Assembly (NCBI GenBank): GCA_030429005.1
Contig: JAUIDP010000006.1
Location: 1 to 64,000 of the forward strand
DNA: 64,000 nucleotides
Direction of reading: 5' to 3'
DNA from: Gammaproteobacteria bacterium
GTDB lineage: Bacteria; Pseudomonadota; Gammaproteobacteria; Steroidobacterales; Woeseiaceae
In this document: positions 1 through 64,000 of the stretch, piece after piece
Position numbering within the stretch: position 1 is the stretch's first letter
Layout of the letters: each line of letters begins with the position of its first letter
Notes under the pieces: model-generated
What the model saw: only the letters and a program-made list of their open reading frames with translations
Told to the model about the DNA's origin: nothing
Database searches by the model: none
Made by a program: the position numbers and the translations under genes

Positions 1-308
1 CGACTGAAACGGCAGACATTGAACGGCGTCTCGAATGTTTCTGTCGGCAATTCCTGCGGCACGAGGCCGATCCGGGAGCGCGCTTCGCGATAGTCTTTGA
101 CATGATCAAACCCGGCAACGGCAACACTGCCGGCCGTATTCGTGACGATGCCGCAGACGATATTAATGAGGGTCGTCTTGCCTGCGCCGTTGGGGCCCAG
201 CAAGCCGAAGATCTCGCCTTTTTTGATTTCGAGATCCACATCCTTCAGCGCCTGGAAGCCGCCGGCGTAGGTCTTGCTCAGGCCGGAGATACTGATGATC
301 GGTTGCAT
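1..308 (-). CDS. ABC transporter ATP-binding protein (N-terminal part, truncated by window edge)
   Basis: Reverse-strand translation begins [55 protein letters not shown]; Walker [10 protein letters not shown]. The + strand ORF 102..344 is its antisense shadow. Confidence 0.9.
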
Positions 309-356
309 AGGCGCAATGGTACTGTAAGCGGCGTGCGGAAGTAACGACCCAACTGT

Positions 357-1352
357 TCAGGTATGCAGCTGGTCGAGGTAAGCGAACAATGCGGCCGAGC
401 CGCCTGTGTGCAGGAACACGATATTGCGGGCACCGTCGAACGCGCCCTTCCTGGTCAGGTCGACAAGGCCGGCCAGCGCCTTGCCGCTGTAAACCGGGTC
501 GAGCAGCAATCCTTCCTGGCGCGCGAGCAATAACAGCGCCTCGTTCATGCCGGTGGTCGGCAGGCCGTAGCCGTCACCGATGTAGTCGCAATTCGCGACG
601 ATATCGTCCCGCGCGACGATGCCGGACTGACCGATCAACTCCGCCGTCTCGCAAGCCAGCGCATAGACTTTCTGCTGTTGCACATCCCGCGCCGCGCTGA
701 CGCCGATTCCCAAGAGCGGCAACTGGCTGCGCATCGCTCGCAGTCCGACTGCGAGCCCGGCCTGGGTCCCGGCACTGCCGGTGGCCGTCACGAGATGGTC
801 GATGACCAGCCCCTGGTCCTCGGCCTGGCCCAGCAGTTCGACAGCGCAGTCAACGTAGCCAAGTGCGCCGGTCGCGTTGGATGCGCCAACGGGAATGACA
901 TACGGTTGGCCGCCGGCCTGTCGAACCTGATCGGCAAGCGACTCCATAGCAGCCACGATGTCCGTGCCAGCCGGGTGCGCCCGCAGGTTTGCGCCGAACA
1001 GTTTGTCGAGCAGGACGTTGCCTGACTGCATGTACGGCTCGGAAGGCTCGGCAAAAGGCTGTTCGAGCAGGACTTCGCACGCCAGTCCCAGCTTGCAGGC
1101 CGCGGCAGCGGTCTGGCGTACGTGATTCGACTGCACGGCACCGGCCGTGATGATCGTATCCGCACCTTCAGCCATCGCGGCGCCGAGCGAGAACTCCAGC
1201 TTGCGGGTCTTGTTGCCGCCGGTTGCGAGACCCGTGCAGTCGTCCCGCTTGATCCAGATGTCGGGTCCGCCCAGTGCCGCGCTCAACCGCGGCAGCGGCT
1301 CCAGCGGCGTCGGCAGGTGGGCCAGCTGCACGCGCGGGAATGTTTCCAGCAT
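357..1352 (-). CDS. D-cysteine desulfhydrase / ACC deaminase-like PLP enzyme
   Basis: 331 aa; [23 protein letters not shown] (PLP lysine region), [17 protein letters not shown]. Confidence 0.85.
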
Positions 1353-1429
1353 GTTATCTCTCCGCGACCGGTTACAGCGGTGAAGCTTACCGGGCCCGCG
1401 GACGGATTGCCTGCCGCGAACAAAACGCC

Positions 1430-4069
1430 TCAGGCGGCTTCGAGGAATTCCCGGACCGAATCGATTTCCCTCGCCCGAAACGCCGCACAGGAGCGCGTTT
1501 CGGATGCCTCTTCGGCGACCGCGTTTTCAATGCCGCCAACAAAGCGCTCCGGTGCCAGGTAGAAGTCGCTGATGGCGTCCACGTTTTCAGCTGAGCAAAG
1601 CATCAACCGGCCGGGTATCTGTGCCAGCTCGCCGTCGGGCAGCAGCGTTCGCAGGTCGCTGTCGTGTTGCATCGCCCAGTCCACGAGCAGTGCATTCAGG
1701 TCTTCGACGACGAACAGCCCGGCCAGCACCATGGCAATCTCCCCGGGCCGCAATTCGTCGCCATTCACGACATAGTCCAGTATTGCCTGCACGGTGTCCG
1801 GGTCGCGGAATGCCGCCAGGCCGCGAACGAATGAACGACGCACATTCGGTGATTCCGCTGCAGCGATGCGCTCACTGTAGGTATCGAACAGATCGCCGGC
1901 ATGCCACCCGGGCAGCGTGCGCAATGCAATATCAACCGCAGTGCTCATCGGTTCTTTCCCCGCCAGGTATCGCCCGACTGTCGTCTCGATCGCCGTACGC
2001 GCCGGCTCATCCTCAGCCTCGAGCGCCAGGAGTGCCAGCACCCGCGGGCGCAGTTCTGTTACTGCATTCGAGTCATCGGATAACGGCGACGTGCCGATAC
2101 GCTGCACGACGGGCCCCAACAGTTTGCTGACAAATGTCGCGTACACCGGTTGCAGCTCCGGCGTAATAAACGTCTGCTGGAATTGCGGCAATTGCGCGAT
2201 CAGCGCACGCAGCACGTCAGCGTCCGAATCCGCGGCGAGCCGCTGCAGGCCGGCGAGGTAGTCATCACCGTCCAGCTGTCCCGCACCGAACAGTGACCAG
2301 AGGTTACTGATCAGCCCCATGCGTTCGCGTACGCTCAGGTGCGTCGCCGCATCGTTCCCTAGACTGGCAAGCATCGCGTCCGGGATGCTCCAGCGAAAAT
2401 AGCCGCGTTGATCCGCATTCGGCAGAATCCACTCGACCGGCTCACCCAGGTCGACAATCTCGCTCGGCTCGTCGATCACCAGGCTGGCCGTCCGGACGGC
2501 ATCGCCAACGACGTAGCGATAACTCAGCGGAATAATCCACTCCTGCTCCACATTGTCGCCGCCTTTGACAATGCGGCTCTGCGAAAACCGGTACCTGCCG
2601 TCGCCGAGATCGTTCACCGTCACCAGCGGCACACCGGGTTGATCGATGTAGCTGGCCATTCCGCCTGCCAGGTCAAATTCCGCGCCGGCATTGATTTCAG
2701 CCCACAAGTCCGCCGCCGCGGCATTCCCGCGACTGAACTTGCGCAGGTAGCGAATCACGCCGTCGCGGAATATCGGCGGCGTCACGGCTTCTTCGAACAT
2801 GCCGAGCACGGCCTTGCCCTTGTAATACGCCAGGAAGACGCCGTCTTCGAAGTTGTCAGTGGCCTTGAAATCGTGGCGAATCGGTTGGGTCGATGCTTCC
2901 TCATCGCCGTCCATGATGAAGAAACGTGTCCGCAGTTCGGGCAATTCGTTGCTGAAGTCCGGGTAGACGGCCGTGGCTGCCTTGTCCGCCATCCAGTCGG
3001 CAAATGATTCGTTGAGCCACAGGTCGTTCCACCATTGCATCGTCACGAGGTTGCCGAACCACTGGTGGGCGAGTTCGTGCGCCGTAATCCGGATCAGTGT
3101 GGCGCGCTGCGCCGCACTGGCGTTCTCGTCGAGCAACAGGAAGAAGTCCGAATAGGTCACTGCGCCCGGGTGCTCCATCGCGCCGGGAAAGGCCAGGTTG
3201 ACCGCGATGAGGTCCAGTTTCTTGAACGGGTACGGCTGGCCGAAGTAATCCTCAAGAAACGCCAGCAACGGCGGCGTCGTTTCCACGGCAGCGGCCGCCA
3301 TGTGTGCCTTGCCCTTCGGCACGGCAACACGACCGGGAATGGACATGCCATCGATCGGCACAAATTCATACGGGCCGACGGCAATGGCGATCAGGTAGGA
3401 AGACAGCGGCGGCGTCGTGTCGAACACCACTGTTTTGCTGCCCCCCTGCTCGGTCACGGACACTTCCGGCGTGTTGGTGATCGGCGTCTGGTCCGCCGGC
3501 ACCGTCAGCGTCAACTGCCAGGGAAACTTGAAGCCCGGCTCATCGAAGCACGGGAACGCCTGGCGTGCATCGATCGCTTCGAACTGGGTGAACAGGTAAT
3601 TTTCGCCATCGATTTCCGTGCGGCTGAGGCCGACGCCGTCAACATTGAAGTCGTTCTGAAATTCGATCGCCAGCTCATAGGTGCCTTTGGCGAAACCACC
3701 TTCCTTCACCAGGGCCAGTATTCCGTGTTCGCCCGATTCGTAGGTGACCGCGACCGGCGAACCGTCGGCAGTCAGCTGCAGACCCGTGATGTCCATGTCC
3801 TCTGCGTGCAGCCGGATACTCGGCGAGTCAGCCATTACCTCGAGCGTAATCACGGTACTGCCTGAATAGTCGGTCCTGGCCGGATCAACATTCAGCGACA
3901 CCTGTTGTGCAACCGGCGCGATATCGGCAGAGAGCCGGTAGGGGTCGCCGACCACATCGCTGGCCTCGGCGACCGGAGCCTGCTTGATTGCCGGAGTCGT
4001 GTCCTCGCCGGCGCCGCAGGCGCTCAACAGGGTCGCGGCCGCACAAGCCACGAGCACGAAGAATTTCAT
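1430..4069 (-). CDS. M1 family metallopeptidase (aminopeptidase N-like), lipoprotein
   Basis: 879 aa; lipobox [18 protein letters not shown]...NESFADW zinc site; [11 protein letters not shown]. Confidence 0.93.
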
Positions 4070-4152
4070 AGCTGTTCCCCTGGAACTTCAGTATTGAAGG
4101 GTTCTTGTTGTCTTTCTATGATGCGTGCAGGACCCGAATAGTTGCATTAATC

Positions 4153-5376
4153 CTACTTGCCCGCAGCCGCCTTGCCCCTGCGGGCTTCCAGTGACCCGTC
4201 GACCGTCCGCATCAGCTGCGATGACTCGAGGTCGACCCGGTTTCGGCCGGCTCGCTTGGACCGGTACAGGGCGCGATCCGCCTTGATGATCACGTCGGTG
4301 AGACAGGTGTCCTTGTCGCTGATCGCAGCCACGCCGAAGCTGGCCGTCATGACAATTTGCTGGCCACCGCAGACCAGCGGAGACGACGCCATGCTGACAC
4401 AAAGCCTGTCGGCGACGGCGATCGCCTCGCGAATGCCCGTTCGCGGCAGGACCAGCACAAACTCCTCGCCGCCGATTCTCGCAACGATGTCTTCGACGCG
4501 CCGGTCGACGCGCAACATGTCAGCGAAATGCTGCAATGCCCGGTCACCGATTGCATGGCCAAACTCGTCGTTCACCGATTTGAAGTGATCGATGTCTGCG
4601 GCGATGACGGATACGTCGCTGCGGCTGCGCCGCGCATTGGCATAGGCAACGGCGGCCTGCTCGCCGAATCCACGGCGATTGTACAGCCCGGTCAGCCCGT
4701 CGCGGACAGCGATTTCACGCATATCCTCGTACAGGTCCGACGCCAGCATGAAGATAACGAACATACCCATGCCGACCAGGCCGGCGGGCCGCAATAACAT
4801 GCTCGGATGCGAAAACATCTGCGCCAGGACGACGTCCGGGTCCGGCCCCAGGCCGTACAGGAACGCGGCCGTCGGCAATTGCGCGACAGCGAACAGCGTC
4901 ATCGATGCAGCCGACGCCCATTCTGCCGGCCGCGTGTGCCGACGATGACGCACGACCATCAGCGAGGCAAGCAACAGACTGACGGCGCTGGTCAGCGGAA
5001 AAATCGCTGCGCTCAGGCCGGTATTGCGGGAAACCAGCGTGGTCCACACGATGGCGGAATAAACAACCAGCGTCACCGGCCAGAGGTTTTTCGGCAGGAA
5101 GCTGCACTGGCTGCGCTGGCAGTGGCCCCGCAACGCCAGCGTCAGGGTTGCGAGCGCGAAGGCATTGGCCACGAGCCAGTAGGTTTCGAAATTCGGGAAT
5201 CTGCCGGCACTCAGGTGCACGCACCAGTAAACCGTCAGCGAAGCGAACGCCAGGGCCCAGCGCAGCGCCCACGGTTTCTCGCCAAGCGTCTTCCAGGACA
5301 TGTAGAAGACGATTGCGATCATCAGGCTCACCACGCCCAGCGCAGCCTGGATGTACGTAACGGCTGACGTGTCCAT
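4153..5376 (-). CDS. Membrane-anchored GGDEF diguanylate cyclase
   Basis: Several N-terminal TM segments; RVEDIVARIGGEEF (RxxD I-site plus GGEEF), RDGLTGLYNRRGF. Confidence 0.93.
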   Translation of the reverse strand: MDTSAVTYIQAALGVVSLMIAIVFYMSWKTLGEKPWALRWALAFASLTVYWCVHLSAGRFPNFETYWLVANAFALATLTLALRGHCQRSQCSFLPKNLWPVTLVVYSAIVWTTLVSRNTGLSAAIFPLTSAVSLLLASLMVVRHRRHTRPAEWASAASMTLFAVAQLPTAAFLYGLGPDPDVVLAQMFSHPSMLLRPAGLVGMGMFVIFMLASDLYEDMREIAVRDGLTGLYNRRGFGEQAAVAYANARRSRSDVSVIAADIDHFKSVNDEFGHAIGDRALQHFADMLRVDRRVEDIVARIGGEEFVLVLPRTGIREAIAVADRLCVSMASSPLVCGGQQIVMTASFGVAAISDKDTCLTDVIIKADRALYRSKRAGRNRVDLESSQLMRTVDGSLEARRGKAAAGK

Positions 5377-5490
5377 GCTTATAACTTATCCCTATATGCC
5401 ATGCCATTTTGCCAATTCATCGGCGGCATAATGTTGACGCAGGACACGTTTTTTAGCAGGCCGGATATTTTGTGCAGGTGCACCATGCAG

Positions 5491-5516
5491 AAAAAAGCCC
5501 GGCAGGTGCCGGGCTT
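5491..5516 (-). terminator. Intrinsic terminator for the minus-strand beta-barrel gene/operon
   Basis: aaaaaaGCCCGGCaggtGCCGGGCtt: GC-rich hairpin followed by T6 when read on the minus strand, just downstream of stop at 5544. Confidence 0.85.
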
Positions 5517-5543
5517 CTGATCGTACCGGGTCGATACCGGCGC

Positions 5544-6197
5544 CTAGAAGCGCCAGGTCAACTCGGCGCGAATGGCATCCAGGCTGGCGTCATCGGTCGA
5601 CTGGCTCGTATCGATCTCGAGCACGCCATAGCTGGCCTTCAGCGTCATACCGTTGTCCATGTCCCAGCGCAGGCCGACCGCGTAGTTGTAGGACTCCTGG
5701 GTCTTGCCATAGGTGCTGTAAAACGTATCGCAGACATAGCCCCACCACGGATCCCACCAGCACCCGGTAACCGGCGGCTGGTCGACGATGTTGGAATCGA
5801 TGTCCGCCCAGCCGAGGCCGGCCTCAACGTACGGCGTGATGGGACCATCGATGATGTTCCAGGTCGCTTTCAGGTTGACTCCGAAGACATCGAGCTCGTA
5901 GTTGACGGTCTGCGGGTCCTCGGTCGGGTCCGCCGGCACGAACACGGCCGAATAGTCGGGTTGATTCCAAGTGAACTCACCACCAAGTGCGAAGTGATTG
6001 TTCAGGTTGTAGCTCAGCGAAAAGCCGAAGCCGGTGGAACTGTCCACGTCCAGCGACGAGCCATTGCTGCCATTGAGGTTTTCCGATCCCAGGTTGTTCA
6101 GCAACACGCCGAACTCCCACATGTTTGACCGATCCTGTTGTGCCAGCGCGGTTGTCGAAAACACCAGCGCGGTCACGAGAACAATTATGCGACTCAT
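5544..6197 (-). CDS. Outer-membrane beta-barrel protein (OmpA/OmpW-like porin family)
   Basis: Signal peptide, alternating amphipathic strands, C-terminal ...IRAELTWRF with terminal Phe. Confidence 0.8.
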   Translation of the reverse strand: MSRIIVLVTALVFSTTALAQQDRSNMWEFGVLLNNLGSENLNGSNGSSLDVDSSTGFGFSLSYNLNNHFALGGEFTWNQPDYSAVFVPADPTEDPQTVNYELDVFGVNLKATWNIIDGPITPYVEAGLGWADIDSNIVDQPPVTGCWWDPWWGYVCDTFYSTYGKTQESYNYAVGLRWDMDNGMTLKASYGVLEIDTSQSTDDASLDAIRAELTWRF

Positions 6198-7294
6198 TTT
6201 TCTGCTTCTCCGGTTTGCGGGCCACGCACGGCGGCCGCTTTAATTTGCGCAACCACGGTGTCGCCCGGTTGCAACTCCAATTCCTCAAGCGACCGCCGCG
6301 TAATTCTTGCGACGAGCCGCTCCTGCCCAACCGCCAGTTTTACCAGCTGGGTCGGTCCGCGCGTATCCTGAACATCCTCTATGACAACTTCAAGTAGATT
6401 CAGGATCGTCGACCGAACTGCCCTGTCACGGTTCAGGCTGACATCGCTGGCCCGAATTCTTAGGCGCAATGCATCGCCTTTGGTTCCCAGGATACCCGGC
6501 AGCCACAAGCGGCCACCGGTGAATTCAATCTCGGTCAGCTCGTATTCCGCATCGAATCCGGCAATCGTACCGGCGATGACCGAACTCGCCTCGTCGCCAG
6601 CCAGCGCCGGGATATTAAGGTCAACCAGCACAGACTGCAATGCGCCGGACGCGGCGAGGCGGCCATCGTCCAGTACCAGCAGGTGATCGCAGAGGCGGCA
6701 GATTTCGTCGATGTTGTGACTGACGTAAATCACCGGTAGCGACAACTCTGCGGGCAGGCGCTCGAGAAACGGCAGGATCTCGGCCTTGCGTGCATCGTCC
6801 AGCGATGCCAGTGGCTCATCCATCAGCACGAACCGCGGCGAACGCAGCAATGCCCGCGCGATCGCGACACGCTGCGCTTCGCCACCCGACAGCCCGGCGG
6901 GCCGTCGCTGCAACAGGTCGCCGAGCCCCAGCAACTGAACGACGGCGTCGATCGCGACGCCGTCATCGCGCCTGCGCCGTCGCCAGCCGTACTCGATGTT
7001 CTCGCGCACCGTCAGGTGCGAAAACAGCCGCGGCTCCTGGAACACGTAGGCAATTTCGCGCTGGTTGGCCGGCAGGCTGTAGCCCGGGCCCTGCCAGCGC
7101 TGGCCATCGACCACGAGTTCGCCCTCATCTGCTTGCTCGAGGCCGGCAATACAGCGCAATAATGTCGTCTTGCCGGCACCCGATGCACCGTAGACGCCGG
7201 TCACACCCTGCAATGGAATTTCCGCCGCGATATCGAGGGCGAAACCGCTGCGCGCGAGGGCGTACCGCAGCCGGATCTGCTGATTGCCGCTCAT
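6194..7294 (-). CDS. modC: Molybdate ABC transporter ATP-binding protein
   Basis: GASGAGKTTLL, LSGGEAQRVAIARALL, C-terminal TOBE-like region; overlaps modB by 4 bp. Confidence 0.92.
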   Translation of the reverse strand: MSGNQQIRLRYALARSGFALDIAAEIPLQGVTGVYGASGAGKTTLLRCIAGLEQADEGELVVDGQRWQGPGYSLPANQREIAYVFQEPRLFSHLTVRENIEYGWRRRRRDDGVAIDAVVQLLGLGDLLQRRPAGLSGGEAQRVAIARALLRSPRFVLMDEPLASLDDARKAEILPFLERLPAELSLPVIYVSHNIDEICRLCDHLLVLDDGRLAASGALQSVLVDLNIPALAGDEASSVIAGTIAGFDAEYELTEIEFTGGRLWLPGILGTKGDALRLRIRASDVSLNRDRAVRSTILNLLEVVIEDVQDTRGPTQLVKLAVGQERLVARITRRSLEELELQPGDTVVAQIKAAAVRGPQTGEAEK

Positions 7295-7953
7295 GTCGTC
7301 CGCCAGCGCCGGTTGATGACAAACATCGCCAGCAGCACGAAGAAGGCAAACAACAACAACAGCATCGAAAGTTGATGCGCCGCTGCGTAGTTCAGTGATT
7401 CGACCTGGTCATAGATGTCGATGGCGATGACGCGGGTTTCACCGGGTATGTTGCCGCCAACCATCAGCACGACACCGAACTCGCCGAGCGTATGGGCGAA
7501 AGTCAGCACGGCTGCGTTCAGGTAACCGCGCAGCGATTGCGGCAGTGCGATCGAGAAAAATGCGTCGCGATGGCTTGCTCCCAGCGTCCAGGCCGCTTCC
7601 AGGTCGCTGTTGCGCACCGACTCGAACGCACTCATGACCGGCTGCACGGCGAACGGCAGGCTATAGATGCAGGAGGCGATGACGAGGCCGGTGAAGGAAA
7701 AGGTCAGCGCGCTGCCAGTGAGCTCCAGCCACCATGACCCGACCGCACCGGCCGGACCCAGCAACACCAGCAGGTAGAAGCCCATGACGGTCGGGGGCAG
7801 AACGATCGGCAGTGCGACGACACTCTGGATCACCGGGCGCATCGGCGAGCGCGTCCAGGCGAGCCACCAGCCAAGCGGCGTCGCGATGAGCAGCAACAGC
7901 AGCATCGTCACCGTCGCCAGTTGTACCGACAGCCAGAGCGGGCCCAGGTCCAT
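7291..7953 (-). CDS. modB: Molybdate ABC transporter permease
   Basis: 220 aa, multiple TM; ALPIVLPPTVMGFYLL, HTLGEFGVVLMVGGNIPGETRV. Confidence 0.93.
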   Translation of the reverse strand: MDLGPLWLSVQLATVTMLLLLLIATPLGWWLAWTRSPMRPVIQSVVALPIVLPPTVMGFYLLVLLGPAGAVGSWWLELTGSALTFSFTGLVIASCIYSLPFAVQPVMSAFESVRNSDLEAAWTLGASHRDAFFSIALPQSLRGYLNAAVLTFAHTLGEFGVVLMVGGNIPGETRVIAIDIYDQVESLNYAAAHQLSMLLLLFAFFVLLAMFVINRRWRTT

Positions 7954-8694
7954 TTACGGCAATCCGTATCCCATGCGGCGAATTGTGTCACGCGTGCGCG
8001 GTTGCTGCAGGTACTCCAGGAATTCGAGAGCGGCTGGCTTGTCGGCAGCCCGTTGCAGCAGCACGGCCTGCTGTTCGATGCGACTGTAGGTTTCCTCCGG
8101 GATGATGCGCGAGCAGCTGGCATTCGCAAGGCGCGGGTCCAGTGCCTGCGAGCGGGCGACGATGGCGTAGCGTGCGTTCGAGGTCACGGCGAAATGCAGT
8201 GCTTGCGCGACGTTTTCGCCATAGACGACCTGCGACGAAATGCGCTCCCAGCTTCCGGTCAGCTCCAGGAACTCCATGGCCGCCCGCCCGTATGGCGCAG
8301 TGTTCGGATTGGCGATGGCCAGTCGCGCATCGCCGAGATCCTGCAGCATCAGCGAACACTCGCTGTCTGCCGCCTGGCTCGAGAACAGGACCAGCATCCC
8401 GAGCGCATAGGTGAACCGCGAGCCTGGGACGCCATGGCCACTTTGCTCGACTCGCCGGGGGCTGTCGCTGTCCGCGGCCAGGAAAATATCGTACGGCGCA
8501 CCGTTGACAACCTGGGCGTGCAGTTTTCCGGTCGAGCCGGGGCTGATGCGCACTTCGTGGCCGGTATCGGCGCTGAATGCGGCGGCGATCTGTTCGGCTG
8601 CAGGCACGAAATTGCTCGCCACGGCCAGCGTCAGCGTATCGGCGTGCGCCGCCTGCAGACAACAGGCGGCAAGCGCGATCAGCGCTACGCGCAC
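7954..8694 (-). CDS. modA: Molybdate-binding periplasmic protein
   Basis: Signal peptide, [45 protein letters not shown]. Confidence 0.93.
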
Positions 8695-10817
8695 CGCAGT
8701 TGCGCTTTGCGACGGCGGCGATGTGCGTGCAGCAACGGTTCCGTGTAGCCGTTCGGTTGCTCGCCACCCCTGAAGACCAGGTCACAGGCTGCCGCGAACG
8801 CGACGCTGTTGTCGAAATCGTCACTCATGCGCACATATAAAGGGTCGCCGGCATTTTGCTCATCGACAACCGCCGCCATGCGACGCAGGGTTTCCAGTAC
8901 CTGCTCCCTGTCGGTGATGCCGTGCAACAGCCAGTTGGCAATGTGCTGGCTCGAGATGCGCAAGGTCGCACGGTCCTCCATCAGGCCGACATTCGATATG
9001 TCCGGCACCTTCGAACAACCGACGCCCTGGTCGATCCAGCGCACAACGTAACCCAGGATTCCCTGGGCGTTGTTGTCGAGTTCCTGCTGGACCTGCCGTG
9101 CTGAAATCCCGGCCAGGTCAGACAGCGGCGGCGTCAGGATCGCATCGAGACTCGCGAGCTCCCGGCTTGCAAGCTGCTGCTGCCGTTGCCGTACATCCAC
9201 GGCATGGTAGTGCATCGCATGCAGCGTCGCCGCTGTTGGTGACGGCACCCAGGCACAGTTGGCGCCCGCTTCCGGGTGCGCCTGCTTGGTCGCCATCATC
9301 TGCCGCATCTCGTCCGGCTTCGGCCACATCCCCTTGCCGATCTGCGCCTTGCCCGGCAATCCGCAGCGTATGCCGACATCGACGTTCCAGTCTTCGTAGG
9401 CATTGATCCAGGGCTCGCGCTTGATTGCCTCCTTGGGCAAGACCGAACCGGCATGCATGCTGGTGTGGATTTCATCACCGGTGCGATCGAGAAAGCCGGT
9501 ATTGATAAAGACCAGGCGTTCGGCAACCGCGCGAATGCATTCACCAAGATTTACCGTCGTGCGCCGCTCCTCGTCCATGACGCCCACCTTGAGCGTGTTG
9601 CGTGGCAGGCCGTGCAGGTCCTCGACACGCGCAAACAGCGTGTCCGTGAACGCCGCTTCTTCGGGACCGTGCATCTTGGGCTTGACGATATAGACGCTGC
9701 CACTGCGGCTGTTTGGCAGGCGCTCGGTTTGCCGGTTGTTGGCGATGGAACAGGCGGACGTAATGACCGCGTCCAGGATGCCTTCGAACACCTCGTCGCC
9801 GTTGCGATCGAGAATCGCATCGGTCTGCATCAGGTGCCCGACGTTTCGCACCAGCAGCAGGCTGCGCCCGGGCAGTACCAGTTCGCTGCCATCGGGCGCC
9901 GTGTAGCGGCGATCGCCGTTCAGTTTGCGCTCGAGTGTGCCGTCGCCCTTGCTGAAGGTCGCACTCAGGTCGCCGCGCATCAGCCCGAGCCAGTTGCGAT
10001 AGACGACCACCTTGTCCTCGGCATCGACAGCGGCGACCGAGTCTTCGCAGTCCTGGATCGTGGTGACGGCGGACTCGAGAATGACATCGCTGATGTTGCC
10101 CGGGGCGTCACGGCCTATGACATGTTCCGGGTCCGTCCGGATTTCGATATGCAGGTTGTTGTTGCGGAACAGGTACGACTTGCGCGAGCCCTGTTCGTGC
10201 TTGCCGACGTAGCTCGGAGCCGCTTCGTATGCATCGCGGTTGCCGTCTGCATGGCTGCCGGCGGGCAGCGGAATCGCGCGGTCGAGAAACTCGGCAGCGT
10301 ACGCAATGACCGCCGCGCCGCGCGTCGGATTGTACGCGCCGCCGCGTTCGCAGCCGTCGTCCTCGGCAATCACATCAGTGCCATACAATGCGTCATACAG
10401 GCTGCCCCAGCGGGCATTCGCCGCGTTCAGTGCAAACCGTGCGTTGCTGACCGGGACGACCAGCTGCGGCCCGGCAATGTCTGCAATCTCGGCATCGACA
10501 TTCTCAGTCGTGATCCGGAACGGCTCGCCGGCATCGACCAGGTAGCCGATGGCGCGCAGGAAACTGACATATTCCTGGTGATCCAGCGGCGTGCCGGCCC
10601 TGGCCTTGTGCCACTCGTCGATTTGCTGTTGCATGGCATCGCGCTTTGCCAACAGCTCGCGATTGACCGGCGTCAGCTCGTCGATGATGGTTTCGAGGCC
10701 GGACCAGAACGTATCTGCATCCAGGCCGGTAGCGGGCAGCAATTCGTCAGCGACGAAGTCGTAAAACTCCGGGTCAACCTGGAGGCTGCCGATTTTCCTG
10801 TTCTCCGATGGTGCCAT
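8685..10817 (-). CDS. glcB: Malate synthase G
   Basis: About 710 aa; [51 protein letters not shown] extends to 10835, start MAPSENRK at 10817 preferred. Confidence 0.95.
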
Positions 10818-10837
10818 CGGCAGCCCTCCGGTCAATG

Positions 10838-12118
10838 CTATGCGACGAATTGCTCCTCCTCGGTGCTACCCGCCAGTGCCGTTGTCGAAGACAAACCATT
10901 CATGATGGTGTTTTGCACGGCGTCGAAATAGCCCGCACCAACGAAGGACTGGTGCTTTGCAGCGCGGAAACCGTATTGCTCGTCGGCAAACTCCTGCTGC
11001 TGCAGCTGCGAATAAGCATACATGCCATCTGCCTTGTAAGCACGAGCCAGGTTGAACATGCTCGAGTTCAGCGCGTGCCAGCCGGCCAGCGTAATGAACT
11101 GGAACTTGTAGCCCATCTTGCCGAGTTCTTCGCGGAAGTGCCGCATCGTGTCGTCATCAAGATTCGCCTTCCAGTTGAACGATGGCGAACAGTTGTAGGC
11201 CAGTAACTGGTCGGGGAACTTGGCGTGAATGGCATCGGCAAATTTCTGCGCCTGCTCAAGATCCGGCCTGGACGTTTCGCACCAGATCATGTCCGCATAC
11301 GGCGCATAGGCCAGGCCGCGCGCGATCGCCTGTTCGAGGCCGGGCCTGGTGCGGTAAAAGCCCTCCGGCGTACGCTCGCCGGTGACGAACGGGTGATCGC
11401 GTTCGTCCGAGTTCGCCGTAATCAGGTTCGCCGCATCGGCATCGGTCCGGGCCAGCAGCACCGTCGGCACACCCAGCACGTCTGCCGCCAGCCGGGCCGC
11501 TGACAGCTTTGCGACCGCTTCGCTCGTGGGTACCAGCACCTTGCCGCCCATGTGGCCGCATTTCTTGGCAGACGACAGCTGGTCCTCGAAGTGCACGCCC
11601 GCCGCGCCGGCGCGAATCATGCTTTTCATCAGCTCGAACGCATTCAGGTTGCCGCCGAAGCCCGCTTCGGCGTCTGCCACGATCGGCGCAAACCAGTCGA
11701 TGCTGACGTCGCCGGCCAGGTTGTAGATCTCGTCGGTTCGCTGGAACGCGTTGTTGATGCGCGTCACCATCTTCGGCACCGAGTCCACCGGGTACAGGCT
11801 CTGGTCCGGGTACATTTCACCGGCGCTGTTGCCGTCGCCGGCGACCTGCCAGCCGGAACAGTAGATTGCTTTCAGGCCGGCCTGCACTTCCTGGATGGCC
11901 TGGTTGCCGGTCAACGCGCCAAGCGCACAAACCGCCTGCTCCTGGTTGACGAGCCGCCACAGTTTCTCGGCCCCGTGCTTTGCCAGCGTGTGCTCAACCT
12001 GGATCGAGCCGCGCAGCCTGACGACGTCCGCCGCACTGTAGTTTCTCCTGACGCCTTTCCAGCGCGGACTGTCCGCCCACTCGGCTTCGAGTTGTTTAAC
12101 CTGTTCTTCCTTAGACAT
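10838..12118 (-). CDS. aceA: Isocitrate lyase
   Basis: [14 protein letters not shown] start; [17 protein letters not shown] (KKCGH signature), [15 protein letters not shown]. Confidence 0.96.
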
Positions 12119-12665
12119 GTCGTCCTCCGTTCGTGCTCCAGGATGGGAGCAGCACAACGCCGTCCGCATCCGCTACCAGGAAGTCCCCGGCGCTGATGCG
12201 TTCACCACCGACGCGTACTGCCCTGCCACGCTCGCCAATCCCGCGATTCAGACTGCGGCGCGGGCACGTGGCCAGTGCGAATATCCCGATGCTTACCTCG
12301 CGCAACTCCTCGACATCGCGTACGGCCCCGTTGACGACGATGCCAACCCAGCCATGTTGTGCCGCAGTCGCGGCAAGATTGCCGCCGATCATCGCGCAGG
12401 TCGTGGACGCCTTGTTGTCGATCAACAATATGCGTCCCGCACCTGGCTCGGAAAGAATTTTCTTGACCAGCGAGTTATCGTCGCGTGTGCGCACGGTCTC
12501 GACCGGACCCGCACACTTCGTCGCAGCACCGAAACTCGAGAACCACGACTGGATAACCTTGGCATCCGGATTCGCATCGCAAACATCGGCCGTTGCCGCT
12601 GCCGGAATGTGTACATGCATCGTTTGCGGCCCGGGCTGCATTTCTTCCATCGCCTGCGCAGTCAT
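12111..12665 (-). CDS. RraA-like protein (HMG/CHA aldolase / demethylmenaquinone methyltransferase-like family)
   Basis: [33 protein letters not shown]..., [27 protein letters not shown] (RraA fold signature); overlaps aceA start. Confidence 0.82.
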
Positions 12666-12982
12666 GACAGCGCTACCTGGTCGCCATCGCGTGCAATGAA
12701 GGTCGGGTTCGATGCATCGTGCTGCTGGCTGGTGTCCACGACGACGCGTTGATCGCCGCAGGCAAACAGCATCGTCGGGTTCGCGCCGTAACCGCGCCAA
12801 CCGAGAAACTGCTTCGTGTTTGCAAGTCTTGCCGTACCGCCATTGGCCAGGCGGGCCCTGACTTCGGCATATCGCTTGGGCACCGATACAAGGTAGTCGA
12901 CCACCTCGGTGTGACTGGCCCCCAGCAGTGGAATGATCTCATCGAGATACCGTGCAACGTGTTTCCGTTCGAGTCGAGTCAC
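12662..12982 (-). CDS. Hypothetical protein (about 106 aa) heading the glyoxylate-shunt operon
   Basis: GTG start preceded by aggag RBS; VTRLERKHVARYLDEIIPLLGASHTEVVDYL...; overlaps RraA-like start by 4 bp. Confidence 0.7.
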   Translation of the reverse strand: MTRLERKHVARYLDEIIPLLGASHTEVVDYLVSVPKRYAEVRARLANGGTARLANTKQFLGWRGYGANPTMLFACGDQRVVVDTSQQHDASNPTFIARDGDQVALS

Positions 12983-13045
12983 ATCATTCTCCTGTACAAA
13001 TGTGGGTGATGTGACGCTATAGTACTTGTCAACTTGATGGAATTT

Positions 13046-13066
13046 CACAGTAAAAACTTTACAGTG
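13046..13066. promoter_or_regulatory. Candidate operator (imperfect dyad) upstream of the XRE regulator
   Basis: CACAGTAAA-AAC-TTTACAGTG, 9-bp arms with one mismatch pair; nearby TTTCACA repeated at 13043 and 13071. Confidence 0.55.
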
Positions 13067-13089
13067 TTAATTTCACAAACGGAGTGAAA

Positions 13090-14652
13090 ATGGCTACAAA
13101 ACAGGGCTTGCGGCGCAAAGCGCATTTTCTCGGCACGAAAATCAAGTCACTTCGTAAGCGACATAATCTGACGCTGGAAGACCTCTCGGTGCGCTGCATC
13201 CAGGTCGACGCAGAGGCCGCACCGTCGGTTTCCTACCTGTCCATGATCGAGAACGGCAAGCGTGTTCCGTCTGAACGTTTGCTGCAGATTATCGCCGGGA
13301 TATTTCAGAAAGAAGTCGCGTGGTTCTATGACGAAGCGCTCGACGACCCGGCCGTGGATCCGGCACGCATGGACTCGGCCGTTTCGGGCCTGCCGCTCGA
13401 ACCCAGCTTCCTGTTTTCGGAAAACCTGTTGCAGACCGCCATCCCGGAATTGCTCGCCCAGACCGGCACAACCGGCCGGCAATTTGCCCACCTGTTGATC
13501 CGCGCACACCAGGAAGCCAGCCACAATCGCTTCCCGGACATCGAGCGTGCAGCGGAACAGGTGGGCAAGAAGCAATTTCCGCTGGATGTTCGCGACATTC
13601 GTGCCATGGCCAGGGAACTTGGGCTCAGGATTCGCTGGTTTGACAAGTCGCCATTCAAGGATCGCGGTGACGCGACCACACCACTGAATATGATGGTGCG
13701 ATCGTTCTTTGACGCACCGGCAACGATCTACCTGAACCAGGACCTGCAGGACAAACCCGAACGCCTGAAGTACGACCTTGCCAATCACATCGCGCACAAG
13801 ATCCTGCACGATGGCGACGGTGCAAGGGCGCCGCAGGTATCCGGCGGCCAGATTTCCAGCCGTCGACACGAAGGCGAGTCACCGAATGTCGATGCACAGG
13901 ACATCCTGTTTGCCTGGCGCGACTTTGAGTGCAGTTATTTCGCCGCGGCCTTGCTGGCACCGAAAACGCCGTTTCGCCAGTTTCTCGCCCGGCACTCCTA
14001 CGCCATCGACTGCGGCGATGCGGTCGGCCTCACGCGCGCCCTCGTCATGCGGCGCATGCCGAGCGTCAGCCCGTATCCACACTGGCACTATTTCGACGCC
14101 TATCCGCCCGGCAACCTGCGGGCGGTCTATCGCGGCAACGGCATCCCGCTCCCGTGGGGCAACATGACCATGGTTTCGGACCCCTGCCAGCACTGGGCCG
14201 TGTTTCGCATGTTCAACAACCGCGGCAACAAGCCGTCGGCGCAGATATCCGTACTGCGCAGCGGGGACGACAAGCGACTCTACACCTGCCAGTCGGTGCG
14301 CACACGGGATGCGGCCGGAAACTCGCACGTGCTGTGTGCCGGGGTCGACCTGTCCCCTGCCTTGCGCGCACAAAACATCGACCCGGCGGAAACCATCGAC
14401 ATGATCGAGAAAAGCTGCAACCGGGGTGGCGGCAGCGGCGATATCCCGCTCGAGGCACGGACCCAACTGGAAGCCGTCAGCCGAATCCTGAATATCGGCT
14501 GGATCGCTGCCGGCTGCCAGAAACCGGCCACGATCATCTGTCCGCGCAGTTCGACCTGCCCGCGGGACAAGCACTGCCTCGGCAAACGCAAGCCGCGCCT
14601 GCGGCCACAGATCGAAGAGATCCGCGAGTCACTGTTGGCGCAGAGCGGCTGA
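13090..14652 (+). CDS. XRE-family regulator with ImmA/IrrE-like and C-terminal Cys-rich region (RamB/ScfR-like regulator of acetate/short-chain acyl metabolism)
   Basis: N-terminal HTH (KIKSLRKRHNLTLEDLS...SYLSMIENGKRVPSERLLQIIAGIF), DLANHIAHKILHDG, C-terminal CPRSSTCPRDKHC; divergent from aceA/glcB operon. Confidence 0.88.
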   Translation: MATKQGLRRKAHFLGTKIKSLRKRHNLTLEDLSVRCIQVDAEAAPSVSYLSMIENGKRVPSERLLQIIAGIFQKEVAWFYDEALDDPAVDPARMDSAVSGLPLEPSFLFSENLLQTAIPELLAQTGTTGRQFAHLLIRAHQEASHNRFPDIERAAEQVGKKQFPLDVRDIRAMARELGLRIRWFDKSPFKDRGDATTPLNMMVRSFFDAPATIYLNQDLQDKPERLKYDLANHIAHKILHDGDGARAPQVSGGQISSRRHEGESPNVDAQDILFAWRDFECSYFAAALLAPKTPFRQFLARHSYAIDCGDAVGLTRALVMRRMPSVSPYPHWHYFDAYPPGNLRAVYRGNGIPLPWGNMTMVSDPCQHWAVFRMFNNRGNKPSAQISVLRSGDDKRLYTCQSVRTRDAAGNSHVLCAGVDLSPALRAQNIDPAETIDMIEKSCNRGGGSGDIPLEARTQLEAVSRILNIGWIAAGCQKPATIICPRSSTCPRDKHCLGKRKPRLRPQIEEIRESLLAQSG

Positions 14653-14716
14653 GCGCGCTGGCAATATGAATGATTTGTCCGCTAGGCTAGGCGGCCTGCT
14701 AAAAAGGAACCTGGCC

Positions 14717-16210
14717 ATGCGCATTCGACTGATTCTGACCTTCGTCCTGCTCGCGGCGGCACTTGGCAATTCACCGGCGCACGCGTTCGGCAAAGAACTG
14801 GAAGAGCGCAAGTGGCTGGAAGCAAGTACAGATAATTTTAAGATCTACAGCCAGCTTTCCAAGAAGGAAACGCTCAAACTGGTTCGGCACCTGGAAATAT
14901 TTCGACAGGTTGCGGCGATTTTCACTGGCGTCGGTCTTGCCAGTTCGCCGGTGCCCACCGTCATCTATGCGGTCCCGAGCGGCAAAGCTGCAAGAGAGTT
15001 GTCGATCGACTCCCGATACGCTGGTTTCTTCAGAACTGGCTTGCGCCGTAACCTGATCGTTGTCCGCGATCATCCAGGTACAAATGAGGTCGCAACCATC
15101 ATGCACGAATACGTGCACTACCTGACAGGGAGTTTTGGCAAGTATGTCTATCCGATGTGGTTCGAGGAGGGTTTCGCTGAGTACCTGAGCTCTATGGAGG
15201 TTCGAGCGGATGAGATAATCGTAGGTGGCGTGCCGCCGGAGCGGCACAGCAGTTTCCGAACACATCGATGGATCAATATGCGCGAGATCGTTTCCCGGCG
15301 CAGCGGAGACGACTGGACTGCACAACGCAGCTGGATGTTTTACTCGGAAGCATGGGCCCTCGTGCACTTCCTGATGAATCGAACTGAAGAGGAGCTGCGC
15401 TTCAACGATCAATTGGAAGCATATATTCAGAAACTTGATGCCGGCGGCGATTCGATTGCATCGTTTGAAACTGCGTTTGGAATATCAATCGAGGACCTCG
15501 ATCGCGAAGTACAAATTTATCTGTCGGGAAGTCGAATTCCGGGAATAGTCCTGTCCGCCGACTCGATTGCGCCTGAGCTTGAACCTGATGTCACACAGGT
15601 ATCGCGAGAAGCGATTTCGCTGGAACTCGGCAATTTCGCCCTGGCGGCCGGCGACTACGAGCGCGCAGAGCGTTGGTACCGGATCGCGTCGAATGAACCT
15701 GATTTGGAAGCGAAAGCTCAGGCAGGCCTTGGCGATACGATGAAATTCCGTGACCGCGTTGACGAGGCGCTGCCATACTTTGAACGTGCGCTCGAACTGG
15801 CGCCACGTGACCCGTATTGCCAGCTCGACATGGCCGAGTTCTGGGACTATCGGGCGCGTAACGTTGAAGAACCAGCTTTACGAGACGAATACTTCGATCT
15901 TGCTCGTTCGTATTATGCTGAAGCGTTGGAGCTTAATCCGAGCCTTCCCGAAGTATATGCGATGTACGGCCGCAGCTATTTACTCGAGGGCGAGAATTAT
16001 GAAGAGGCTGTTGACATGTTGGAGGAAGCCCGACGTTTGCTACGCTCCAACAATCAAATCAAACTCTGGCTCGCAGGAGCCTATCTTGGCGCCGGCCGGA
16101 ACCAGGACGCGGCGGTGGCTGCCAGATCGGTGCTTAGCTGGTCCCACGAGGAGTCGGAAGCATCGACCCAGGCACAGAAAATACTGGACGAAACAGGAGC
16201 AACCGATTGA
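14717..16210 (+). CDS. Exported gluzincin-type metalloprotease-like protein with TPR region
   Basis: Signal peptide MRIRLILTFVLLAAALGNSPAHA; MHEYVHYLTG (HExxH) and WFEEGFAEYL; TPR-like repeats in C-terminal half. Confidence 0.72.
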   Translation: MRIRLILTFVLLAAALGNSPAHAFGKELEERKWLEASTDNFKIYSQLSKKETLKLVRHLEIFRQVAAIFTGVGLASSPVPTVIYAVPSGKAARELSIDSRYAGFFRTGLRRNLIVVRDHPGTNEVATIMHEYVHYLTGSFGKYVYPMWFEEGFAEYLSSMEVRADEIIVGGVPPERHSSFRTHRWINMREIVSRRSGDDWTAQRSWMFYSEAWALVHFLMNRTEEELRFNDQLEAYIQKLDAGGDSIASFETAFGISIEDLDREVQIYLSGSRIPGIVLSADSIAPELEPDVTQVSREAISLELGNFALAAGDYERAERWYRIASNEPDLEAKAQAGLGDTMKFRDRVDEALPYFERALELAPRDPYCQLDMAEFWDYRARNVEEPALRDEYFDLARSYYAEALELNPSLPEVYAMYGRSYLLEGENYEEAVDMLEEARRLLRSNNQIKLWLAGAYLGAGRNQDAAVAARSVLSWSHEESEASTQAQKILDETGATD

Positions 16211-17097
16211 CCATCTCACTTAAAGACCAGGTCGCCATCGTAACCGGGGCAGGCCGTGGCCTTGGCCGCGCACACGCACTCGCGCTTGCCGAACGCGGCG
16301 CGAAAATCGTGATCAACGAACTGCACGAGGCCGACGCCGCGTCGACGGCTGCGGAGATCACCGACAACGGCGGCGATGCGATTGCCTGTGGTGCAAACGT
16401 CGCGGACCTGCAGCAGGTCACCGACATGGTGGCACAGACACTGGATCGCTGGGGTCGCATTGACATCCTTGTCAACAATGCCGGCATCCTGCGCGACAAG
16501 ACCTTTGCCAAGATGTCGATGGACGACTTCCGCCTCGTCATTGATGTGCACCTGGTCGGCAGCGCCAACTGTACGAAAGCGGTATGGGACATCATGCGCG
16601 AGCAGAACTACGGACGCGTGGTCTTCACGACCTCGAGCTCCGGGTTGTACGGAAACTTCGGCCAGTCGAACTACGGCGCGGCAAAAATGGGTCTCGTCGG
16701 GCTGATGAACACGCTGCATCTCGAGGGCGCAAAATACGACATTCGCGTCAACTGCCTCGCGCCCGCTGCCGGAACGGCCATGACCGAAGGGCTGTTTCCG
16801 CCCGAGGTATTCGACCTGCTGACACCCGAGTCAGTCAGCCCCGGCGTCGTGTTCCTTTCCAGCCAGGACGCGCCGAGTCGAGTCGTACTGGCTGCGGGGG
16901 GCGGCGCGTTCGCTGTCTACAAGGGATTCGAAACGGACGGCAGCAGCTTGCTGCCGGACAACAACAGCGCAGAAGGCCTGGCCGCGGCCTGGCCCGCAGT
17001 TGCCAGCGAAGACGGCATGCAGGAATTTAACAGCGGTTTCGAACAGGCGACAAAATTCGCCCGGAAGAACGCCAACAAACTGGGAATCAAACTATGA
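16207..17097 (+). CDS. SDR-family 3-hydroxyacyl-CoA dehydrogenase-like protein
   Basis: TGAGRGLGRAHALALAERGAKIVINE, NNAGILRDKTF, YGAAKMG; TTG start overlapping previous stop. Confidence 0.85.
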   Translation: MTISLKDQVAIVTGAGRGLGRAHALALAERGAKIVINELHEADAASTAAEITDNGGDAIACGANVADLQQVTDMVAQTLDRWGRIDILVNNAGILRDKTFAKMSMDDFRLVIDVHLVGSANCTKAVWDIMREQNYGRVVFTTSSSGLYGNFGQSNYGAAKMGLVGLMNTLHLEGAKYDIRVNCLAPAAGTAMTEGLFPPEVFDLLTPESVSPGVVFLSSQDAPSRVVLAAGGGAFAVYKGFETDGSSLLPDNNSAEGLAAAWPAVASEDGMQEFNSGFEQATKFARKNANKLGIKL

Positions 17098-18275
17098 GAG
17101 AAGCAGTAATCGTATCCACAGCCCGCACCCCGATCGGCAAAGCGTACCGGGGCGCTTTCAACAATACCGAGGCGCCCACGCTCGGCGGCCATGCGGTGAA
17201 ACATGCGGTCGAACGTGCAGGCATCGAGGCGGGCGAAGTCGACGATGTCGTCATGGGCTGCGCCATGCCGCAAGGCACACAGGGAATGAATATCGCCCGG
17301 CAGGTTGCACTGATGGCGGGTTTGCCGGTCACGACCGCCGGCATGACGGTAGACCGCCAGTGCTCGTCCGGCATGATGGCGATTGCCGTTGCGGCCAAGA
17401 CCGTGATATCCGACGGCGTGGACATCATGGTCGGCGGCGGGCTGGAGTCGATCAGCCTGGTACAGAACGAGCATATGAACCTGTTCCGCGGCAAGGACCC
17501 GCGCCTGCTGGAACTCCACGAACACATCTACATGCCAATGATCGATACAGCGGAAGTTGTTGCCGAACGCTACAAGATCAGCCGCGAGGCACAGGACGAA
17601 TACGCGCTGCAAAGCCAGCAACGCACCGCTGCCGGCCAGGAAGCCGGCCGCTTCGATGCGGAAATCGTGCCACTGCCGTCTACCATGGGCGTGATGGACA
17701 AGGAAACAAAAGAAATTTCGTTCACCGACGTAGTGCTCGAAAAGGATGAGGGCAATCGGCCGTCGACCACACTCGAAGGCCTCGCCAGTCTCGGGCCCGT
17801 ACGTGACAACGGATTCATCACAGCGGGCAATGCCAGCCAGTTGTCCGACGGCGCGTCGGCTGCCGTCGTGATGGAAGCAGGCGTTGCAGAAAAACGTGGC
17901 CTGGAGCCTCTCGGTATCTATCGCGGCACGGCGGTGGCCGGTTGCGAACCGGACGAGATGGGCATCGGGCCGATCTACGCCGTGCCGAAACTGCTGCAAC
18001 GCAATGGCCTGAAGATGGACGACATCGATCTATGGGAACTGAACGAAGCGTTCGCTGTGCAGGTTATCTACTGCCGCGACCAGCTCGGCATCCCGAACGA
18101 CAGGCTCAATGTCGACGGTGGTGCGATTTCGATCGGTCACCCGTACGGCATGTCCGGGGCCCGCATGGTTGGCCACGCGCTGATTGAGGGCAAGCGCCGC
18201 GGCGCGAAGTATGTCGTCTGCACGATGTGCATCGGTGGTGGCCAGGGAGCGGCCTCGCTGTTCGAAATTGCCTGA
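17094..18275 (+). CDS. Acetyl-CoA acetyltransferase (thiolase)
   Basis: VDRQCSSGMMAIA (active Cys), GGAISIGHPYGMSGARMVGH, VCTMCIGGGQGAA. Confidence 0.95.
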   Translation: MREAVIVSTARTPIGKAYRGAFNNTEAPTLGGHAVKHAVERAGIEAGEVDDVVMGCAMPQGTQGMNIARQVALMAGLPVTTAGMTVDRQCSSGMMAIAVAAKTVISDGVDIMVGGGLESISLVQNEHMNLFRGKDPRLLELHEHIYMPMIDTAEVVAERYKISREAQDEYALQSQQRTAAGQEAGRFDAEIVPLPSTMGVMDKETKEISFTDVVLEKDEGNRPSTTLEGLASLGPVRDNGFITAGNASQLSDGASAAVVMEAGVAEKRGLEPLGIYRGTAVAGCEPDEMGIGPIYAVPKLLQRNGLKMDDIDLWELNEAFAVQVIYCRDQLGIPNDRLNVDGGAISIGHPYGMSGARMVGHALIEGKRRGAKYVVCTMCIGGGQGAASLFEIA

Positions 18276-19252
18276 TGCGGGCACTCGTCTGCAAGGCCTA
18301 CGGCCCGCCGGAGTCGCTGGTAATCGAAGACCTCGACGACCCGGTGGCGGGTGACGGTGAAATCGTCGTCGACGTCGCCGCGGCCGGCATTAACTTCCCG
18401 GATATGCTGTCCATTGCCGGCAGGTACCAGGTCCGGACGCCGCCGCCGTTCGTTCCCGGCAACGAAGCAGCGGGCGTCGTTGCCGCGACAGGCGACGGCG
18501 TCACGCGCTTTGGAGTTGGAGACAAGGTCATCGTCGCAACACGCGGCAACGCTTTTGCAGAACGTTGCGTAGCGCACGAACAAACCGCGATGCCACTGCC
18601 CGATGGCCTCGACATGGAACAGGGCGCCGGTTTCCCGGTGACGTACGGCACCAGCTACCACGCCCTCAGGCAGAGCGCGAAGTTGCAGCCGGGAGAGACC
18701 GTCCTGGTGCTTGGCGCGGCTGGCGGCGTCGGTGTGACTGCCGTCGAAATCGCCAGCGCAATGGGTGCGCGCGTCATCGCTGCCGCCAGCTCGGACGCAA
18801 AACTCCGGTTTGCCAGGGACGCCGGAGCCGACGAGACCGTCAACTACAGCAATGTTCCGTTGAAGGAAACCGTCAAGGAATTGACGGGTGGCGATGGTGT
18901 CGACGTCGTTGTCGACCCGGTCGGCGGCGAACTCGCCGAGCAGGCACTGCGTGCCACCGGCTGGCATGGCCGCTACCTCGTCATCGGCTTCGCCAGCGGT
19001 GACATCCCGAAATTTCCGCTGAATATCGCCCTGTTGAAAGAGGCGAGCATAATCGGCGTATGGTGGGGCACCTGGGCTGCAAAAAACCCGCAACAGCAGG
19101 TGCAGAACATGCTCGAGCTCGGCGAATTGATCGCCGCGGACAAAATCCGGCCGCGCGTGACGGAGTCCTACGCACTGGACGACTACGTGGACGCGTTCAA
19201 GGCCATTACCGAACGTCGTGCACTCGGCAAAGTCGTTCTGCGGATGCGCTAG
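18275..19252 (+). CDS. NADPH:quinone oxidoreductase (MDR family)
   Basis: MRALVCKAYGPPESLVIEDL, VLVLGAAGGVGVTAVEIASAMGARVIAAASS. Confidence 0.92.
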   Translation: MRALVCKAYGPPESLVIEDLDDPVAGDGEIVVDVAAAGINFPDMLSIAGRYQVRTPPPFVPGNEAAGVVAATGDGVTRFGVGDKVIVATRGNAFAERCVAHEQTAMPLPDGLDMEQGAGFPVTYGTSYHALRQSAKLQPGETVLVLGAAGGVGVTAVEIASAMGARVIAAASSDAKLRFARDAGADETVNYSNVPLKETVKELTGGDGVDVVVDPVGGELAEQALRATGWHGRYLVIGFASGDIPKFPLNIALLKEASIIGVWWGTWAAKNPQQQVQNMLELGELIAADKIRPRVTESYALDDYVDAFKAITERRALGKVVLRMR

Positions 19253-19263
19253 CGCGCTACCGT

Positions 19264-20319
19264 TTACAGTACGCCAATCGCGTCGGTGCCGAGGCTGGTT
19301 ATGAAGACCTGCTTGCCGACCCGCACCGCGCCGGTCGTGCGCACGAATGCGCTGTTTGCCTGCTGCAGATTCTGCATGACGTTGCCGCGCACATCGTATG
19401 CCACGACAAAGGCATAACCCGGTTCCGGGGCCCAGAGTTCTGTCGGCAGCCCGGCAAGCAGTCTGCGAATCATCGGCTTGTCACCGAGCTTGTCGAGATC
19501 GCCCGAGCGTACGCTAGCGAAGCCGATCCAGAAAAAACCATCTTCGTCGACAGAAATGTTGTCGGGAATACCCGGCAACTGATCCAGGAAGAGATCGCTC
19601 TCGCCCGCATCACTGCCCTTCAGCCACAGGCGGCGTACACGGTAGGCCGACGTCTCGCTGACCAGCACGAAGCGCTGCAGCGGATCGACCGCCACTCCGT
19701 TCGCAAAATACAGGTTGTCGAGATGCACAGTGACCTCGCGCGTATGCGGATCGAAACTCAGCAACCGACCGGTCGCGCGCCCTTCGAGAAAAATATTGAC
19801 GACCTCATCATGCCCGAAGCGCGAGCTGGCATCGGTGAACCAGATGGTACCGTCCGGTGCGATGTCGAGACCATCGAGGAACGTAAATTTCTCGCCATCC
19901 ACGCTGTCTGCCAGCACTTCGACTGCCCCGCTCTGTGCAATCGACAACAGGCCTCTTTCGGCATCCGCAACGATCAGGTGGTTGTTTTCATCAACGTGCA
20001 TGCCGAGCGGGTAGCCACCGGTGTTGGCAAACTCGGCGTGCTCGCCCGACTCCCTGAAGCGCACGATGCGGCCATCGCGATACCCGGTGTAGAACCAGCC
20101 GTCGACCCCGACTGCGATATCTTCCGGACCGACACCAACGCCCTCGAGCAGCAGTTCCGCGGATTTCATTGCATCGTTGGGCGCCAGCGTGCCGGTCAGG
20201 CCGGTGCCAGGCGCATGCCGGGTCGTCACCGGGTCGATATCGGAGCGCAACAGCATGGCAGCGAGCAGCAATACGACCAGCAGCAAAACGCTGCCAACGA
20301 TCCAGGCAAGGGTCTTCAC
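19264..20319 (-). CDS. SMP-30/strictosidine synthase-like beta-propeller, membrane-anchored
   Basis: VKTLAWIVGSVLLLVVLLLAAMLL anchor; LDGLDIAPDGTIWFTDASSRF; GTG start. Confidence 0.85.
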   Translation of the reverse strand: MKTLAWIVGSVLLLVVLLLAAMLLRSDIDPVTTRHAPGTGLTGTLAPNDAMKSAELLLEGVGVGPEDIAVGVDGWFYTGYRDGRIVRFRESGEHAEFANTGGYPLGMHVDENNHLIVADAERGLLSIAQSGAVEVLADSVDGEKFTFLDGLDIAPDGTIWFTDASSRFGHDEVVNIFLEGRATGRLLSFDPHTREVTVHLDNLYFANGVAVDPLQRFVLVSETSAYRVRRLWLKGSDAGESDLFLDQLPGIPDNISVDEDGFFWIGFASVRSGDLDKLGDKPMIRRLLAGLPTELWAPEPGYAFVVAYDVRGNVMQNLQQANSAFVRTTGAVRVGKQVFITSLGTDAIGVL

Positions 20320-20406
20320 GGATTGTTCTCCTCGGGGAATTCGCTTACTTGCGGAGGTGCTTACGTTATAGTCGCGGGATGGGTGACGCAACACGCGGGT
20401 TTCGCA

Positions 20407-21405
20407 ATGGCTGCAAAGTACACGCATCTTGATCCTTTCCTGGGCGCCGGCGACGCCGACAACATGTTATGTATCGCCGAGCGCTTCGGTTCCTTCGGCA
20501 CCTACGCCGATGAAGCGACCAGCGAGGGGCTGGGCGAGGAACTGCCGCAGCGTTTCGATGCAGCGCTGAACTACATCGAAAGCGGTATCGACGGACGGGG
20601 CAACGCCGAAAGCCGCGACACGGCGATCAAGCGTACAAACTACTTTCGCGAAACTTACGTCTACGGCGACGAAATCAAGGCGCCCGGCATCGAACCGTTC
20701 ATGCAACACCCGGAAATCGTCGACGCGGCCCGCAAGATCGCTGATCGCGCCATTGTCGTGCCGTCCATCATCTACGCAAACCTGCTGGTACCGGGCCAGG
20801 AACTCGCTGTGCACACCGATGTGCCCGAGTTCCGCGGTGCCAATCGTATGCTGCTGCCACAGTGGTTGATGGTAGTGATGCTGCATTCCGGACTGTTCGA
20901 CGAATGGCGCATCCCGATCGTGACCTGCGTATCCTGGTTCGGCGCTGCCCGGGGCGGCGCGTTCACGTTCTACCCCGACGGTGTGGACGGCGACCGGGAC
21001 TCGATCCCGGCAGTGCACAACTCGGCGATACTGATCGATACGGACAGCGTATTCCATGGCGTCGAACGGGTGACGCGTTCGGCTCCTGAAATGCCGGAAA
21101 TCACGCAGGCAACCCGCCTGCACTTCTTGGGCAACGACCGCTGGCAACTGCGCAACGGCGACGAGGAACTGGAAAACCTGGAATGGGAGGACCTGCGCTA
21201 CTCAATTTCCTGGAAAGCGTATTGCTTCCGTGACGAAGCGGAAAAGCGCCTGTGGGAAGACGGCAGCGACAACCTCAGCCTGGATTTTATTCTCGACAAG
21301 CTGGAAACCGAGCTGCGCAATCGCGGAATCCTCGATGGCCCGAAGCCGGACCCGACCAGCTACGCCATGATGCTGGTCAAGAGCTTCGTGCGTTTCCCGC
21401 ACTGA
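20407..21405 (+). CDS. Probable 2-oxoglutarate/Fe(II) dioxygenase-like protein
   Basis: MAAKYTHLDPFLGAGDADNML...; PGQELAVHTDVPEFRG (HxD) and SVFHGVERV distal His, consistent with a double-stranded beta-helix iron triad. The upstream part of the 19060..21405 ORF is antisense to the SMP-30 gene. Confidence 0.65.
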   Translation: MAAKYTHLDPFLGAGDADNMLCIAERFGSFGTYADEATSEGLGEELPQRFDAALNYIESGIDGRGNAESRDTAIKRTNYFRETYVYGDEIKAPGIEPFMQHPEIVDAARKIADRAIVVPSIIYANLLVPGQELAVHTDVPEFRGANRMLLPQWLMVVMLHSGLFDEWRIPIVTCVSWFGAARGGAFTFYPDGVDGDRDSIPAVHNSAILIDTDSVFHGVERVTRSAPEMPEITQATRLHFLGNDRWQLRNGDEELENLEWEDLRYSISWKAYCFRDEAEKRLWEDGSDNLSLDFILDKLETELRNRGILDGPKPDPTSYAMMLVKSFVRFPH

Positions 21406-22210
21406 GCGAACGGCGCAGTTTGCGCATGCCGCCGATCCAGCGGTCATAGTTCGCCGCTTTGTTTTGCAGGTAACCAAGAACTTCGGGATGCGGCGTGATC
21501 ATGAAGCGCCCTTCTTCCACGCCGGCCACGATGGCATCAGCAACGTCGTCGGCCGTCAGGATGCCGTCGAGGTCGGCGCCGCCGAATACGTTCTCGTCGG
21601 CACCCGGGCCCGTCGCCAGGTCCAGCATGTTGGTTGCCACAGCCTGCGGGCAGACGACCGCCACGCGAATACCTTCGTCACCGTGACGGATGGCAACGGC
21701 TTCGGCAAAACCCAGCGCTGCATGCTTGGTGGCTGAGTAGGCGGCATCGCCTATCGACGACAGGAAGCCGGCAGCCGAAACGGTGTTGACCAGGTAACCA
21801 CCGCCCCTCGCAACCATGCGCGGCAACAGCGCACGCGCCGCAAAAACATGTGCCATGACGTTGACGCGCCAGGACACCTCCCAGCGGTCATCAACCTCCG
21901 CCAGCACGCCGTCGGCGGAGGCCGACCCGGACTTGCCGTCCCCGAAAACAACGCCGGCATTCGAAGCAAACAGGTCGATCGGGCCGAGGTCGTTCTCCAC
22001 CCGTTCGACGAGACCCGCTACCGAGTCTTCGTCGCCCACATCGGCCTGCAATGCCAGGCCGCCGATCTCGCTCGCCACGGCCGTCGCGCCGGCAACATCC
22101 AGGTCGACGACGGCCACGCGGACACCATCGCGCGCCAGGCGCCGGCATAACCCAGCACCGATGCCATTACCACCGCCGGTTACAACAGCAATCGAAACGC
22201 CATCGATCAT
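21377..22210 (-). CDS. SDR-family NAD(P)-dependent oxidoreductase
   Basis: VVTGGGNGIGAGLCRRLARDG, SNAGVVFG, YSATKHAAL. Confidence 0.9.
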   Translation of the reverse strand: MIDGVSIAVVTGGGNGIGAGLCRRLARDGVRVAVVDLDVAGATAVASEIGGLALQADVGDEDSVAGLVERVENDLGPIDLFASNAGVVFGDGKSGSASADGVLAEVDDRWEVSWRVNVMAHVFAARALLPRMVARGGGYLVNTVSAAGFLSSIGDAAYSATKHAALGFAEAVAIRHGDEGIRVAVVCPQAVATNMLDLATGPGADENVFGGADLDGILTADDVADAIVAGVEEGRFMITPHPEVLGYLQNKAANYDRWIGGMRKLRRSLSAGNARSS

Positions 22211-22216
22211 ATCGTT

Positions 22217-22738
22217 TTACCTCTCCGCCGCTGCGAGTTCTTCGACAAACCCGAACATTTTCGGATCAACTAGCCGGTCGGTATACAGGATGCCGTCGAG
22301 GTGGTCGTACTCGTGCTGGAACACCGTCGCATGAAAGCCGTCCGCATCGCGCTCCACCGGGTTACCGAAAGCATCGAAGCCCCGGTAGCGAATCCTGCCA
22401 GGCCGCTCGACATAGCCGCGCATTCCCGGCACCGAGAGGCACCCTTCCCAGAAACCTTCGGCCTCTTCGCCGAGTACTGTGAACTCGGGATTGACCAACA
22501 CCGTGGTCGGCACGGTGTCGACGTCCGGATAGCGCGAATTGTGCTCGACGCCGAAAATCATCACGCGCCGCGGTACACCGATCTGCGGTGCTGCCAGCCC
22601 GGCACCGTCGGCAGCTTCCATCGTTTCGAACATGTCTTCGACGAGTTCGTGCAATTCAGGCGTGTCGAATACCTCGACCGGTTGCGAGATTTCACGCAGG
22701 CGCGGGTCGCCGATGCGCAGTATCGGGCGAATCGCCAT
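22217..22738 (-). CDS. def: Peptide deformylase
   Basis: GAGLAAPQIG, EGCLSVPGMRG, QHEYDHLDG: all three PDF motifs. Confidence 0.96.
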   Translation of the reverse strand: MAIRPILRIGDPRLREISQPVEVFDTPELHELVEDMFETMEAADGAGLAAPQIGVPRRVMIFGVEHNSRYPDVDTVPTTVLVNPEFTVLGEEAEGFWEGCLSVPGMRGYVERPGRIRYRGFDAFGNPVERDADGFHATVFQHEYDHLDGILYTDRLVDPKMFGFVEELAAAER

Positions 22739-23739
22739 CAGGCCAGCTGTACGATCTGCTTGCCGGTATTACCGCCCTTGAGCAGGTCGATCAACGCCTG
22801 CGGTGCGTTTTCGACGCCCTCGGCGATCGTTTCGCGATATTTGAGCTTGCCTTCGGCAACCCACCGGGCCGCCTTGCGAACGTATTCCTCGCAGGTCTCC
22901 GGATGATCGGTCACGATGAATCCGCGCATCGTAATCCGGCGACCAACCATCAGCATCATGCCGCGTGGTCCCGGCGGCGGTTCTGCCGCGTTGTAATCGG
23001 CAATCATGCCGCACAGGGCGATGCGACCGAAGTCGCGCATGCACCACAGCACTGCTTCCATCTGTTCGCCACCCACGTTCTCGAACAAGACGTCCACACC
23101 TTTCGGACACGCCTCTTTCACGCTCTGCAGCAAGGACTCGCTGGTCTTGTAGTTGAAGGCCGCGTCATAACCAAATTCCCCGGTTAGCAGGGCGACCTTC
23201 TCGTCTGACCCGGCCGAACCTGCAACCCGGCAGCCGAGTATCTTGCCTAGCTGGCCGACGACACTACCAACCGCCCCGGATGCCGCAGAGACAAACAACT
23301 GCTCGCCTTTCTTCGCCGCAGCAATTTTCGTCAGGCCAACATAGGCGGTCATGCCCGGCATGCCGAGTATGCCGAGATGCCACGACAGCGGCGCTTCGGA
23401 CCCGGGGATCTTGCGCAGCAACCTGCCATCGGCAATCGAGTAGTTTTCCCAGCCCAGCATCCCGGTGACATGGTCGCCTTCGCTGAGGCCGTCGAACCGG
23501 CTCGATACGACTTCCCCGACAACGCCGGCTTGCAACACCTCGCCCACCTGGAACGGCGGTATGTAGGACTTCACATCGTTCATGCGCCCGCGCATGTACG
23601 GGTCGACGGACATGTACAGGTTCCTGACCAGCACTTCGCCGCTGCCGGGCTCGCCGACGTCAGTCTCCCGCAGGGAGAAGTTTTCCTGTGTCACCCAGCC
23701 GGATGGGCGACTCGCCAGACACACCTGTTTGTTTTTCAT
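22738..23739 (-). CDS. NADP-dependent alkenal/prostaglandin reductase-like MDR oxidoreductase
   Basis: YMSVDPYMRGRM, LFVSAASGAVGSVVGQLGKILGCRVAGSAG. Confidence 0.92.
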   Translation of the reverse strand: MKNKQVCLASRPSGWVTQENFSLRETDVGEPGSGEVLVRNLYMSVDPYMRGRMNDVKSYIPPFQVGEVLQAGVVGEVVSSRFDGLSEGDHVTGMLGWENYSIADGRLLRKIPGSEAPLSWHLGILGMPGMTAYVGLTKIAAAKKGEQLFVSAASGAVGSVVGQLGKILGCRVAGSAGSDEKVALLTGEFGYDAAFNYKTSESLLQSVKEACPKGVDVLFENVGGEQMEAVLWCMRDFGRIALCGMIADYNAAEPPPGPRGMMLMVGRRITMRGFIVTDHPETCEEYVRKAARWVAEGKLKYRETIAEGVENAPQALIDLLKGGNTGKQIVQLA

Positions 23740-23761
23740 TGCTGCGTTTTCCTGAAGATGC

Positions 23762-25039
23762 CTACAACCTGTCTTTCAGGGAATAGTACAGCATGCCCAG
23801 CACCATGCCGGGAAACCGCAACAGCGTCCCGCCGGGGAACGTGTGGGTCGGCAGGCTTGCAAAGGCATCGAAGCGACCGGCTGTGCCGCCGATTGCTTCG
23901 GCAACGACCTTGCCGGCGAAGTTGGCGATCGAGATGCCGTGCCCGGAATAGCCCTGCGCGAACCACAGGTTCGGCGCCAGCCGGCCAACGTGCGGCAGCC
24001 GGTTGACGGTAACAGACAGCGTGCCGCCCCAGGCATAGTCGATGCCAAGATCCGCCAGCTGCGGAAACACCTTGAGCATTTTCGGCCGGACGAAGTTCGC
24101 GATGTCGGCCGGAAAACGGGCGCGGTAGTTTTCGCCACCGCCGAAGATCAGGCGCCGGTCGGCACTCATGCGGTAGAAATTGACGACGAACCGGGTGTCG
24201 TGAATCCCGTAGCGGCCGGGAATCAACGCTTCGGCCCGCGCGTCGTCCATTGTTTCGGTCGTCAGCAGGAAGTTGTTGATCGGCATGATCTTGCCCGCAA
24301 CGCGGGGCTCCAGCTTGCCGAGGTAGCCGTTGCAGCCGAGCACGATGAAACGGGCTGTCACCGATCCGGTCGCCGTTCGGATCGTGGCCGGGTCGCTCCG
24401 CGTGTAATCCAGAACCCGGGACTGCTCGAAGATGCGCACACCGGCCGCGGCGGCGGCGCGAGCCAGGCCCAGCGCATAGTTCAGCGGATGAATCGTCATC
24501 GCCTGCTCGTCCTGCAGCCCTTCGAGGTAATCGTCAGTGGCGACCAGCGCCCGGGTCTGTTCGCGATTCAGTGCGCTTGTATATGGGTAGTCGTAGCGCT
24601 CGGCCAGTGCCGCGCTGATTTCCTGCGCCATGCCGAGATAGCGTTTCTTATGCACTCCCTCGAGCTGGCCGTATTGCAGGTCGCAGTCGATCGCATGCTC
24701 TTGCACGCGGTCACGAATCTCCTGCTTGGCATCCTCGGCGAATTGCCAGAACTGCCTTGACCGCTGCAGACCGAACTGCGCCTCCATCTCGAGTACATCC
24801 TTGCGCTGGCCGCTGCCGATCAGGCCGCCGTTGCGGCCGGATGCGCCAAAGCCGATACGCTCGGCCTCGAGCAACACGACATCGAGCCCCTGCTCTGCCA
24901 GGTTGAGCGCCGCCGACAAGCCAGTGAAGCCACCGCCGATGACGCAAACATCGGCACGCAGCGACTCCTGCAACGACGGATGCTCGTGCATCCCGACAGC
25001 CGTGGCTGCGTAATAACTGTCGGGATACGCGCTGGTCAT
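23762..25039 (-). CDS. FAD-dependent oxidoreductase (gamma-glutamylputrescine oxidase-like)
   Basis: DSYYAATA...DVCVIGGGFTGLSAALNLAEQGLDVVLLEAERIGFGASGRNGG; WGGTLSVTVNRLPHVG. Confidence 0.88.
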   Translation of the reverse strand: MTSAYPDSYYAATAVGMHEHPSLQESLRADVCVIGGGFTGLSAALNLAEQGLDVVLLEAERIGFGASGRNGGLIGSGQRKDVLEMEAQFGLQRSRQFWQFAEDAKQEIRDRVQEHAIDCDLQYGQLEGVHKKRYLGMAQEISAALAERYDYPYTSALNREQTRALVATDDYLEGLQDEQAMTIHPLNYALGLARAAAAAGVRIFEQSRVLDYTRSDPATIRTATGSVTARFIVLGCNGYLGKLEPRVAGKIMPINNFLLTTETMDDARAEALIPGRYGIHDTRFVVNFYRMSADRRLIFGGGENYRARFPADIANFVRPKMLKVFPQLADLGIDYAWGGTLSVTVNRLPHVGRLAPNLWFAQGYSGHGISIANFAGKVVAEAIGGTAGRFDAFASLPTHTFPGGTLLRFPGMVLGMLYYSLKDRL

Positions 25040-25908
25040 GCACGCATCTTCTGCAGGGTGCGGATGTGCTCCGGGCCGGTCCGGCAGCAGCCACCGACGA
25101 CGGCAGCACCGGCGGCAACCCATTTGCCTGCAGCCTGCAGCCAGTCGTCCGTCGTCGTGGTGCCGGACCATGTCTTGCTCGTCGCATCGAAGGCCTCGCC
25201 CGAGTTCGGGTAGACAATGACCGGCATGCCCGGCAGGGTTTTACGGATTCTCTCCACAAGTGCGGCGACGTGTTGCGGGCCCGTGCAGTTCACGCCGACG
25301 GCGCAGACGCGTGGATGGTCGGCAAACAGTCTCACCGCGTCCTCGATTGCGGTGCCGTCGCTGAGTTGTTCGTCGTTGCGGCAGCAGAAACTGACCCAGG
25401 CAGGAGTGCTCGCCGTTGCCAGAAGTTCACACAGTGCCCGGCCTTCGTCGTAGGACGGTACCGTCTCACAAGCCAGGATATCGGCGTCGCTGGCGTCGAG
25501 CTGCTGCAGGCGCTGGCGATGAAACGCCATCAACTCGTCCTTGTTCATGTCATATTGCCCGGTATATTCGGAGCCGTCGCAGCGGGTCGCCCCGTACGGT
25601 CCGATACTGGCTGCAACCAGCGGTGCCGGACGCTGCGGATTCGCGGCGACGAACTCATCCCTGGCCAGCAGCGCGAGCTCCGTCGCTTTCGCCACCAGTT
25701 CCGGGTCGGTCGCCTGGTAGCTGGCGCTGATAATGACTTCAGCGCCAGCGTCGAGATAGGCACGATGTGCGTCAATCACCTCTTGTGGATTGTCGAGCAC
25801 GATCGACGCCGACCAGAGCGGATCGTTCAGGTCGCAGCCCTGCGCTTCGAGCTGGGTGGCGAAGCCGCCGTCGATGATGACGGGATTCTCCCCCGCGAGT
25901 AAGGCCAT
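25036..25908 (-). CDS. Homocysteine S-methyltransferase family protein
   Basis: MALLAGENPVIIDGGFATQLEAQG; GVNCTGP (first Cys) and VGGCCRTGPEHI (Zn-ligand Cys pair). Start uncertain; ORF open to 25935. Confidence 0.9.
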   Translation of the reverse strand: MALLAGENPVIIDGGFATQLEAQGCDLNDPLWSASIVLDNPQEVIDAHRAYLDAGAEVIISASYQATDPELVAKATELALLARDEFVAANPQRPAPLVAASIGPYGATRCDGSEYTGQYDMNKDELMAFHRQRLQQLDASDADILACETVPSYDEGRALCELLATASTPAWVSFCCRNDEQLSDGTAIEDAVRLFADHPRVCAVGVNCTGPQHVAALVERIRKTLPGMPVIVYPNSGEAFDATSKTWSGTTTTDDWLQAAGKWVAAGAAVVGGCCRTGPEHIRTLQKMRA

Positions 25909-25971
25909 GAATTTGCTATTCTTCAAACAGTGCAACTCCTTGCAGCAGACAACAACGACAGGAATGTAATC

Positions 25972-27312
25972 ATGCCAGCAGCACGCAGCACCCGCCCCTA
26001 TCGCCGAGGTATCAGTATAGCGGCGATGGTCTTGTTCATCGCTACCCTGGCCGCCTGCTCATCGCCGGAACCCGCCGACGATTCGCTGTTTGTCCGCTGC
26101 GGGTTGCTGATTGACGGACTGGCCGACACACCGCTTGCCAACCGGATGGTGGTCATCAGGGAAGAACGTATCGTCGCCGTCGTGGACGGCGACGCCGAGG
26201 TACGCCCTGGCGCAGAGCTGCTCGATCTTGGCGACAGGACCTGCCTGCCGGGCCTGATCAACACGCACGCGCACCTCGACGGCACGCCTGAGGACTACGA
26301 GGACTTTTCCGTCTATTACCGGCGTACGACCGAAGAAACCAATGCATTGACGAGGGCACTGGCCGAAGAGACGATCAACGCCGGTTTCACGATGGTCTGG
26401 AACCTCGGCGCCTACTTTCCGGAAGCCATCTATCTCGTGCGCGATGAAATCGAGGCTGGCAAATCGATCGGACCTCGCATCCTGACAGCCGGTCCGTACC
26501 TGACGATTCCCGGCGGTGGCGGCGACATGGTGATGCCGGGCCACGACGAAAGCGAGATTCCGGCGGGCTCGCGGCTGGGCGTTGCCCGCGGGCCCGAGCA
26601 GTTTGCCGAGAAGACTCGGCTCGCAATCGAGCGTGGCGCAGACCTGATCAAGGTCATCGCGTCCGGCGCCGTGTTCGCGTTCGGCGGCGTCCCGGGCGCG
26701 CCGGAGATGACCGAAGAAGAAATTGCCGCCGTCGTCGAAGTCGCGCATGCCGCCGGCCTGCAGGTCACCGCGCACGTCCACAGCGCGCAGTCGGGCAAGG
26801 ATGCGGCGCGTGCCGGTGTCGACACTTTCGAGCACGCGTCACTGCTTGACGACGAGGCGATTGCAATGGTTGCCGAAGCCGGCATTGCGTTGTCGATGGA
26901 CATCTACAACGGCAGCTACACCGAGGAAGTCGGGCGCGAACAGGGCTATCCCGAGGAATTTATGCAGAAAAACGAGGAAACCACCGAAGCCCAGCGTGTG
27001 GTCTTCGAGAAAGCGTATGCCGCAGGCATTACGCTGCTGTACGGCACCGACAGCGGCGTGCATCCGCACCGGACCAGCGGCTGGCAGTTCGCCATCATGG
27101 TCGAGCGCGGCATGGCGCCAATGGACGCGATAAAGAGTGCAACCTCGGTGCCCGCCGATCACATGGACCTTGCGGCCGACGTCGGCGCCATCGAGGTCGG
27201 GCGTTTCGGTGATCTCGTCGCCGTGAGCGGCAACCCGCTCGAAGACATGACGATCATGCGCGACGTCGACGTGGTCATCAAAGGCGGCACCGTCGTCAAG
27301 GATGCCCGCTAG
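25972..27312 (+). CDS. Amidohydrolase family protein (imidazolonepropionase-like), lipoprotein
   Basis: Signal with AAC lipobox; GLINTHAHLDG, TAHVHS, YGTDSGVHP. Confidence 0.88.
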   Translation: MPAARSTRPYRRGISIAAMVLFIATLAACSSPEPADDSLFVRCGLLIDGLADTPLANRMVVIREERIVAVVDGDAEVRPGAELLDLGDRTCLPGLINTHAHLDGTPEDYEDFSVYYRRTTEETNALTRALAEETINAGFTMVWNLGAYFPEAIYLVRDEIEAGKSIGPRILTAGPYLTIPGGGGDMVMPGHDESEIPAGSRLGVARGPEQFAEKTRLAIERGADLIKVIASGAVFAFGGVPGAPEMTEEEIAAVVEVAHAAGLQVTAHVHSAQSGKDAARAGVDTFEHASLLDDEAIAMVAEAGIALSMDIYNGSYTEEVGREQGYPEEFMQKNEETTEAQRVVFEKAYAAGITLLYGTDSGVHPHRTSGWQFAIMVERGMAPMDAIKSATSVPADHMDLAADVGAIEVGRFGDLVAVSGNPLEDMTIMRDVDVVIKGGTVVKDAR

Positions 27313-27868
27313 CGTGACGGCCATTACGGCCAGCGACATACTGCAGTTCTGGTTTGACGAGGTCGATCCGGCATCGTGGTTCCGTCAGAGCGACGAGTTC
27401 GATGCGGCATTGCGCGAACGCTTCGGCGACCTGCCGGAAAAAGCGCGCCGCGGAGAGTTTGATCACTGGTGTGACAGCGCAAGTGGCTATCTTGGCCTGA
27501 TCATCGTACTCGACCAGTTTTCGCGCAACATTCATCGCGGCACGGCCGCTGCGTTTGCGGCGGACGACAAGGCGCTGGCACTCGCACTCGAACTGCTCGA
27601 CAAGCAACTCGACCAGGACCTGACACTGGAACAGCGCTCGTTCGCCTACCTGCCGTTCCGGCATGCCGAAGACCTGCCGATGCAGATGCTCGGACTGCAA
27701 AAAACGCGGGAGATCAATGCCGCGGGTTACGGTACCGACAAGTATGCGATCAGCCACCTGTCGATTATCGAACGCTTCGGCCGCTTTCCTCACCGCAATG
27801 CCATCCTCGGCCGCGAGAATACCAGCGATGAGGAAACCTACCTGGCCGGCAACGCGCTGGGGTTTTGA
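27302..27868 (+). CDS. DUF924 family protein
   Basis: ASDILQFWFDEVDPASWF, LGLIIVLDQFSRNIHRGTAAAFAADDKAL. Confidence 0.92.
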   Translation: MPASVTAITASDILQFWFDEVDPASWFRQSDEFDAALRERFGDLPEKARRGEFDHWCDSASGYLGLIIVLDQFSRNIHRGTAAAFAADDKALALALELLDKQLDQDLTLEQRSFAYLPFRHAEDLPMQMLGLQKTREINAAGYGTDKYAISHLSIIERFGRFPHRNAILGRENTSDEETYLAGNALGF

Positions 27869-27877
27869 ATCGGCGGA

Positions 27878-27893
27878 CAGGCCCGAAGGCCTG
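27878..27893. terminator. Candidate hairpin between convergent genes
   Basis: CAGGCC-CGAA-GGCCTG stem-loop; no clear U-tract. Confidence 0.4.
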
Positions 27894-27921
27894 CCCGCGT
27901 CATCCACCTGGGGAGTTGCTA

Positions 27922-30732
27922 CTAGTCCTGGAAGTTGTACTGGAATCCGATCGCCGAGAACGTGCCGAACTCGTCGTACTGGTACAGGCGACGCTTGTTG
28001 CCTGCATAGTAGTGCTCGGGTTCATCGGTGATATTGGATACTTCCAGGTACATCAACCAATTGTCCGTGAAGCGGTATTTCGCCGTCAGATCCAGCTGGG
28101 TGTGATCGGCCGTGTAGCGGTCGTAGTCCGGGTCGACCAGTTCATCGATGTAGGCATCGCGATAGTTCATCGCGAGTCGCAGGTCGAAGCCACCCTTCTC
28201 ATATCCGATCATCGCGTTGGCAATTGAGCCGGACTGTTTTGGCATGTCGACCTTGCGCTCGCCCGTGTCCGCTTCTGAATCGACGTAGGTGTAGTTCAGG
28301 CCGAGCACGAGCCCGTCGAACGGCGGTGCCAGGAAACCGAAGTGCTGCTGGTAGTTGAACTCGATACCGAAGGCAGTGGCATCCTCGCCGTTCAGTGCGA
28401 CCTCGGCTTCGTCCAGCGTCATACCGAGAAACTCGTAGTCATCGATCACCTGGATGAAGATGAAGTCTTCGATCTCTTTGTAGAACGCGCCGATTGAAAC
28501 GACGCTCAACTCCGTCGGGTAGAACGCAATCGAGGCATCCAGGTTCCACGCACGGAACGGATCCAGGTCCGGGTTGCCCAGGGCACCTTCCCCGTCTTCG
28601 ATTTCCACGCGATACGCAACTTCTTCCACCCGCGGCCGCACGACCGAACGGAACAGTGACGCCCGGGCGACCACACGCTCGCTGACTTCAAAGCGCCAGT
28701 TCGCACTGGGCAGCACATCGGTGTAGGAGTTGGTTGCCGATATCGGCGTGACGACGACCTGGTCCTCCGGCGGATCGCCGGGGCCGTTCTGGTCTTCCTC
28801 GATGATCTCAACGATGTTGCCGCGGTTGTCGAGGTCGGTCTGCTCGACACGAACACCCAGCGTGAAGGACGAACGATCCGTGTCCCACGTGGCCATCGCA
28901 TAGGCGGCCAGCACGTCTTCGTCAAAGACGAAATCGGCGACGTTCGAGTCTATCTGGGAATCCAGGTCTTCATACTCGATCCCTGCACCGCTCGCGAGGA
29001 TGTCGCGCTCGATACTGTTGTCCGATACCGGGTCCAGGGGGTTGGGAAAGCCGTAGGCCGACCCGCCGTTTGGCAGCAGGGCCTGGTCCAGGAATACGCT
29101 GCCGTCACCCGAATACAGGTCTGCATCCTCGTTGGTCTTCTTTTCGCGCCAGCGCATCTTGGCGCCGAACTTGATGGCACCGAATCCCGTATCGCGGCTC
29201 ATGTCGAACGCGATAGACGTGGATGTATCCTCGTTCTTTTCGCGGAAGTGCTCGATCGTGTCCAGCTCGTACAGGCTGGGGTCGGTCAGCAGTGCGCCGA
29301 AGTCGGATTCGATAACCGGGAGTTTTGCGTTGCTGCGATCCAGCGTCAGCACCGGCATGCCGGCCGGTATGCCACCATCGCCGGATTCATATTCGGCAAC
29401 CCAGAAACCGTTGACCTCATTCGGCGTGCGCTCGCGTCCGTAGGAATAGCCGAACTGGGTTTCGACCAGCCAGTTGTCGAGCTGTGTATTCGAACCCAGC
29501 GAGATCGACAGCGTATCTGCAATCTGGCCGTCGCCGCGGCTGTCGCGGCCCTTGGTATCGCGCTCGATCTCCACTTCTTCGTAGGACGCGAGTGTGTCGG
29601 TTGCCGTCGACTCGTCCAGGCCGTCGAGCCCCACCGTGACCCCATTGCGCAGCTCTGTGTCCGTGAATTTGCTGTACAGCGTATACAGGAACAGGCTGGT
29701 CGAGTCCGACACGTCGAGATCGAAGTTCAGCACTGCACCGATGCGCTCGCGACCGACCTGGTACAGGCGCGGATTAAACTCTTCCGTATAGTCGCTGCCA
29801 TTGTCAGACACTTCCCAGTCATCCGCCTCGTTGTTGTCGATCTGCAGTTCACGGTCGTGGTAGCTCAATGCCGCTGCGACGCCGAGGCGCTTGCCGCCGG
29901 ACAACTCGAAAATGTTACTGCCGGCAACGGAAACCTTCGGCCCCCATTCATCGCTCAACCCGTTCAGCGAACCTTCGGCGCGCGCCTTGAAGTAGGCGCC
30001 CTTGCGGCTGAAAGCGCTCAGCGTCTTGACGTTAATCGACCCGCCGATCGCATCGCCGTCCATGTCGGCTGTCAGCGTCTTGTTGATCTCGAGGCCATCG
30101 AGCACATCAGACGGAACGACGTCAAGCTGCAGCGCGCGGCGAGGTTCCGTGGCGGCTGCCCGCAACCCGTTGATCGAGGTCGCGTTCAGGTCCGGGTCCA
30201 TGCCGCGAATGACAACATAGCGGCCCTCGCCCTGGTCGTTCTCCACGGTAACGCCCGACAGGCGGCGCAGCGATTCCGCGACATTCTGGTCGGGGAACTG
30301 GCCCATTGCGTCGGTGTCCAGTACTGACACGAGGTTCTCGGCCGAGCGCTCCTGGTTCAACGCACTCGCCAGCGCGGCAGCCTGGCCGTAGACGATGACT
30401 TCCTCGGTGGCCCCGTCTCCGGCGCCGATGACGACACTGCCCATCGCCAGCCCGCCTTCGCCGACGACGATCGGGACACTCTTGTCCGCCGTGCCAACGT
30501 ACGAAATCACCAGCGTGTACTCGCCGGCCGGCACATTATTGAAGCGGAACTGACCACGATCGTCAGTCGCTGTCGTGCGCTGCAGTTCGCTGATGTGGAC
30601 TTCGGCGCCCTTGAACACGATCGTGTTGTTCGCGTCGACGAGTTCGCCGGTTACCGTCTGCGCGGCAACGACCGGCGCGAGCAGCAGCCCCGCCAGCGCC
30701 AGTGAGAATGTAGATAACGCCCTGCTAAGCAT
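27922..30732 (-). CDS. TonB-dependent receptor with N-terminal carboxypeptidase-regulatory-like domain
   Basis: Signal peptide MLSRALSTFSLALAGLLLAPVVAAQ; DRGQFRFNNVPAGEYTLVISYVG; plug region SLRRLSGVTVENDQGEGRYVVIRGMD; C-terminal GFQYNFQD. Confidence 0.92.
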   Translation of the reverse strand: MLSRALSTFSLALAGLLLAPVVAAQTVTGELVDANNTIVFKGAEVHISELQRTTATDDRGQFRFNNVPAGEYTLVISYVGTADKSVPIVVGEGGLAMGSVVIGAGDGATEEVIVYGQAAALASALNQERSAENLVSVLDTDAMGQFPDQNVAESLRRLSGVTVENDQGEGRYVVIRGMDPDLNATSINGLRAAATEPRRALQLDVVPSDVLDGLEINKTLTADMDGDAIGGSINVKTLSAFSRKGAYFKARAEGSLNGLSDEWGPKVSVAGSNIFELSGGKRLGVAAALSYHDRELQIDNNEADDWEVSDNGSDYTEEFNPRLYQVGRERIGAVLNFDLDVSDSTSLFLYTLYSKFTDTELRNGVTVGLDGLDESTATDTLASYEEVEIERDTKGRDSRGDGQIADTLSISLGSNTQLDNWLVETQFGYSYGRERTPNEVNGFWVAEYESGDGGIPAGMPVLTLDRSNAKLPVIESDFGALLTDPSLYELDTIEHFREKNEDTSTSIAFDMSRDTGFGAIKFGAKMRWREKKTNEDADLYSGDGSVFLDQALLPNGGSAYGFPNPLDPVSDNSIERDILASGAGIEYEDLDSQIDSNVADFVFDEDVLAAYAMATWDTDRSSFTLGVRVEQTDLDNRGNIVEIIEEDQNGPGDPPEDQVVVTPISATNSYTDVLPSANWRFEVSERVVARASLFRSVVRPRVEEVAYRVEIEDGEGALGNPDLDPFRAWNLDASIAFYPTELSVVSIGAFYKEIEDFIFIQVIDDYEFLGMTLDEAEVALNGEDATAFGIEFNYQQHFGFLAPPFDGLVLGLNYTYVDSEADTGERKVDMPKQSGSIANAMIGYEKGGFDLRLAMNYRDAYIDELVDPDYDRYTADHTQLDLTAKYRFTDNWLMYLEVSNITDEPEHYYAGNKRRLYQYDEFGTFSAIGFQYNFQD

Positions 30733-30836
30733 CGTTGGCCTCCTGTTTCGCCGGCTCTCCCGTTCGCCGGCAACCTGTTGAGTTGATGGTGTTACGGCGT
30801 GCTCCCCCCGAGTACAGGAACCACTTGCCTGCATTC

Positions 30837-30864
30837 AGTATAGAACAAATATTTTCAATATCAA
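30837..30864 (-). promoter_or_regulatory. Candidate sigma70 promoter for TonB receptor (minus strand)
   Basis: TTGATA - 16 bp - TATACT on the minus strand, with an operator-like AGAACAAATATTTTC within the spacer. Confidence 0.55.
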
Positions 30865-30929
30865 CTTTACTGGAAAATTTGTTCTATACTAATATGAAAC
30901 GTCTATTCCATGCTTGAAAAATATGTTTC
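30842..30929. promoter_or_regulatory. Cluster of four operator-like sites (RGAA-N6-TTYY type) between TonB receptor and RpiR regulator
   Basis: AGAACAAATATTTT (30842), GGAAAATTTGTTCT (30872), GAAACGTCTATTCC (30896), GAAAAATATGTTTC (30916). Confidence 0.65.
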
Positions 30930-30969
30930 ACTGTGCCGCGCCAACAAGTAGAAGAGGGTCGATCCCCAC

Positions 30970-31821
30970 GTGACAAGTCCACCAGACAACCTGGAATCAC
31001 TGCGTTCAGCGATCACCAGCCGCTACGACCAGCTCAGCCCGCGCCTGAAGCAGGTCGCCTCGTTCGTGCTGGACAACCCGAATGACATGGCGCTCGAAAC
31101 ACTGGCGGTCAATGCCCGGCGCTGCGAAGTGCAGCCGTCGACGATCGTGCGGTTCGCCAAGGTTTTCGGCTACAGCGGTGCGAGCGAAATGCAACGGCTG
31201 TTTCGCGACGAAATCCTCACGGCGGCGCCCAGCCCGAGCTACTCGGAAAGAATCCGCCAGTTCCATGAGCGCACGGACGGCATTGACCGGATGCAGCCCT
31301 ACAACGTCATGCAGGAGTTTGCCGAGAGCAACATCATCGCGCTCGAGCACCTGCGCGAAGGGGTCAGCGAAAAAGACCTGGCGCGCTCCGTCGAACTGAT
31401 CCAGCAGGCACACACTGTCTACCTCGCCGGTGTGCGCCGCGCTTTCCCGGTCTCGGCCTACCTGGCTTATTCACTGAGTCACGTCGAAAAACGCGCATTC
31501 CTGCTGGACGGGGTTGCCGGCATGACCTCGGAACAAAGCTGGATGCTGGGCGCCGACGATCTGCTGATCGCCGTGTCCTTCAAGCCCTACGCTCCTGAAA
31601 CGCTGGCAGTCGTGGAAACGGCCGCGGCCAACGATGTACCGATGATTGCCATCAGCGACAGCCGGCTGAGTCCGATCGCGAAGGAAGCGGACGTCTGTTT
31701 CGAAATCAAGGACGCCGAAGTCCGGCAATTCCGCTCGCTGACCGCTTCCATGTGCCTGGCACAAACGCTGGTCATCAGTTACGCCTACAAATACGGCCTC
31801 GACAAGGCAATGGAGGGCTAA
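30970..31821 (+). CDS. MurR/RpiR family transcriptional regulator (IolR-like by context)
   Basis: GTG start; N-terminal HTH ITSRYDQLSPRLKQVASFVLDNPNDMALETLAV...PSTIVRFAKVFGYSG, C-terminal SIS domain. Confidence 0.92.
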   Translation: MTSPPDNLESLRSAITSRYDQLSPRLKQVASFVLDNPNDMALETLAVNARRCEVQPSTIVRFAKVFGYSGASEMQRLFRDEILTAAPSPSYSERIRQFHERTDGIDRMQPYNVMQEFAESNIIALEHLREGVSEKDLARSVELIQQAHTVYLAGVRRAFPVSAYLAYSLSHVEKRAFLLDGVAGMTSEQSWMLGADDLLIAVSFKPYAPETLAVVETAAANDVPMIAISDSRLSPIAKEADVCFEIKDAEVRQFRSLTASMCLAQTLVISYAYKYGLDKAMEG

Positions 31822-31824
31822 GCC

Positions 31825-32811
31825 ATGGTAGGTATCGCTGTCATCGGTGCCGGACGTATCGGCCAGATTCATGCGGGCAACCTGCACCGGCATCCGCAGG
31901 CAGATCTGCGCTGTATTGTCGACGTCTCCGACGCCGCGGCCGAACAGCTCGCCCGTGCCTGCGCCACCGAGGTCGGTTCGCTGGAATCGATGCTTGCCGA
32001 TCCGGCCGTGCAGGCCGTCGTCATCGCAAGCTCGACCGATACGCACGCCGAGCTGGTCACCAGGTGCGCACAAGCGGGCAAGAAAATATTCTGCGAGAAG
32101 CCGCTGGACCTCAGTGTCGCGACGGCCTCGAAATGCCTGCGCGTCGTCGAGCAGGAAAAAGCCCTGCTGGTCATCGGTTTCAATCGACGGCACGACCCCT
32201 CGTTCGAAAGGGTCAAAGCCGAAGCTGTCTCGGGCGCTGTCGGCGACGTCGAGGTTGTCAGCATTACGAGCCGTGACCCGTCGCCACCACCGGCCGACTA
32301 TATCGGCCGCTCGGGCGGACTTTTCCGCGACATGATGATTCACGATTTCGATATGGGCCGCTGGCTGCTTGGCGAAGAGCCGGTCGAGGTCTTCGCCCGC
32401 GGCAGCGTGCTGGTTGACGAGGCGATTGCCGAGGCCGGGGACATCGACACCGCCGTCGCAACGCTCAGGACCGCGTCCGGCAAGCTGTGCCAGATTACGA
32501 ATTCACGGCGTTGCAGCTACGGCTATGACCAGCGCATCGAGGTATTCGGTTCGGCCGGTATGGCGCGCGCCGGCAACCAGCGCGAGACCCTGGTCGAAAC
32601 CGCGGACAACAATGGCTTCGCCCGCGACCCCGCCCTGCCGTTTTTCCTGGAGCGTTATGCCGACGCCTACCGCATCCAGCTCGAACGTTTCCTGCGCGCC
32701 GCGTCCGGCGAGAAGATCGACCTGCCAACCGGCGACGACGGGCTGCGCGCATTGCAGATTGCCGATGCTGCACAGCAGTCGCACGAAAGCGGCCAACCGG
32801 TGACGATATGA
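31825..32811 (+). CDS. iolG: Inositol 2-dehydrogenase
   Basis: VGIAVIGAGRIGQIHAGNL, EKPLDLS, GFNRRHDPSFERVK, MMIHDFDMGRWLLGEEPVEVFA. Confidence 0.93.
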   Translation: MVGIAVIGAGRIGQIHAGNLHRHPQADLRCIVDVSDAAAEQLARACATEVGSLESMLADPAVQAVVIASSTDTHAELVTRCAQAGKKIFCEKPLDLSVATASKCLRVVEQEKALLVIGFNRRHDPSFERVKAEAVSGAVGDVEVVSITSRDPSPPPADYIGRSGGLFRDMMIHDFDMGRWLLGEEPVEVFARGSVLVDEAIAEAGDIDTAVATLRTASGKLCQITNSRRCSYGYDQRIEVFGSAGMARAGNQRETLVETADNNGFARDPALPFFLERYADAYRIQLERFLRAASGEKIDLPTGDDGLRALQIADAAQQSHESGQPVTI

Positions 32812-33944
32812 AAAAACCGCTACGCTTCGGCCTCGTCGGCACCGGCTTCATGGGCAAGGCGCACGCGATAGCGATGCGCTCGGTCGGCACCATATTTCCG
32901 GAAGTCGCTGCGCCGGAGCTCGACTACCTCGTGGACAGCAACGCGGCACGCGCACAGGAGCTCGCGGATGCCTGGGGTTTCCGGCGCGCCGGCGACGACT
33001 GGCAGGCCCTGTGCAACGACCCGGATATCGACGTCATCAGCATTTGCACGCCGAATCACCTGCACAAGGAGATGGCGCTTGCCGCGGCCGCCGCCGGCAA
33101 ACACACCTGGTGTGAAAAGCCGCTGGGCCTGGGCGGTCCTGAAGCCGAGGACATCTGGCGCGCTGCGGAAAAAGCGGGTGTCAGGACGTCAATGGGTTTC
33201 AACTACATGTGCAACCCGTTGATCGGCCTCGCGAAGGAACTGCTGGCCTCGGGCGAGATCGGCGACGTTTTCAATTTTCGCGGCAGCTACCTGGAAGACT
33301 ACCTCAGCGACCCCGAAGCACCGTTCAGCTGGCGCTGCCTGCGGAGCCAGGGCGGCAGCGGCGCACTGAACGATCTCGGCACACACCTGATCAACATGGC
33401 GGAATACCTGCTCGGACCGATGCAGTCCGTATACGGCGCGCTGGCGACCGTGCACACGCACCGCATTGATCCGGCCAGCGGGCAGCCCCGCGAAGTCGAG
33501 AATGAGGACATTGCACAGGTCTTGCTCCGCTTTGAACGCGGCCCGGTTGGCACGATGGAAATCAGCCGCGTCGGCACCGGCAAGAAGTGCGGTCTCGAAT
33601 TCGAGATCCACGGCAGCAAGGGTTCGCTGATGTTTGACCAGGAGCGCATGAACGAGATTCGCCTGTTTCGCACCGGCGAACCGGCGGTCGAGAGCGGCTA
33701 TCGCACGATCCTCGCCGGGCCGCAACACCCGGACTACGCCCGGTTCTGCCCGGCTCCCGGGCACGGCCTGGGTATCAACGACCTGAAAATCATCGAAGCA
33801 AGAAACTTCCTGCATAGCATCGCCACCGATACACCGGTCTATTGCGACTTTGCCAACGGCTGGCGTGTACAGGCGATTGTCGATGCAGTTGAACGATCAC
33901 ATCGGGACCAGCAATGGGTCGATGTCACGCAAGGAAAACACTGA
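32808..33944 (+). CDS. Gfo/Idh/MocA family oxidoreductase (second inositol/keto-inositol dehydrogenase-like)
   Basis: LRFGLVGTGFMGKAHAIAMRS, WCEKPLGLG, GFNYMCNPLI; 4-bp overlap with iolG. Confidence 0.9.
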   Translation: MKKPLRFGLVGTGFMGKAHAIAMRSVGTIFPEVAAPELDYLVDSNAARAQELADAWGFRRAGDDWQALCNDPDIDVISICTPNHLHKEMALAAAAAGKHTWCEKPLGLGGPEAEDIWRAAEKAGVRTSMGFNYMCNPLIGLAKELLASGEIGDVFNFRGSYLEDYLSDPEAPFSWRCLRSQGGSGALNDLGTHLINMAEYLLGPMQSVYGALATVHTHRIDPASGQPREVENEDIAQVLLRFERGPVGTMEISRVGTGKKCGLEFEIHGSKGSLMFDQERMNEIRLFRTGEPAVESGYRTILAGPQHPDYARFCPAPGHGLGINDLKIIEARNFLHSIATDTPVYCDFANGWRVQAIVDAVERSHRDQQWVDVTQGKH

Positions 33945-33945
33945 A

Positions 33946-34749
33946 ATGACACTGCATATCACCGAACACCGCGACGGCTTCCCTGCCGGCACGACCAACA
34001 TCACCCGGCACGACGACGCGGACAACAATGCGTTGATCACGCTGGACGTCGTCAAACTGGCGGCCGGCGAATCCCTGTCAGTGAAGACGGACGTCGAGAC
34101 CGCATGGCTGCTGATGAGCGGCTCCGTGACGGGCAATGCCGGCGGCACGGAATTCGCCTTGCAGCGCAGCTCGCTGTTCGACGAGTCTTCAAGCTGCGTA
34201 CACGTCGCCGCCGGCACCGAAGTCGACATGCAGGTTCTCTCGGATACCGAGTTCACGGTCTATTCCTGCGACAATACGCTGCCGTTTGCGCCGCGCGTGT
34301 TTCAGCCGGACGACGTCGCCAACGAACCGCGCGGCAAGGGCCAGGTCAATGACCGCTGCCTGCGCTACGTCCGAACGATTTTCGACGACACGAACTCGGA
34401 CCCGAACACCGGCCTGGTGCTCGGCGAAGTCATCACGTTCCAGGGCGCGTGGTCCAGCTATCCGCCGCATCATCACCCGCAGCCGGAGATCTATCACTAC
34501 CGCTTTACCGAACCGCAGGGCTACGGACACGCCGAGCTTGGCGAGACCGTGCTCAAGGTGCGCAACTACGACACGGTCAAGATCCTCGACCTGAACGACC
34601 ACTCGCAGTGTTCGGCCCCCGGCTATGGAATGTATTACTCGTGGGTCATCCGGCACCTGCCGGACAATCGCTACAGCGTGCCGGAATTTACCGAGGAACA
34701 TACCTGGATCATGCGGCCTGACGCGAAATACTGGGACCCACAGGTCTGA
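33946..34749 (+). CDS. iolB: 5-deoxy-glucuronate isomerase
   Basis: MTLHITEHRDGFPAGTTNITRHDD...; SYPPHHHPQPEIYHYRF, cupin metal site. Confidence 0.95.
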   Translation: MTLHITEHRDGFPAGTTNITRHDDADNNALITLDVVKLAAGESLSVKTDVETAWLLMSGSVTGNAGGTEFALQRSSLFDESSSCVHVAAGTEVDMQVLSDTEFTVYSCDNTLPFAPRVFQPDDVANEPRGKGQVNDRCLRYVRTIFDDTNSDPNTGLVLGEVITFQGAWSSYPPHHHPQPEIYHYRFTEPQGYGHAELGETVLKVRNYDTVKILDLNDHSQCSAPGYGMYYSWVIRHLPDNRYSVPEFTEEHTWIMRPDAKYWDPQV

Positions 34750-34750
34750 T

Positions 34751-36658
34751 ATGGACCGATCCCTGGACGTAATCTGCCTGGGCCGGGTCGCCGTTGACCT
34801 GTACGGCAACCAGGTCGGCGGCCGGCTCGAGGACGTGCAGACGTTTGAGAAATCCCTCGGCGGCTCATCCGGCAACCTGGCCGCGGGCCTTGCCCGCCTC
34901 GGTGCCCGGTCGTCGATGCTGTCACGGGTCGGCGATGAGCAAATGGGCCGCTTCGTCCGCGAAGCGCTGCAGGCGGAAGGCGTCGACACGAGTCACCTGG
35001 CCACGGATCCCGGGCGCCTGACGGCCCTCGTGATACTGGGCATCGCCAGCCGCGACTCGTTCCCGCATATCTTCTATCGTGAACGGCCCGCCGACCTCGG
35101 TATCGAGACGAGCGACTTCGACAAGGACTACATCGCCTCGAGCCGCGCACTCTCGATCACCGGGACACACCTGTCGACCGAGCAAAGCTTTGCCGTCGTG
35201 CAGCAAGCCGTCGGGTTTGCCGTCGAGTCCGGCACCCGCGTGATCCTGGACATCGATTACCGCCCGGTGCTGTGGGGCCTGACATCAGCCGGTGATGGCG
35301 AAGAACGCTTTATCGAAAGCCGCGAAGTGACGGCGCGCTACCAGGCAATTGTTCGCCACTGCGACATCCTTGTCGGCACCGAGGAAGAAATCCAGATCGC
35401 CGGCGGCAGCACTGACACACTGGCGGCGCTGAAGAACCTGCGCGAGATCTGTTCGGCGACCATCGTTTGCAAACGCGGGGCGATTGGCTGCTCGATTTTC
35501 ACCGGCGCAATCCCCGGTTCGCTGGACGATGGCATATCGGTCAGCGGTGTCAGGGTCGAGGTGTTGAATACGCTGGGTGCCGGCGATGCGTTTCTCAGCA
35601 GCTTCCTGTGCGCCTGGCTGGACGGCCGGGACTGGGCAGAATGCGCGCGCTACGGTAATGCCTGCGGCGCCCTCGTTGTATCCCGGCATGGCTGCACACC
35701 GGCGATGCCAACCCGCATCGAACTGGACGACTACCTGGCGCGCTCCGCGGACATCGCGAGGCCGGACAAGGACAAGCGCCTCGCACTGTTACATCGCACG
35801 ACAACGCGACGGAGCGCTCGCAGGAACCTATGTGTCCTGGCATTCGATCATCGCCGGCAACTGGAAGACCTCGTGATTGCGACCGAACCCGCCGGCCACC
35901 GGATCGCCGAGTTCAAGCAACTCGTCTGTCGAGCCGCCGAGCAGGTTGCGGCGGATGCCAGCGCCGGCACCGAGGTCGGCGTCATTGTCGACGAGCGATA
36001 TGGAGAAGCGGTGCTTGCCCGGCTGACGGACAGGCAGTGGTGGGTCGGCCGACCGGTCGAAATCCCGGGGTCCTGCCCCATCGAGTTTGACCCGCGCAGC
36101 AGCATGGGCCTGCCGTTGCTCAAGTGGCCGGCCGCCCAGGTTGTGAAGTGCCTGGTCTTTTATCACCCGGACGACGACATCGAACTGCGCCTGCAGCAGG
36201 AAGACCGTATTCGGCAGCTGCACACCGACTGCGCCGAACTGGGCCGCGAGTTGCTGCTGGAAATCATTGCAACGTCGAAAGGTCAGCCTTGCGACGAACA
36301 CACGGTGGCCAATGTCATGCGGCGCATGTACAACCTGGGCATCTACCCCGCCTGGTGGAAGCTCGAGTCGCAGACTGAACAGGGCTGGCAGGAGATCACC
36401 GCGGTCATCGAACAGTACGACCCGCAATGCAACGGCGTGCTGATGCTCGGCCTCGATGCGCCGGAAGCAGAGTTGCGCGACAGTTTTGCCGTCGCCCGGC
36501 CGTTCGACATATGCAAGGGCTTTGCCGTTGGCCGGAGTATCTTCGGCGGTGCGGCTCGGCAATGGTTCGCCGGTGAGATCGACGATGCCGCGGCGATCCG
36601 CATGATCGCAGACAATTACGCGCAGATGATCAGTTACTGGAACGCAGCGGAGGCCTGA
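34751..36658 (+). CDS. iolC: 5-dehydro-2-deoxygluconokinase fused to C-terminal DUF2090 domain
   Basis: PfkB kinase motifs GGSSGNLAAGLARLG, NTLGAGDAFLSSFL; C-terminal half LCVLAFDHRRQLEDLV...YHPDDD...GLDAPEAEL. Confidence 0.93.
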   Translation: MDRSLDVICLGRVAVDLYGNQVGGRLEDVQTFEKSLGGSSGNLAAGLARLGARSSMLSRVGDEQMGRFVREALQAEGVDTSHLATDPGRLTALVILGIASRDSFPHIFYRERPADLGIETSDFDKDYIASSRALSITGTHLSTEQSFAVVQQAVGFAVESGTRVILDIDYRPVLWGLTSAGDGEERFIESREVTARYQAIVRHCDILVGTEEEIQIAGGSTDTLAALKNLREICSATIVCKRGAIGCSIFTGAIPGSLDDGISVSGVRVEVLNTLGAGDAFLSSFLCAWLDGRDWAECARYGNACGALVVSRHGCTPAMPTRIELDDYLARSADIARPDKDKRLALLHRTTTRRSARRNLCVLAFDHRRQLEDLVIATEPAGHRIAEFKQLVCRAAEQVAADASAGTEVGVIVDERYGEAVLARLTDRQWWVGRPVEIPGSCPIEFDPRSSMGLPLLKWPAAQVVKCLVFYHPDDDIELRLQQEDRIRQLHTDCAELGRELLLEIIATSKGQPCDEHTVANVMRRMYNLGIYPAWWKLESQTEQGWQEITAVIEQYDPQCNGVLMLGLDAPEAELRDSFAVARPFDICKGFAVGRSIFGGAARQWFAGEIDDAAAIRMIADNYAQMISYWNAAEA

Positions 36659-36659
36659 C

Positions 36660-38504
36660 GTGACGACAAAGATCCGACTCACCATGGCGCAGGCTTTGCA
36701 ACGCTACCTGGCCGCACAGTACGTCGAAATCGACGGCGAACGCCAACGACTGGTCGCCGGCATGTTCGCGATCTTCGGTCATGGCAACGTGGCCGGGATG
36801 GGCCAGGCATTGCAGGATGCCGGCCCAGCGCTGCCGGTATTCCGCGCCCATAATGAGCAGTCCATGGCGCACTCGGCCATTGCTTATGCAAAGGCCATGC
36901 GCCGAAACCGCCTGATGGCCTGTACGACGTCGGTTGGACCGGGCGCAACCAACATGGTAACGGCGGCGGCCCTCGCCCACGTCAATCGCCTGCCCGTACT
37001 GCTGCTGCCGGGCGACACGTTTGCAAACCGCCTGCCGGACCCGGTGTTGCAGCAGGTCGAGGACTATTCCGACCCGACAATTACGGCGAATGACTGTTTC
37101 CGGCCCGTGTCACGCTACTGGGACCGCATCATGCGGCCCGAGCAGTTGCTGCAGTCGCTGCCACAGGCGATCAGCGTACTCACCGACCCGGTGGACTGCG
37201 GCCCGGTCACGCTGGCGCTGCCACAGGATGTGCAGGCCGAGGCTTATGACTACCCGCAGGCATTTTTTGCCGAGCGAACGCACCGGGTATTGCGTGCCGG
37301 CGCCGACACCGAAGAGCTCTCGGCGGCGGTGGCCGCGCTGGCCGCAGCAAGTCGGCCGCTGATCATCGCCGGCGGCGGCGTGCACTACGCCGGTGCAACG
37401 GCGGCACTGGCCGGGTTTGCCAGCAAGTACTCGATCCCCGTCGCCGAAACTCAGGCGGGCAAAGGTGCACTGCCGTGGGACCATGAATTCAATGTCGGCG
37501 CCATCGGCGTGACCGGCTCCAGCGCCGCGAACGCACTGGCAGAAGATGCCGACCTCGTCATCGCCATCGGCACACGCCTGCAGGATTTTACGACCGGTTC
37601 GGGCCTGTTGATCGGCAGGGCCGGCACGCCGATCCTCAGCATCAACGTAGCAAGGCACGACCTCGTCAAGCGCTCGGCGCTCACGCTCTGTGGCGATGCC
37701 CGGCGGTCGCTGCAGGATATCGAAAGCAGTCTCGGTGATTGCGACGTCGACCCGGCGTGGGTCCGTCGCATCGCAACGCTGCGCGACACCTGGAACGACG
37801 AGGTCACGGCGGCAACGACGATCAGTGACAATGACAAGCCGTCCGATGCCGAAGTGCTCGGGGTCGTCAATCGCCGCTTCATGCAGAATGCGACGGTCGT
37901 CTGCGCGGCCGGCGGACTGCCGGGCGAACTGCACAAACTGTGGCGCGCCGCCGATGCCGACAGCTACCACGTCGAATACGGCTATTCCTGCATGGGTTAC
38001 GAAATCGCGGGCGGCATCGGCGCCAGGATGGCACACCCCGAGCGGGACATCGTCGTTATGGTCGGCGATGGCAGTTACCTGATGCTGAACTCGGAGATCG
38101 CGACGTCGATCGCGCTGCAGCAGAAACTCATCATCGTCGTGCTCGACAACCGCGGCTTCGGTTGCATCAATCGCCTGCAAACATCGTTGGGCGGCCGCGG
38201 CTACAACAACCTGTTGCAATCGAGCTACGCGGACCCGGCGGCGGCTCCCGACATCGACTTTGCACAACACGCGGCGTCGCTCGGCGCCCTGGCCGAGAAG
38301 GTCTCCGGCATCGGTGAACTGGACGCGGCACTGCAACGAGCCCGCGAAGCCGCCACCACTGCCGTGGTCGTTATCGAAACCGATCCGCTGCCGTCGACCG
38401 CAGCCGGCGGCACCTGGTGGGACGTGCCGGTGGCCGAAGTCGCCGACGACGAACAGGTGCAGGCTGCATCCGAACATTACCAGGACCGACAGAGGCAGCG
38501 CTGA
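36660..38504 (+). CDS. iolD: 3D-(3,5/4)-trihydroxycyclohexane-1,2-dione hydrolase
   Basis: ThDP enzyme: HNEQSMAHSAIAYAKAM, VMVGDGSYLMLNSEIATSIALQQKLIIVVLDNRGFGCINRLQ. Confidence 0.95.
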   Translation: MTTKIRLTMAQALQRYLAAQYVEIDGERQRLVAGMFAIFGHGNVAGMGQALQDAGPALPVFRAHNEQSMAHSAIAYAKAMRRNRLMACTTSVGPGATNMVTAAALAHVNRLPVLLLPGDTFANRLPDPVLQQVEDYSDPTITANDCFRPVSRYWDRIMRPEQLLQSLPQAISVLTDPVDCGPVTLALPQDVQAEAYDYPQAFFAERTHRVLRAGADTEELSAAVAALAAASRPLIIAGGGVHYAGATAALAGFASKYSIPVAETQAGKGALPWDHEFNVGAIGVTGSSAANALAEDADLVIAIGTRLQDFTTGSGLLIGRAGTPILSINVARHDLVKRSALTLCGDARRSLQDIESSLGDCDVDPAWVRRIATLRDTWNDEVTAATTISDNDKPSDAEVLGVVNRRFMQNATVVCAAGGLPGELHKLWRAADADSYHVEYGYSCMGYEIAGGIGARMAHPERDIVVMVGDGSYLMLNSEIATSIALQQKLIIVVLDNRGFGCINRLQTSLGGRGYNNLLQSSYADPAAAPDIDFAQHAASLGALAEKVSGIGELDAALQRAREAATTAVVVIETDPLPSTAAGGTWWDVPVAEVADDEQVQAASEHYQDRQRQR

Positions 38505-38505
38505 C

Positions 38506-39393
38506 ATGAGTATTTCGCTGGGCATCAACCCGATCACCTGGAGCAACGACGACCTGCAATACGTGGGCGCCGATATTTCGCTGCAGACCTGTCTTGCCCA
38601 AACGGCAGCTGCCGGCTTCGATGGCATCGAACTTGGCCACAAGTTTCCGCGCGATGCTGAGCAGTTGCGACCACTTCTCGACGAACACGGTCTTGCGCTC
38701 GTGTCCGGCTGGTACAGCGGCCGCCTGCTGACGCGCGACGCTGCGAGCGAGGCCGACGCCATGAAGAAACACGCCAGCCTGCTTGCCGCGATGGGCTGCG
38801 AGGTTTTGATTTTTGCCGAGGTTACCGGCTGCATTCATTCCGACATCGACGCGCGCCTGTCGCAGCGCCCGGAGCTGGCGGCTGGCGACTGGCGACAGTT
38901 CGGCGAACGAATGTCGGAAGTGGCCAGGGTGGCAGCCGACTACGGCCTGAAACTGAGCTACCACCACCATATGGGTACGGTCGTCCAGTCGGCCGCCGAC
39001 ATCGACGCGCTGATGCAGGCAACGTCGGACGACGTCTACCTGCTGCTGGACACCGGCCATGCCTTTTTTGCCGGCGCTGACCCGGTACAACTGGCGGCAA
39101 GCTATGCCGACCGAATTGGCCACCTGCATTGCAAGGATATTCGCGAATTGCCGATGCGCCGCTGCCTGAACCGCGATGGCAGTTTCCTGGACGCGGTACT
39201 GGACGGCGCGTTTACCGTGCCGGGAGACGGCTGCATCGATTTCCCGGCGGTGCTGGCAGAACTCCGCGATTATTCCGGCTGGGCCGTCGTCGAAGCGGAA
39301 CAGGACCCGAGTATTGCGCCGCCAGCCCGCTATGCCCGGCTGGGCCACGACAACCTGCGCGCGCTAGTCCGTGCCGAACACGACCTCGTTTAG
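38506..39393 (+). CDS. iolE: Inosose dehydratase
   Basis: MSISLGINPITWSNDDL...FDGIELGHKFP; YHHHMGTVVQS; LLDTGHAFFAG; HCKDIR. Confidence 0.95.
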   Translation: MSISLGINPITWSNDDLQYVGADISLQTCLAQTAAAGFDGIELGHKFPRDAEQLRPLLDEHGLALVSGWYSGRLLTRDAASEADAMKKHASLLAAMGCEVLIFAEVTGCIHSDIDARLSQRPELAAGDWRQFGERMSEVARVAADYGLKLSYHHHMGTVVQSAADIDALMQATSDDVYLLLDTGHAFFAGADPVQLAASYADRIGHLHCKDIRELPMRRCLNRDGSFLDAVLDGAFTVPGDGCIDFPAVLAELRDYSGWAVVEAEQDPSIAPPARYARLGHDNLRALVRAEHDLV

Positions 39394-40158
39394 CACCGCA
39401 TAAATTCCCGGCGCTGCCGCGACAACGAGGCTGCCTTTGACCAGTGCGTCTTCGTCCGGCAGGCAATCGTTGATGACACCGCCGGCCTCCCTGATGATCA
39501 GTGCGCTGGCGGCAAAGTCCCAGGAGTTCATGTGTGGCTCGAAATAACCGATCAGGCGCCCTGCGGCGACGTACGCCATGCTAAGCGCACCGCTGCCGTT
39601 GCGGTGATACATGCCGTTGCGGCTCGCAAGCCGCGCAAACGGCACGATGGTCTGCTCGGGCGTCACACGGTTTGAGAAGCCGACACAGACCAGGCCCTGC
39701 TCCAGGCTGGTAGCAGCCGAGGCCGAGATCGGTCGGCCATTCAGCGTGGCGCCGGCGCCGTCCCGCGCAGCGAACAGCTCGTCATGCACCGGGTCAAAGA
39801 CGACACCGATGCGGAACGTCGTGCCCTCGACATAGGCGATCGAGATACACCAGCTCGGAATACCATTGACGAACGGCTGCGTGCCGTCGATCGGGTCGAT
39901 GATCCAGGTGCCCTTGCCGGCATCCGGCACGAAACTGTCCGGATCTTCTTCGCCGAGAAACAGGTCGTCCGGGTATTCGCGCATCAGCGCCGCTTCCAGC
40001 AACTTCTGGGTTTCGAGATCCGCTTCGCTGGCCATGTCCTGCACGCCTTTGCTTTGCACGTCCAGGGTTTCGAAGCGGCTGAAATAGTCCAGCGCCAGCG
40101 CCCCGGCCTCGCGGATCACCTTGCAGGCGAAATCAAAACGTTCGTCAATTCCCGGCAT
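39364..40158 (-). CDS. Inositol monophosphatase family protein
   Basis: LFLGEEDPDSF, WIIDPIDGTQPFVNGIPSW, NSWDFAASALIIREAGG: Li+-sensitive phosphatase motifs. Confidence 0.93.
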   Translation of the reverse strand: MPGIDERFDFACKVIREAGALALDYFSRFETLDVQSKGVQDMASEADLETQKLLEAALMREYPDDLFLGEEDPDSFVPDAGKGTWIIDPIDGTQPFVNGIPSWCISIAYVEGTTFRIGVVFDPVHDELFAARDGAGATLNGRPISASAATSLEQGLVCVGFSNRVTPEQTIVPFARLASRNGMYHRNGSGALSMAYVAAGRLIGYFEPHMNSWDFAASALIIREAGGVINDCLPDEDALVKGSLVVAAAPGIYAVLNEVVFGTD

Positions 40159-40644
40159 TCATCGCCACCTGAAAATTGCTCGTTCACATTGCCGGTGGAT
40201 GACGAAGTGCTTCTCCGTGACCGGCGTTGTGACGTGCACCATAACCTCGTCCAATTCGGGGAACGCATCGAACAACAGCACATTGACCTGCTTGAGTTCG
40301 TTGTCCGCTCCGCATTCTGACGCGTAATTCGCCAGTACCGTTCCCGTATCGGACTCTACCTCGACTGTCGCATCGCTGCATGCCGACGCGGTATCGAGCC
40401 GGAACACGTTGTCCGTTTCCCCCAGCCTCGCATTTGTGGCCGCTTCGCCTGCTATCGCGTACAGCATTTGCACACTGCTATCGATGCGACCTTGCGCGGA
40501 CATTTCGACGACCAGTTCTGCAGTCTCGTTTTGGTGCTGGCCGTGAAACAGAGCGTGATCGCCGCAGAAATCCGGTCCATCGTCCTGGCCGCACGCCGCC
40601 AGCATCAGTCCGCTTATTGCGATCGCGAGAGTTCGGCTAGTCAC
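40159..40644 (-). CDS. Uncharacterised lipoprotein in the phytase/inositol operon
   Basis: GTG start VTSRTLAIAISGLMLAACGQDDGPD; lipobox LAAC; overlaps MFS stop and abuts IMPase start. Confidence 0.68.
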   Translation of the reverse strand: MTSRTLAIAISGLMLAACGQDDGPDFCGDHALFHGQHQNETAELVVEMSAQGRIDSSVQMLYAIAGEAATNARLGETDNVFRLDTASACSDATVEVESDTGTVLANYASECGADNELKQVNVLLFDAFPELDEVMVHVTTPVTEKHFVIHRQCERAIFRWR

Positions 40645-42028
40645 TGGCCTTGACCCGCCACAGGCTCGTTGCCAGGATGATCGATACGACCGAGGCACCG
40701 ATCCAGAACATGATCGGCACCGTGTAGTCATAGAAATATACCGTCGGCGCATTCTCGCCGATCGGGAAGACCACCCGGACCTCGCTGTCGTAGATCAGCT
40801 TGCCGCTGATGTAGTCCTGCATGCCGGCGCCGATGTAGCTGAAGATGCCGATGAAACCCATCGCCGCACCGGCTACTCGTTTGGGCGCGATGTCGATCGC
40901 AAACAGGCCGCCCAGTGCAGCCAGCAACCCGCTGAGACCGAAGCCGTAGACGATCAGCGCGGCAGCCAGCACGAAGCTGTTGGTCGGCCCGTAAAAAATG
41001 ACGACCAGCGGCAGCAATTCCATCAGGCCGAAGATCAGGTTGGCCGGCGGCCGGCGCGCGTCGAACAGTTTGTCCGACAGGTAGCCATAGGCAACGCAGC
41101 CCAGGATGCCCGCCGCGGTATTCAGGAAGATAAACAGGTTGGCGTCGAACAGGTCGAAACCGCGGATTTCCTGCAGGTAGACATTGCCCCAGCTGTTGAC
41201 CGCGTAACGCGTGATGTACATCGTCGAACTGGCCATCGCGATGACCCACATCGACGGGATCGCCAGGACTTTCAACTGGTCGCGCCAGATCTTTGCCGCA
41301 TCGTGTTTGATCGGCCGCGCATGCACCCCGCCATCGCCGCTCCACTCGGCAATCGACGGCAGGCCGAGCGTCTGCGGACGGTCCTGCAGGAAGCGGTAGA
41401 TGAGCCAGGCCGCCAGGACGCAGATCGCTGCCGGCGTCCAGAATCCCCATTGCCATGGCAGGCCAAGGCCCTTCGGCGGCGCGGCAATCAGGTAGGCGAT
41501 GCCGAGGTAGGTCAGGCCTTCGCCGATCGAGTGTGCTGTGCTCCAGATGCCGTAGTAGCGGCCGCGCTCGCCGTTGCTGAACCAGTTGGCCATAGCCACA
41601 ACGGCGGACGGGGCGCCGAAACCCTGGAACCAGCCATTCAGCACCCACAGCAATGCCGACACCCAGACGACCGACGACAGCGACATGCCGAAATTCAGCA
41701 GCGCCGACATCAGGATGCCGAAGGCAAAAAACTTCTTTACGTTGGAGTAGTCGGCGAGAAAGCCGTTGCTGAACTTGCCGGCCGCATAGCCGTACAGCAG
41801 CATGGAGCCGATGAAGCCCACCTCCTCCGGCGTGAATATTCCTGCATCCATGATCGGCTTCTTGACGACATTGAATGCGAGCCGGCAAACGTAGCCGAGA
41901 CCATAACCGACCGTCAGGATCACGATGATGTTGCGGCGGTGATCGTGAAACTGGCGGTCGATCTCGGCCTGGTCCGTCAGCCTGGGGGCATCGGGACCGG
42001 CCGCGAAGAAATGCAGGATGGACTTCAA
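40637..42028 (-). CDS. MFS transporter, organophosphate:phosphate antiporter (GlpT/UhpT)-like
   Basis: GYGLGYVCRLAFNVVKKPIMDAGIFTPEEVGFIGSMLLYGYAAGKFSNGFLAD; NGWFQGFGAPSAVVAMANWFSNGERGRYYGIWSTAHSIGEG. Confidence 0.88.
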   Translation of the reverse strand: MKSILHFFAAGPDAPRLTDQAEIDRQFHDHRRNIIVILTVGYGLGYVCRLAFNVVKKPIMDAGIFTPEEVGFIGSMLLYGYAAGKFSNGFLADYSNVKKFFAFGILMSALLNFGMSLSSVVWVSALLWVLNGWFQGFGAPSAVVAMANWFSNGERGRYYGIWSTAHSIGEGLTYLGIAYLIAAPPKGLGLPWQWGFWTPAAICVLAAWLIYRFLQDRPQTLGLPSIAEWSGDGGVHARPIKHDAAKIWRDQLKVLAIPSMWVIAMASSTMYITRYAVNSWGNVYLQEIRGFDLFDANLFIFLNTAAGILGCVAYGYLSDKLFDARRPPANLIFGLMELLPLVVIFYGPTNSFVLAAALIVYGFGLSGLLAALGGLFAIDIAPKRVAGAAMGFIGIFSYIGAGMQDYISGKLIYDSEVRVVFPIGENAPTVYFYDYTVPIMFWIGASVVSIILATSLWRVKASD

Positions 42029-42032
42029 GGCG

Positions 42033-44075
42033 TTACTTTAGCTGCATGGCTTCACGAATACGATGCCAGGGCACCAGCTTGAAGTTTTGCCGCTCGGCCG
42101 GCGATATATTCCTGCCGTCCTGGGCAACAAACACGCCTTCGGGATAGTCCGGCCCGAGGTAGGCGCTGTTGACGTCCAGCCCGTCGGTTTCCGAGATGCC
42201 ATCGATACCGGTCGCATCGTCAGCAACGACGTGGAAGATGCCGATAAAGGCATTGTCACCGCCACGTTCGTAGAGTGCGTAGCTGTCGGCACCCTGGTTG
42301 GACGCCACGAGGTAGCCGCCGCCGTCCTTGCCGTAGTAGATGGCGAGGCCTTCGACGTCGGCGGTCAGGTTGCCCGCATCGTCGGTGCTGTCCACGAGTG
42401 TGCGGGCGTCACCGCCGTCCGGCTCCGCCGAGTATTTCCAGATGCCGACATTCTCCTCGCCGACATACAGGTCACCGGTTTCGTCATCCGCGACGCAGCC
42501 TTCGGTCTGCGAACCGGCGTTGAACTCCCGTACCGGCGTCGCGCCGATCTTGCCGTTGCCACTGTCCTGCAACTCCCACTGCCGGACCAGGCCATCGGTG
42601 TCATTGATGTATACGTAGTACTTGCCGCTGGCGGCACTCCGGTACATACACTGGCCGTACGGATCGGACATGCCGGTATCGATGATGCCGTCGGCGACAT
42701 CGACCAGTGTCCGCGTTTCCTTGTCGATAATGTAGACGCTGATGCCGTCCGTTGAACGGTTGCTCGCCGTTACGACGTCGACTTTCCGGCCATCGAGTTC
42801 GAAACCGTAACGCAGGTCAACATTGTTGATGCGGCCGTCGGCGCGCGACTGAATGAGTTCGCCGGTCAGGCTGTAGACATTGATGCCGCGTTTTTTCTGT
42901 GAGCCGATGATGACGCTCAGCTCCGGCTTGTCCGGATGCACCCAGATCGCCGGGTCGTCCGCAGCGTCGCCGAAACTCTTGACCGGTTCCGTTTCCATGC
43001 TGGCCGACACGGTCACCGCCGTTTGCGCCACCTTGCGGCCCGGATTGCCGAGCGCGCCATTGACCAGCCCGGTTGCGGCAGCGAAATCCGACCATTGAAC
43101 AATCTTGTAGTTGGTGGCCGCATCGCCGTTGTCGTCGTCCGTGACAACCAGGAGCCCGCCATGGCCGTTGATCGCGGCAGCAGTCGCAGCAATGCCTTCC
43201 GATTCATCCGCGCCATCCACGGCAGCCGTTGCGACGTGCTCCAGTGTTTCGAGGTCATAGACCTGCAAACGACTTTCGTCGGCGTCCGAAACCAGCAAAT
43301 AGCCGCCGGCGTCGTGTTCGTAAGTGGTGATGCCCTTGACGTCACCGGCAAAGTTGCCGAACGGTTCCGCTACATCGACCGTTTGCATTTCCGTTTCGGA
43401 TTCGGGCTCGGCGTTCAGCTTGAAGACACCGATCACCTCGTGCGAAAAATAGATCGCTGCCCCGGCATCGTGGCCGACGCAGTGCCCGGCGCCGTAGCCC
43501 ACCGGGATCGAACGCACGTTGCGCACAACCAGCTCACCATCCCTGCCAAGCAACTCCCATTGCTCGACCATGCCGTCGGCGGTCGCGAAAACATAGGTCT
43601 TGCCCGACAGCGGGCTCTGGTACAGGCACATGCCCTCGATCTCGGCTTCGACACTCTGCAACGGCCCGCTCATCGGCACGATGTTGCGGCTTGCGGCGTC
43701 GACGGTGTAACCGAGAATCTCTGAGGCGTCCACGTCGTAGGCAACGACGAGCCCGACCGACTTGCCACCCAGCGAGAATTCGCTGCGAACATCGACCAGC
43801 GAAATGTGGGCATCGCCGACTGACGCAATTCTGTCACCGTCCAGTCCGTATACTTCCAGACCGCCGGCACCACCCGCGCCCAGGATCAGGCTGTTCGCGA
43901 GGTCCGCCGGGTCGATCCAGATGGCCGGGTCGTTGGCACCGTCCGCCGCCGTCGGCGTCGTTTGTGCGGCAGGGACGACGGTCGGTGTCTCGTTTGGCTG
44001 CTCGCCGGCTGACGAATCCGACCCGCAGGCCAGCAGGCCCGCCAGGAGAATGGGTACTAACAATTTGTAATTCAT
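42033..44075 (-). CDS. Tandem-domain beta-propeller phytase, lipoprotein
   Basis: Lipobox LLAC; C-terminal domain DAADDPAIWVHPDKPELSVIIGSQKKRGINVYSLTGELIQSRADGRINNVDLRYGF, DPYGQCMYRS, TEGCVADDETGDLYVGEENVGIWKY, ADVEGLAIYYG; N-terminal repeat with NDPAIWIDPADLANSLILG...VDVRSEF. Confidence 0.93.
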   Translation of the reverse strand: MNYKLLVPILLAGLLACGSDSSAGEQPNETPTVVPAAQTTPTAADGANDPAIWIDPADLANSLILGAGGAGGLEVYGLDGDRIASVGDAHISLVDVRSEFSLGGKSVGLVVAYDVDASEILGYTVDAASRNIVPMSGPLQSVEAEIEGMCLYQSPLSGKTYVFATADGMVEQWELLGRDGELVVRNVRSIPVGYGAGHCVGHDAGAAIYFSHEVIGVFKLNAEPESETEMQTVDVAEPFGNFAGDVKGITTYEHDAGGYLLVSDADESRLQVYDLETLEHVATAAVDGADESEGIAATAAAINGHGGLLVVTDDDNGDAATNYKIVQWSDFAAATGLVNGALGNPGRKVAQTAVTVSASMETEPVKSFGDAADDPAIWVHPDKPELSVIIGSQKKRGINVYSLTGELIQSRADGRINNVDLRYGFELDGRKVDVVTASNRSTDGISVYIIDKETRTLVDVADGIIDTGMSDPYGQCMYRSAASGKYYVYINDTDGLVRQWELQDSGNGKIGATPVREFNAGSQTEGCVADDETGDLYVGEENVGIWKYSAEPDGGDARTLVDSTDDAGNLTADVEGLAIYYGKDGGGYLVASNQGADSYALYERGGDNAFIGIFHVVADDATGIDGISETDGLDVNSAYLGPDYPEGVFVAQDGRNISPAERQNFKLVPWHRIREAMQLK

Positions 44076-44144
44076 AAGAAAATCTACTCTCAGTGCGGTT
44101 GCGGTGAGGTTGGGCCAAGCTGCCCGGACATTATCGCAGAAAAT

Positions 44145-44188
44145 GAAACAAATATTCTACTTTTGTTTATAATAGGAACAAATGTTCT
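44145..44188. promoter_or_regulatory. Tandem operator-like sites flanking a TATAAT box between phytase and phosphatase genes
   Basis: GAAACAAATATTCT (44145) and GGAACAAATGTTCT (44175), 30 bp apart; TATAAT at 44168-44173. Confidence 0.65.
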
Positions 44189-44215
44189 AATCCTGTCCAT
44201 GCCGGAGCCCCTCCA

Positions 44216-45517
44216 ATGACTCAAGAACGCTCGATTTTGCTGCTTGTCAGCATCGCCTTCGTTGGCACGCTGGCCGTCGCCTGCAGCAAAGACAAACCAG
44301 CGACGGATACTCCGTCTGATGCCGCCACGCATGCAAGCGTTGGAATCCTGATGTTCGGCGACAGTGGCTATCACCTCAACTATCCCGACCAGGACGACTA
44401 CGACGACCTGTTTACGCCGGAGGAGTTTTACCAGGACGAGTGGGACGACTGGGAGGACGACAAGCGCCCCATGGACGAGTTTGAAGCACGCCCGACGTCA
44501 ATTTCACCGGTCACGGGCCAGACGGTTCCAGCCACGGGAATGCACGCAGTTTCGAGGGCTATGAAAACGTTCTGCGCCGAAAAGGCAACCTGCCACTTCG
44601 GCCTGATGCTCGGCGACAATATTTACCCGAGCGGCGCGACCCTCGGCGCCGACGGATTCGATGACGCCGACCGGTTCCGCGACATATTCACTATTCCTTT
44701 CGGCGACATTGTCCAGAAGCCGGACTCCTACCGCACCTACGTGACACTGGGCAATCACGACTGGGAAACTTCGCGCGAAGGCGGCTTTGCACAAATCGAG
44801 TTTCTCGACGCAGCCGAAGAGTTCTATATCGACGGACCGTTCTATACCGTCAAACCGCCCGCCGGCAATGGCGACATCGAACTGTTTATTGTCGATACTG
44901 CGATGATTCTCGCCTCGACAACCGTCTACGAGGACTTCCTGCATGACGACGGCTCCGAGGCAACCACTGATATCCTTGACGAACCGGACTACTTCGTCGA
45001 ACCGATGACAGAGGCAGAAAAAGCACAACCGCAGTGGCTGGAAGAACAACTGAAGGCGTCGACGGCAAAATGGAAATTTGTTGTCGCCCATCACCCTGTC
45101 TGGTCTTCTTCCGGCAGCAAGTTCGAGCAGGCGCGCGTACTGCGTGAAATGCTGCTGCCCGCCATGTGCCGTTATGCCGATGGCTACCTCGTAGGTCACG
45201 ACCACACGCTGGAAATTCATACCGATGACTGTTCGGCTGCACTCGGCAAGGCAACAGCAGAGCCGCTGGTGCAGATCGTTTCCGGCGCCGCGGCCAAGCA
45301 ACGACCAACACACACGACATTCATGCAACACCAGGATGCCAAGTATCCCGAACACAAGACTCTCTATGCAGAGGGCCTGTTGTGGGGATTTGCCCACATG
45401 ACGCTGGAAGGCGATACCGCTCGCGTCCAGACGATCAAGTTGCCGGACGATGGCAGCTCTGACATGACCGTGTCTTTCGAATTTGAATTTCCCCGGCGCT
45501 CGCACCTCAACCAGTAA
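44216..45517 (+). CDS. Metallophosphoesterase, purple acid phosphatase (ACP5)-like lipoprotein
   Basis: Lipobox VAC; FGDSGYH, LGDNIYPSG, LGNHDWE, VAHHPVWSSSGSKF, VGHDHTLEIH. Confidence 0.9.
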   Translation: MTQERSILLLVSIAFVGTLAVACSKDKPATDTPSDAATHASVGILMFGDSGYHLNYPDQDDYDDLFTPEEFYQDEWDDWEDDKRPMDEFEARPTSISPVTGQTVPATGMHAVSRAMKTFCAEKATCHFGLMLGDNIYPSGATLGADGFDDADRFRDIFTIPFGDIVQKPDSYRTYVTLGNHDWETSREGGFAQIEFLDAAEEFYIDGPFYTVKPPAGNGDIELFIVDTAMILASTTVYEDFLHDDGSEATTDILDEPDYFVEPMTEAEKAQPQWLEEQLKASTAKWKFVVAHHPVWSSSGSKFEQARVLREMLLPAMCRYADGYLVGHDHTLEIHTDDCSAALGKATAEPLVQIVSGAAAKQRPTHTTFMQHQDAKYPEHKTLYAEGLLWGFAHMTLEGDTARVQTIKLPDDGSSDMTVSFEFEFPRRSHLNQ

Positions 45518-45520
45518 CCG

Positions 45521-47146
45521 ATGACTGCTGCACTCTCGTTCATCGGCTTCACGGTAACGGTTGCGGCAATTTCCTGGTGGCTGACCCGCAAGGATCGTAT
45601 GGACTCCTCGGAGGCCTACTTTCTTGCCGGCCGCAGCCTGACGGCCTGGGTCATCGCCGGGTCACTGATGTTGACGAACCTGTCGACCGAGCACCTGATC
45701 GGGCTCAACGCCGACGCGTTCAATCACACCATTGCCGTGATGGCATGGGAAACGACCGCTGCGCTCGCGATGGTACTGGCGGCGCTGTATTTCCTGCCGC
45801 GCTACCTGGCGATCGGTCTCACGACGATTCCGGAATTCCTGGCGCAGCGTTTTGACAACACCACACGCGTCATCGCGTCACTGTTGTTCCTGTTTTCCTA
45901 CGCGGTTGCGATTCTGCCGGTAGTCCTGCTGTTTGGTGCCGAGGGCCTTCAGAGCCTGTTCCAGGTATCGGATGCGTTCGGTGTGAGTCCGGCGCAGGCG
46001 AAGTGGATCATGGTCTGGGGCATCGGGCTCCTCGGCTCCATGTATGCGATATTCGGCGGCCTGAAAGCCGTCGCGATCTCCGACACGATCAACGGCATCG
46101 GTTTTCTGATTGCGGGCCTGCTGATTCCGTTGCTTGCACTCAGGCTGGTTGGTGACGGCGACATCCTCGCAGGCTTTAGCCAGGTGTATGCCGCCGAGCA
46201 CAGCAAGTTCGATATCACCGGCGACGAACCGGGATCGTTTTTGCCGTTTGGCGTGCTGTTTACCGGCCTGATCGTCAACCAGGTTTTTTTCTGGTGTACG
46301 AACCAGTCGATCATCCAGCGGGCGCTGGGTGCGAAGAATCTCAAAGAAGCCCAGAAAGGTGTCCTGATTGCAGCGACTTTCAAGCTGCTCGGACCAATCG
46401 CAGTCGTCCTGCCCGGCGTCATCGCCTATCACATGTTCAAGGACACCTTGTCCAGCGACCAGTATCTGCAGGCCTACCCGATGCTGGTACGAACCGTTTT
46501 GCCGACCGTGTTTACCGGGTTCTTCGCCGCCGTCATGGTTGGTGCGGTTCTCAGCACCTTCAACAGCGTCCTGAACAGCGCCGCAACCCTGTTCAGTGAA
46601 GGCATTTATCGCAGCACAGTCAATCCCGAGTCCTCCGGCCGCAACCAGGTACGCATCGGCCGGCTGTTCAGCGCCGTGCTGGCAGTGGCCGCGATGCTGG
46701 TTGCACCAACAATCGATACATCCGGCAGCCTGTACATCTACCTGCAGCAAATCAATGCCACGTTTTTCGGTCCGATGCTCGCCGTGATTCTGTGTGGGCT
46801 GATGACCCGGTTCGTCAATGCGCGTGCCGCGAAGGTGAGCCTGCTGGTCGGCCCATTGCTCTTCTACTTGCTAAATTTCGTCTACGGTAATGCGTACCAG
46901 GCATTGATGATGAAGCTCTTCAACCTGGGTGAGCCACTGCACTTCCTGCATACACTTGCGGTCGTGTTTCTACTGACGCTGCTGATGCTGTTTGTACTTA
47001 GCCAGGGCAAGCGAGAGCCGGTCCGCAAATCTGCGGTTCCAGTAGCTAACGCCAGCCTGAATCTCGAACCATGGCGGTATGCGCGAGTTGCTGGTGCGGT
47101 CATTTCCGTTGCGACGGTTGCCTGTTATGTGTTGCTGGCACAGTGA
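45521..47146 (+). CDS. Sodium:solute symporter (SSS/SGLT-like)
   Basis: 541 aa, about 14 TM; SEAYFLAGRSLTAWVIAGSLMLTNLSTEHLIGLNADAF, FWCTNQSIIQRALGAKNLKEAQKG. Confidence 0.93.
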   Translation: MTAALSFIGFTVTVAAISWWLTRKDRMDSSEAYFLAGRSLTAWVIAGSLMLTNLSTEHLIGLNADAFNHTIAVMAWETTAALAMVLAALYFLPRYLAIGLTTIPEFLAQRFDNTTRVIASLLFLFSYAVAILPVVLLFGAEGLQSLFQVSDAFGVSPAQAKWIMVWGIGLLGSMYAIFGGLKAVAISDTINGIGFLIAGLLIPLLALRLVGDGDILAGFSQVYAAEHSKFDITGDEPGSFLPFGVLFTGLIVNQVFFWCTNQSIIQRALGAKNLKEAQKGVLIAATFKLLGPIAVVLPGVIAYHMFKDTLSSDQYLQAYPMLVRTVLPTVFTGFFAAVMVGAVLSTFNSVLNSAATLFSEGIYRSTVNPESSGRNQVRIGRLFSAVLAVAAMLVAPTIDTSGSLYIYLQQINATFFGPMLAVILCGLMTRFVNARAAKVSLLVGPLLFYLLNFVYGNAYQALMMKLFNLGEPLHFLHTLAVVFLLTLLMLFVLSQGKREPVRKSAVPVANASLNLEPWRYARVAGAVISVATVACYVLLAQ

Positions 47147-47149
47147 GCG

Positions 47150-47224
47150 ATGGCATTGTTACTTGCTCTTTTTGCGGCTTGCACGGCTGTGCCTGAAGCG
47201 GATGAGTTTCCGACAGAAGGGTGA
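47150..47224 (+). CDS. 24-aa lipoprotein-like micro-ORF or gene remnant
   Basis: MALLLALFAACTAVPEADEFPTEG*: hydrophobic stretch with AAC lipobox, directly after the symporter stop. Confidence 0.35.
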   Translation: MALLLALFAACTAVPEADEFPTEG

Positions 47225-47369
47225 CCGCCTCACGCAGCACCAGAAATTGGGCCAGGAATGACCGCTATGGCCTCGTTTGCAGTCATCCAGATGCTAGTAT
47301 TTGGTGTTTAGTGGGGGCGCGTTTTGACCCGAAGGAGCCGTTCGCCGCTTAGGTCTGCGACCGAGAGTC

Positions 47370-47588
47370 TTGAGCAAGGGTGTCATTCAGATGAACCGAA
47401 CAATCCTTCGAATACTGGGTATTATAGTCGGACTAGCCTTTATTGGCTTTGGACTGATCGTAACATTGGGTGTCTTGGCGTACGTGCCTTCGCCTGTGTG
47501 GTTGTACGGAATGGTATTGGTTTTTCTAGGAGTGGCATTCTTTAGTTACGGCATCACCGGAAAGTCTAGGATTCTTCGAATCAAGTAG
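47370..47588 (+). CDS. Small two-TM membrane protein
   Basis: MNRTILRILGIIVGLAFIGFGLIVTLGVLAYVPSPVWLYGMVLVFLGVAFFSYGI; ORF track start used. Confidence 0.6.
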   Translation: MSKGVIQMNRTILRILGIIVGLAFIGFGLIVTLGVLAYVPSPVWLYGMVLVFLGVAFFSYGITGKSRILRIK

Positions 47589-47648
47589 TGTTACTAAATC
47601 ATGCAGTGACCGCTACTGGCCAATTCTGTTGAAAAACTCCCGCTGATA

Positions 47649-48086
47649 TTACTCGGCCACCTCCTCCATGAAACCGATTGCAATTACACCCGTGACTTGG
47701 ACGCCTTCTCGGCTTACTCGAAACTCGCTGGAACTGCCTTGCGTAACAATGACTACTGTTTGGTCGTAGGCTGCATCGAATTCATCGCGCAGAGTGACTT
47801 CAAACGTATAGTCGTTGTCGCGTACATCAGTCAGTACGAAAATCAGCGGGTGTTCCTCTGAACCAGTCGTTACTGTTGGCGGCTGTCGGCTTGGCGTCTC
47901 GCACAAGGGTGATGACCCTCTACTTCCGCGGCTAACATCCCCGAGCGCTGCTGGCGAGTACTCGTAAAAGTAATCGACCTTGAATGTAACCAGGTAGCAT
48001 TCAAAGCAATCTGCTGCGAAACCTGGAGAGCCTGCAAAGCAAACCAGCAAGACGAGCGCACAACCAGTTCTATATTCTCGCGACAT
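47649..48086 (-). CDS. Hypothetical secreted protein
   Basis: Signal peptide MSREYRTGCALVLLVCFAGSPGFA; lower-GC region. Confidence 0.6.
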   Translation of the reverse strand: MSREYRTGCALVLLVCFAGSPGFAADCFECYLVTFKVDYFYEYSPAALGDVSRGSRGSSPLCETPSRQPPTVTTGSEEHPLIFVLTDVRDNDYTFEVTLRDEFDAAYDQTVVIVTQGSSSEFRVSREGVQVTGVIAIGFMEEVAE

Positions 48087-48351
48087 GCTTTGCCTCTCCA
48101 ATGCCCCCTGAGCTCGAAAGGCGGCTGTATTCTGTCTCGAGTCAGCGAAGCCAAACGAGAAAATCTACGTTCTCCCAGCCGAATTGGTCGCTTATCGCAA
48201 CTTCAATCAGCGCCCGATATTATCAGACTCTCGATCACAAGACGTAAATCAGCGCCTGTTTTTCAGCACTACTGGCCGACTGCCACAATGGACCAGGACG
48301 AATCCAAAAGTCCGGTATCACTCCGGAAGCCGGCGACTAAGCGTTTCGCGA

Positions 48352-48357
48352 TATAAT
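48352..48357 (+). promoter_or_regulatory. -10 element (TATAAT)
   Basis: gcgaTATAATcgc about 50 bp upstream of the ORF at 48407. Confidence 0.5.
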
Positions 48358-48406
48358 CGCAGCCACTGACCCAGAGCAGACTTTCGAAAAAACAGACGAT
48401 ATACCC

Positions 48407-48934
48407 ATGCGCTATGTACTTTCGGCAGCGGTCCTCATATTCCCGACGATAGGATACGCATGTTCGTGCGCTTGGCAGGATGTCTCGGAAAGGGTTGTTC
48501 TTGATGAACTATGCGCCGCCGATGCCGTATTCGTAGGCGAAGTCGAAAGCCAACTTACGGTCCGCGATTACATCTTCGAATACAAAATTTGGCCTAGAGA
48601 GTCATTCAAAGGACACTTAGATGGCCCTACCTTTTTGGTGTCCGAAACTGGTGGCATGTGCGGTTATCCTTTCAAAGCACAGGGTCGTTATTTGATCTTT
48701 GCCTATCACTACAAAGATACAAGCTACTTGTCAGCCTCGATTTGTGGTTTGACTAGGACGATGAAACGCGACGACGATGTTTACAAAATCCTATCTGCAA
48801 GTAAGGGCGTTGTGGAAAACGTGTGCGGAGAAGAAGCGTTGGAGGCTCGTCGTTTGGAGCGGCTGCGCGAAAATGGTCAGAAACGCGAAGATCTCGAAAG
48901 AGATACTCGTGATCTACTTGAGAAGAATCGGTAG
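48407..48934 (+). CDS. Hypothetical secreted protein with N-terminal CxC (TIMP/NTR-like) start
   Basis: Signal then ACSCAWQDVSERVVLDELCAADAVFVGEVESQL; Cys pattern reminiscent of NTR/TIMP-like domains. Confidence 0.65.
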   Translation: MRYVLSAAVLIFPTIGYACSCAWQDVSERVVLDELCAADAVFVGEVESQLTVRDYIFEYKIWPRESFKGHLDGPTFLVSETGGMCGYPFKAQGRYLIFAYHYKDTSYLSASICGLTRTMKRDDDVYKILSASKGVVENVCGEEALEARRLERLRENGQKREDLERDTRDLLEKNR

Positions 48935-49009
48935 TAACCAAGCACTCCTTGACGGCCGCAATTGGCCGAGAGCAGCCGGTAGCTTTAACTGATGTAGAAT
49001 GAAGGCTGG

Positions 49010-49288
49010 TTGCCCAATGCGGAAGTTCGGATCGGAGTAGTCCAAATCGAAAATATTGGCACTTCTTTAGCGCGAACCGTGTTTAATAAGCTGTCTTTTC
49101 GACTGGCTTGTATGTACGTCGCATCGTTTCTGATTGCTTGGATCTCCGCTCATCAGTCTTCGGGAGAAGGGTCGATCGGGTGGTTCTTGAATCGAGTATT
49201 TGCAACAGCGGGCTTGTTTTTTCTCGGCGTTCAGCTCGCCATCTGGTTCTTATCAATAAAGAAGGTAGTTGCACGCAGCGGCGGCTAG
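49010..49288 (+). CDS. Small membrane protein
   Basis: Two TM segments (LACMYVASFLIAWISA; TAGLFFLGVQLAIWFLS); start uncertain. Confidence 0.45.
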   Translation: MPNAEVRIGVVQIENIGTSLARTVFNKLSFRLACMYVASFLIAWISAHQSSGEGSIGWFLNRVFATAGLFFLGVQLAIWFLSIKKVVARSGG

Positions 49289-49315
49289 TGGCCGAAAGCG
49301 GAATGTGATCGAGCT

Positions 49316-49732
49316 GTGATTGTGCGCGCACTACTAATCTTTCTAACTTTTGCTGTAGTGGCGTGCTCAACTACGCCTGTAGGCCGCGAGCAACGTGCCG
49401 TGACATACGCGCAGTTTTTTGACTTGAATTGTGCCGCTACTATTCAAGAAGTCTGCGTTGAGCGAGGCGTTGAGAGCTACATTGATGCCGTTCCGAGGCT
49501 GCTAGTAGAAAGCAAGCAAAGGAACGAAATTACGTTGCCAGCGTCAGGCGTGAGGCTCAGTGATCGACGCAATAAAACGACTGACAAACTGGTTCTCGAA
49601 GTCGTAGCAGGTGAGTACCAAATGATTGGGAGGGATTCTTGTTGCGCGACAGAAGAGATAAGTTTCTTCTTGATAGATGATCAGGAGTTAGTCTATTTGG
49701 ACTTCGGTGTATTGCTCTATGATCCTGGCTAA
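49316..49732 (+). CDS. Hypothetical lipoprotein
   Basis: MIVRALLIFLTFAVVACSTTPVG; lipobox VVAC. Confidence 0.6.
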   Translation: MIVRALLIFLTFAVVACSTTPVGREQRAVTYAQFFDLNCAATIQEVCVERGVESYIDAVPRLLVESKQRNEITLPASGVRLSDRRNKTTDKLVLEVVAGEYQMIGRDSCCATEEISFFLIDDQELVYLDFGVLLYDPG

Positions 49733-49879
49733 CTTTAGGCCTGCTTATGGCCGCACTGAGTCGTTCGCAGGAAATGAGGTATGATTTCCGTTATTGACTC
49801 GAAGGAACCACTCGCCAAACTCGAAATTTCGTAGCATTCGTTACTCGCTCCTTATAACCGATTTCTACAAGGAGAGCCG

Positions 49880-50368
49880 TTGAAATCACTAATCGTTCTC
49901 CTATTGCTAGCCGTGTCTTGGCCTGTCGTAGCACAAGATAAAGAGCAGGTAGACGCCGTCGATCTCGCGATTCAGGTGTTGAACGAAGGAGTTACTTCCC
50001 TCGACCCGAGCGACATGTTGGCGTGGATCGATCTGCCCCGGTCAGTGAAGAAGGGGAATTCGATCACTCTCACTATTACAGTCGAAAATGCTCGAGATAC
50101 CGGCGACTTCAAACTGGAATCAGTCGACATAGACGGAAGCTTCCTCCGAGGATTTAGAATCGAATCTGTCACTCCGGTTCCAGTGGAATCCGATGCTTCG
50201 TTCAACTCTTTGACGTTGGAGTATCCAAAGATAATCGCCGCCGGTGAGACATTGGAGTTTGTTATAGAAATGATCGCAGTCGAGCCCGGCGTATACATTG
50301 GCGAAGCGAGTATATGGGACGAAGAAGAATTCCTTTCCCGATACGTTCAATGCAAGGTTACCGAGTGA
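49880..50368 (+). CDS. Hypothetical secreted protein (Ig-like)
   Basis: Signal MKSLIVLLLLAVSWPVVAQ, then beta-rich sequence; start codon TTG in track. Confidence 0.6.
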   Translation: MKSLIVLLLLAVSWPVVAQDKEQVDAVDLAIQVLNEGVTSLDPSDMLAWIDLPRSVKKGNSITLTITVENARDTGDFKLESVDIDGSFLRGFRIESVTPVPVESDASFNSLTLEYPKIIAAGETLEFVIEMIAVEPGVYIGEASIWDEEEFLSRYVQCKVTE

Positions 50369-50402
50369 CCGTTCCTAGCTGCGAAGCGACTGTCATCAGG
50401 AG

Positions 50403-50768
50403 TTGCTAGAATCGTCGCTTGATTACCCAAACCAGCCTCTCATGCGACCTGTCGGACTTCTAGTTCCAATCTCCTTTTCTGGGTGCGCAACTACACCCAA
50501 CGAGTGTGTCGGCTTACCCGATCAATGGACTCAGATTAATGTTTCCGAATTACCTGCTGCTGTAGATTCGAAGGAAATGCTTTTTGGGCAATGGACGTCG
50601 AGACGAGACGAGAGAATGATTCAATGGTTTAGGGATTCGGATGAGTCACAATTCGCCTGTATTCCCGGTCGGAATGATGATGGCTGTGGGCAGGAGACGT
50701 ACAGAATCATGCAAGTAGACGGCGAGTGGCAAGCCGTCCGGTTCGACGGAATCATCCGTACTGGATGA
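50403..50768 (+). CDS. Hypothetical protein, possible lipoprotein
   Basis: PISFSGCATTPNECVGLPDQW; short ORF, start uncertain. Confidence 0.4.
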   Translation: MLESSLDYPNQPLMRPVGLLVPISFSGCATTPNECVGLPDQWTQINVSELPAAVDSKEMLFGQWTSRRDERMIQWFRDSDESQFACIPGRNDDGCGQETYRIMQVDGEWQAVRFDGIIRTG

Positions 50769-50929
50769 GCGACACGGTCGACGTCTGACGGAGTAACGGA
50801 TAAGGAAATCAGCGAAGAATTTGGCATGAGCCGCCGCCGGAAAGAATTGCTAGAATCGGCGCCTCCTGTCCGAATCAGACATTCACGCCTGCAATGCGTT
50901 GCAGCGATCAGTGTCCAACCTGGTGCGAA

Positions 50930-52081
50930 ATGAGTCGAATCACAATCTTTGCGCAGTACAACTATTCCGTTCTCGCAGCGCTGTTTTGTCTTGCGCTCGC
51001 CTTCAATTCCCATGCGCACCCGGCGAGCAATGCGGAGCATATGTCACAAGCCGCGCAGTCGTTGATTGCCACGCTCGATGCAGAGCAACGGGAGTCAGCA
51101 CTGGCATCCCTGGATTCGGACGATCGTGGGACATGGTCCAACCTGCCGATTCTCATGATGCATACACCAGGATTGTTGGTCGAAGACATGAACGATGAAC
51201 AGCGCAAAGCACTTCACGCGCTGCTGAGAGCCTCCATGTCAAGCCAGGGATACGGCAAAGCGGCCAGCATCATGTGGCTCGATGACGTGTTGCGAGACAT
51301 CGAGCACCGTTCGCTTGACGTAGACCCTGAAGCAGCCGAAAACCCGTTTCGGCAAGCAATGGCTGATACCCGCAGTTCGGGAAATTATGCGTTGGCATTT
51401 TACGGTGAACCCGGGGACGACAATTGGGGATGGAAGCTCACCGGACATCATTTGGCAGCAAACTTCACCGTTTCAGAAGGCCGGGTCAGCTTCACCCCGA
51501 CCTTTTTAGGCAGCAATCCGATGGCTGTCGAGAGCGGACCGTATGCGGGCCGCATGGTGTTGCCCCATGAAGGTCAACGCGGCATTGACCTGATGCAATC
51601 TCTGAGCGCAGACCAGGAAAAAACTGCGTTGCTGGATCCCGAAGTTCCGGCGGACATTTTCGAGGGTCCGGGCCGCAGAGCGAGCCTGAGCAAGTTTGAA
51701 GGGCTGCGAGCAGGAGACCTTTCCGATGACCAGATGCGACTGTTGCGTATCCTCGTTCTCGAGTACACAGGCAATGTCGACCACGAAGCCGCGGCTGCGC
51801 AGCTCGAAATAATCGAGAAAGCTGGATGGGACGAGTTATGGTTTTCCTGGCGCGGCCCGGTCGATGCCACCAAGGCATTTTACTACCGGGTCCACGGTCC
51901 GCGATTGCTGATTGAATACACGCGGCAGAACGAAAACCACGATCACAGCATCATGCGCGACCCGGAAAACGACTATGGCGAGGACTGGCTCGAGCACCAC
52001 TACAAGGAACATCATCCGACCCTCCAGCAAGCGATTCAGGACGGTCGGCGCCGTGCCGAAGAAGAGTTCGGCCAGAAGTGA
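50930..52081 (+). CDS. DUF3500 family protein
   Basis: Signal peptide; GDDNWGWKLTGHHLAANFTV, HDHSIMRDPENDYGEDWLEHHYKEHH. Confidence 0.88.
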   Translation: MSRITIFAQYNYSVLAALFCLALAFNSHAHPASNAEHMSQAAQSLIATLDAEQRESALASLDSDDRGTWSNLPILMMHTPGLLVEDMNDEQRKALHALLRASMSSQGYGKAASIMWLDDVLRDIEHRSLDVDPEAAENPFRQAMADTRSSGNYALAFYGEPGDDNWGWKLTGHHLAANFTVSEGRVSFTPTFLGSNPMAVESGPYAGRMVLPHEGQRGIDLMQSLSADQEKTALLDPEVPADIFEGPGRRASLSKFEGLRAGDLSDDQMRLLRILVLEYTGNVDHEAAAAQLEIIEKAGWDELWFSWRGPVDATKAFYYRVHGPRLLIEYTRQNENHDHSIMRDPENDYGEDWLEHHYKEHHPTLQQAIQDGRRRAEEEFGQK

Positions 52082-52127
52082 AAACAGCTCTGCGAAGCAA
52101 ATTTTCACACTTTGCCGCGAGACGACA

Positions 52128-52532
52128 ATGACGCATTCCGGATCATGCCTGTGCGGAAACGTACAGTTTGAAGTCGATGGAACGTTCGACGGCTTTTTTC
52201 TATGCCATTGCAAGTACTGCCAGAAGGACACCGGCTCCGCCCACGCCGCCAACCTGTTCTCCGCCGATGGCGAATTGAGATGGCTTTCGGGCGCGAACAG
52301 CGTCACGAATTTCAGGCTGCCGACAACCCGGCACGTGCGCAGCTTTTGCTCTCTCTGCGGGTCGGCGCTGCCGAGTGCCCCGATACAGGGCGAGCCACTG
52401 CTGGTCCCGGCAGGCAGTCTCGACAGCGAAGTGCCGACCATGCCGCAATGCCATTTATTCTTGGCCAGCAAAGCGAACTGGGATAATCAACTGGAGAAAG
52501 TCCCCGGGTTCGATAGTTTCCCAGACCCTTAG
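52128..52532 (+). CDS. GFA (glutathione-dependent formaldehyde-activating-like) Zn protein
   Basis: GSCLCGNVQFEV, CHCKYCQKDTGSAHAANLF, FCSLCGSALP. Confidence 0.92.
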   Translation: MTHSGSCLCGNVQFEVDGTFDGFFLCHCKYCQKDTGSAHAANLFSADGELRWLSGANSVTNFRLPTTRHVRSFCSLCGSALPSAPIQGEPLLVPAGSLDSEVPTMPQCHLFLASKANWDNQLEKVPGFDSFPDP

Positions 52533-52628
52533 GAAGGGACCCTGGCTATCGGCTTTTGCCGGACACAGACAGACCAGGCCAACGAGGCTCCGGTCGTGGT
52601 CGCACACAGAAATCCAACACCTCTGGGC

Positions 52629-52634
52629 TATAAT
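52629..52634 (+). promoter_or_regulatory. -10 element (TATAAT)
   Basis: gggcTATAATcgcttc about 45 bp upstream of the TPR gene. Confidence 0.5.
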
Positions 52635-52678
52635 CGCTTCTCCCGGCCTGTTTCAGTCGTACAACTCACAAGGTAGCC

Positions 52679-54340
52679 ATGTCGAAATCTGCGTGCAGTT
52701 TCACTTCCGTATTTCTTCTCGTCCTTGCCGGATGCCAGGGTGACCCGGACGTTGTCGAGACGGGCGACGCACGCTTTGACCTGCTAAACACGCCCGTTGG
52801 CGACGTGGATTTTCCGGTGAGTTGCAATGGTGATGCCGCCGAGCTCGTAGAGCGAGGCGTCGCCTTGTTACATCACATGATGTACGACGAGGCCAGGATG
52901 GTCTTTGCGATGGCGCGAAACACGGACACCGATTGCGCGATGGCCTCGTGGGGCGAGGCGATGACCATCATCCATCCTCTCTGGCCCGACACCCCAACAG
53001 CCGAGGAATTGGCCAGGGGCGAATCGCTCATTCGCGGTGCCCAGGCGAATGACGGCATTTCGGAACGCGAGAGCGCGTATATAAAGGCTGCGGGCAGCTA
53101 CTTCCTGGATGGCAAAGGGCTGCCCGAAGCCGAACGGCTTGGGCTGTTTGAGGATGCCTTCAGGCGACTCAGTGACGACTATCCCGATGACCTGGAGGCA
53201 ATGGCCTTTCATTCTGTTGCATTGCGCGCAACCGCCAGTCTCGATGACCAGGACTTGCGAATTCCGCTCGCGGCTGGCGCGATCGCCGAGCAGATCCTGG
53301 AAAAAAATCCCAATCATCCAGGGGCGCACCACTACATCATTCACGCCTACGACTACCCGGAGCTCGCAGAACGTGCCGTGGACGTCGCGGATCACTACGG
53401 CGAGATTTCGCCGCAGGTACCCCACGCCAGTCACATGATGACGCACATCTACACGCGCCTGGGGCAGTGGCAGAAGGCAATCCAATGGAACCAGGTCTCG
53501 GCAGATACAGCATGGCAGTTGTGTACGCAGACCGGTGAAATCAACAAAGACTACATGCATGCGCTGGACTATCTTGCGTATGCGCATCTGCAGGTCACAC
53601 AGGATGAAGAAGTCCTGGAAATCCTGGCTACCGCGGGTCAGCTTGGCATGCCGTTCGGGACGACGAACCGCGATAGTTCTGCCTATGCGTTCGCAGCACT
53701 CCCGGCACGATATGCACTGGAGAGAAGAGACTGGGCGGCAGGGGCAAATCTCCAGCCGCGCCAGCCGCCCGAGTTTCCGTGGGAAGCGTCGCACGATGCC
53801 TACGTGGCGTTGACCCATTTCGCGCGTGCAATTTCGCTGGCGAACGCGGGCGCGCCGGCACGTGCCACGCAGGATATTCAAGCCCTGGCCGACATTCGCG
53901 AAAGGATCGAGGACTCGCGTCCATACTGGGCAAAGCAGATCCTGATCCAGGAAGAGGCCGCCCGCGCATGGCAGCAATTCATGGCAGGCGATACCAGCGA
54001 GGGCCTCGACCGGATGCAGCATGCGGCATCGCTGGAAGCCTCAACTGAGAAGCACGCCGTAACGCCCGGGGAGGTCCTGCCGGCGGCAGAGCTGTACGGC
54101 GACATGCTCTACCAGTCCGGACAATTCGCCGGCGCTATCGAAGCCTATCGCCGTGCGCTGGAGCGAGCGCCGCGCCGTTATAACAGCCTGCTCGGCGCAG
54201 CGCGGTCCGCATTTGCGCTCGACGATACGGCGACAGCGCGAAGCTACTACGCCGAACTCGTATCGATCGCGGGCGACGCCGACAGCCCTCGCGACAGCAC
54301 CCGGGAGGCGCAGGAGTTCTTGCAGGAAGTGACGCTTTAG
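52679..54340 (+). CDS. TPR-repeat lipoprotein
   Basis: Lipobox LAGC; VERGVALLHHMMYDEARMVFAMA, HPGAHHYIIHAYDYPELAERAVDVADHY, C-terminal TPR. Confidence 0.85.
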   Translation: MSKSACSFTSVFLLVLAGCQGDPDVVETGDARFDLLNTPVGDVDFPVSCNGDAAELVERGVALLHHMMYDEARMVFAMARNTDTDCAMASWGEAMTIIHPLWPDTPTAEELARGESLIRGAQANDGISERESAYIKAAGSYFLDGKGLPEAERLGLFEDAFRRLSDDYPDDLEAMAFHSVALRATASLDDQDLRIPLAAGAIAEQILEKNPNHPGAHHYIIHAYDYPELAERAVDVADHYGEISPQVPHASHMMTHIYTRLGQWQKAIQWNQVSADTAWQLCTQTGEINKDYMHALDYLAYAHLQVTQDEEVLEILATAGQLGMPFGTTNRDSSAYAFAALPARYALERRDWAAGANLQPRQPPEFPWEASHDAYVALTHFARAISLANAGAPARATQDIQALADIRERIEDSRPYWAKQILIQEEAARAWQQFMAGDTSEGLDRMQHAASLEASTEKHAVTPGEVLPAAELYGDMLYQSGQFAGAIEAYRRALERAPRRYNSLLGAARSAFALDDTATARSYYAELVSIAGDADSPRDSTREAQEFLQEVTL

Positions 54341-54409
54341 CCTTCAAAGATTGACCACCACCACACTTCTCTTGAGAATTCACCAGAACTTTGCGAGCAA
54401 CCCTTTAGC

Positions 54410-55021
54410 ATGATCGACATCATCGCGACATTTATCACTTTCTTCGCGGTCGTGGACCCGATCGGAACCGTGCCTGTCTACGTTGCGGTCACCAGTCATT
54501 TTGAGGACAAGGCGAAGCGGCGCGTGGCACTGGTTGCGACCTTTGCCGCGGCCGGCATTCTGCTGTTCTTCGTCGTCGCCGGCGAGCTGATCCTGAAGGC
54601 GATGTCGATTCCGCTGTCAGCATTCCAGGTTGCCGGGGGTGTCGTGCTGTTCCTGTTCGCCTTGACGATGATCTTCGGCGAGAGCAAGCCGGACGAGGAA
54701 GTCCGGTTGGCAACGGACCACACCGAGACGGCCATCTTCCCGCTGGCCGTGCCTTCCATCGCCAGTCCCGGTGCCATGCTGGCAGCCGTGTTGCTGACGG
54801 AAAACGCGCGCTTCAGCATCTCCGAGCAGGCGCAAACCTATGGCGTGCTGCTCGCCGTGCTGGTTGTTACCTACCTCTTGATGTTGCTGGCCGGACCGAT
54901 CAACCGGCTGATCGGCAGCAGCGGCGCGAGCGTCGTCAGCCGCGTTATGGGCCTGATCCTTGCGTCCGTGGCGACCACCAACCTGTTGGCCGGACTGAAG
55001 TCCTACTTCGCCATAGGCTAA
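54410..55021 (+). CDS. MarC family integral membrane protein
   Basis: FFAVVDPIGTVPVYVAVT, FQVAGGVVLFLFALTMIFGE, AVPSIASPGAM. Confidence 0.92.
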   Translation: MIDIIATFITFFAVVDPIGTVPVYVAVTSHFEDKAKRRVALVATFAAAGILLFFVVAGELILKAMSIPLSAFQVAGGVVLFLFALTMIFGESKPDEEVRLATDHTETAIFPLAVPSIASPGAMLAAVLLTENARFSISEQAQTYGVLLAVLVVTYLLMLLAGPINRLIGSSGASVVSRVMGLILASVATTNLLAGLKSYFAIG

Positions 55022-55028
55022 CAGGGTT

Positions 55029-55433
55029 GTGAACGTCTTTTTCTACGGGCTCTTCATGGACAGGGAGGTGCTTGCCGGGCGCGATATCAGCGCGGCCGAG
55101 ATCGGCCCGGGATTTCTCGACGGATTTGCATTGCGTATTGGCGAGCGGGCGACGCTGGTTCACCAGGCCGGCAGCCGCGCGTACGGCATCGTCATGGCAA
55201 TCAATCCGCACGCAGTGGCTGCGCTGTACGCCGAAGACAGCGTTGCTGACTACAAACCCGAATTCGTGCTGGTCGAACTGACAAACGGTGCAACCCTGGA
55301 CGCAAGCTGCTACAACCTGCCAGCAAACAGGATTGCCGGCACCAACAAGGAATACGCCGCGAGACTTCTCGCGCTTGCCACGCGCCTCGGCTTTCCCGAT
55401 GCGTACCTCGACGAAATCCGGCAGGCGCTGTAG
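55029..55433 (+). CDS. Gamma-glutamylcyclotransferase-like (AIG2/GGCT) protein
   Basis: VNVFFYGLFMDREVL, ATLVHQAGSRAYGIVMAI. Confidence 0.8.
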   Translation: MNVFFYGLFMDREVLAGRDISAAEIGPGFLDGFALRIGERATLVHQAGSRAYGIVMAINPHAVAALYAEDSVADYKPEFVLVELTNGATLDASCYNLPANRIAGTNKEYAARLLALATRLGFPDAYLDEIRQAL

Positions 55434-55442
55434 CCATCGGCC

Positions 55443-56501
55443 ATGACGCACTCGCTCGAAGACTTTGGCTTTGTACCGCACTTTGCCCGGCAAACGACGC
55501 CGGACGAGATCGAGCAGGACCGCGTCGCCCGCGTCACCGAGGTACAGCGTTCCGCCATCACGGTCACCGGTAGCACCGGCGAACGTCCGGTCACGTTGGG
55601 CCGCAAATGGCTGGACCGGCCGGCCGAGGAACGACCCACCGTCGGCGACTGGGTGGTGCTCGATGCACAACGGACAACGGTCGAGCGCGTACTGGAGCGC
55701 AAGAGCCTGTTCCGGCGGGTCGCGGCCGGCGAGAAGGCCGACGTGCAGGTCATCGCCGCCAATATCGACATCCTGTTCGTCGTCACCTCCTGCAACGAGG
55801 AGTTCAGCGAATCGCGCCTCGAGCGGTACCTGGCGCTGGCCGCTGAAGCCGGGGCGCTGCCGGTCGTGGTGCTAACCAAGACCGACCTTGCCGGCGACCC
55901 CGACAGCTATGTCGACAGGGCGCGCTGCGTGCAGTCCGGTGTCGCAGTCGAACCGGTCAACGCACTCGACCAGGAAGCCCTCGGTGGTGTCTCGGCATGG
56001 ATCGAACCCGGCAGTACCATTGCGCTGGTCGGCTCGTCCGGCGTGGGCAAGTCCACTTTGCTGAATTCGCTCGCAGGCCATGACATCGCCGCAACTGGCG
56101 ATATCCGCGAAGATGACAAGCAAGGCCGGCATACAACCACGCATCGCTCGCTGCATCTGCTACCCGGCGGCGGCCTGTTGATCGACGTCCCCGGCATTCG
56201 GGAACTGAAGATCGCCGGGGTTGATGCGGCGCTGGCCACCGTTTTTGACGACATCGAGAAGCTGGCAAAGGCTTGCCGGTTTGCCGATTGCCAGCATCAT
56301 TCCGAACCGGGCTGTGCTGTCCGGTCTGCCGTCGAAAGCGGGCACATTGACTCACGGCGCCTGCAGAACTACCGGAAACTCCTGCGCGAAAACGAACGCA
56401 ACTCGGCGACCCTGGCCGAGCAGCGATCGCGTGACAAGTCGCTGGGCAAGCTGTACAAACGCACGATGGCGGCAAAACAAAAACAACGTTCGCCAGATTG
56501 A
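55443..56501 (+). CDS. rsgA: Ribosome small subunit-dependent GTPase A
   Basis: Circularly permuted GTPase: VLTKTDL, ALVGSSGVGKSTLLNSLAG, LIDVPGIREL, CRFADCQHHSEPGCAV. Confidence 0.95.
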   Translation: MTHSLEDFGFVPHFARQTTPDEIEQDRVARVTEVQRSAITVTGSTGERPVTLGRKWLDRPAEERPTVGDWVVLDAQRTTVERVLERKSLFRRVAAGEKADVQVIAANIDILFVVTSCNEEFSESRLERYLALAAEAGALPVVVLTKTDLAGDPDSYVDRARCVQSGVAVEPVNALDQEALGGVSAWIEPGSTIALVGSSGVGKSTLLNSLAGHDIAATGDIREDDKQGRHTTTHRSLHLLPGGGLLIDVPGIRELKIAGVDAALATVFDDIEKLAKACRFADCQHHSEPGCAVRSAVESGHIDSRRLQNYRKLLRENERNSATLAEQRSRDKSLGKLYKRTMAAKQKQRSPD

Positions 56502-57961
56502 AAAAAAACAGGGAGGGCCACCAGGTCGTGAGTGAATCGCCAAACTCCACGCTGGCACCCGTTGCGGATAGTTCGCGCATCGATGTCATGGACATCCTGC
56601 GCGGCGTCGCACTGGTCGGCATTGTGTTTATGAACATCGAGTGGTTCGGCCGCAGCGCCACCGAACTGCCCTCTTTCAACGAGAGCCTGACAGGCCTGGA
56701 CCTCGCCATCGGCTGGTTCATTCGCGCCTTTGTCGAAGGCAAGTTCTACAAACTGTTCGCCCTGCTGTTCGGCATGGGCTTCGCCGTGATGCTGCTGCGC
56801 GCCCGCGAGGCCGGCCGGCCCTTCGGTGCCTGGTTTGTCCGGCGCATGCTGGTGCTGCTGGCAATTGGCCTTGCCCACAATATCCTGCTCTGGGACGGCG
56901 ACATCCTGCACGACTATGCATTTGCCGGCCTCGTTTTCCTGGGCTGGATCTACCTTTTCCAGGTGAAAAGGCTCAGCCGCTTCAACACGCCGGCTGCATT
57001 CCTGAAAATCGGCATCGCCTGGCTGCTGTTGCCCATTGTCGTGCTGACCCTCCTCGGGATGAAGCTGGGCATGCAGACCGATGACGCGGAGTTTCGCGAG
57101 CAGTGGCAATACGAACTCGACGTTGCTGCAGAAGTTAACCGGCGCCTCGACGAGCCGGCCCCGGATGTCGTGGCCGAGCCCGACGAAGACTGGGAGACGG
57201 CGGCAGACCGCGACAACCTGGACATTGAAGAGCGCAAGGAACGGGAGATCGAGTACTGGGTCAACATGGAACGCCAGTGGGACCGCGAGGCTGAGACCGA
57301 AGTGGCCGTCATGTCCGGCAACAGCTACCTCGCGGCCGTGCAATACCGGATCGAAAAGCTGCCCAACGATGCGCGCAAGACGGTTCTTTTCACGCTATTC
57401 ATGTTGCTGCCCATATTCCTGGTCGGCTACTGGTTCGTCGCCAGCGGCGTATTGCGGGACCACCGCAAACACCGGCGGCTGTTCAGGTCACTGGCTGTCC
57501 CGGGCCTGGTCCTCGGCACCGTCGTGACCGTTGCCGGGTTGCTCTTGCTGCAACACCCGGTTGCGGAAACGTCCGAGTTGCTCTGGGCCATGGGCTTCTG
57601 GCTCTTCTACCTCGGCCAACTGTTGCTCGCTGCCGGCTACCTCGGCGCAGTCGTGTTGCTGGTCGAGCGGCCGTTGGGCTACGGCGTGTTGAACAAGCTG
57701 GCGCCGTTTGGGCGCATGGCCCTGACCAACTACATCATGCAGACGGTCATACTGGTGCTGCTGTTCCACGGCTATGCCGGCGGCCTGTATGGCGAGGTCT
57801 CCAGGACCGAACAGATGCTGGTCGTGGTGGCGATCCTGGCATTCCAGATCCTGTTGTCGACCTGGTGGTTGAAGCGCTTTCGTTTCGGTCCGCTGGAATG
57901 GCTGTGGCGTTCAGCGACCTACCTGTCCTGGCAACCGCTCAGGCTGAATTCGCCGCACTAG
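56498..57961 (+). CDS. DUF418 domain membrane protein
   Basis: RIDVMDILRGVALVGIVFMNIEWFG, C-terminal FGRMALTNYIMQTVILVLLFHGYAGGLYG. Confidence 0.9.
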   Translation: MKKNREGHQVVSESPNSTLAPVADSSRIDVMDILRGVALVGIVFMNIEWFGRSATELPSFNESLTGLDLAIGWFIRAFVEGKFYKLFALLFGMGFAVMLLRAREAGRPFGAWFVRRMLVLLAIGLAHNILLWDGDILHDYAFAGLVFLGWIYLFQVKRLSRFNTPAAFLKIGIAWLLLPIVVLTLLGMKLGMQTDDAEFREQWQYELDVAAEVNRRLDEPAPDVVAEPDEDWETAADRDNLDIEERKEREIEYWVNMERQWDREAETEVAVMSGNSYLAAVQYRIEKLPNDARKTVLFTLFMLLPIFLVGYWFVASGVLRDHRKHRRLFRSLAVPGLVLGTVVTVAGLLLLQHPVAETSELLWAMGFWLFYLGQLLLAAGYLGAVVLLVERPLGYGVLNKLAPFGRMALTNYIMQTVILVLLFHGYAGGLYGEVSRTEQMLVVVAILAFQILLSTWWLKRFRFGPLEWLWRSATYLSWQPLRLNSPH

Positions 57962-58806
57962 CCGACGGCCGCGGCCGACTCCTCCCACAGGCTCTTCGCC
58001 CAGTCGCGAATCTGCAGTGACTCCTGCCAGCGGTCCGACAGTTCCTGCTGGTCGGCATCGGTGATGGCATAAGGCGGCGGTCCCAGCTCACAGAGAAACA
58101 CGAGTTCCGCGTCCGCGGCATTCCGTGCACGCCAGGCCTGCATCCCCTCGCGCCACCAGCTTTTGAAGATCTCGACCCACGCCTGGTGCTGCGGAAAATC
58201 GAGCTGCACCTGGACCTGTTCACGGCTGGCAACACGGCCCTGCAAACAGTCGGAGCGTTCCAGGATTTTCGAGATGTATTGCTGGTCGCGTTCGGATATC
58301 GGGTTGCGCATTTCGCGGTCCACGACGAAGTGCGAAAGGTCTGCGCACAAACGCATCTCCGGCACCATGTCCATCAGCAGCAACGTGTAGTACAGGTCGT
58401 TCAGCATGCCGTCGCGATGAGTTTCGAACAGCAGCGGCACGTCACGATCCGCAGCCTCGCGCATCCAGCGGCGGACCACCGGCACGGCCTCTTCGGGGCG
58501 CAATGGCATAACGCCACTGATGACGTTCACGATGCAGGCATCCATTTCCCGGGCGAGATCGAGCAGCGGCCGCATGTCGTCCTCCGTCATCGGGAAGGCA
58601 TTCACCATGCAGCCGAGCCCGTGCTCCCGGTACAGCGGCAGCAACGCGCGCATCGCGGGAATTTCGTCCACGGCGGGGTCGATGCACATGCCGTCGAAGC
58701 CGGCATCGGCCACCATGCGAAACGATTCAGCCGCCGGGCGCTCGGGCACGCCGGGACTGCGAAGCTCCATGCCCCACAGCGACTGGTAGACCTTTAGTTG
58801 TTGCAC
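57958..58806 (-). CDS. TIM-barrel (xylose isomerase-like) sugar epimerase/isomerase-type protein
   Basis: LRSPGVPERPAAESFRMVADAGFDGMCIDP, ETHRDGML, LCADLSHFVVD; GTG start overlapping upstream gene's stop. Confidence 0.78.
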   Translation of the reverse strand: MQQLKVYQSLWGMELRSPGVPERPAAESFRMVADAGFDGMCIDPAVDEIPAMRALLPLYREHGLGCMVNAFPMTEDDMRPLLDLAREMDACIVNVISGVMPLRPEEAVPVVRRWMREAADRDVPLLFETHRDGMLNDLYYTLLLMDMVPEMRLCADLSHFVVDREMRNPISERDQQYISKILERSDCLQGRVASREQVQVQLDFPQHQAWVEIFKSWWREGMQAWRARNAADAELVFLCELGPPPYAITDADQQELSDRWQESLQIRDWAKSLWEESAAAVG

Positions 58807-60002
58807 TAGTAAGGGCCGGGCGGCGTAGCGCTCCGTCGCGGCGGGAACCAGAACGGTTTGTCGACCACTTCCGCTTTTGCCATCGCCCGGCTCCAGTGCA
58901 TCTCGCGCTGGTAGTAGATTTCCACCCAGACGGTACTGCCGGGTGCGCCGTGCGGCATGCGCACCGTGCCGAGCGCAATGTTCTGCTTGCAGACCGGCGA
59001 CCATTCGGCCGACGTCACGAAGCCTATGTTGCCCTTATTGGCCTTGTGTGTTTCGAAGATGTAGGACGCATTGGCAACCTTGTTGCCCTCGATGTTCAAC
59101 TTGACGAGCCGCCAGGTGGAACCCTTGCGCTTTTCCTCGGCGAGTGCGCGCCGGCCGTTGAAATTGGGCTTCTTGAAATCGACCAGCCATTCCAGGCCCA
59201 GTTCGAATGGCGAACGTGTGCGCCCGGTGCGCACGGTGCCCTTTGCCGGCAGGAAGTCTTCAAACGGCGCCAGGTAACCCGCTTCGACGCGCGCCATTTC
59301 CAGGGCGTGTACGCCGATCGGCCGAATGCCGAACAGCTTGCCGGCCTCGAACACGGCGTCCCACAATGCTTCGGCCTTGCCGGGTTCGATCCACAGCTCG
59401 TAGCCGAGATCGCCGGTGAAGCCGGTGCGCGACACCATCAGCTCCGCGCCTTCGAAGTCGCAGTGCATCAGGTCGAAGAGTTTCAGCTGGTCGAGGCCCG
59501 GCAGGTCCAGGCCGCTCAAGGTCGAGTATGACGTCGGGCCCTGCACTGCCAGCCCGCAGACGTCCGCTGTTTCGACGACAATATCGACATTGAAGCCGAT
59601 CGCGGACGCCATGAACCAGTCGAGGTGCCGTTCCTGCGAGCACAGTCGGTATTCGCCCTCGCGCAGGTGAAAGATCGTGCCATCATCCAGTACCTGGCCC
59701 TGGTCGTCGCACCACACGGCGTACGCGACCCGGCCCGGCTTGATTTTCATCATGTCCCGCGTGACCAGGCGATCCAGAAACGCCAGCGAATCGGGACCGG
59801 TGATCCGGTACTTGGTCATCGGCGAAACATCGAACACGGCGGTTGCATTGCGTATCGCGAAATACTCCGTTTCGCCGCAGTACAGTGCGTCCGGTGTCGT
59901 ATAGCCTTTCCACTCGTGCCAGGCATTGAGCGTGTCGAGTTGCGACATGCGCTCGTAGAAAGGCGTCCGCAGTCGTCCCTGGGGTACTTCCTGAACCGTC
60001 AT
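58806..60002 (-). CDS. GcvT-family aminomethyltransferase / folate-dependent demethylase-like protein
   Basis: FDVSPMTKYRITGPDSLAFLDRLVTRDM, VSRTGFTGDLGYELWIEP, GVHALEMARVEAGY. Confidence 0.9.
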   Translation of the reverse strand: MTVQEVPQGRLRTPFYERMSQLDTLNAWHEWKGYTTPDALYCGETEYFAIRNATAVFDVSPMTKYRITGPDSLAFLDRLVTRDMMKIKPGRVAYAVWCDDQGQVLDDGTIFHLREGEYRLCSQERHLDWFMASAIGFNVDIVVETADVCGLAVQGPTSYSTLSGLDLPGLDQLKLFDLMHCDFEGAELMVSRTGFTGDLGYELWIEPGKAEALWDAVFEAGKLFGIRPIGVHALEMARVEAGYLAPFEDFLPAKGTVRTGRTRSPFELGLEWLVDFKKPNFNGRRALAEEKRKGSTWRLVKLNIEGNKVANASYIFETHKANKGNIGFVTSAEWSPVCKQNIALGTVRMPHGAPGSTVWVEIYYQREMHWSRAMAKAEVVDKPFWFPPRRSATPPGPY

Positions 60003-61543
60003 GCCGCTTTCTCCCGTGCAAGAATTGCCCGTGCCGCGTTGCGCCCCGCCGCGCCGCTGACGCCGCCGCCCGGATGTGCGCCGGCGCCGCACAGGTACAG
60101 TCCGTCCAGCGGCATGCGGTACTGCGCGGCCCCTGCAACCGGGCGAACGAACATGAACTGGTCCATCGTCAGCTCGCCGTGGTGCCAGTGACCGCCGGTC
60201 ATGTGAAACTCCTGTTCGATATCGGCCGGCGTCAGCAGCTCGCTGGCCGTGATATGCGAGGCGATGTCCGGTGCGTACTTTTCAATCGTGCGGATCGTCG
60301 TGGCTTCGAACGCCTCGCGCGCTGCATCGTCCCAGCCGCCCTTGAGGGCATACGGCGCATACTGCACGACCGCGGACATGACCTGTTTACCATGCGGTGC
60401 CATAGTGTCGTCGCGAACGCTGGGAAAAGTCATTTCGATAACGGGCTCTGCTGAACATTCGCCGTACTTGGCCGGGTTGAAGGCGCGCTCGACGTAATGT
60501 TCGTCGCCGGCGATGACGAGTCGCTGTGCAAAGTCTTTCTTGTCGAGCCCGGCGATCGTCGGCAGGCCGTCCAGCGCCAGGTGCAGCTTCGCCGCATTGC
60601 CGCGGGCGCGCAGGTGATGCACACGGTGCGTGAAACGGGCTTCGACATGTTGTGGGCCAACGAGGTCCAGGATCGTGCGTTTCGGATCCGCGTTCGAGAT
60701 GACCGTCATGCTGTCAAAACGATCGCCGTTGGCCGTCTCCACACCGGCAACACGGCCGTTGTCGACGATGATGCGGGTCACCGGCATGCCCGTACGGATC
60801 GTCACGCCGGACTGCCGCGCGATGTGTGCAAGCTCTTCGCTGATGCTGCCCATGCCACCGGCCGGGGTCGACACGCGGCCGTAGTCACCGGCCAGCCGGT
60901 ACAGGTAGGTCAGCATCGTATTCGGCGAACGCGGGCCAAGGTGTGTGCCCAGCACCGCATCGAGACTGATCGCGCCTTTCAGCAGCGGGCTTTCGAAGCG
61001 CTCGGTCACCTCGTCGTGTATGTTCATGCCGATCAGGCGCAGGAACGCCTGCATCTCGGTCTTGCCGAGCAGCCGCAAGTCCAGGCCGAGGCTGCCGAGC
61101 GTTTTCATGTCGGCCCAGTCCCTGGTGCCGAGTCGCGGCGGCGTCTTGTTGAAGTACTTGTTCAGCAGCTTGGCAAAGCGGGCCGTCCGCTTGTGAAACG
61201 CCCGAAAATTCTGCGCATCGGCCTTGCTGACGCCATCGACCTGGACGCCGTCGATGCGCACATGCTCACCGTTTTCGGCCAGCGCAATCGTCGCCATGTC
61301 CTCCACCGCCAGGTCCGGCTCGATCCCCAGTTCCTTTTGCACGACCGGCTGCAACTGGTACAGCAGGTGTGCACAGGCGGACACGGTGTAGCCGTCGGCA
61401 AATTCGCGGGTAATCGCCGCACCGCCGACCTGGCCGTTCGCTTCGAGCACCAGCACATTCCTGCCGGCACGGCCGAGCATTGCCGCGCAGACCAGGCCAT
61501 TGTGCCCGCCGCCAACAACAATCGCATCGTATCTGTCAGTCAT
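59999..61543 (-). CDS. Phytoene dehydrogenase-type NAD(P)/FAD oxidoreductase
   Basis: DAIVVGGGHNGLVCAAMLGRAGRNVLVLEANGQVGGAAITREF; C-terminal YLCGAGAHPGGGVSGAAGRNAA. Confidence 0.92.
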   Translation of the reverse strand: MTDRYDAIVVGGGHNGLVCAAMLGRAGRNVLVLEANGQVGGAAITREFADGYTVSACAHLLYQLQPVVQKELGIEPDLAVEDMATIALAENGEHVRIDGVQVDGVSKADAQNFRAFHKRTARFAKLLNKYFNKTPPRLGTRDWADMKTLGSLGLDLRLLGKTEMQAFLRLIGMNIHDEVTERFESPLLKGAISLDAVLGTHLGPRSPNTMLTYLYRLAGDYGRVSTPAGGMGSISEELAHIARQSGVTIRTGMPVTRIIVDNGRVAGVETANGDRFDSMTVISNADPKRTILDLVGPQHVEARFTHRVHHLRARGNAAKLHLALDGLPTIAGLDKKDFAQRLVIAGDEHYVERAFNPAKYGECSAEPVIEMTFPSVRDDTMAPHGKQVMSAVVQYAPYALKGGWDDAAREAFEATTIRTIEKYAPDIASHITASELLTPADIEQEFHMTGGHWHHGELTMDQFMFVRPVAGAAQYRMPLDGLYLCGAGAHPGGGVSGAAGRNAARAILAREKAA

Positions 61544-63152
61544 CGCCGAAGTTCTCCGGTACCGTGTTGCGCCGATTGAGGTCGGCAAGAATTTCCCTCG
61601 CCGCGTTGGCACCGGGTGCGGCCATGACTCCGCCGCCCGGGTGGGTGCTCGAACCGCACATGTAGAGGCCGTTCACCGGCGCCCGGTATTGCGCATAGCC
61701 CGGCACCGGCCGGTTGAACAGCAGTTGGTCCATCGTCAGTTCGCCGTGGAAGATGTTGCCCTCGGTAATGCCGATTTCATTCTCGATGTCCTGCGGCGTG
61801 CGCACCTCGTAGTGCAGGATCAGGTCCTTGAAGTTCGGGCTGTAATTCGCGATCTGGTCGATCACCGACTTCGCGAATGCTTCCTTCTCCGGCGACGTCC
61901 ATTCGCGTCCCTCGATCTGCCGCGGGCAGTACTGCACGAAACAGCTCATGAAGTGCTTGCCTGGCGGCGCCATCGTCGGGTCCGTCATCGTCGGCACGAC
62001 CATGTCGACGTACGGGTCTTTCGAGAACGTGCCCGCCTTCCAGTCGTCGTAGGCGCGCTCCATGCGATCCATCGTGTCGATGAAATGCATGTCGCTCTGG
62101 TACAGCGTGCTGCCGTCCGGCAGTGCGGGGAAACGTGGCATGCCGTCGAGGGCGATGTTCAGCTTGCCGGAGGACCCGCGAATCTTGAAATTCTGCACAC
62201 GCCGGTAGAACTCTTCCGGCAGGTCGGACTGGTCCATGCAGGTCAGGAAGGTGCGCTTGACGTCCATCGCCGAAACGACGATGCGGCCGTTGATCTCGTC
62301 GCCATTCTCGAGAGCGACACCGGTGGTACGACCGTTCTTCACGACGATCTTGTCGACGCCGGCCTCGGTACGCAGCTCGCCGCCGTAGCCCTGGAATGCG
62401 CCGGCAATCGATTTTGAAACCGCACCCATGCCACCGCGCGCGACACCCCAGCTGCCGACGTTGCCGTCGACTTCGCCCATGTAGTGGTGCAGCAGCACGT
62501 AGGCTGTGCCCGGCGAGCGCACGCCGAGTGCCGTGCCGATGATGCCGCTGCCGGAGTACGCCGTCTTGATGATGTCCGACTCGAAATATTCGTCGAGATA
62601 TTCCGCCACGCTCATCGTCCAGAAGCGGATTGTCTCGTACATGCGGTCCTCGCCCATCTCCATGAACTTCGCGCCGATTGTCAGCAGTTCGCGGATGTCT
62701 TTCGGCCGGAATGACGTCGGGTCGGGCGGCGTGCGCAGCAACGAGTCGCGGACGAAACGGCATTGCCGCATCGTGTCGGCGCCGTAACGCTCGGCGGCGT
62801 CCGCATCGTGTTGCGAATGCCGCGCCATCTCCCGGTACGCCACTTCAGGATCGTGATACGAACCGTAGTAGTCGCCGTTCTGCATGAACTGGCAGGAGCC
62901 GCCGTACGGCGTTATCTGCAGGCCGTGCTTGTGCAACTCGAGGGCGCGAAAAATCTCCGGCCGCAACAGGCTGCAGACATAGGAGCAGTTCGAGTACATC
63001 CAGTCCTTGTAGAGCTCGCGGCTGACGGCGGCACCACCGATGTAGTCGTTTTTCTCAACGCAGACCACGTCCAGGCCGGCCTTGGCCAGGAAGGCCGCGG
63101 TTGTCAGGCCGTTGTGCCCGGCGCCCACAACGATCGCGTCATAGGTTTTCAT
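61536..63152 (-). CDS. Phytoene dehydrogenase-type NAD(P)/FAD oxidoreductase (paralogue of neighbour)
   Basis: YDAIVVGAGHNGLTTAAFLAKAGLDVVCVEKNDYIGGAAVSRE; YMCGSSTHPGGGVMAAPGANAA; 8-bp overlap. Confidence 0.92.
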   Translation of the reverse strand: MKTYDAIVVGAGHNGLTTAAFLAKAGLDVVCVEKNDYIGGAAVSRELYKDWMYSNCSYVCSLLRPEIFRALELHKHGLQITPYGGSCQFMQNGDYYGSYHDPEVAYREMARHSQHDADAAERYGADTMRQCRFVRDSLLRTPPDPTSFRPKDIRELLTIGAKFMEMGEDRMYETIRFWTMSVAEYLDEYFESDIIKTAYSGSGIIGTALGVRSPGTAYVLLHHYMGEVDGNVGSWGVARGGMGAVSKSIAGAFQGYGGELRTEAGVDKIVVKNGRTTGVALENGDEINGRIVVSAMDVKRTFLTCMDQSDLPEEFYRRVQNFKIRGSSGKLNIALDGMPRFPALPDGSTLYQSDMHFIDTMDRMERAYDDWKAGTFSKDPYVDMVVPTMTDPTMAPPGKHFMSCFVQYCPRQIEGREWTSPEKEAFAKSVIDQIANYSPNFKDLILHYEVRTPQDIENEIGITEGNIFHGELTMDQLLFNRPVPGYAQYRAPVNGLYMCGSSTHPGGGVMAAPGANAAREILADLNRRNTVPENFGDD

Positions 63153-63215
63153 GAGGTCTCCGCCCTTTTTATTGCTGCCAAGAGTCTCACGGGGCGCGGC
63201 CCGAGTCCAGAAAAA

Positions 63216-63233
63216 TGAATGAGTATTCATTCA
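63216..63233. promoter_or_regulatory. Candidate TetR-family operator
   Basis: TGAATGA-GTAT-TCATTCA, perfect 7-bp inverted arms, in the divergent gap between FAD enzyme and TetR genes. Confidence 0.75.
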
Positions 63234-63253
63234 CTTTGTGTCATGATCCGGGC

Positions 63254-63892
63254 ATGCCTGCCGCCACCACCAGTTCCGCCCGGCGCACCGCTTCGCGTGC
63301 CGCGCGCCGCCAGCAACTCATCGACGCTACGATGAAGTGCATAGCGCGCAAGGGCTTGAGCAGCATGACGCTGAGCGACGTGGCCAGCGAAGCCGGGCTG
63401 TCGCAGGGCATCGTCAACCTGCATTTCGAGAGCAAGGACAACCTCCTCGCCGAGACGCTGGCGTCGCTCGCGGGCGAGTACCGGGACAAGTTCGACAAGG
63501 CACTGGAGAACTCGGGCCCCGATGCAGCCGACAGCTTGCAGGCCATCATGGAGCACGACCTGCGCCCTTCCATCTGCAATCGTGGCAAACTGGCGATCTG
63601 GTTTGCGTTCTGGGGCGAGGTGAAATCCCGGCCAACGTACCAGCGCGTGTGTGCGGAATGGGATCAGCGGTATGACGATGTTGTTGCGGACCTGTGCAGG
63701 CAAATCATTGCCGACGGCGACTACCCGAAAGTCTCGGCCGAGTCCGTCGCCTATACCCTTTCTGCCATGATCAACGGCTTGTGGTTGTCCTGCCTGATCA
63801 GCCCCCGCAGCTGGAGCCGCGACGCGGCCCGCAGCGCCGTCAGCAACTACCTCGCCAGCACGTTCCCCCGGCATTTTCCACGGACCGCCTGA
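63254..63892 (+). CDS. TetR-family regulator, BetI-like
   Basis: RRQQLIDATMKCIARKGLSSMTLSDVASEAGLSQGIVNLHFESKDNLLAETL; start at 63254 preferred because the palindrome overlaps the alternative ATG at 63215. Confidence 0.9.
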   Translation: MPAATTSSARRTASRAARRQQLIDATMKCIARKGLSSMTLSDVASEAGLSQGIVNLHFESKDNLLAETLASLAGEYRDKFDKALENSGPDAADSLQAIMEHDLRPSICNRGKLAIWFAFWGEVKSRPTYQRVCAEWDQRYDDVVADLCRQIIADGDYPKVSAESVAYTLSAMINGLWLSCLISPRSWSRDAARSAVSNYLASTFPRHFPRTA

Positions 63893-63893
63893 C

Positions 63894-64000
63894 GTGAACA
63901 CGCGCGGCCTGTTCGTCCTGCTGCTGCCACTGCTGGCTGCGGCATGCAGCGACGAAGCCGGGCAACGCGACGACAACGTTGTCAACGTGTACAACTGGGC
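63894..64000 (+). CDS. Polyamine (spermidine/putrescine)-type ABC substrate-binding protein, N-terminus only
   Basis: GTG start; VNTRGLFVLLLPLLAAACSDEAGQRDDNVVNVYNW: lipobox plus VVNVYNW typical of PotD/PotF mature N-termini; truncated by window end. Confidence 0.7.
   Translation, partial: MNTRGLFVLLLPLLAAACSDEAGQRDDNVVNVYNW

Follow-up and report, generated by a model that had tools for sequence, protein, structure and literature searches.

A 30-bp-spaced site pair probably places a phytase/phosphatase promoter under an IolR-type RpiR regulator

The site pair at 44145 and 44175, located between divergent phytase and phosphatase genes, is predicted to be a tandem operator of the IolR-type RpiR regulator whose gene starts at 30970, with a probability of roughly 0.8. 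Positions are those of the window, which is the whole 64,000-nucleotide stretch of gammaproteobacterial DNA (order Woeseiales) that was analyzed. Because the same 30-bp pair is present at both the rpiR and the phytase promoters, and is kept in distant relatives, the rpiR product very probably also controls the phytase genes. A sequence-only reading of this DNA had tied the phytase/phosphatase promoter to the RpiR/iol regulon. That tie is supported here by the uniqueness of the pair in the genome, by a scoring matrix built blind to phytase promoters, and by conservation of the 30-bp spacing at the phytase gene. It is further supported by the absence of the pair from congeners without rpiR, the conserved gene order, and the match to the operator published for IolR (PMC2597717).

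The phytase/phosphatase promoter contains two 14-nucleotide sites. Half 1, GAAACAAATATTCT, extends from 44145 to 44158, scores 20.1 bits, and is a near-palindrome of the form RRAA-N6-TTYY that is conserved in relatives. Half 2, GGAACAAATGTTCT, extends from 44175 to 44188 and scores 18.8 bits; its 30-bp spacing from half 1 is likewise conserved. Neither half is assigned a strand. The full segment reads GAAACAAATATTCT-ACTTTTGTTTATAATA-GGAACAAATGTTCT and spans 44 bp, with a gap of 16 bp between the sites. The sequences and coordinates given earlier for this pair are exact, as confirmed from the letters, and the TATAAT reported between the two sites is present at positions 44168 to 44173.

The promoter region between the TonB-dependent receptor gene and the RpiR-family gene contains the matching pair. 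The first half, AGAACAAATATTTT (30842 to 30855, plus strand when read as the GAACAAATnTT core described below), scores 21.1 bits. The second half, GGAAAATTTGTTCT (30872 to 30885; AGAACAAATTTTCC on the minus strand, 30885 to 30872), scores 19.4 bits and starts 30 bp from the first, so that the start-to-start distance claimed for both regions is exact. The segment from 30842 to 30885 reads AGAACAAATATTTT-CAATATCAACTTTACT-GGAAAATTTGTTCT. The earlier list of rpiR sites held these two but overlooked a further conserved pair at 30896 and 30916. The weaker of the additional sites, GAAACGTCTATTCC (30896 to 30909), has equivalents in relatives, and the stronger, GAAAAATATGTTTC (30916 to 30929), scores 19.7 bits and is conserved in relatives; neither has an assigned strand. 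Together they form a second pair ahead of rpiR with a 20-bp spacing and counterparts in relatives. This two-turn arrangement from 30896 to 30929 suggests autoregulation of rpiR. Site combinations 44 and 74 bp apart score equal to the 30-bp combination at the rpiR promoter because a third strong site exists there.

The sequence-only reading had described a core, GAACAAATnTT, shared by the phytase sites and the sites at 30842 and 30872. The likeness itself holds, but the copy at 44145 reads AAACAAATATT and has one mismatch. The two regions had also been said to carry the same operator pair. This is correct for the pairing of the sites but not for their orientation, as the phytase copies are direct and the rpiR copies face each other. 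A comparison of promoters from relatives showed that the GAA-like and TTC-like ends of the sites are kept while the middle is variable. On this comparison, the operator unit is an imperfect palindrome, RRAA-N6-TTYY, and the GAACAAATnTT core is a single genome's version of it. The unit being near-palindromic, it does not matter that one rpiR copy is inverted. Each site in the window is at most two transitions away from the palindrome, and the exact GGAA-N6-TTCC sequence is present in some relatives. This is essentially the same as the IolR operator of Caulobacter and other alphaproteobacteria, where the GGAA-N6-TTCC motif is found upstream of inositol genes (PMC2597717).

The pattern DRAACAAATNTTYY, written from all four sites, has exact matches at these four places only in the 3.14-Mb assembly. 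The exact pair pattern is found at two places only, the rpiR and phytase promoters. With one mismatch allowed, counts for the single-site core and pattern in the same assembly were at the level of chance or of a reversed control (matches include C96:74687 and C117:21077), and single-site targets beyond these four are therefore not proposed. A one-mismatch search for the pair in the same genome added two places and was not above its reversed-pattern control.

A matrix was trained on the rpiR/TonB-receptor promoters of seven other genomes, with the window and all phytase promoters left out. It was run on the window and on the loci of relatives, and the genome-wide statements above rest on the pattern searches. 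In one of the seven training rows (G102) the second half is shifted by one base, a flaw that slightly weakens the matrix and cannot create the result. The top five matrix sites in the window are 30842 (21.1 bits), 44145 (20.1), 30916 (19.7), 30872 (19.4), and 44175 (18.8), which comprise three sites at rpiR and two at the phytase; the next site scores 13.3. As 30-bp pairs, 30842 scores 40.6 and 44145 scores 38.9, and the next pair in the window, overlaps of the first aside, scores 6.0. The highest pair scores in random DNA were 20.8 bits in 50 Mb of window composition and 32.5 bits in 50 Mb of 60% AT. A chance likeness between two AT-rich promoters would fit their base composition and the chance-level count of one-mismatch single sites. 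It is scarcely credible given the score of 38.9 at 44145 against the 60%-AT random peak of 32.5, and given a fixed spacing that is conserved across families.

The genes of both loci can be sorted into an inositol block and a phytase block. The RpiR-family regulator (30970 to 31821, plus strand) contains HTH_6 (PF01418) and SIS (PF01380) domains above cut-off and is classed as IolR-type from its relatives and synteny; no NCBIfam equivalog matched it at cut-off. Downstream on the plus strand (31825 to 39393) are iolG, a second GFO/IDH oxidoreductase, iolB, iolC-DUF2090, iolD, and iolE, of which iolG, iolD, and iolE are above NCBIfam equivalog cut-offs. The rpiR-iol adjacency is conserved in relatives. 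A further gene, probably iolA (MMSDH family, above cut-off), is located on a separate contig away from the iol block (G000:C91:2518-3951); its promoter was covered by the genome-wide pattern searches. The TonB-dependent receptor ORF is on the minus strand (27922 to 30834). Its called start at 30834 runs into the promoter, nearly to the operator. The true start is likely 30732, from which a predicted signal peptide, MLSRALSTFSLALAG, would be read; a start at this position puts the operator outside the coding sequence.

The phytase block begins on the minus strand with the phytase itself (42033 to 44075; PF02333, E 6e-143), which has two beta-propeller-like domains and a lipoprotein-like N terminus. 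It is followed on the same strand by an MFS transporter (40637 to 42028), a ZrgA-like protein (40159 to 40752; PF10986), and an inositol monophosphatase family protein, or IMPase (39364 to 40158; PF00459, E 5e-53). The MFS transporter has its best scores, all below equivalog cut-offs, in the organophosphate group of UhpC, GlpT, and PgtP. This points to uptake of partly dephosphorylated inositol phosphates, which the downstream IMPase would then process. On the plus strand are a calcineurin-like phosphoesterase with a lipoprotein-like N terminus (44216 to 45517; PF00149), previously called PAP and referred to here as the phosphatase, and a sodium:solute symporter, or SSS (45521 to 47146; PF00474, with NF007790 above cut-off). 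The phytase/iol block is syntenic in close relatives, and the encoded proteins make up a coherent route from phytate to inositol. From this gene content and from knowledge of the families, phytate would be dismantled to feed the iol pathway.

The TATAAT at 44168 to 44173 (plus strand) was read from the sequence as the probable −10 of the phosphatase promoter. The sequence GAAACA (44145 to 44150), located 17 bp upstream of the TATAAT, is a weak −35 candidate inside half 1. On the other strand, a −10-like ATTATA is conserved in relatives. The probable extended −10 of the phytase promoter, TGCGATAAT, was read at 44130 to 44138 on the minus strand and is conserved in Woeseiales relatives. Half 1 overlaps the −35 region of each of the two divergent promoters, and half 2 overlaps the phosphatase start. 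A promoter scan listed neither the phytase nor the phosphatase promoter because their −35 boxes are poor. The only promoter it listed was a sigma-70-like promoter of the TonB receptor, TTGATA-16-TATACT (30837 to 30864, minus strand), whose spacer and −10 edge are overlain by the site at 30842.

This geometry bears on the direction of control. The same regulator could occupy the pair and activate, or both activate and repress. The poor −35 boxes of both divergent promoters fit a need for help, and the RpiR family has an activator precedent in NanR of Streptococcus pneumoniae (PMC12713135). Against this, the placement of half 1 on both −35 regions and of half 2 on the phosphatase start is typical of repression, and the IolR proteins of Caulobacter and Sinorhizobium meliloti are reported repressors (PMC2597717, PMC8877191). 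Activation is considered unlikely, and repression is the preferred direction.

Two other kinds of control were considered at this promoter. Phytases release phosphate and are often considered to be phosphate-controlled, so the phytase promoter might respond mainly to PhoB under phosphate starvation, with the pair in a minor role. A search for the Pho box CTGTCAT-N4-CTGTCAT with up to three mismatches found none near 44145 to 44188, and matches elsewhere in the window were at the number expected by chance. Control mainly by PhoB is very unlikely on this result; additional phosphate control of the phytase promoter may exist. Half 2 also contains GAACAAATGTTC at 44176 to 44187, which has the form GAAC-N4-GTTC. 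This is the Gram-positive form of the LexA box, and the single site fits it. The LexA box was rejected, as GAAC and GTTC are not kept in the partner site or in the equivalents of relatives. The units contain no SOS gene, and LexA-type control is extremely improbable.

The pair was searched for in relatives as two palindromes with starts 30 bp apart. Fourteen genomes of the order Woeseiales have an RpiR match, and the exact pair pattern is present in 10 of them. Nearly all of the pairs in these 10 are located at rpiR/receptor, at the phytase, or ahead of the second oxidoreductase gene, the last in two genomes. Two pair matches elsewhere (G133 C101 and G108 C15) look like background, and the reversed control pattern gave zero or one match per genome. 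None of 18 congeners without rpiR has the pair pattern.

A wider survey covered 79 phytase loci from species genomes. The 30-bp pair was found upstream of the phytase in several Woeseiales-like MAGs, Povalibacter uvarum, three Sphingopyxis, and Sphingomonas horti. Two MAGs labelled Xanthobacteraceae and Opitutaceae also carry it, and others show it weakly. It spans several families and at least two classes. Povalibacter has three 30-bp pairs, at the phytase, before the second oxidoreductase, and at rpiR. The spacing is 29 in some relatives. In other families, where an MFS gene replaces the phosphatase, the pair is retained between the phytase and the divergent MFS gene. No recognizable pair accompanies the phytase in several regulator-positive genomes, and AT-rich genomes contain scattered background pairs. 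Across 50 genomes, pair and regulator are associated (13 and 2 against 15 and 20; Fisher p=0.005, kinship ignored), and the association persists without Woeseiales (Fisher p=0.035, kinship ignored).

The phytase sites could instead serve another regulator that recognizes a similar palindrome, in which case their likeness to the rpiR sites would be convergent or would come from a shared second regulator. AT-rich palindromes are recognized by many families, and the two MAGs labelled Opitutaceae and Xanthobacteraceae are pair-positive with no regulator match in their bins. The phytase and the 30-bp pair of these two MAGs are on short contigs (L092 and L093), and the missing regulator is possibly a binning error or absent sequence. 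The pair is missing from the 18 congeners without rpiR, the promoter of rpiR itself carries the same pair, and the operator matches published IolR sites (PMC2597717). These observations make a different regulator quite unlikely and favor the rpiR product.

A second group of phytase loci is TonB-linked. The beta-propeller phytases of Pseudomonas, Alteromonas, and Thalassolituus are related to the present one (32 to 39% identity) and have an adjoining TonB-dependent receptor. No iol block was detected near these TonB-linked loci, and they have no 30-bp pair. A regulator match was absent in 17 of 20 tested genomes, which were mostly of the TonB-linked type with a few outliers.

The closest known systems are the IolR proteins of Caulobacter crescentus (CC1297) and S. 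meliloti, which belong to the RpiR family and are encoded beside iol genes, as is the case here. The present regulator is approximately 53% identical to proteins in loci of Caulobacter species with a matching gene arrangement. On this identity and gene position, the regulator is a putative ortholog of Caulobacter IolR. Deletion of the Caulobacter gene derepresses iol promoters (PMC2597717). The two motifs of the Caulobacter iolC promoter precede the start codon by 104 and 45 bp, whereas the sites here are 30 bp apart; mutating one copy there increased expression, and no effect was measured on mutating the other (PMC2597717). The published IolR targets of Caulobacter and S. meliloti are inositol catabolism and transport genes, whereas a phytase is a predicted target here as well. 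Phytase appears in the 2008 Caulobacter paper in a reference title only (PMC2597717), and no paper linking phytase to IolR was found in the open-access literature.

The geometry of the pair resembles that of MurR in Escherichia coli, for which a tetramer has been proposed to bridge two promoter sites with a 17-bp gap and a total span of 47 bp; crystal structures of RpiR-family proteins are tetrameric (PMC12713135). The corresponding values here are 16 and 44 bp, and both systems have two adjacent palindromic sites over a promoter at a fixed spacing. MurR differs in its ligand and pathway (murein sugar), and bridging is a proposal for MurR and an inference here.

From these parallels we infer the following mode of binding and control. 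When inositol catabolite is absent, one IolR tetramer would bridge both phytase sites as two dimers, with one dimer on each 14-bp near-palindrome. The sites are three helical turns apart and so lie on one face of the DNA. The bridging tetramer would cover both −35 regions and the phosphatase start region, and the phytase-MFS-ZrgA-IMPase and phosphatase-SSS units would thereby be kept off. The same protein would act at 30842/30872 to repress the TonB receptor, and at 30896/30916 to repress its own gene and the downstream iol genes. The inducer would be a phosphorylated inositol intermediate, as in the S. meliloti model (PMC8877191), and by this analogy is probably 2-deoxy-5-keto-D-gluconate 6-phosphate bound by the SIS domain. 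Its binding would release the DNA, and phytate capture, dephosphorylation, import, and inositol breakdown would be induced together.

It is reasonably likely that a single IolR governs these genes as a self-contained regulon leading from phytate to inositol. The regulon would include the TonB receptor, the lipoprotein phytase, the phosphatase, the organophosphate-type MFS transporter, the IMPase, the SSS, and the iol pathway. The phytase would serve carbon acquisition under an inositol-catabolite switch, acting through a tandem operator with a 30-bp spacing common to phytase promoters of Gammaproteobacteria and Alphaproteobacteria. The regulator, operator, and geometry are of known kinds, and the phytate branch of the regulon appears to be new. 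Bacterial phytases are commonly regarded as phosphate scavengers. If the proposal is true, phytate degradation here is an inositol-feeding program and not a phosphate-hunger one. The conserved inositol-repressor operator would mean that phytases are wired to carbon metabolism in Woeseiales, Povalibacter, and some Sphingopyxis and Sphingomonas, where phytate turnover would track inositol use instead of phosphate hunger. It would also provide a sequence signature separating inositol-linked from TonB-linked phytases, and a prediction for two promoters.

One further location of operator-like sequence is worth noting. In the window, iolG and the second oxidoreductase gene abut (32811 to 32830), and no operator was found there. 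In relatives, a gap exists between these two genes and contains operator-like sites or a 30-bp pair (L069:5174-5304, L070:9178-9337, L080:11115-11285, L076:6086-6207, and L074:6508-6598).
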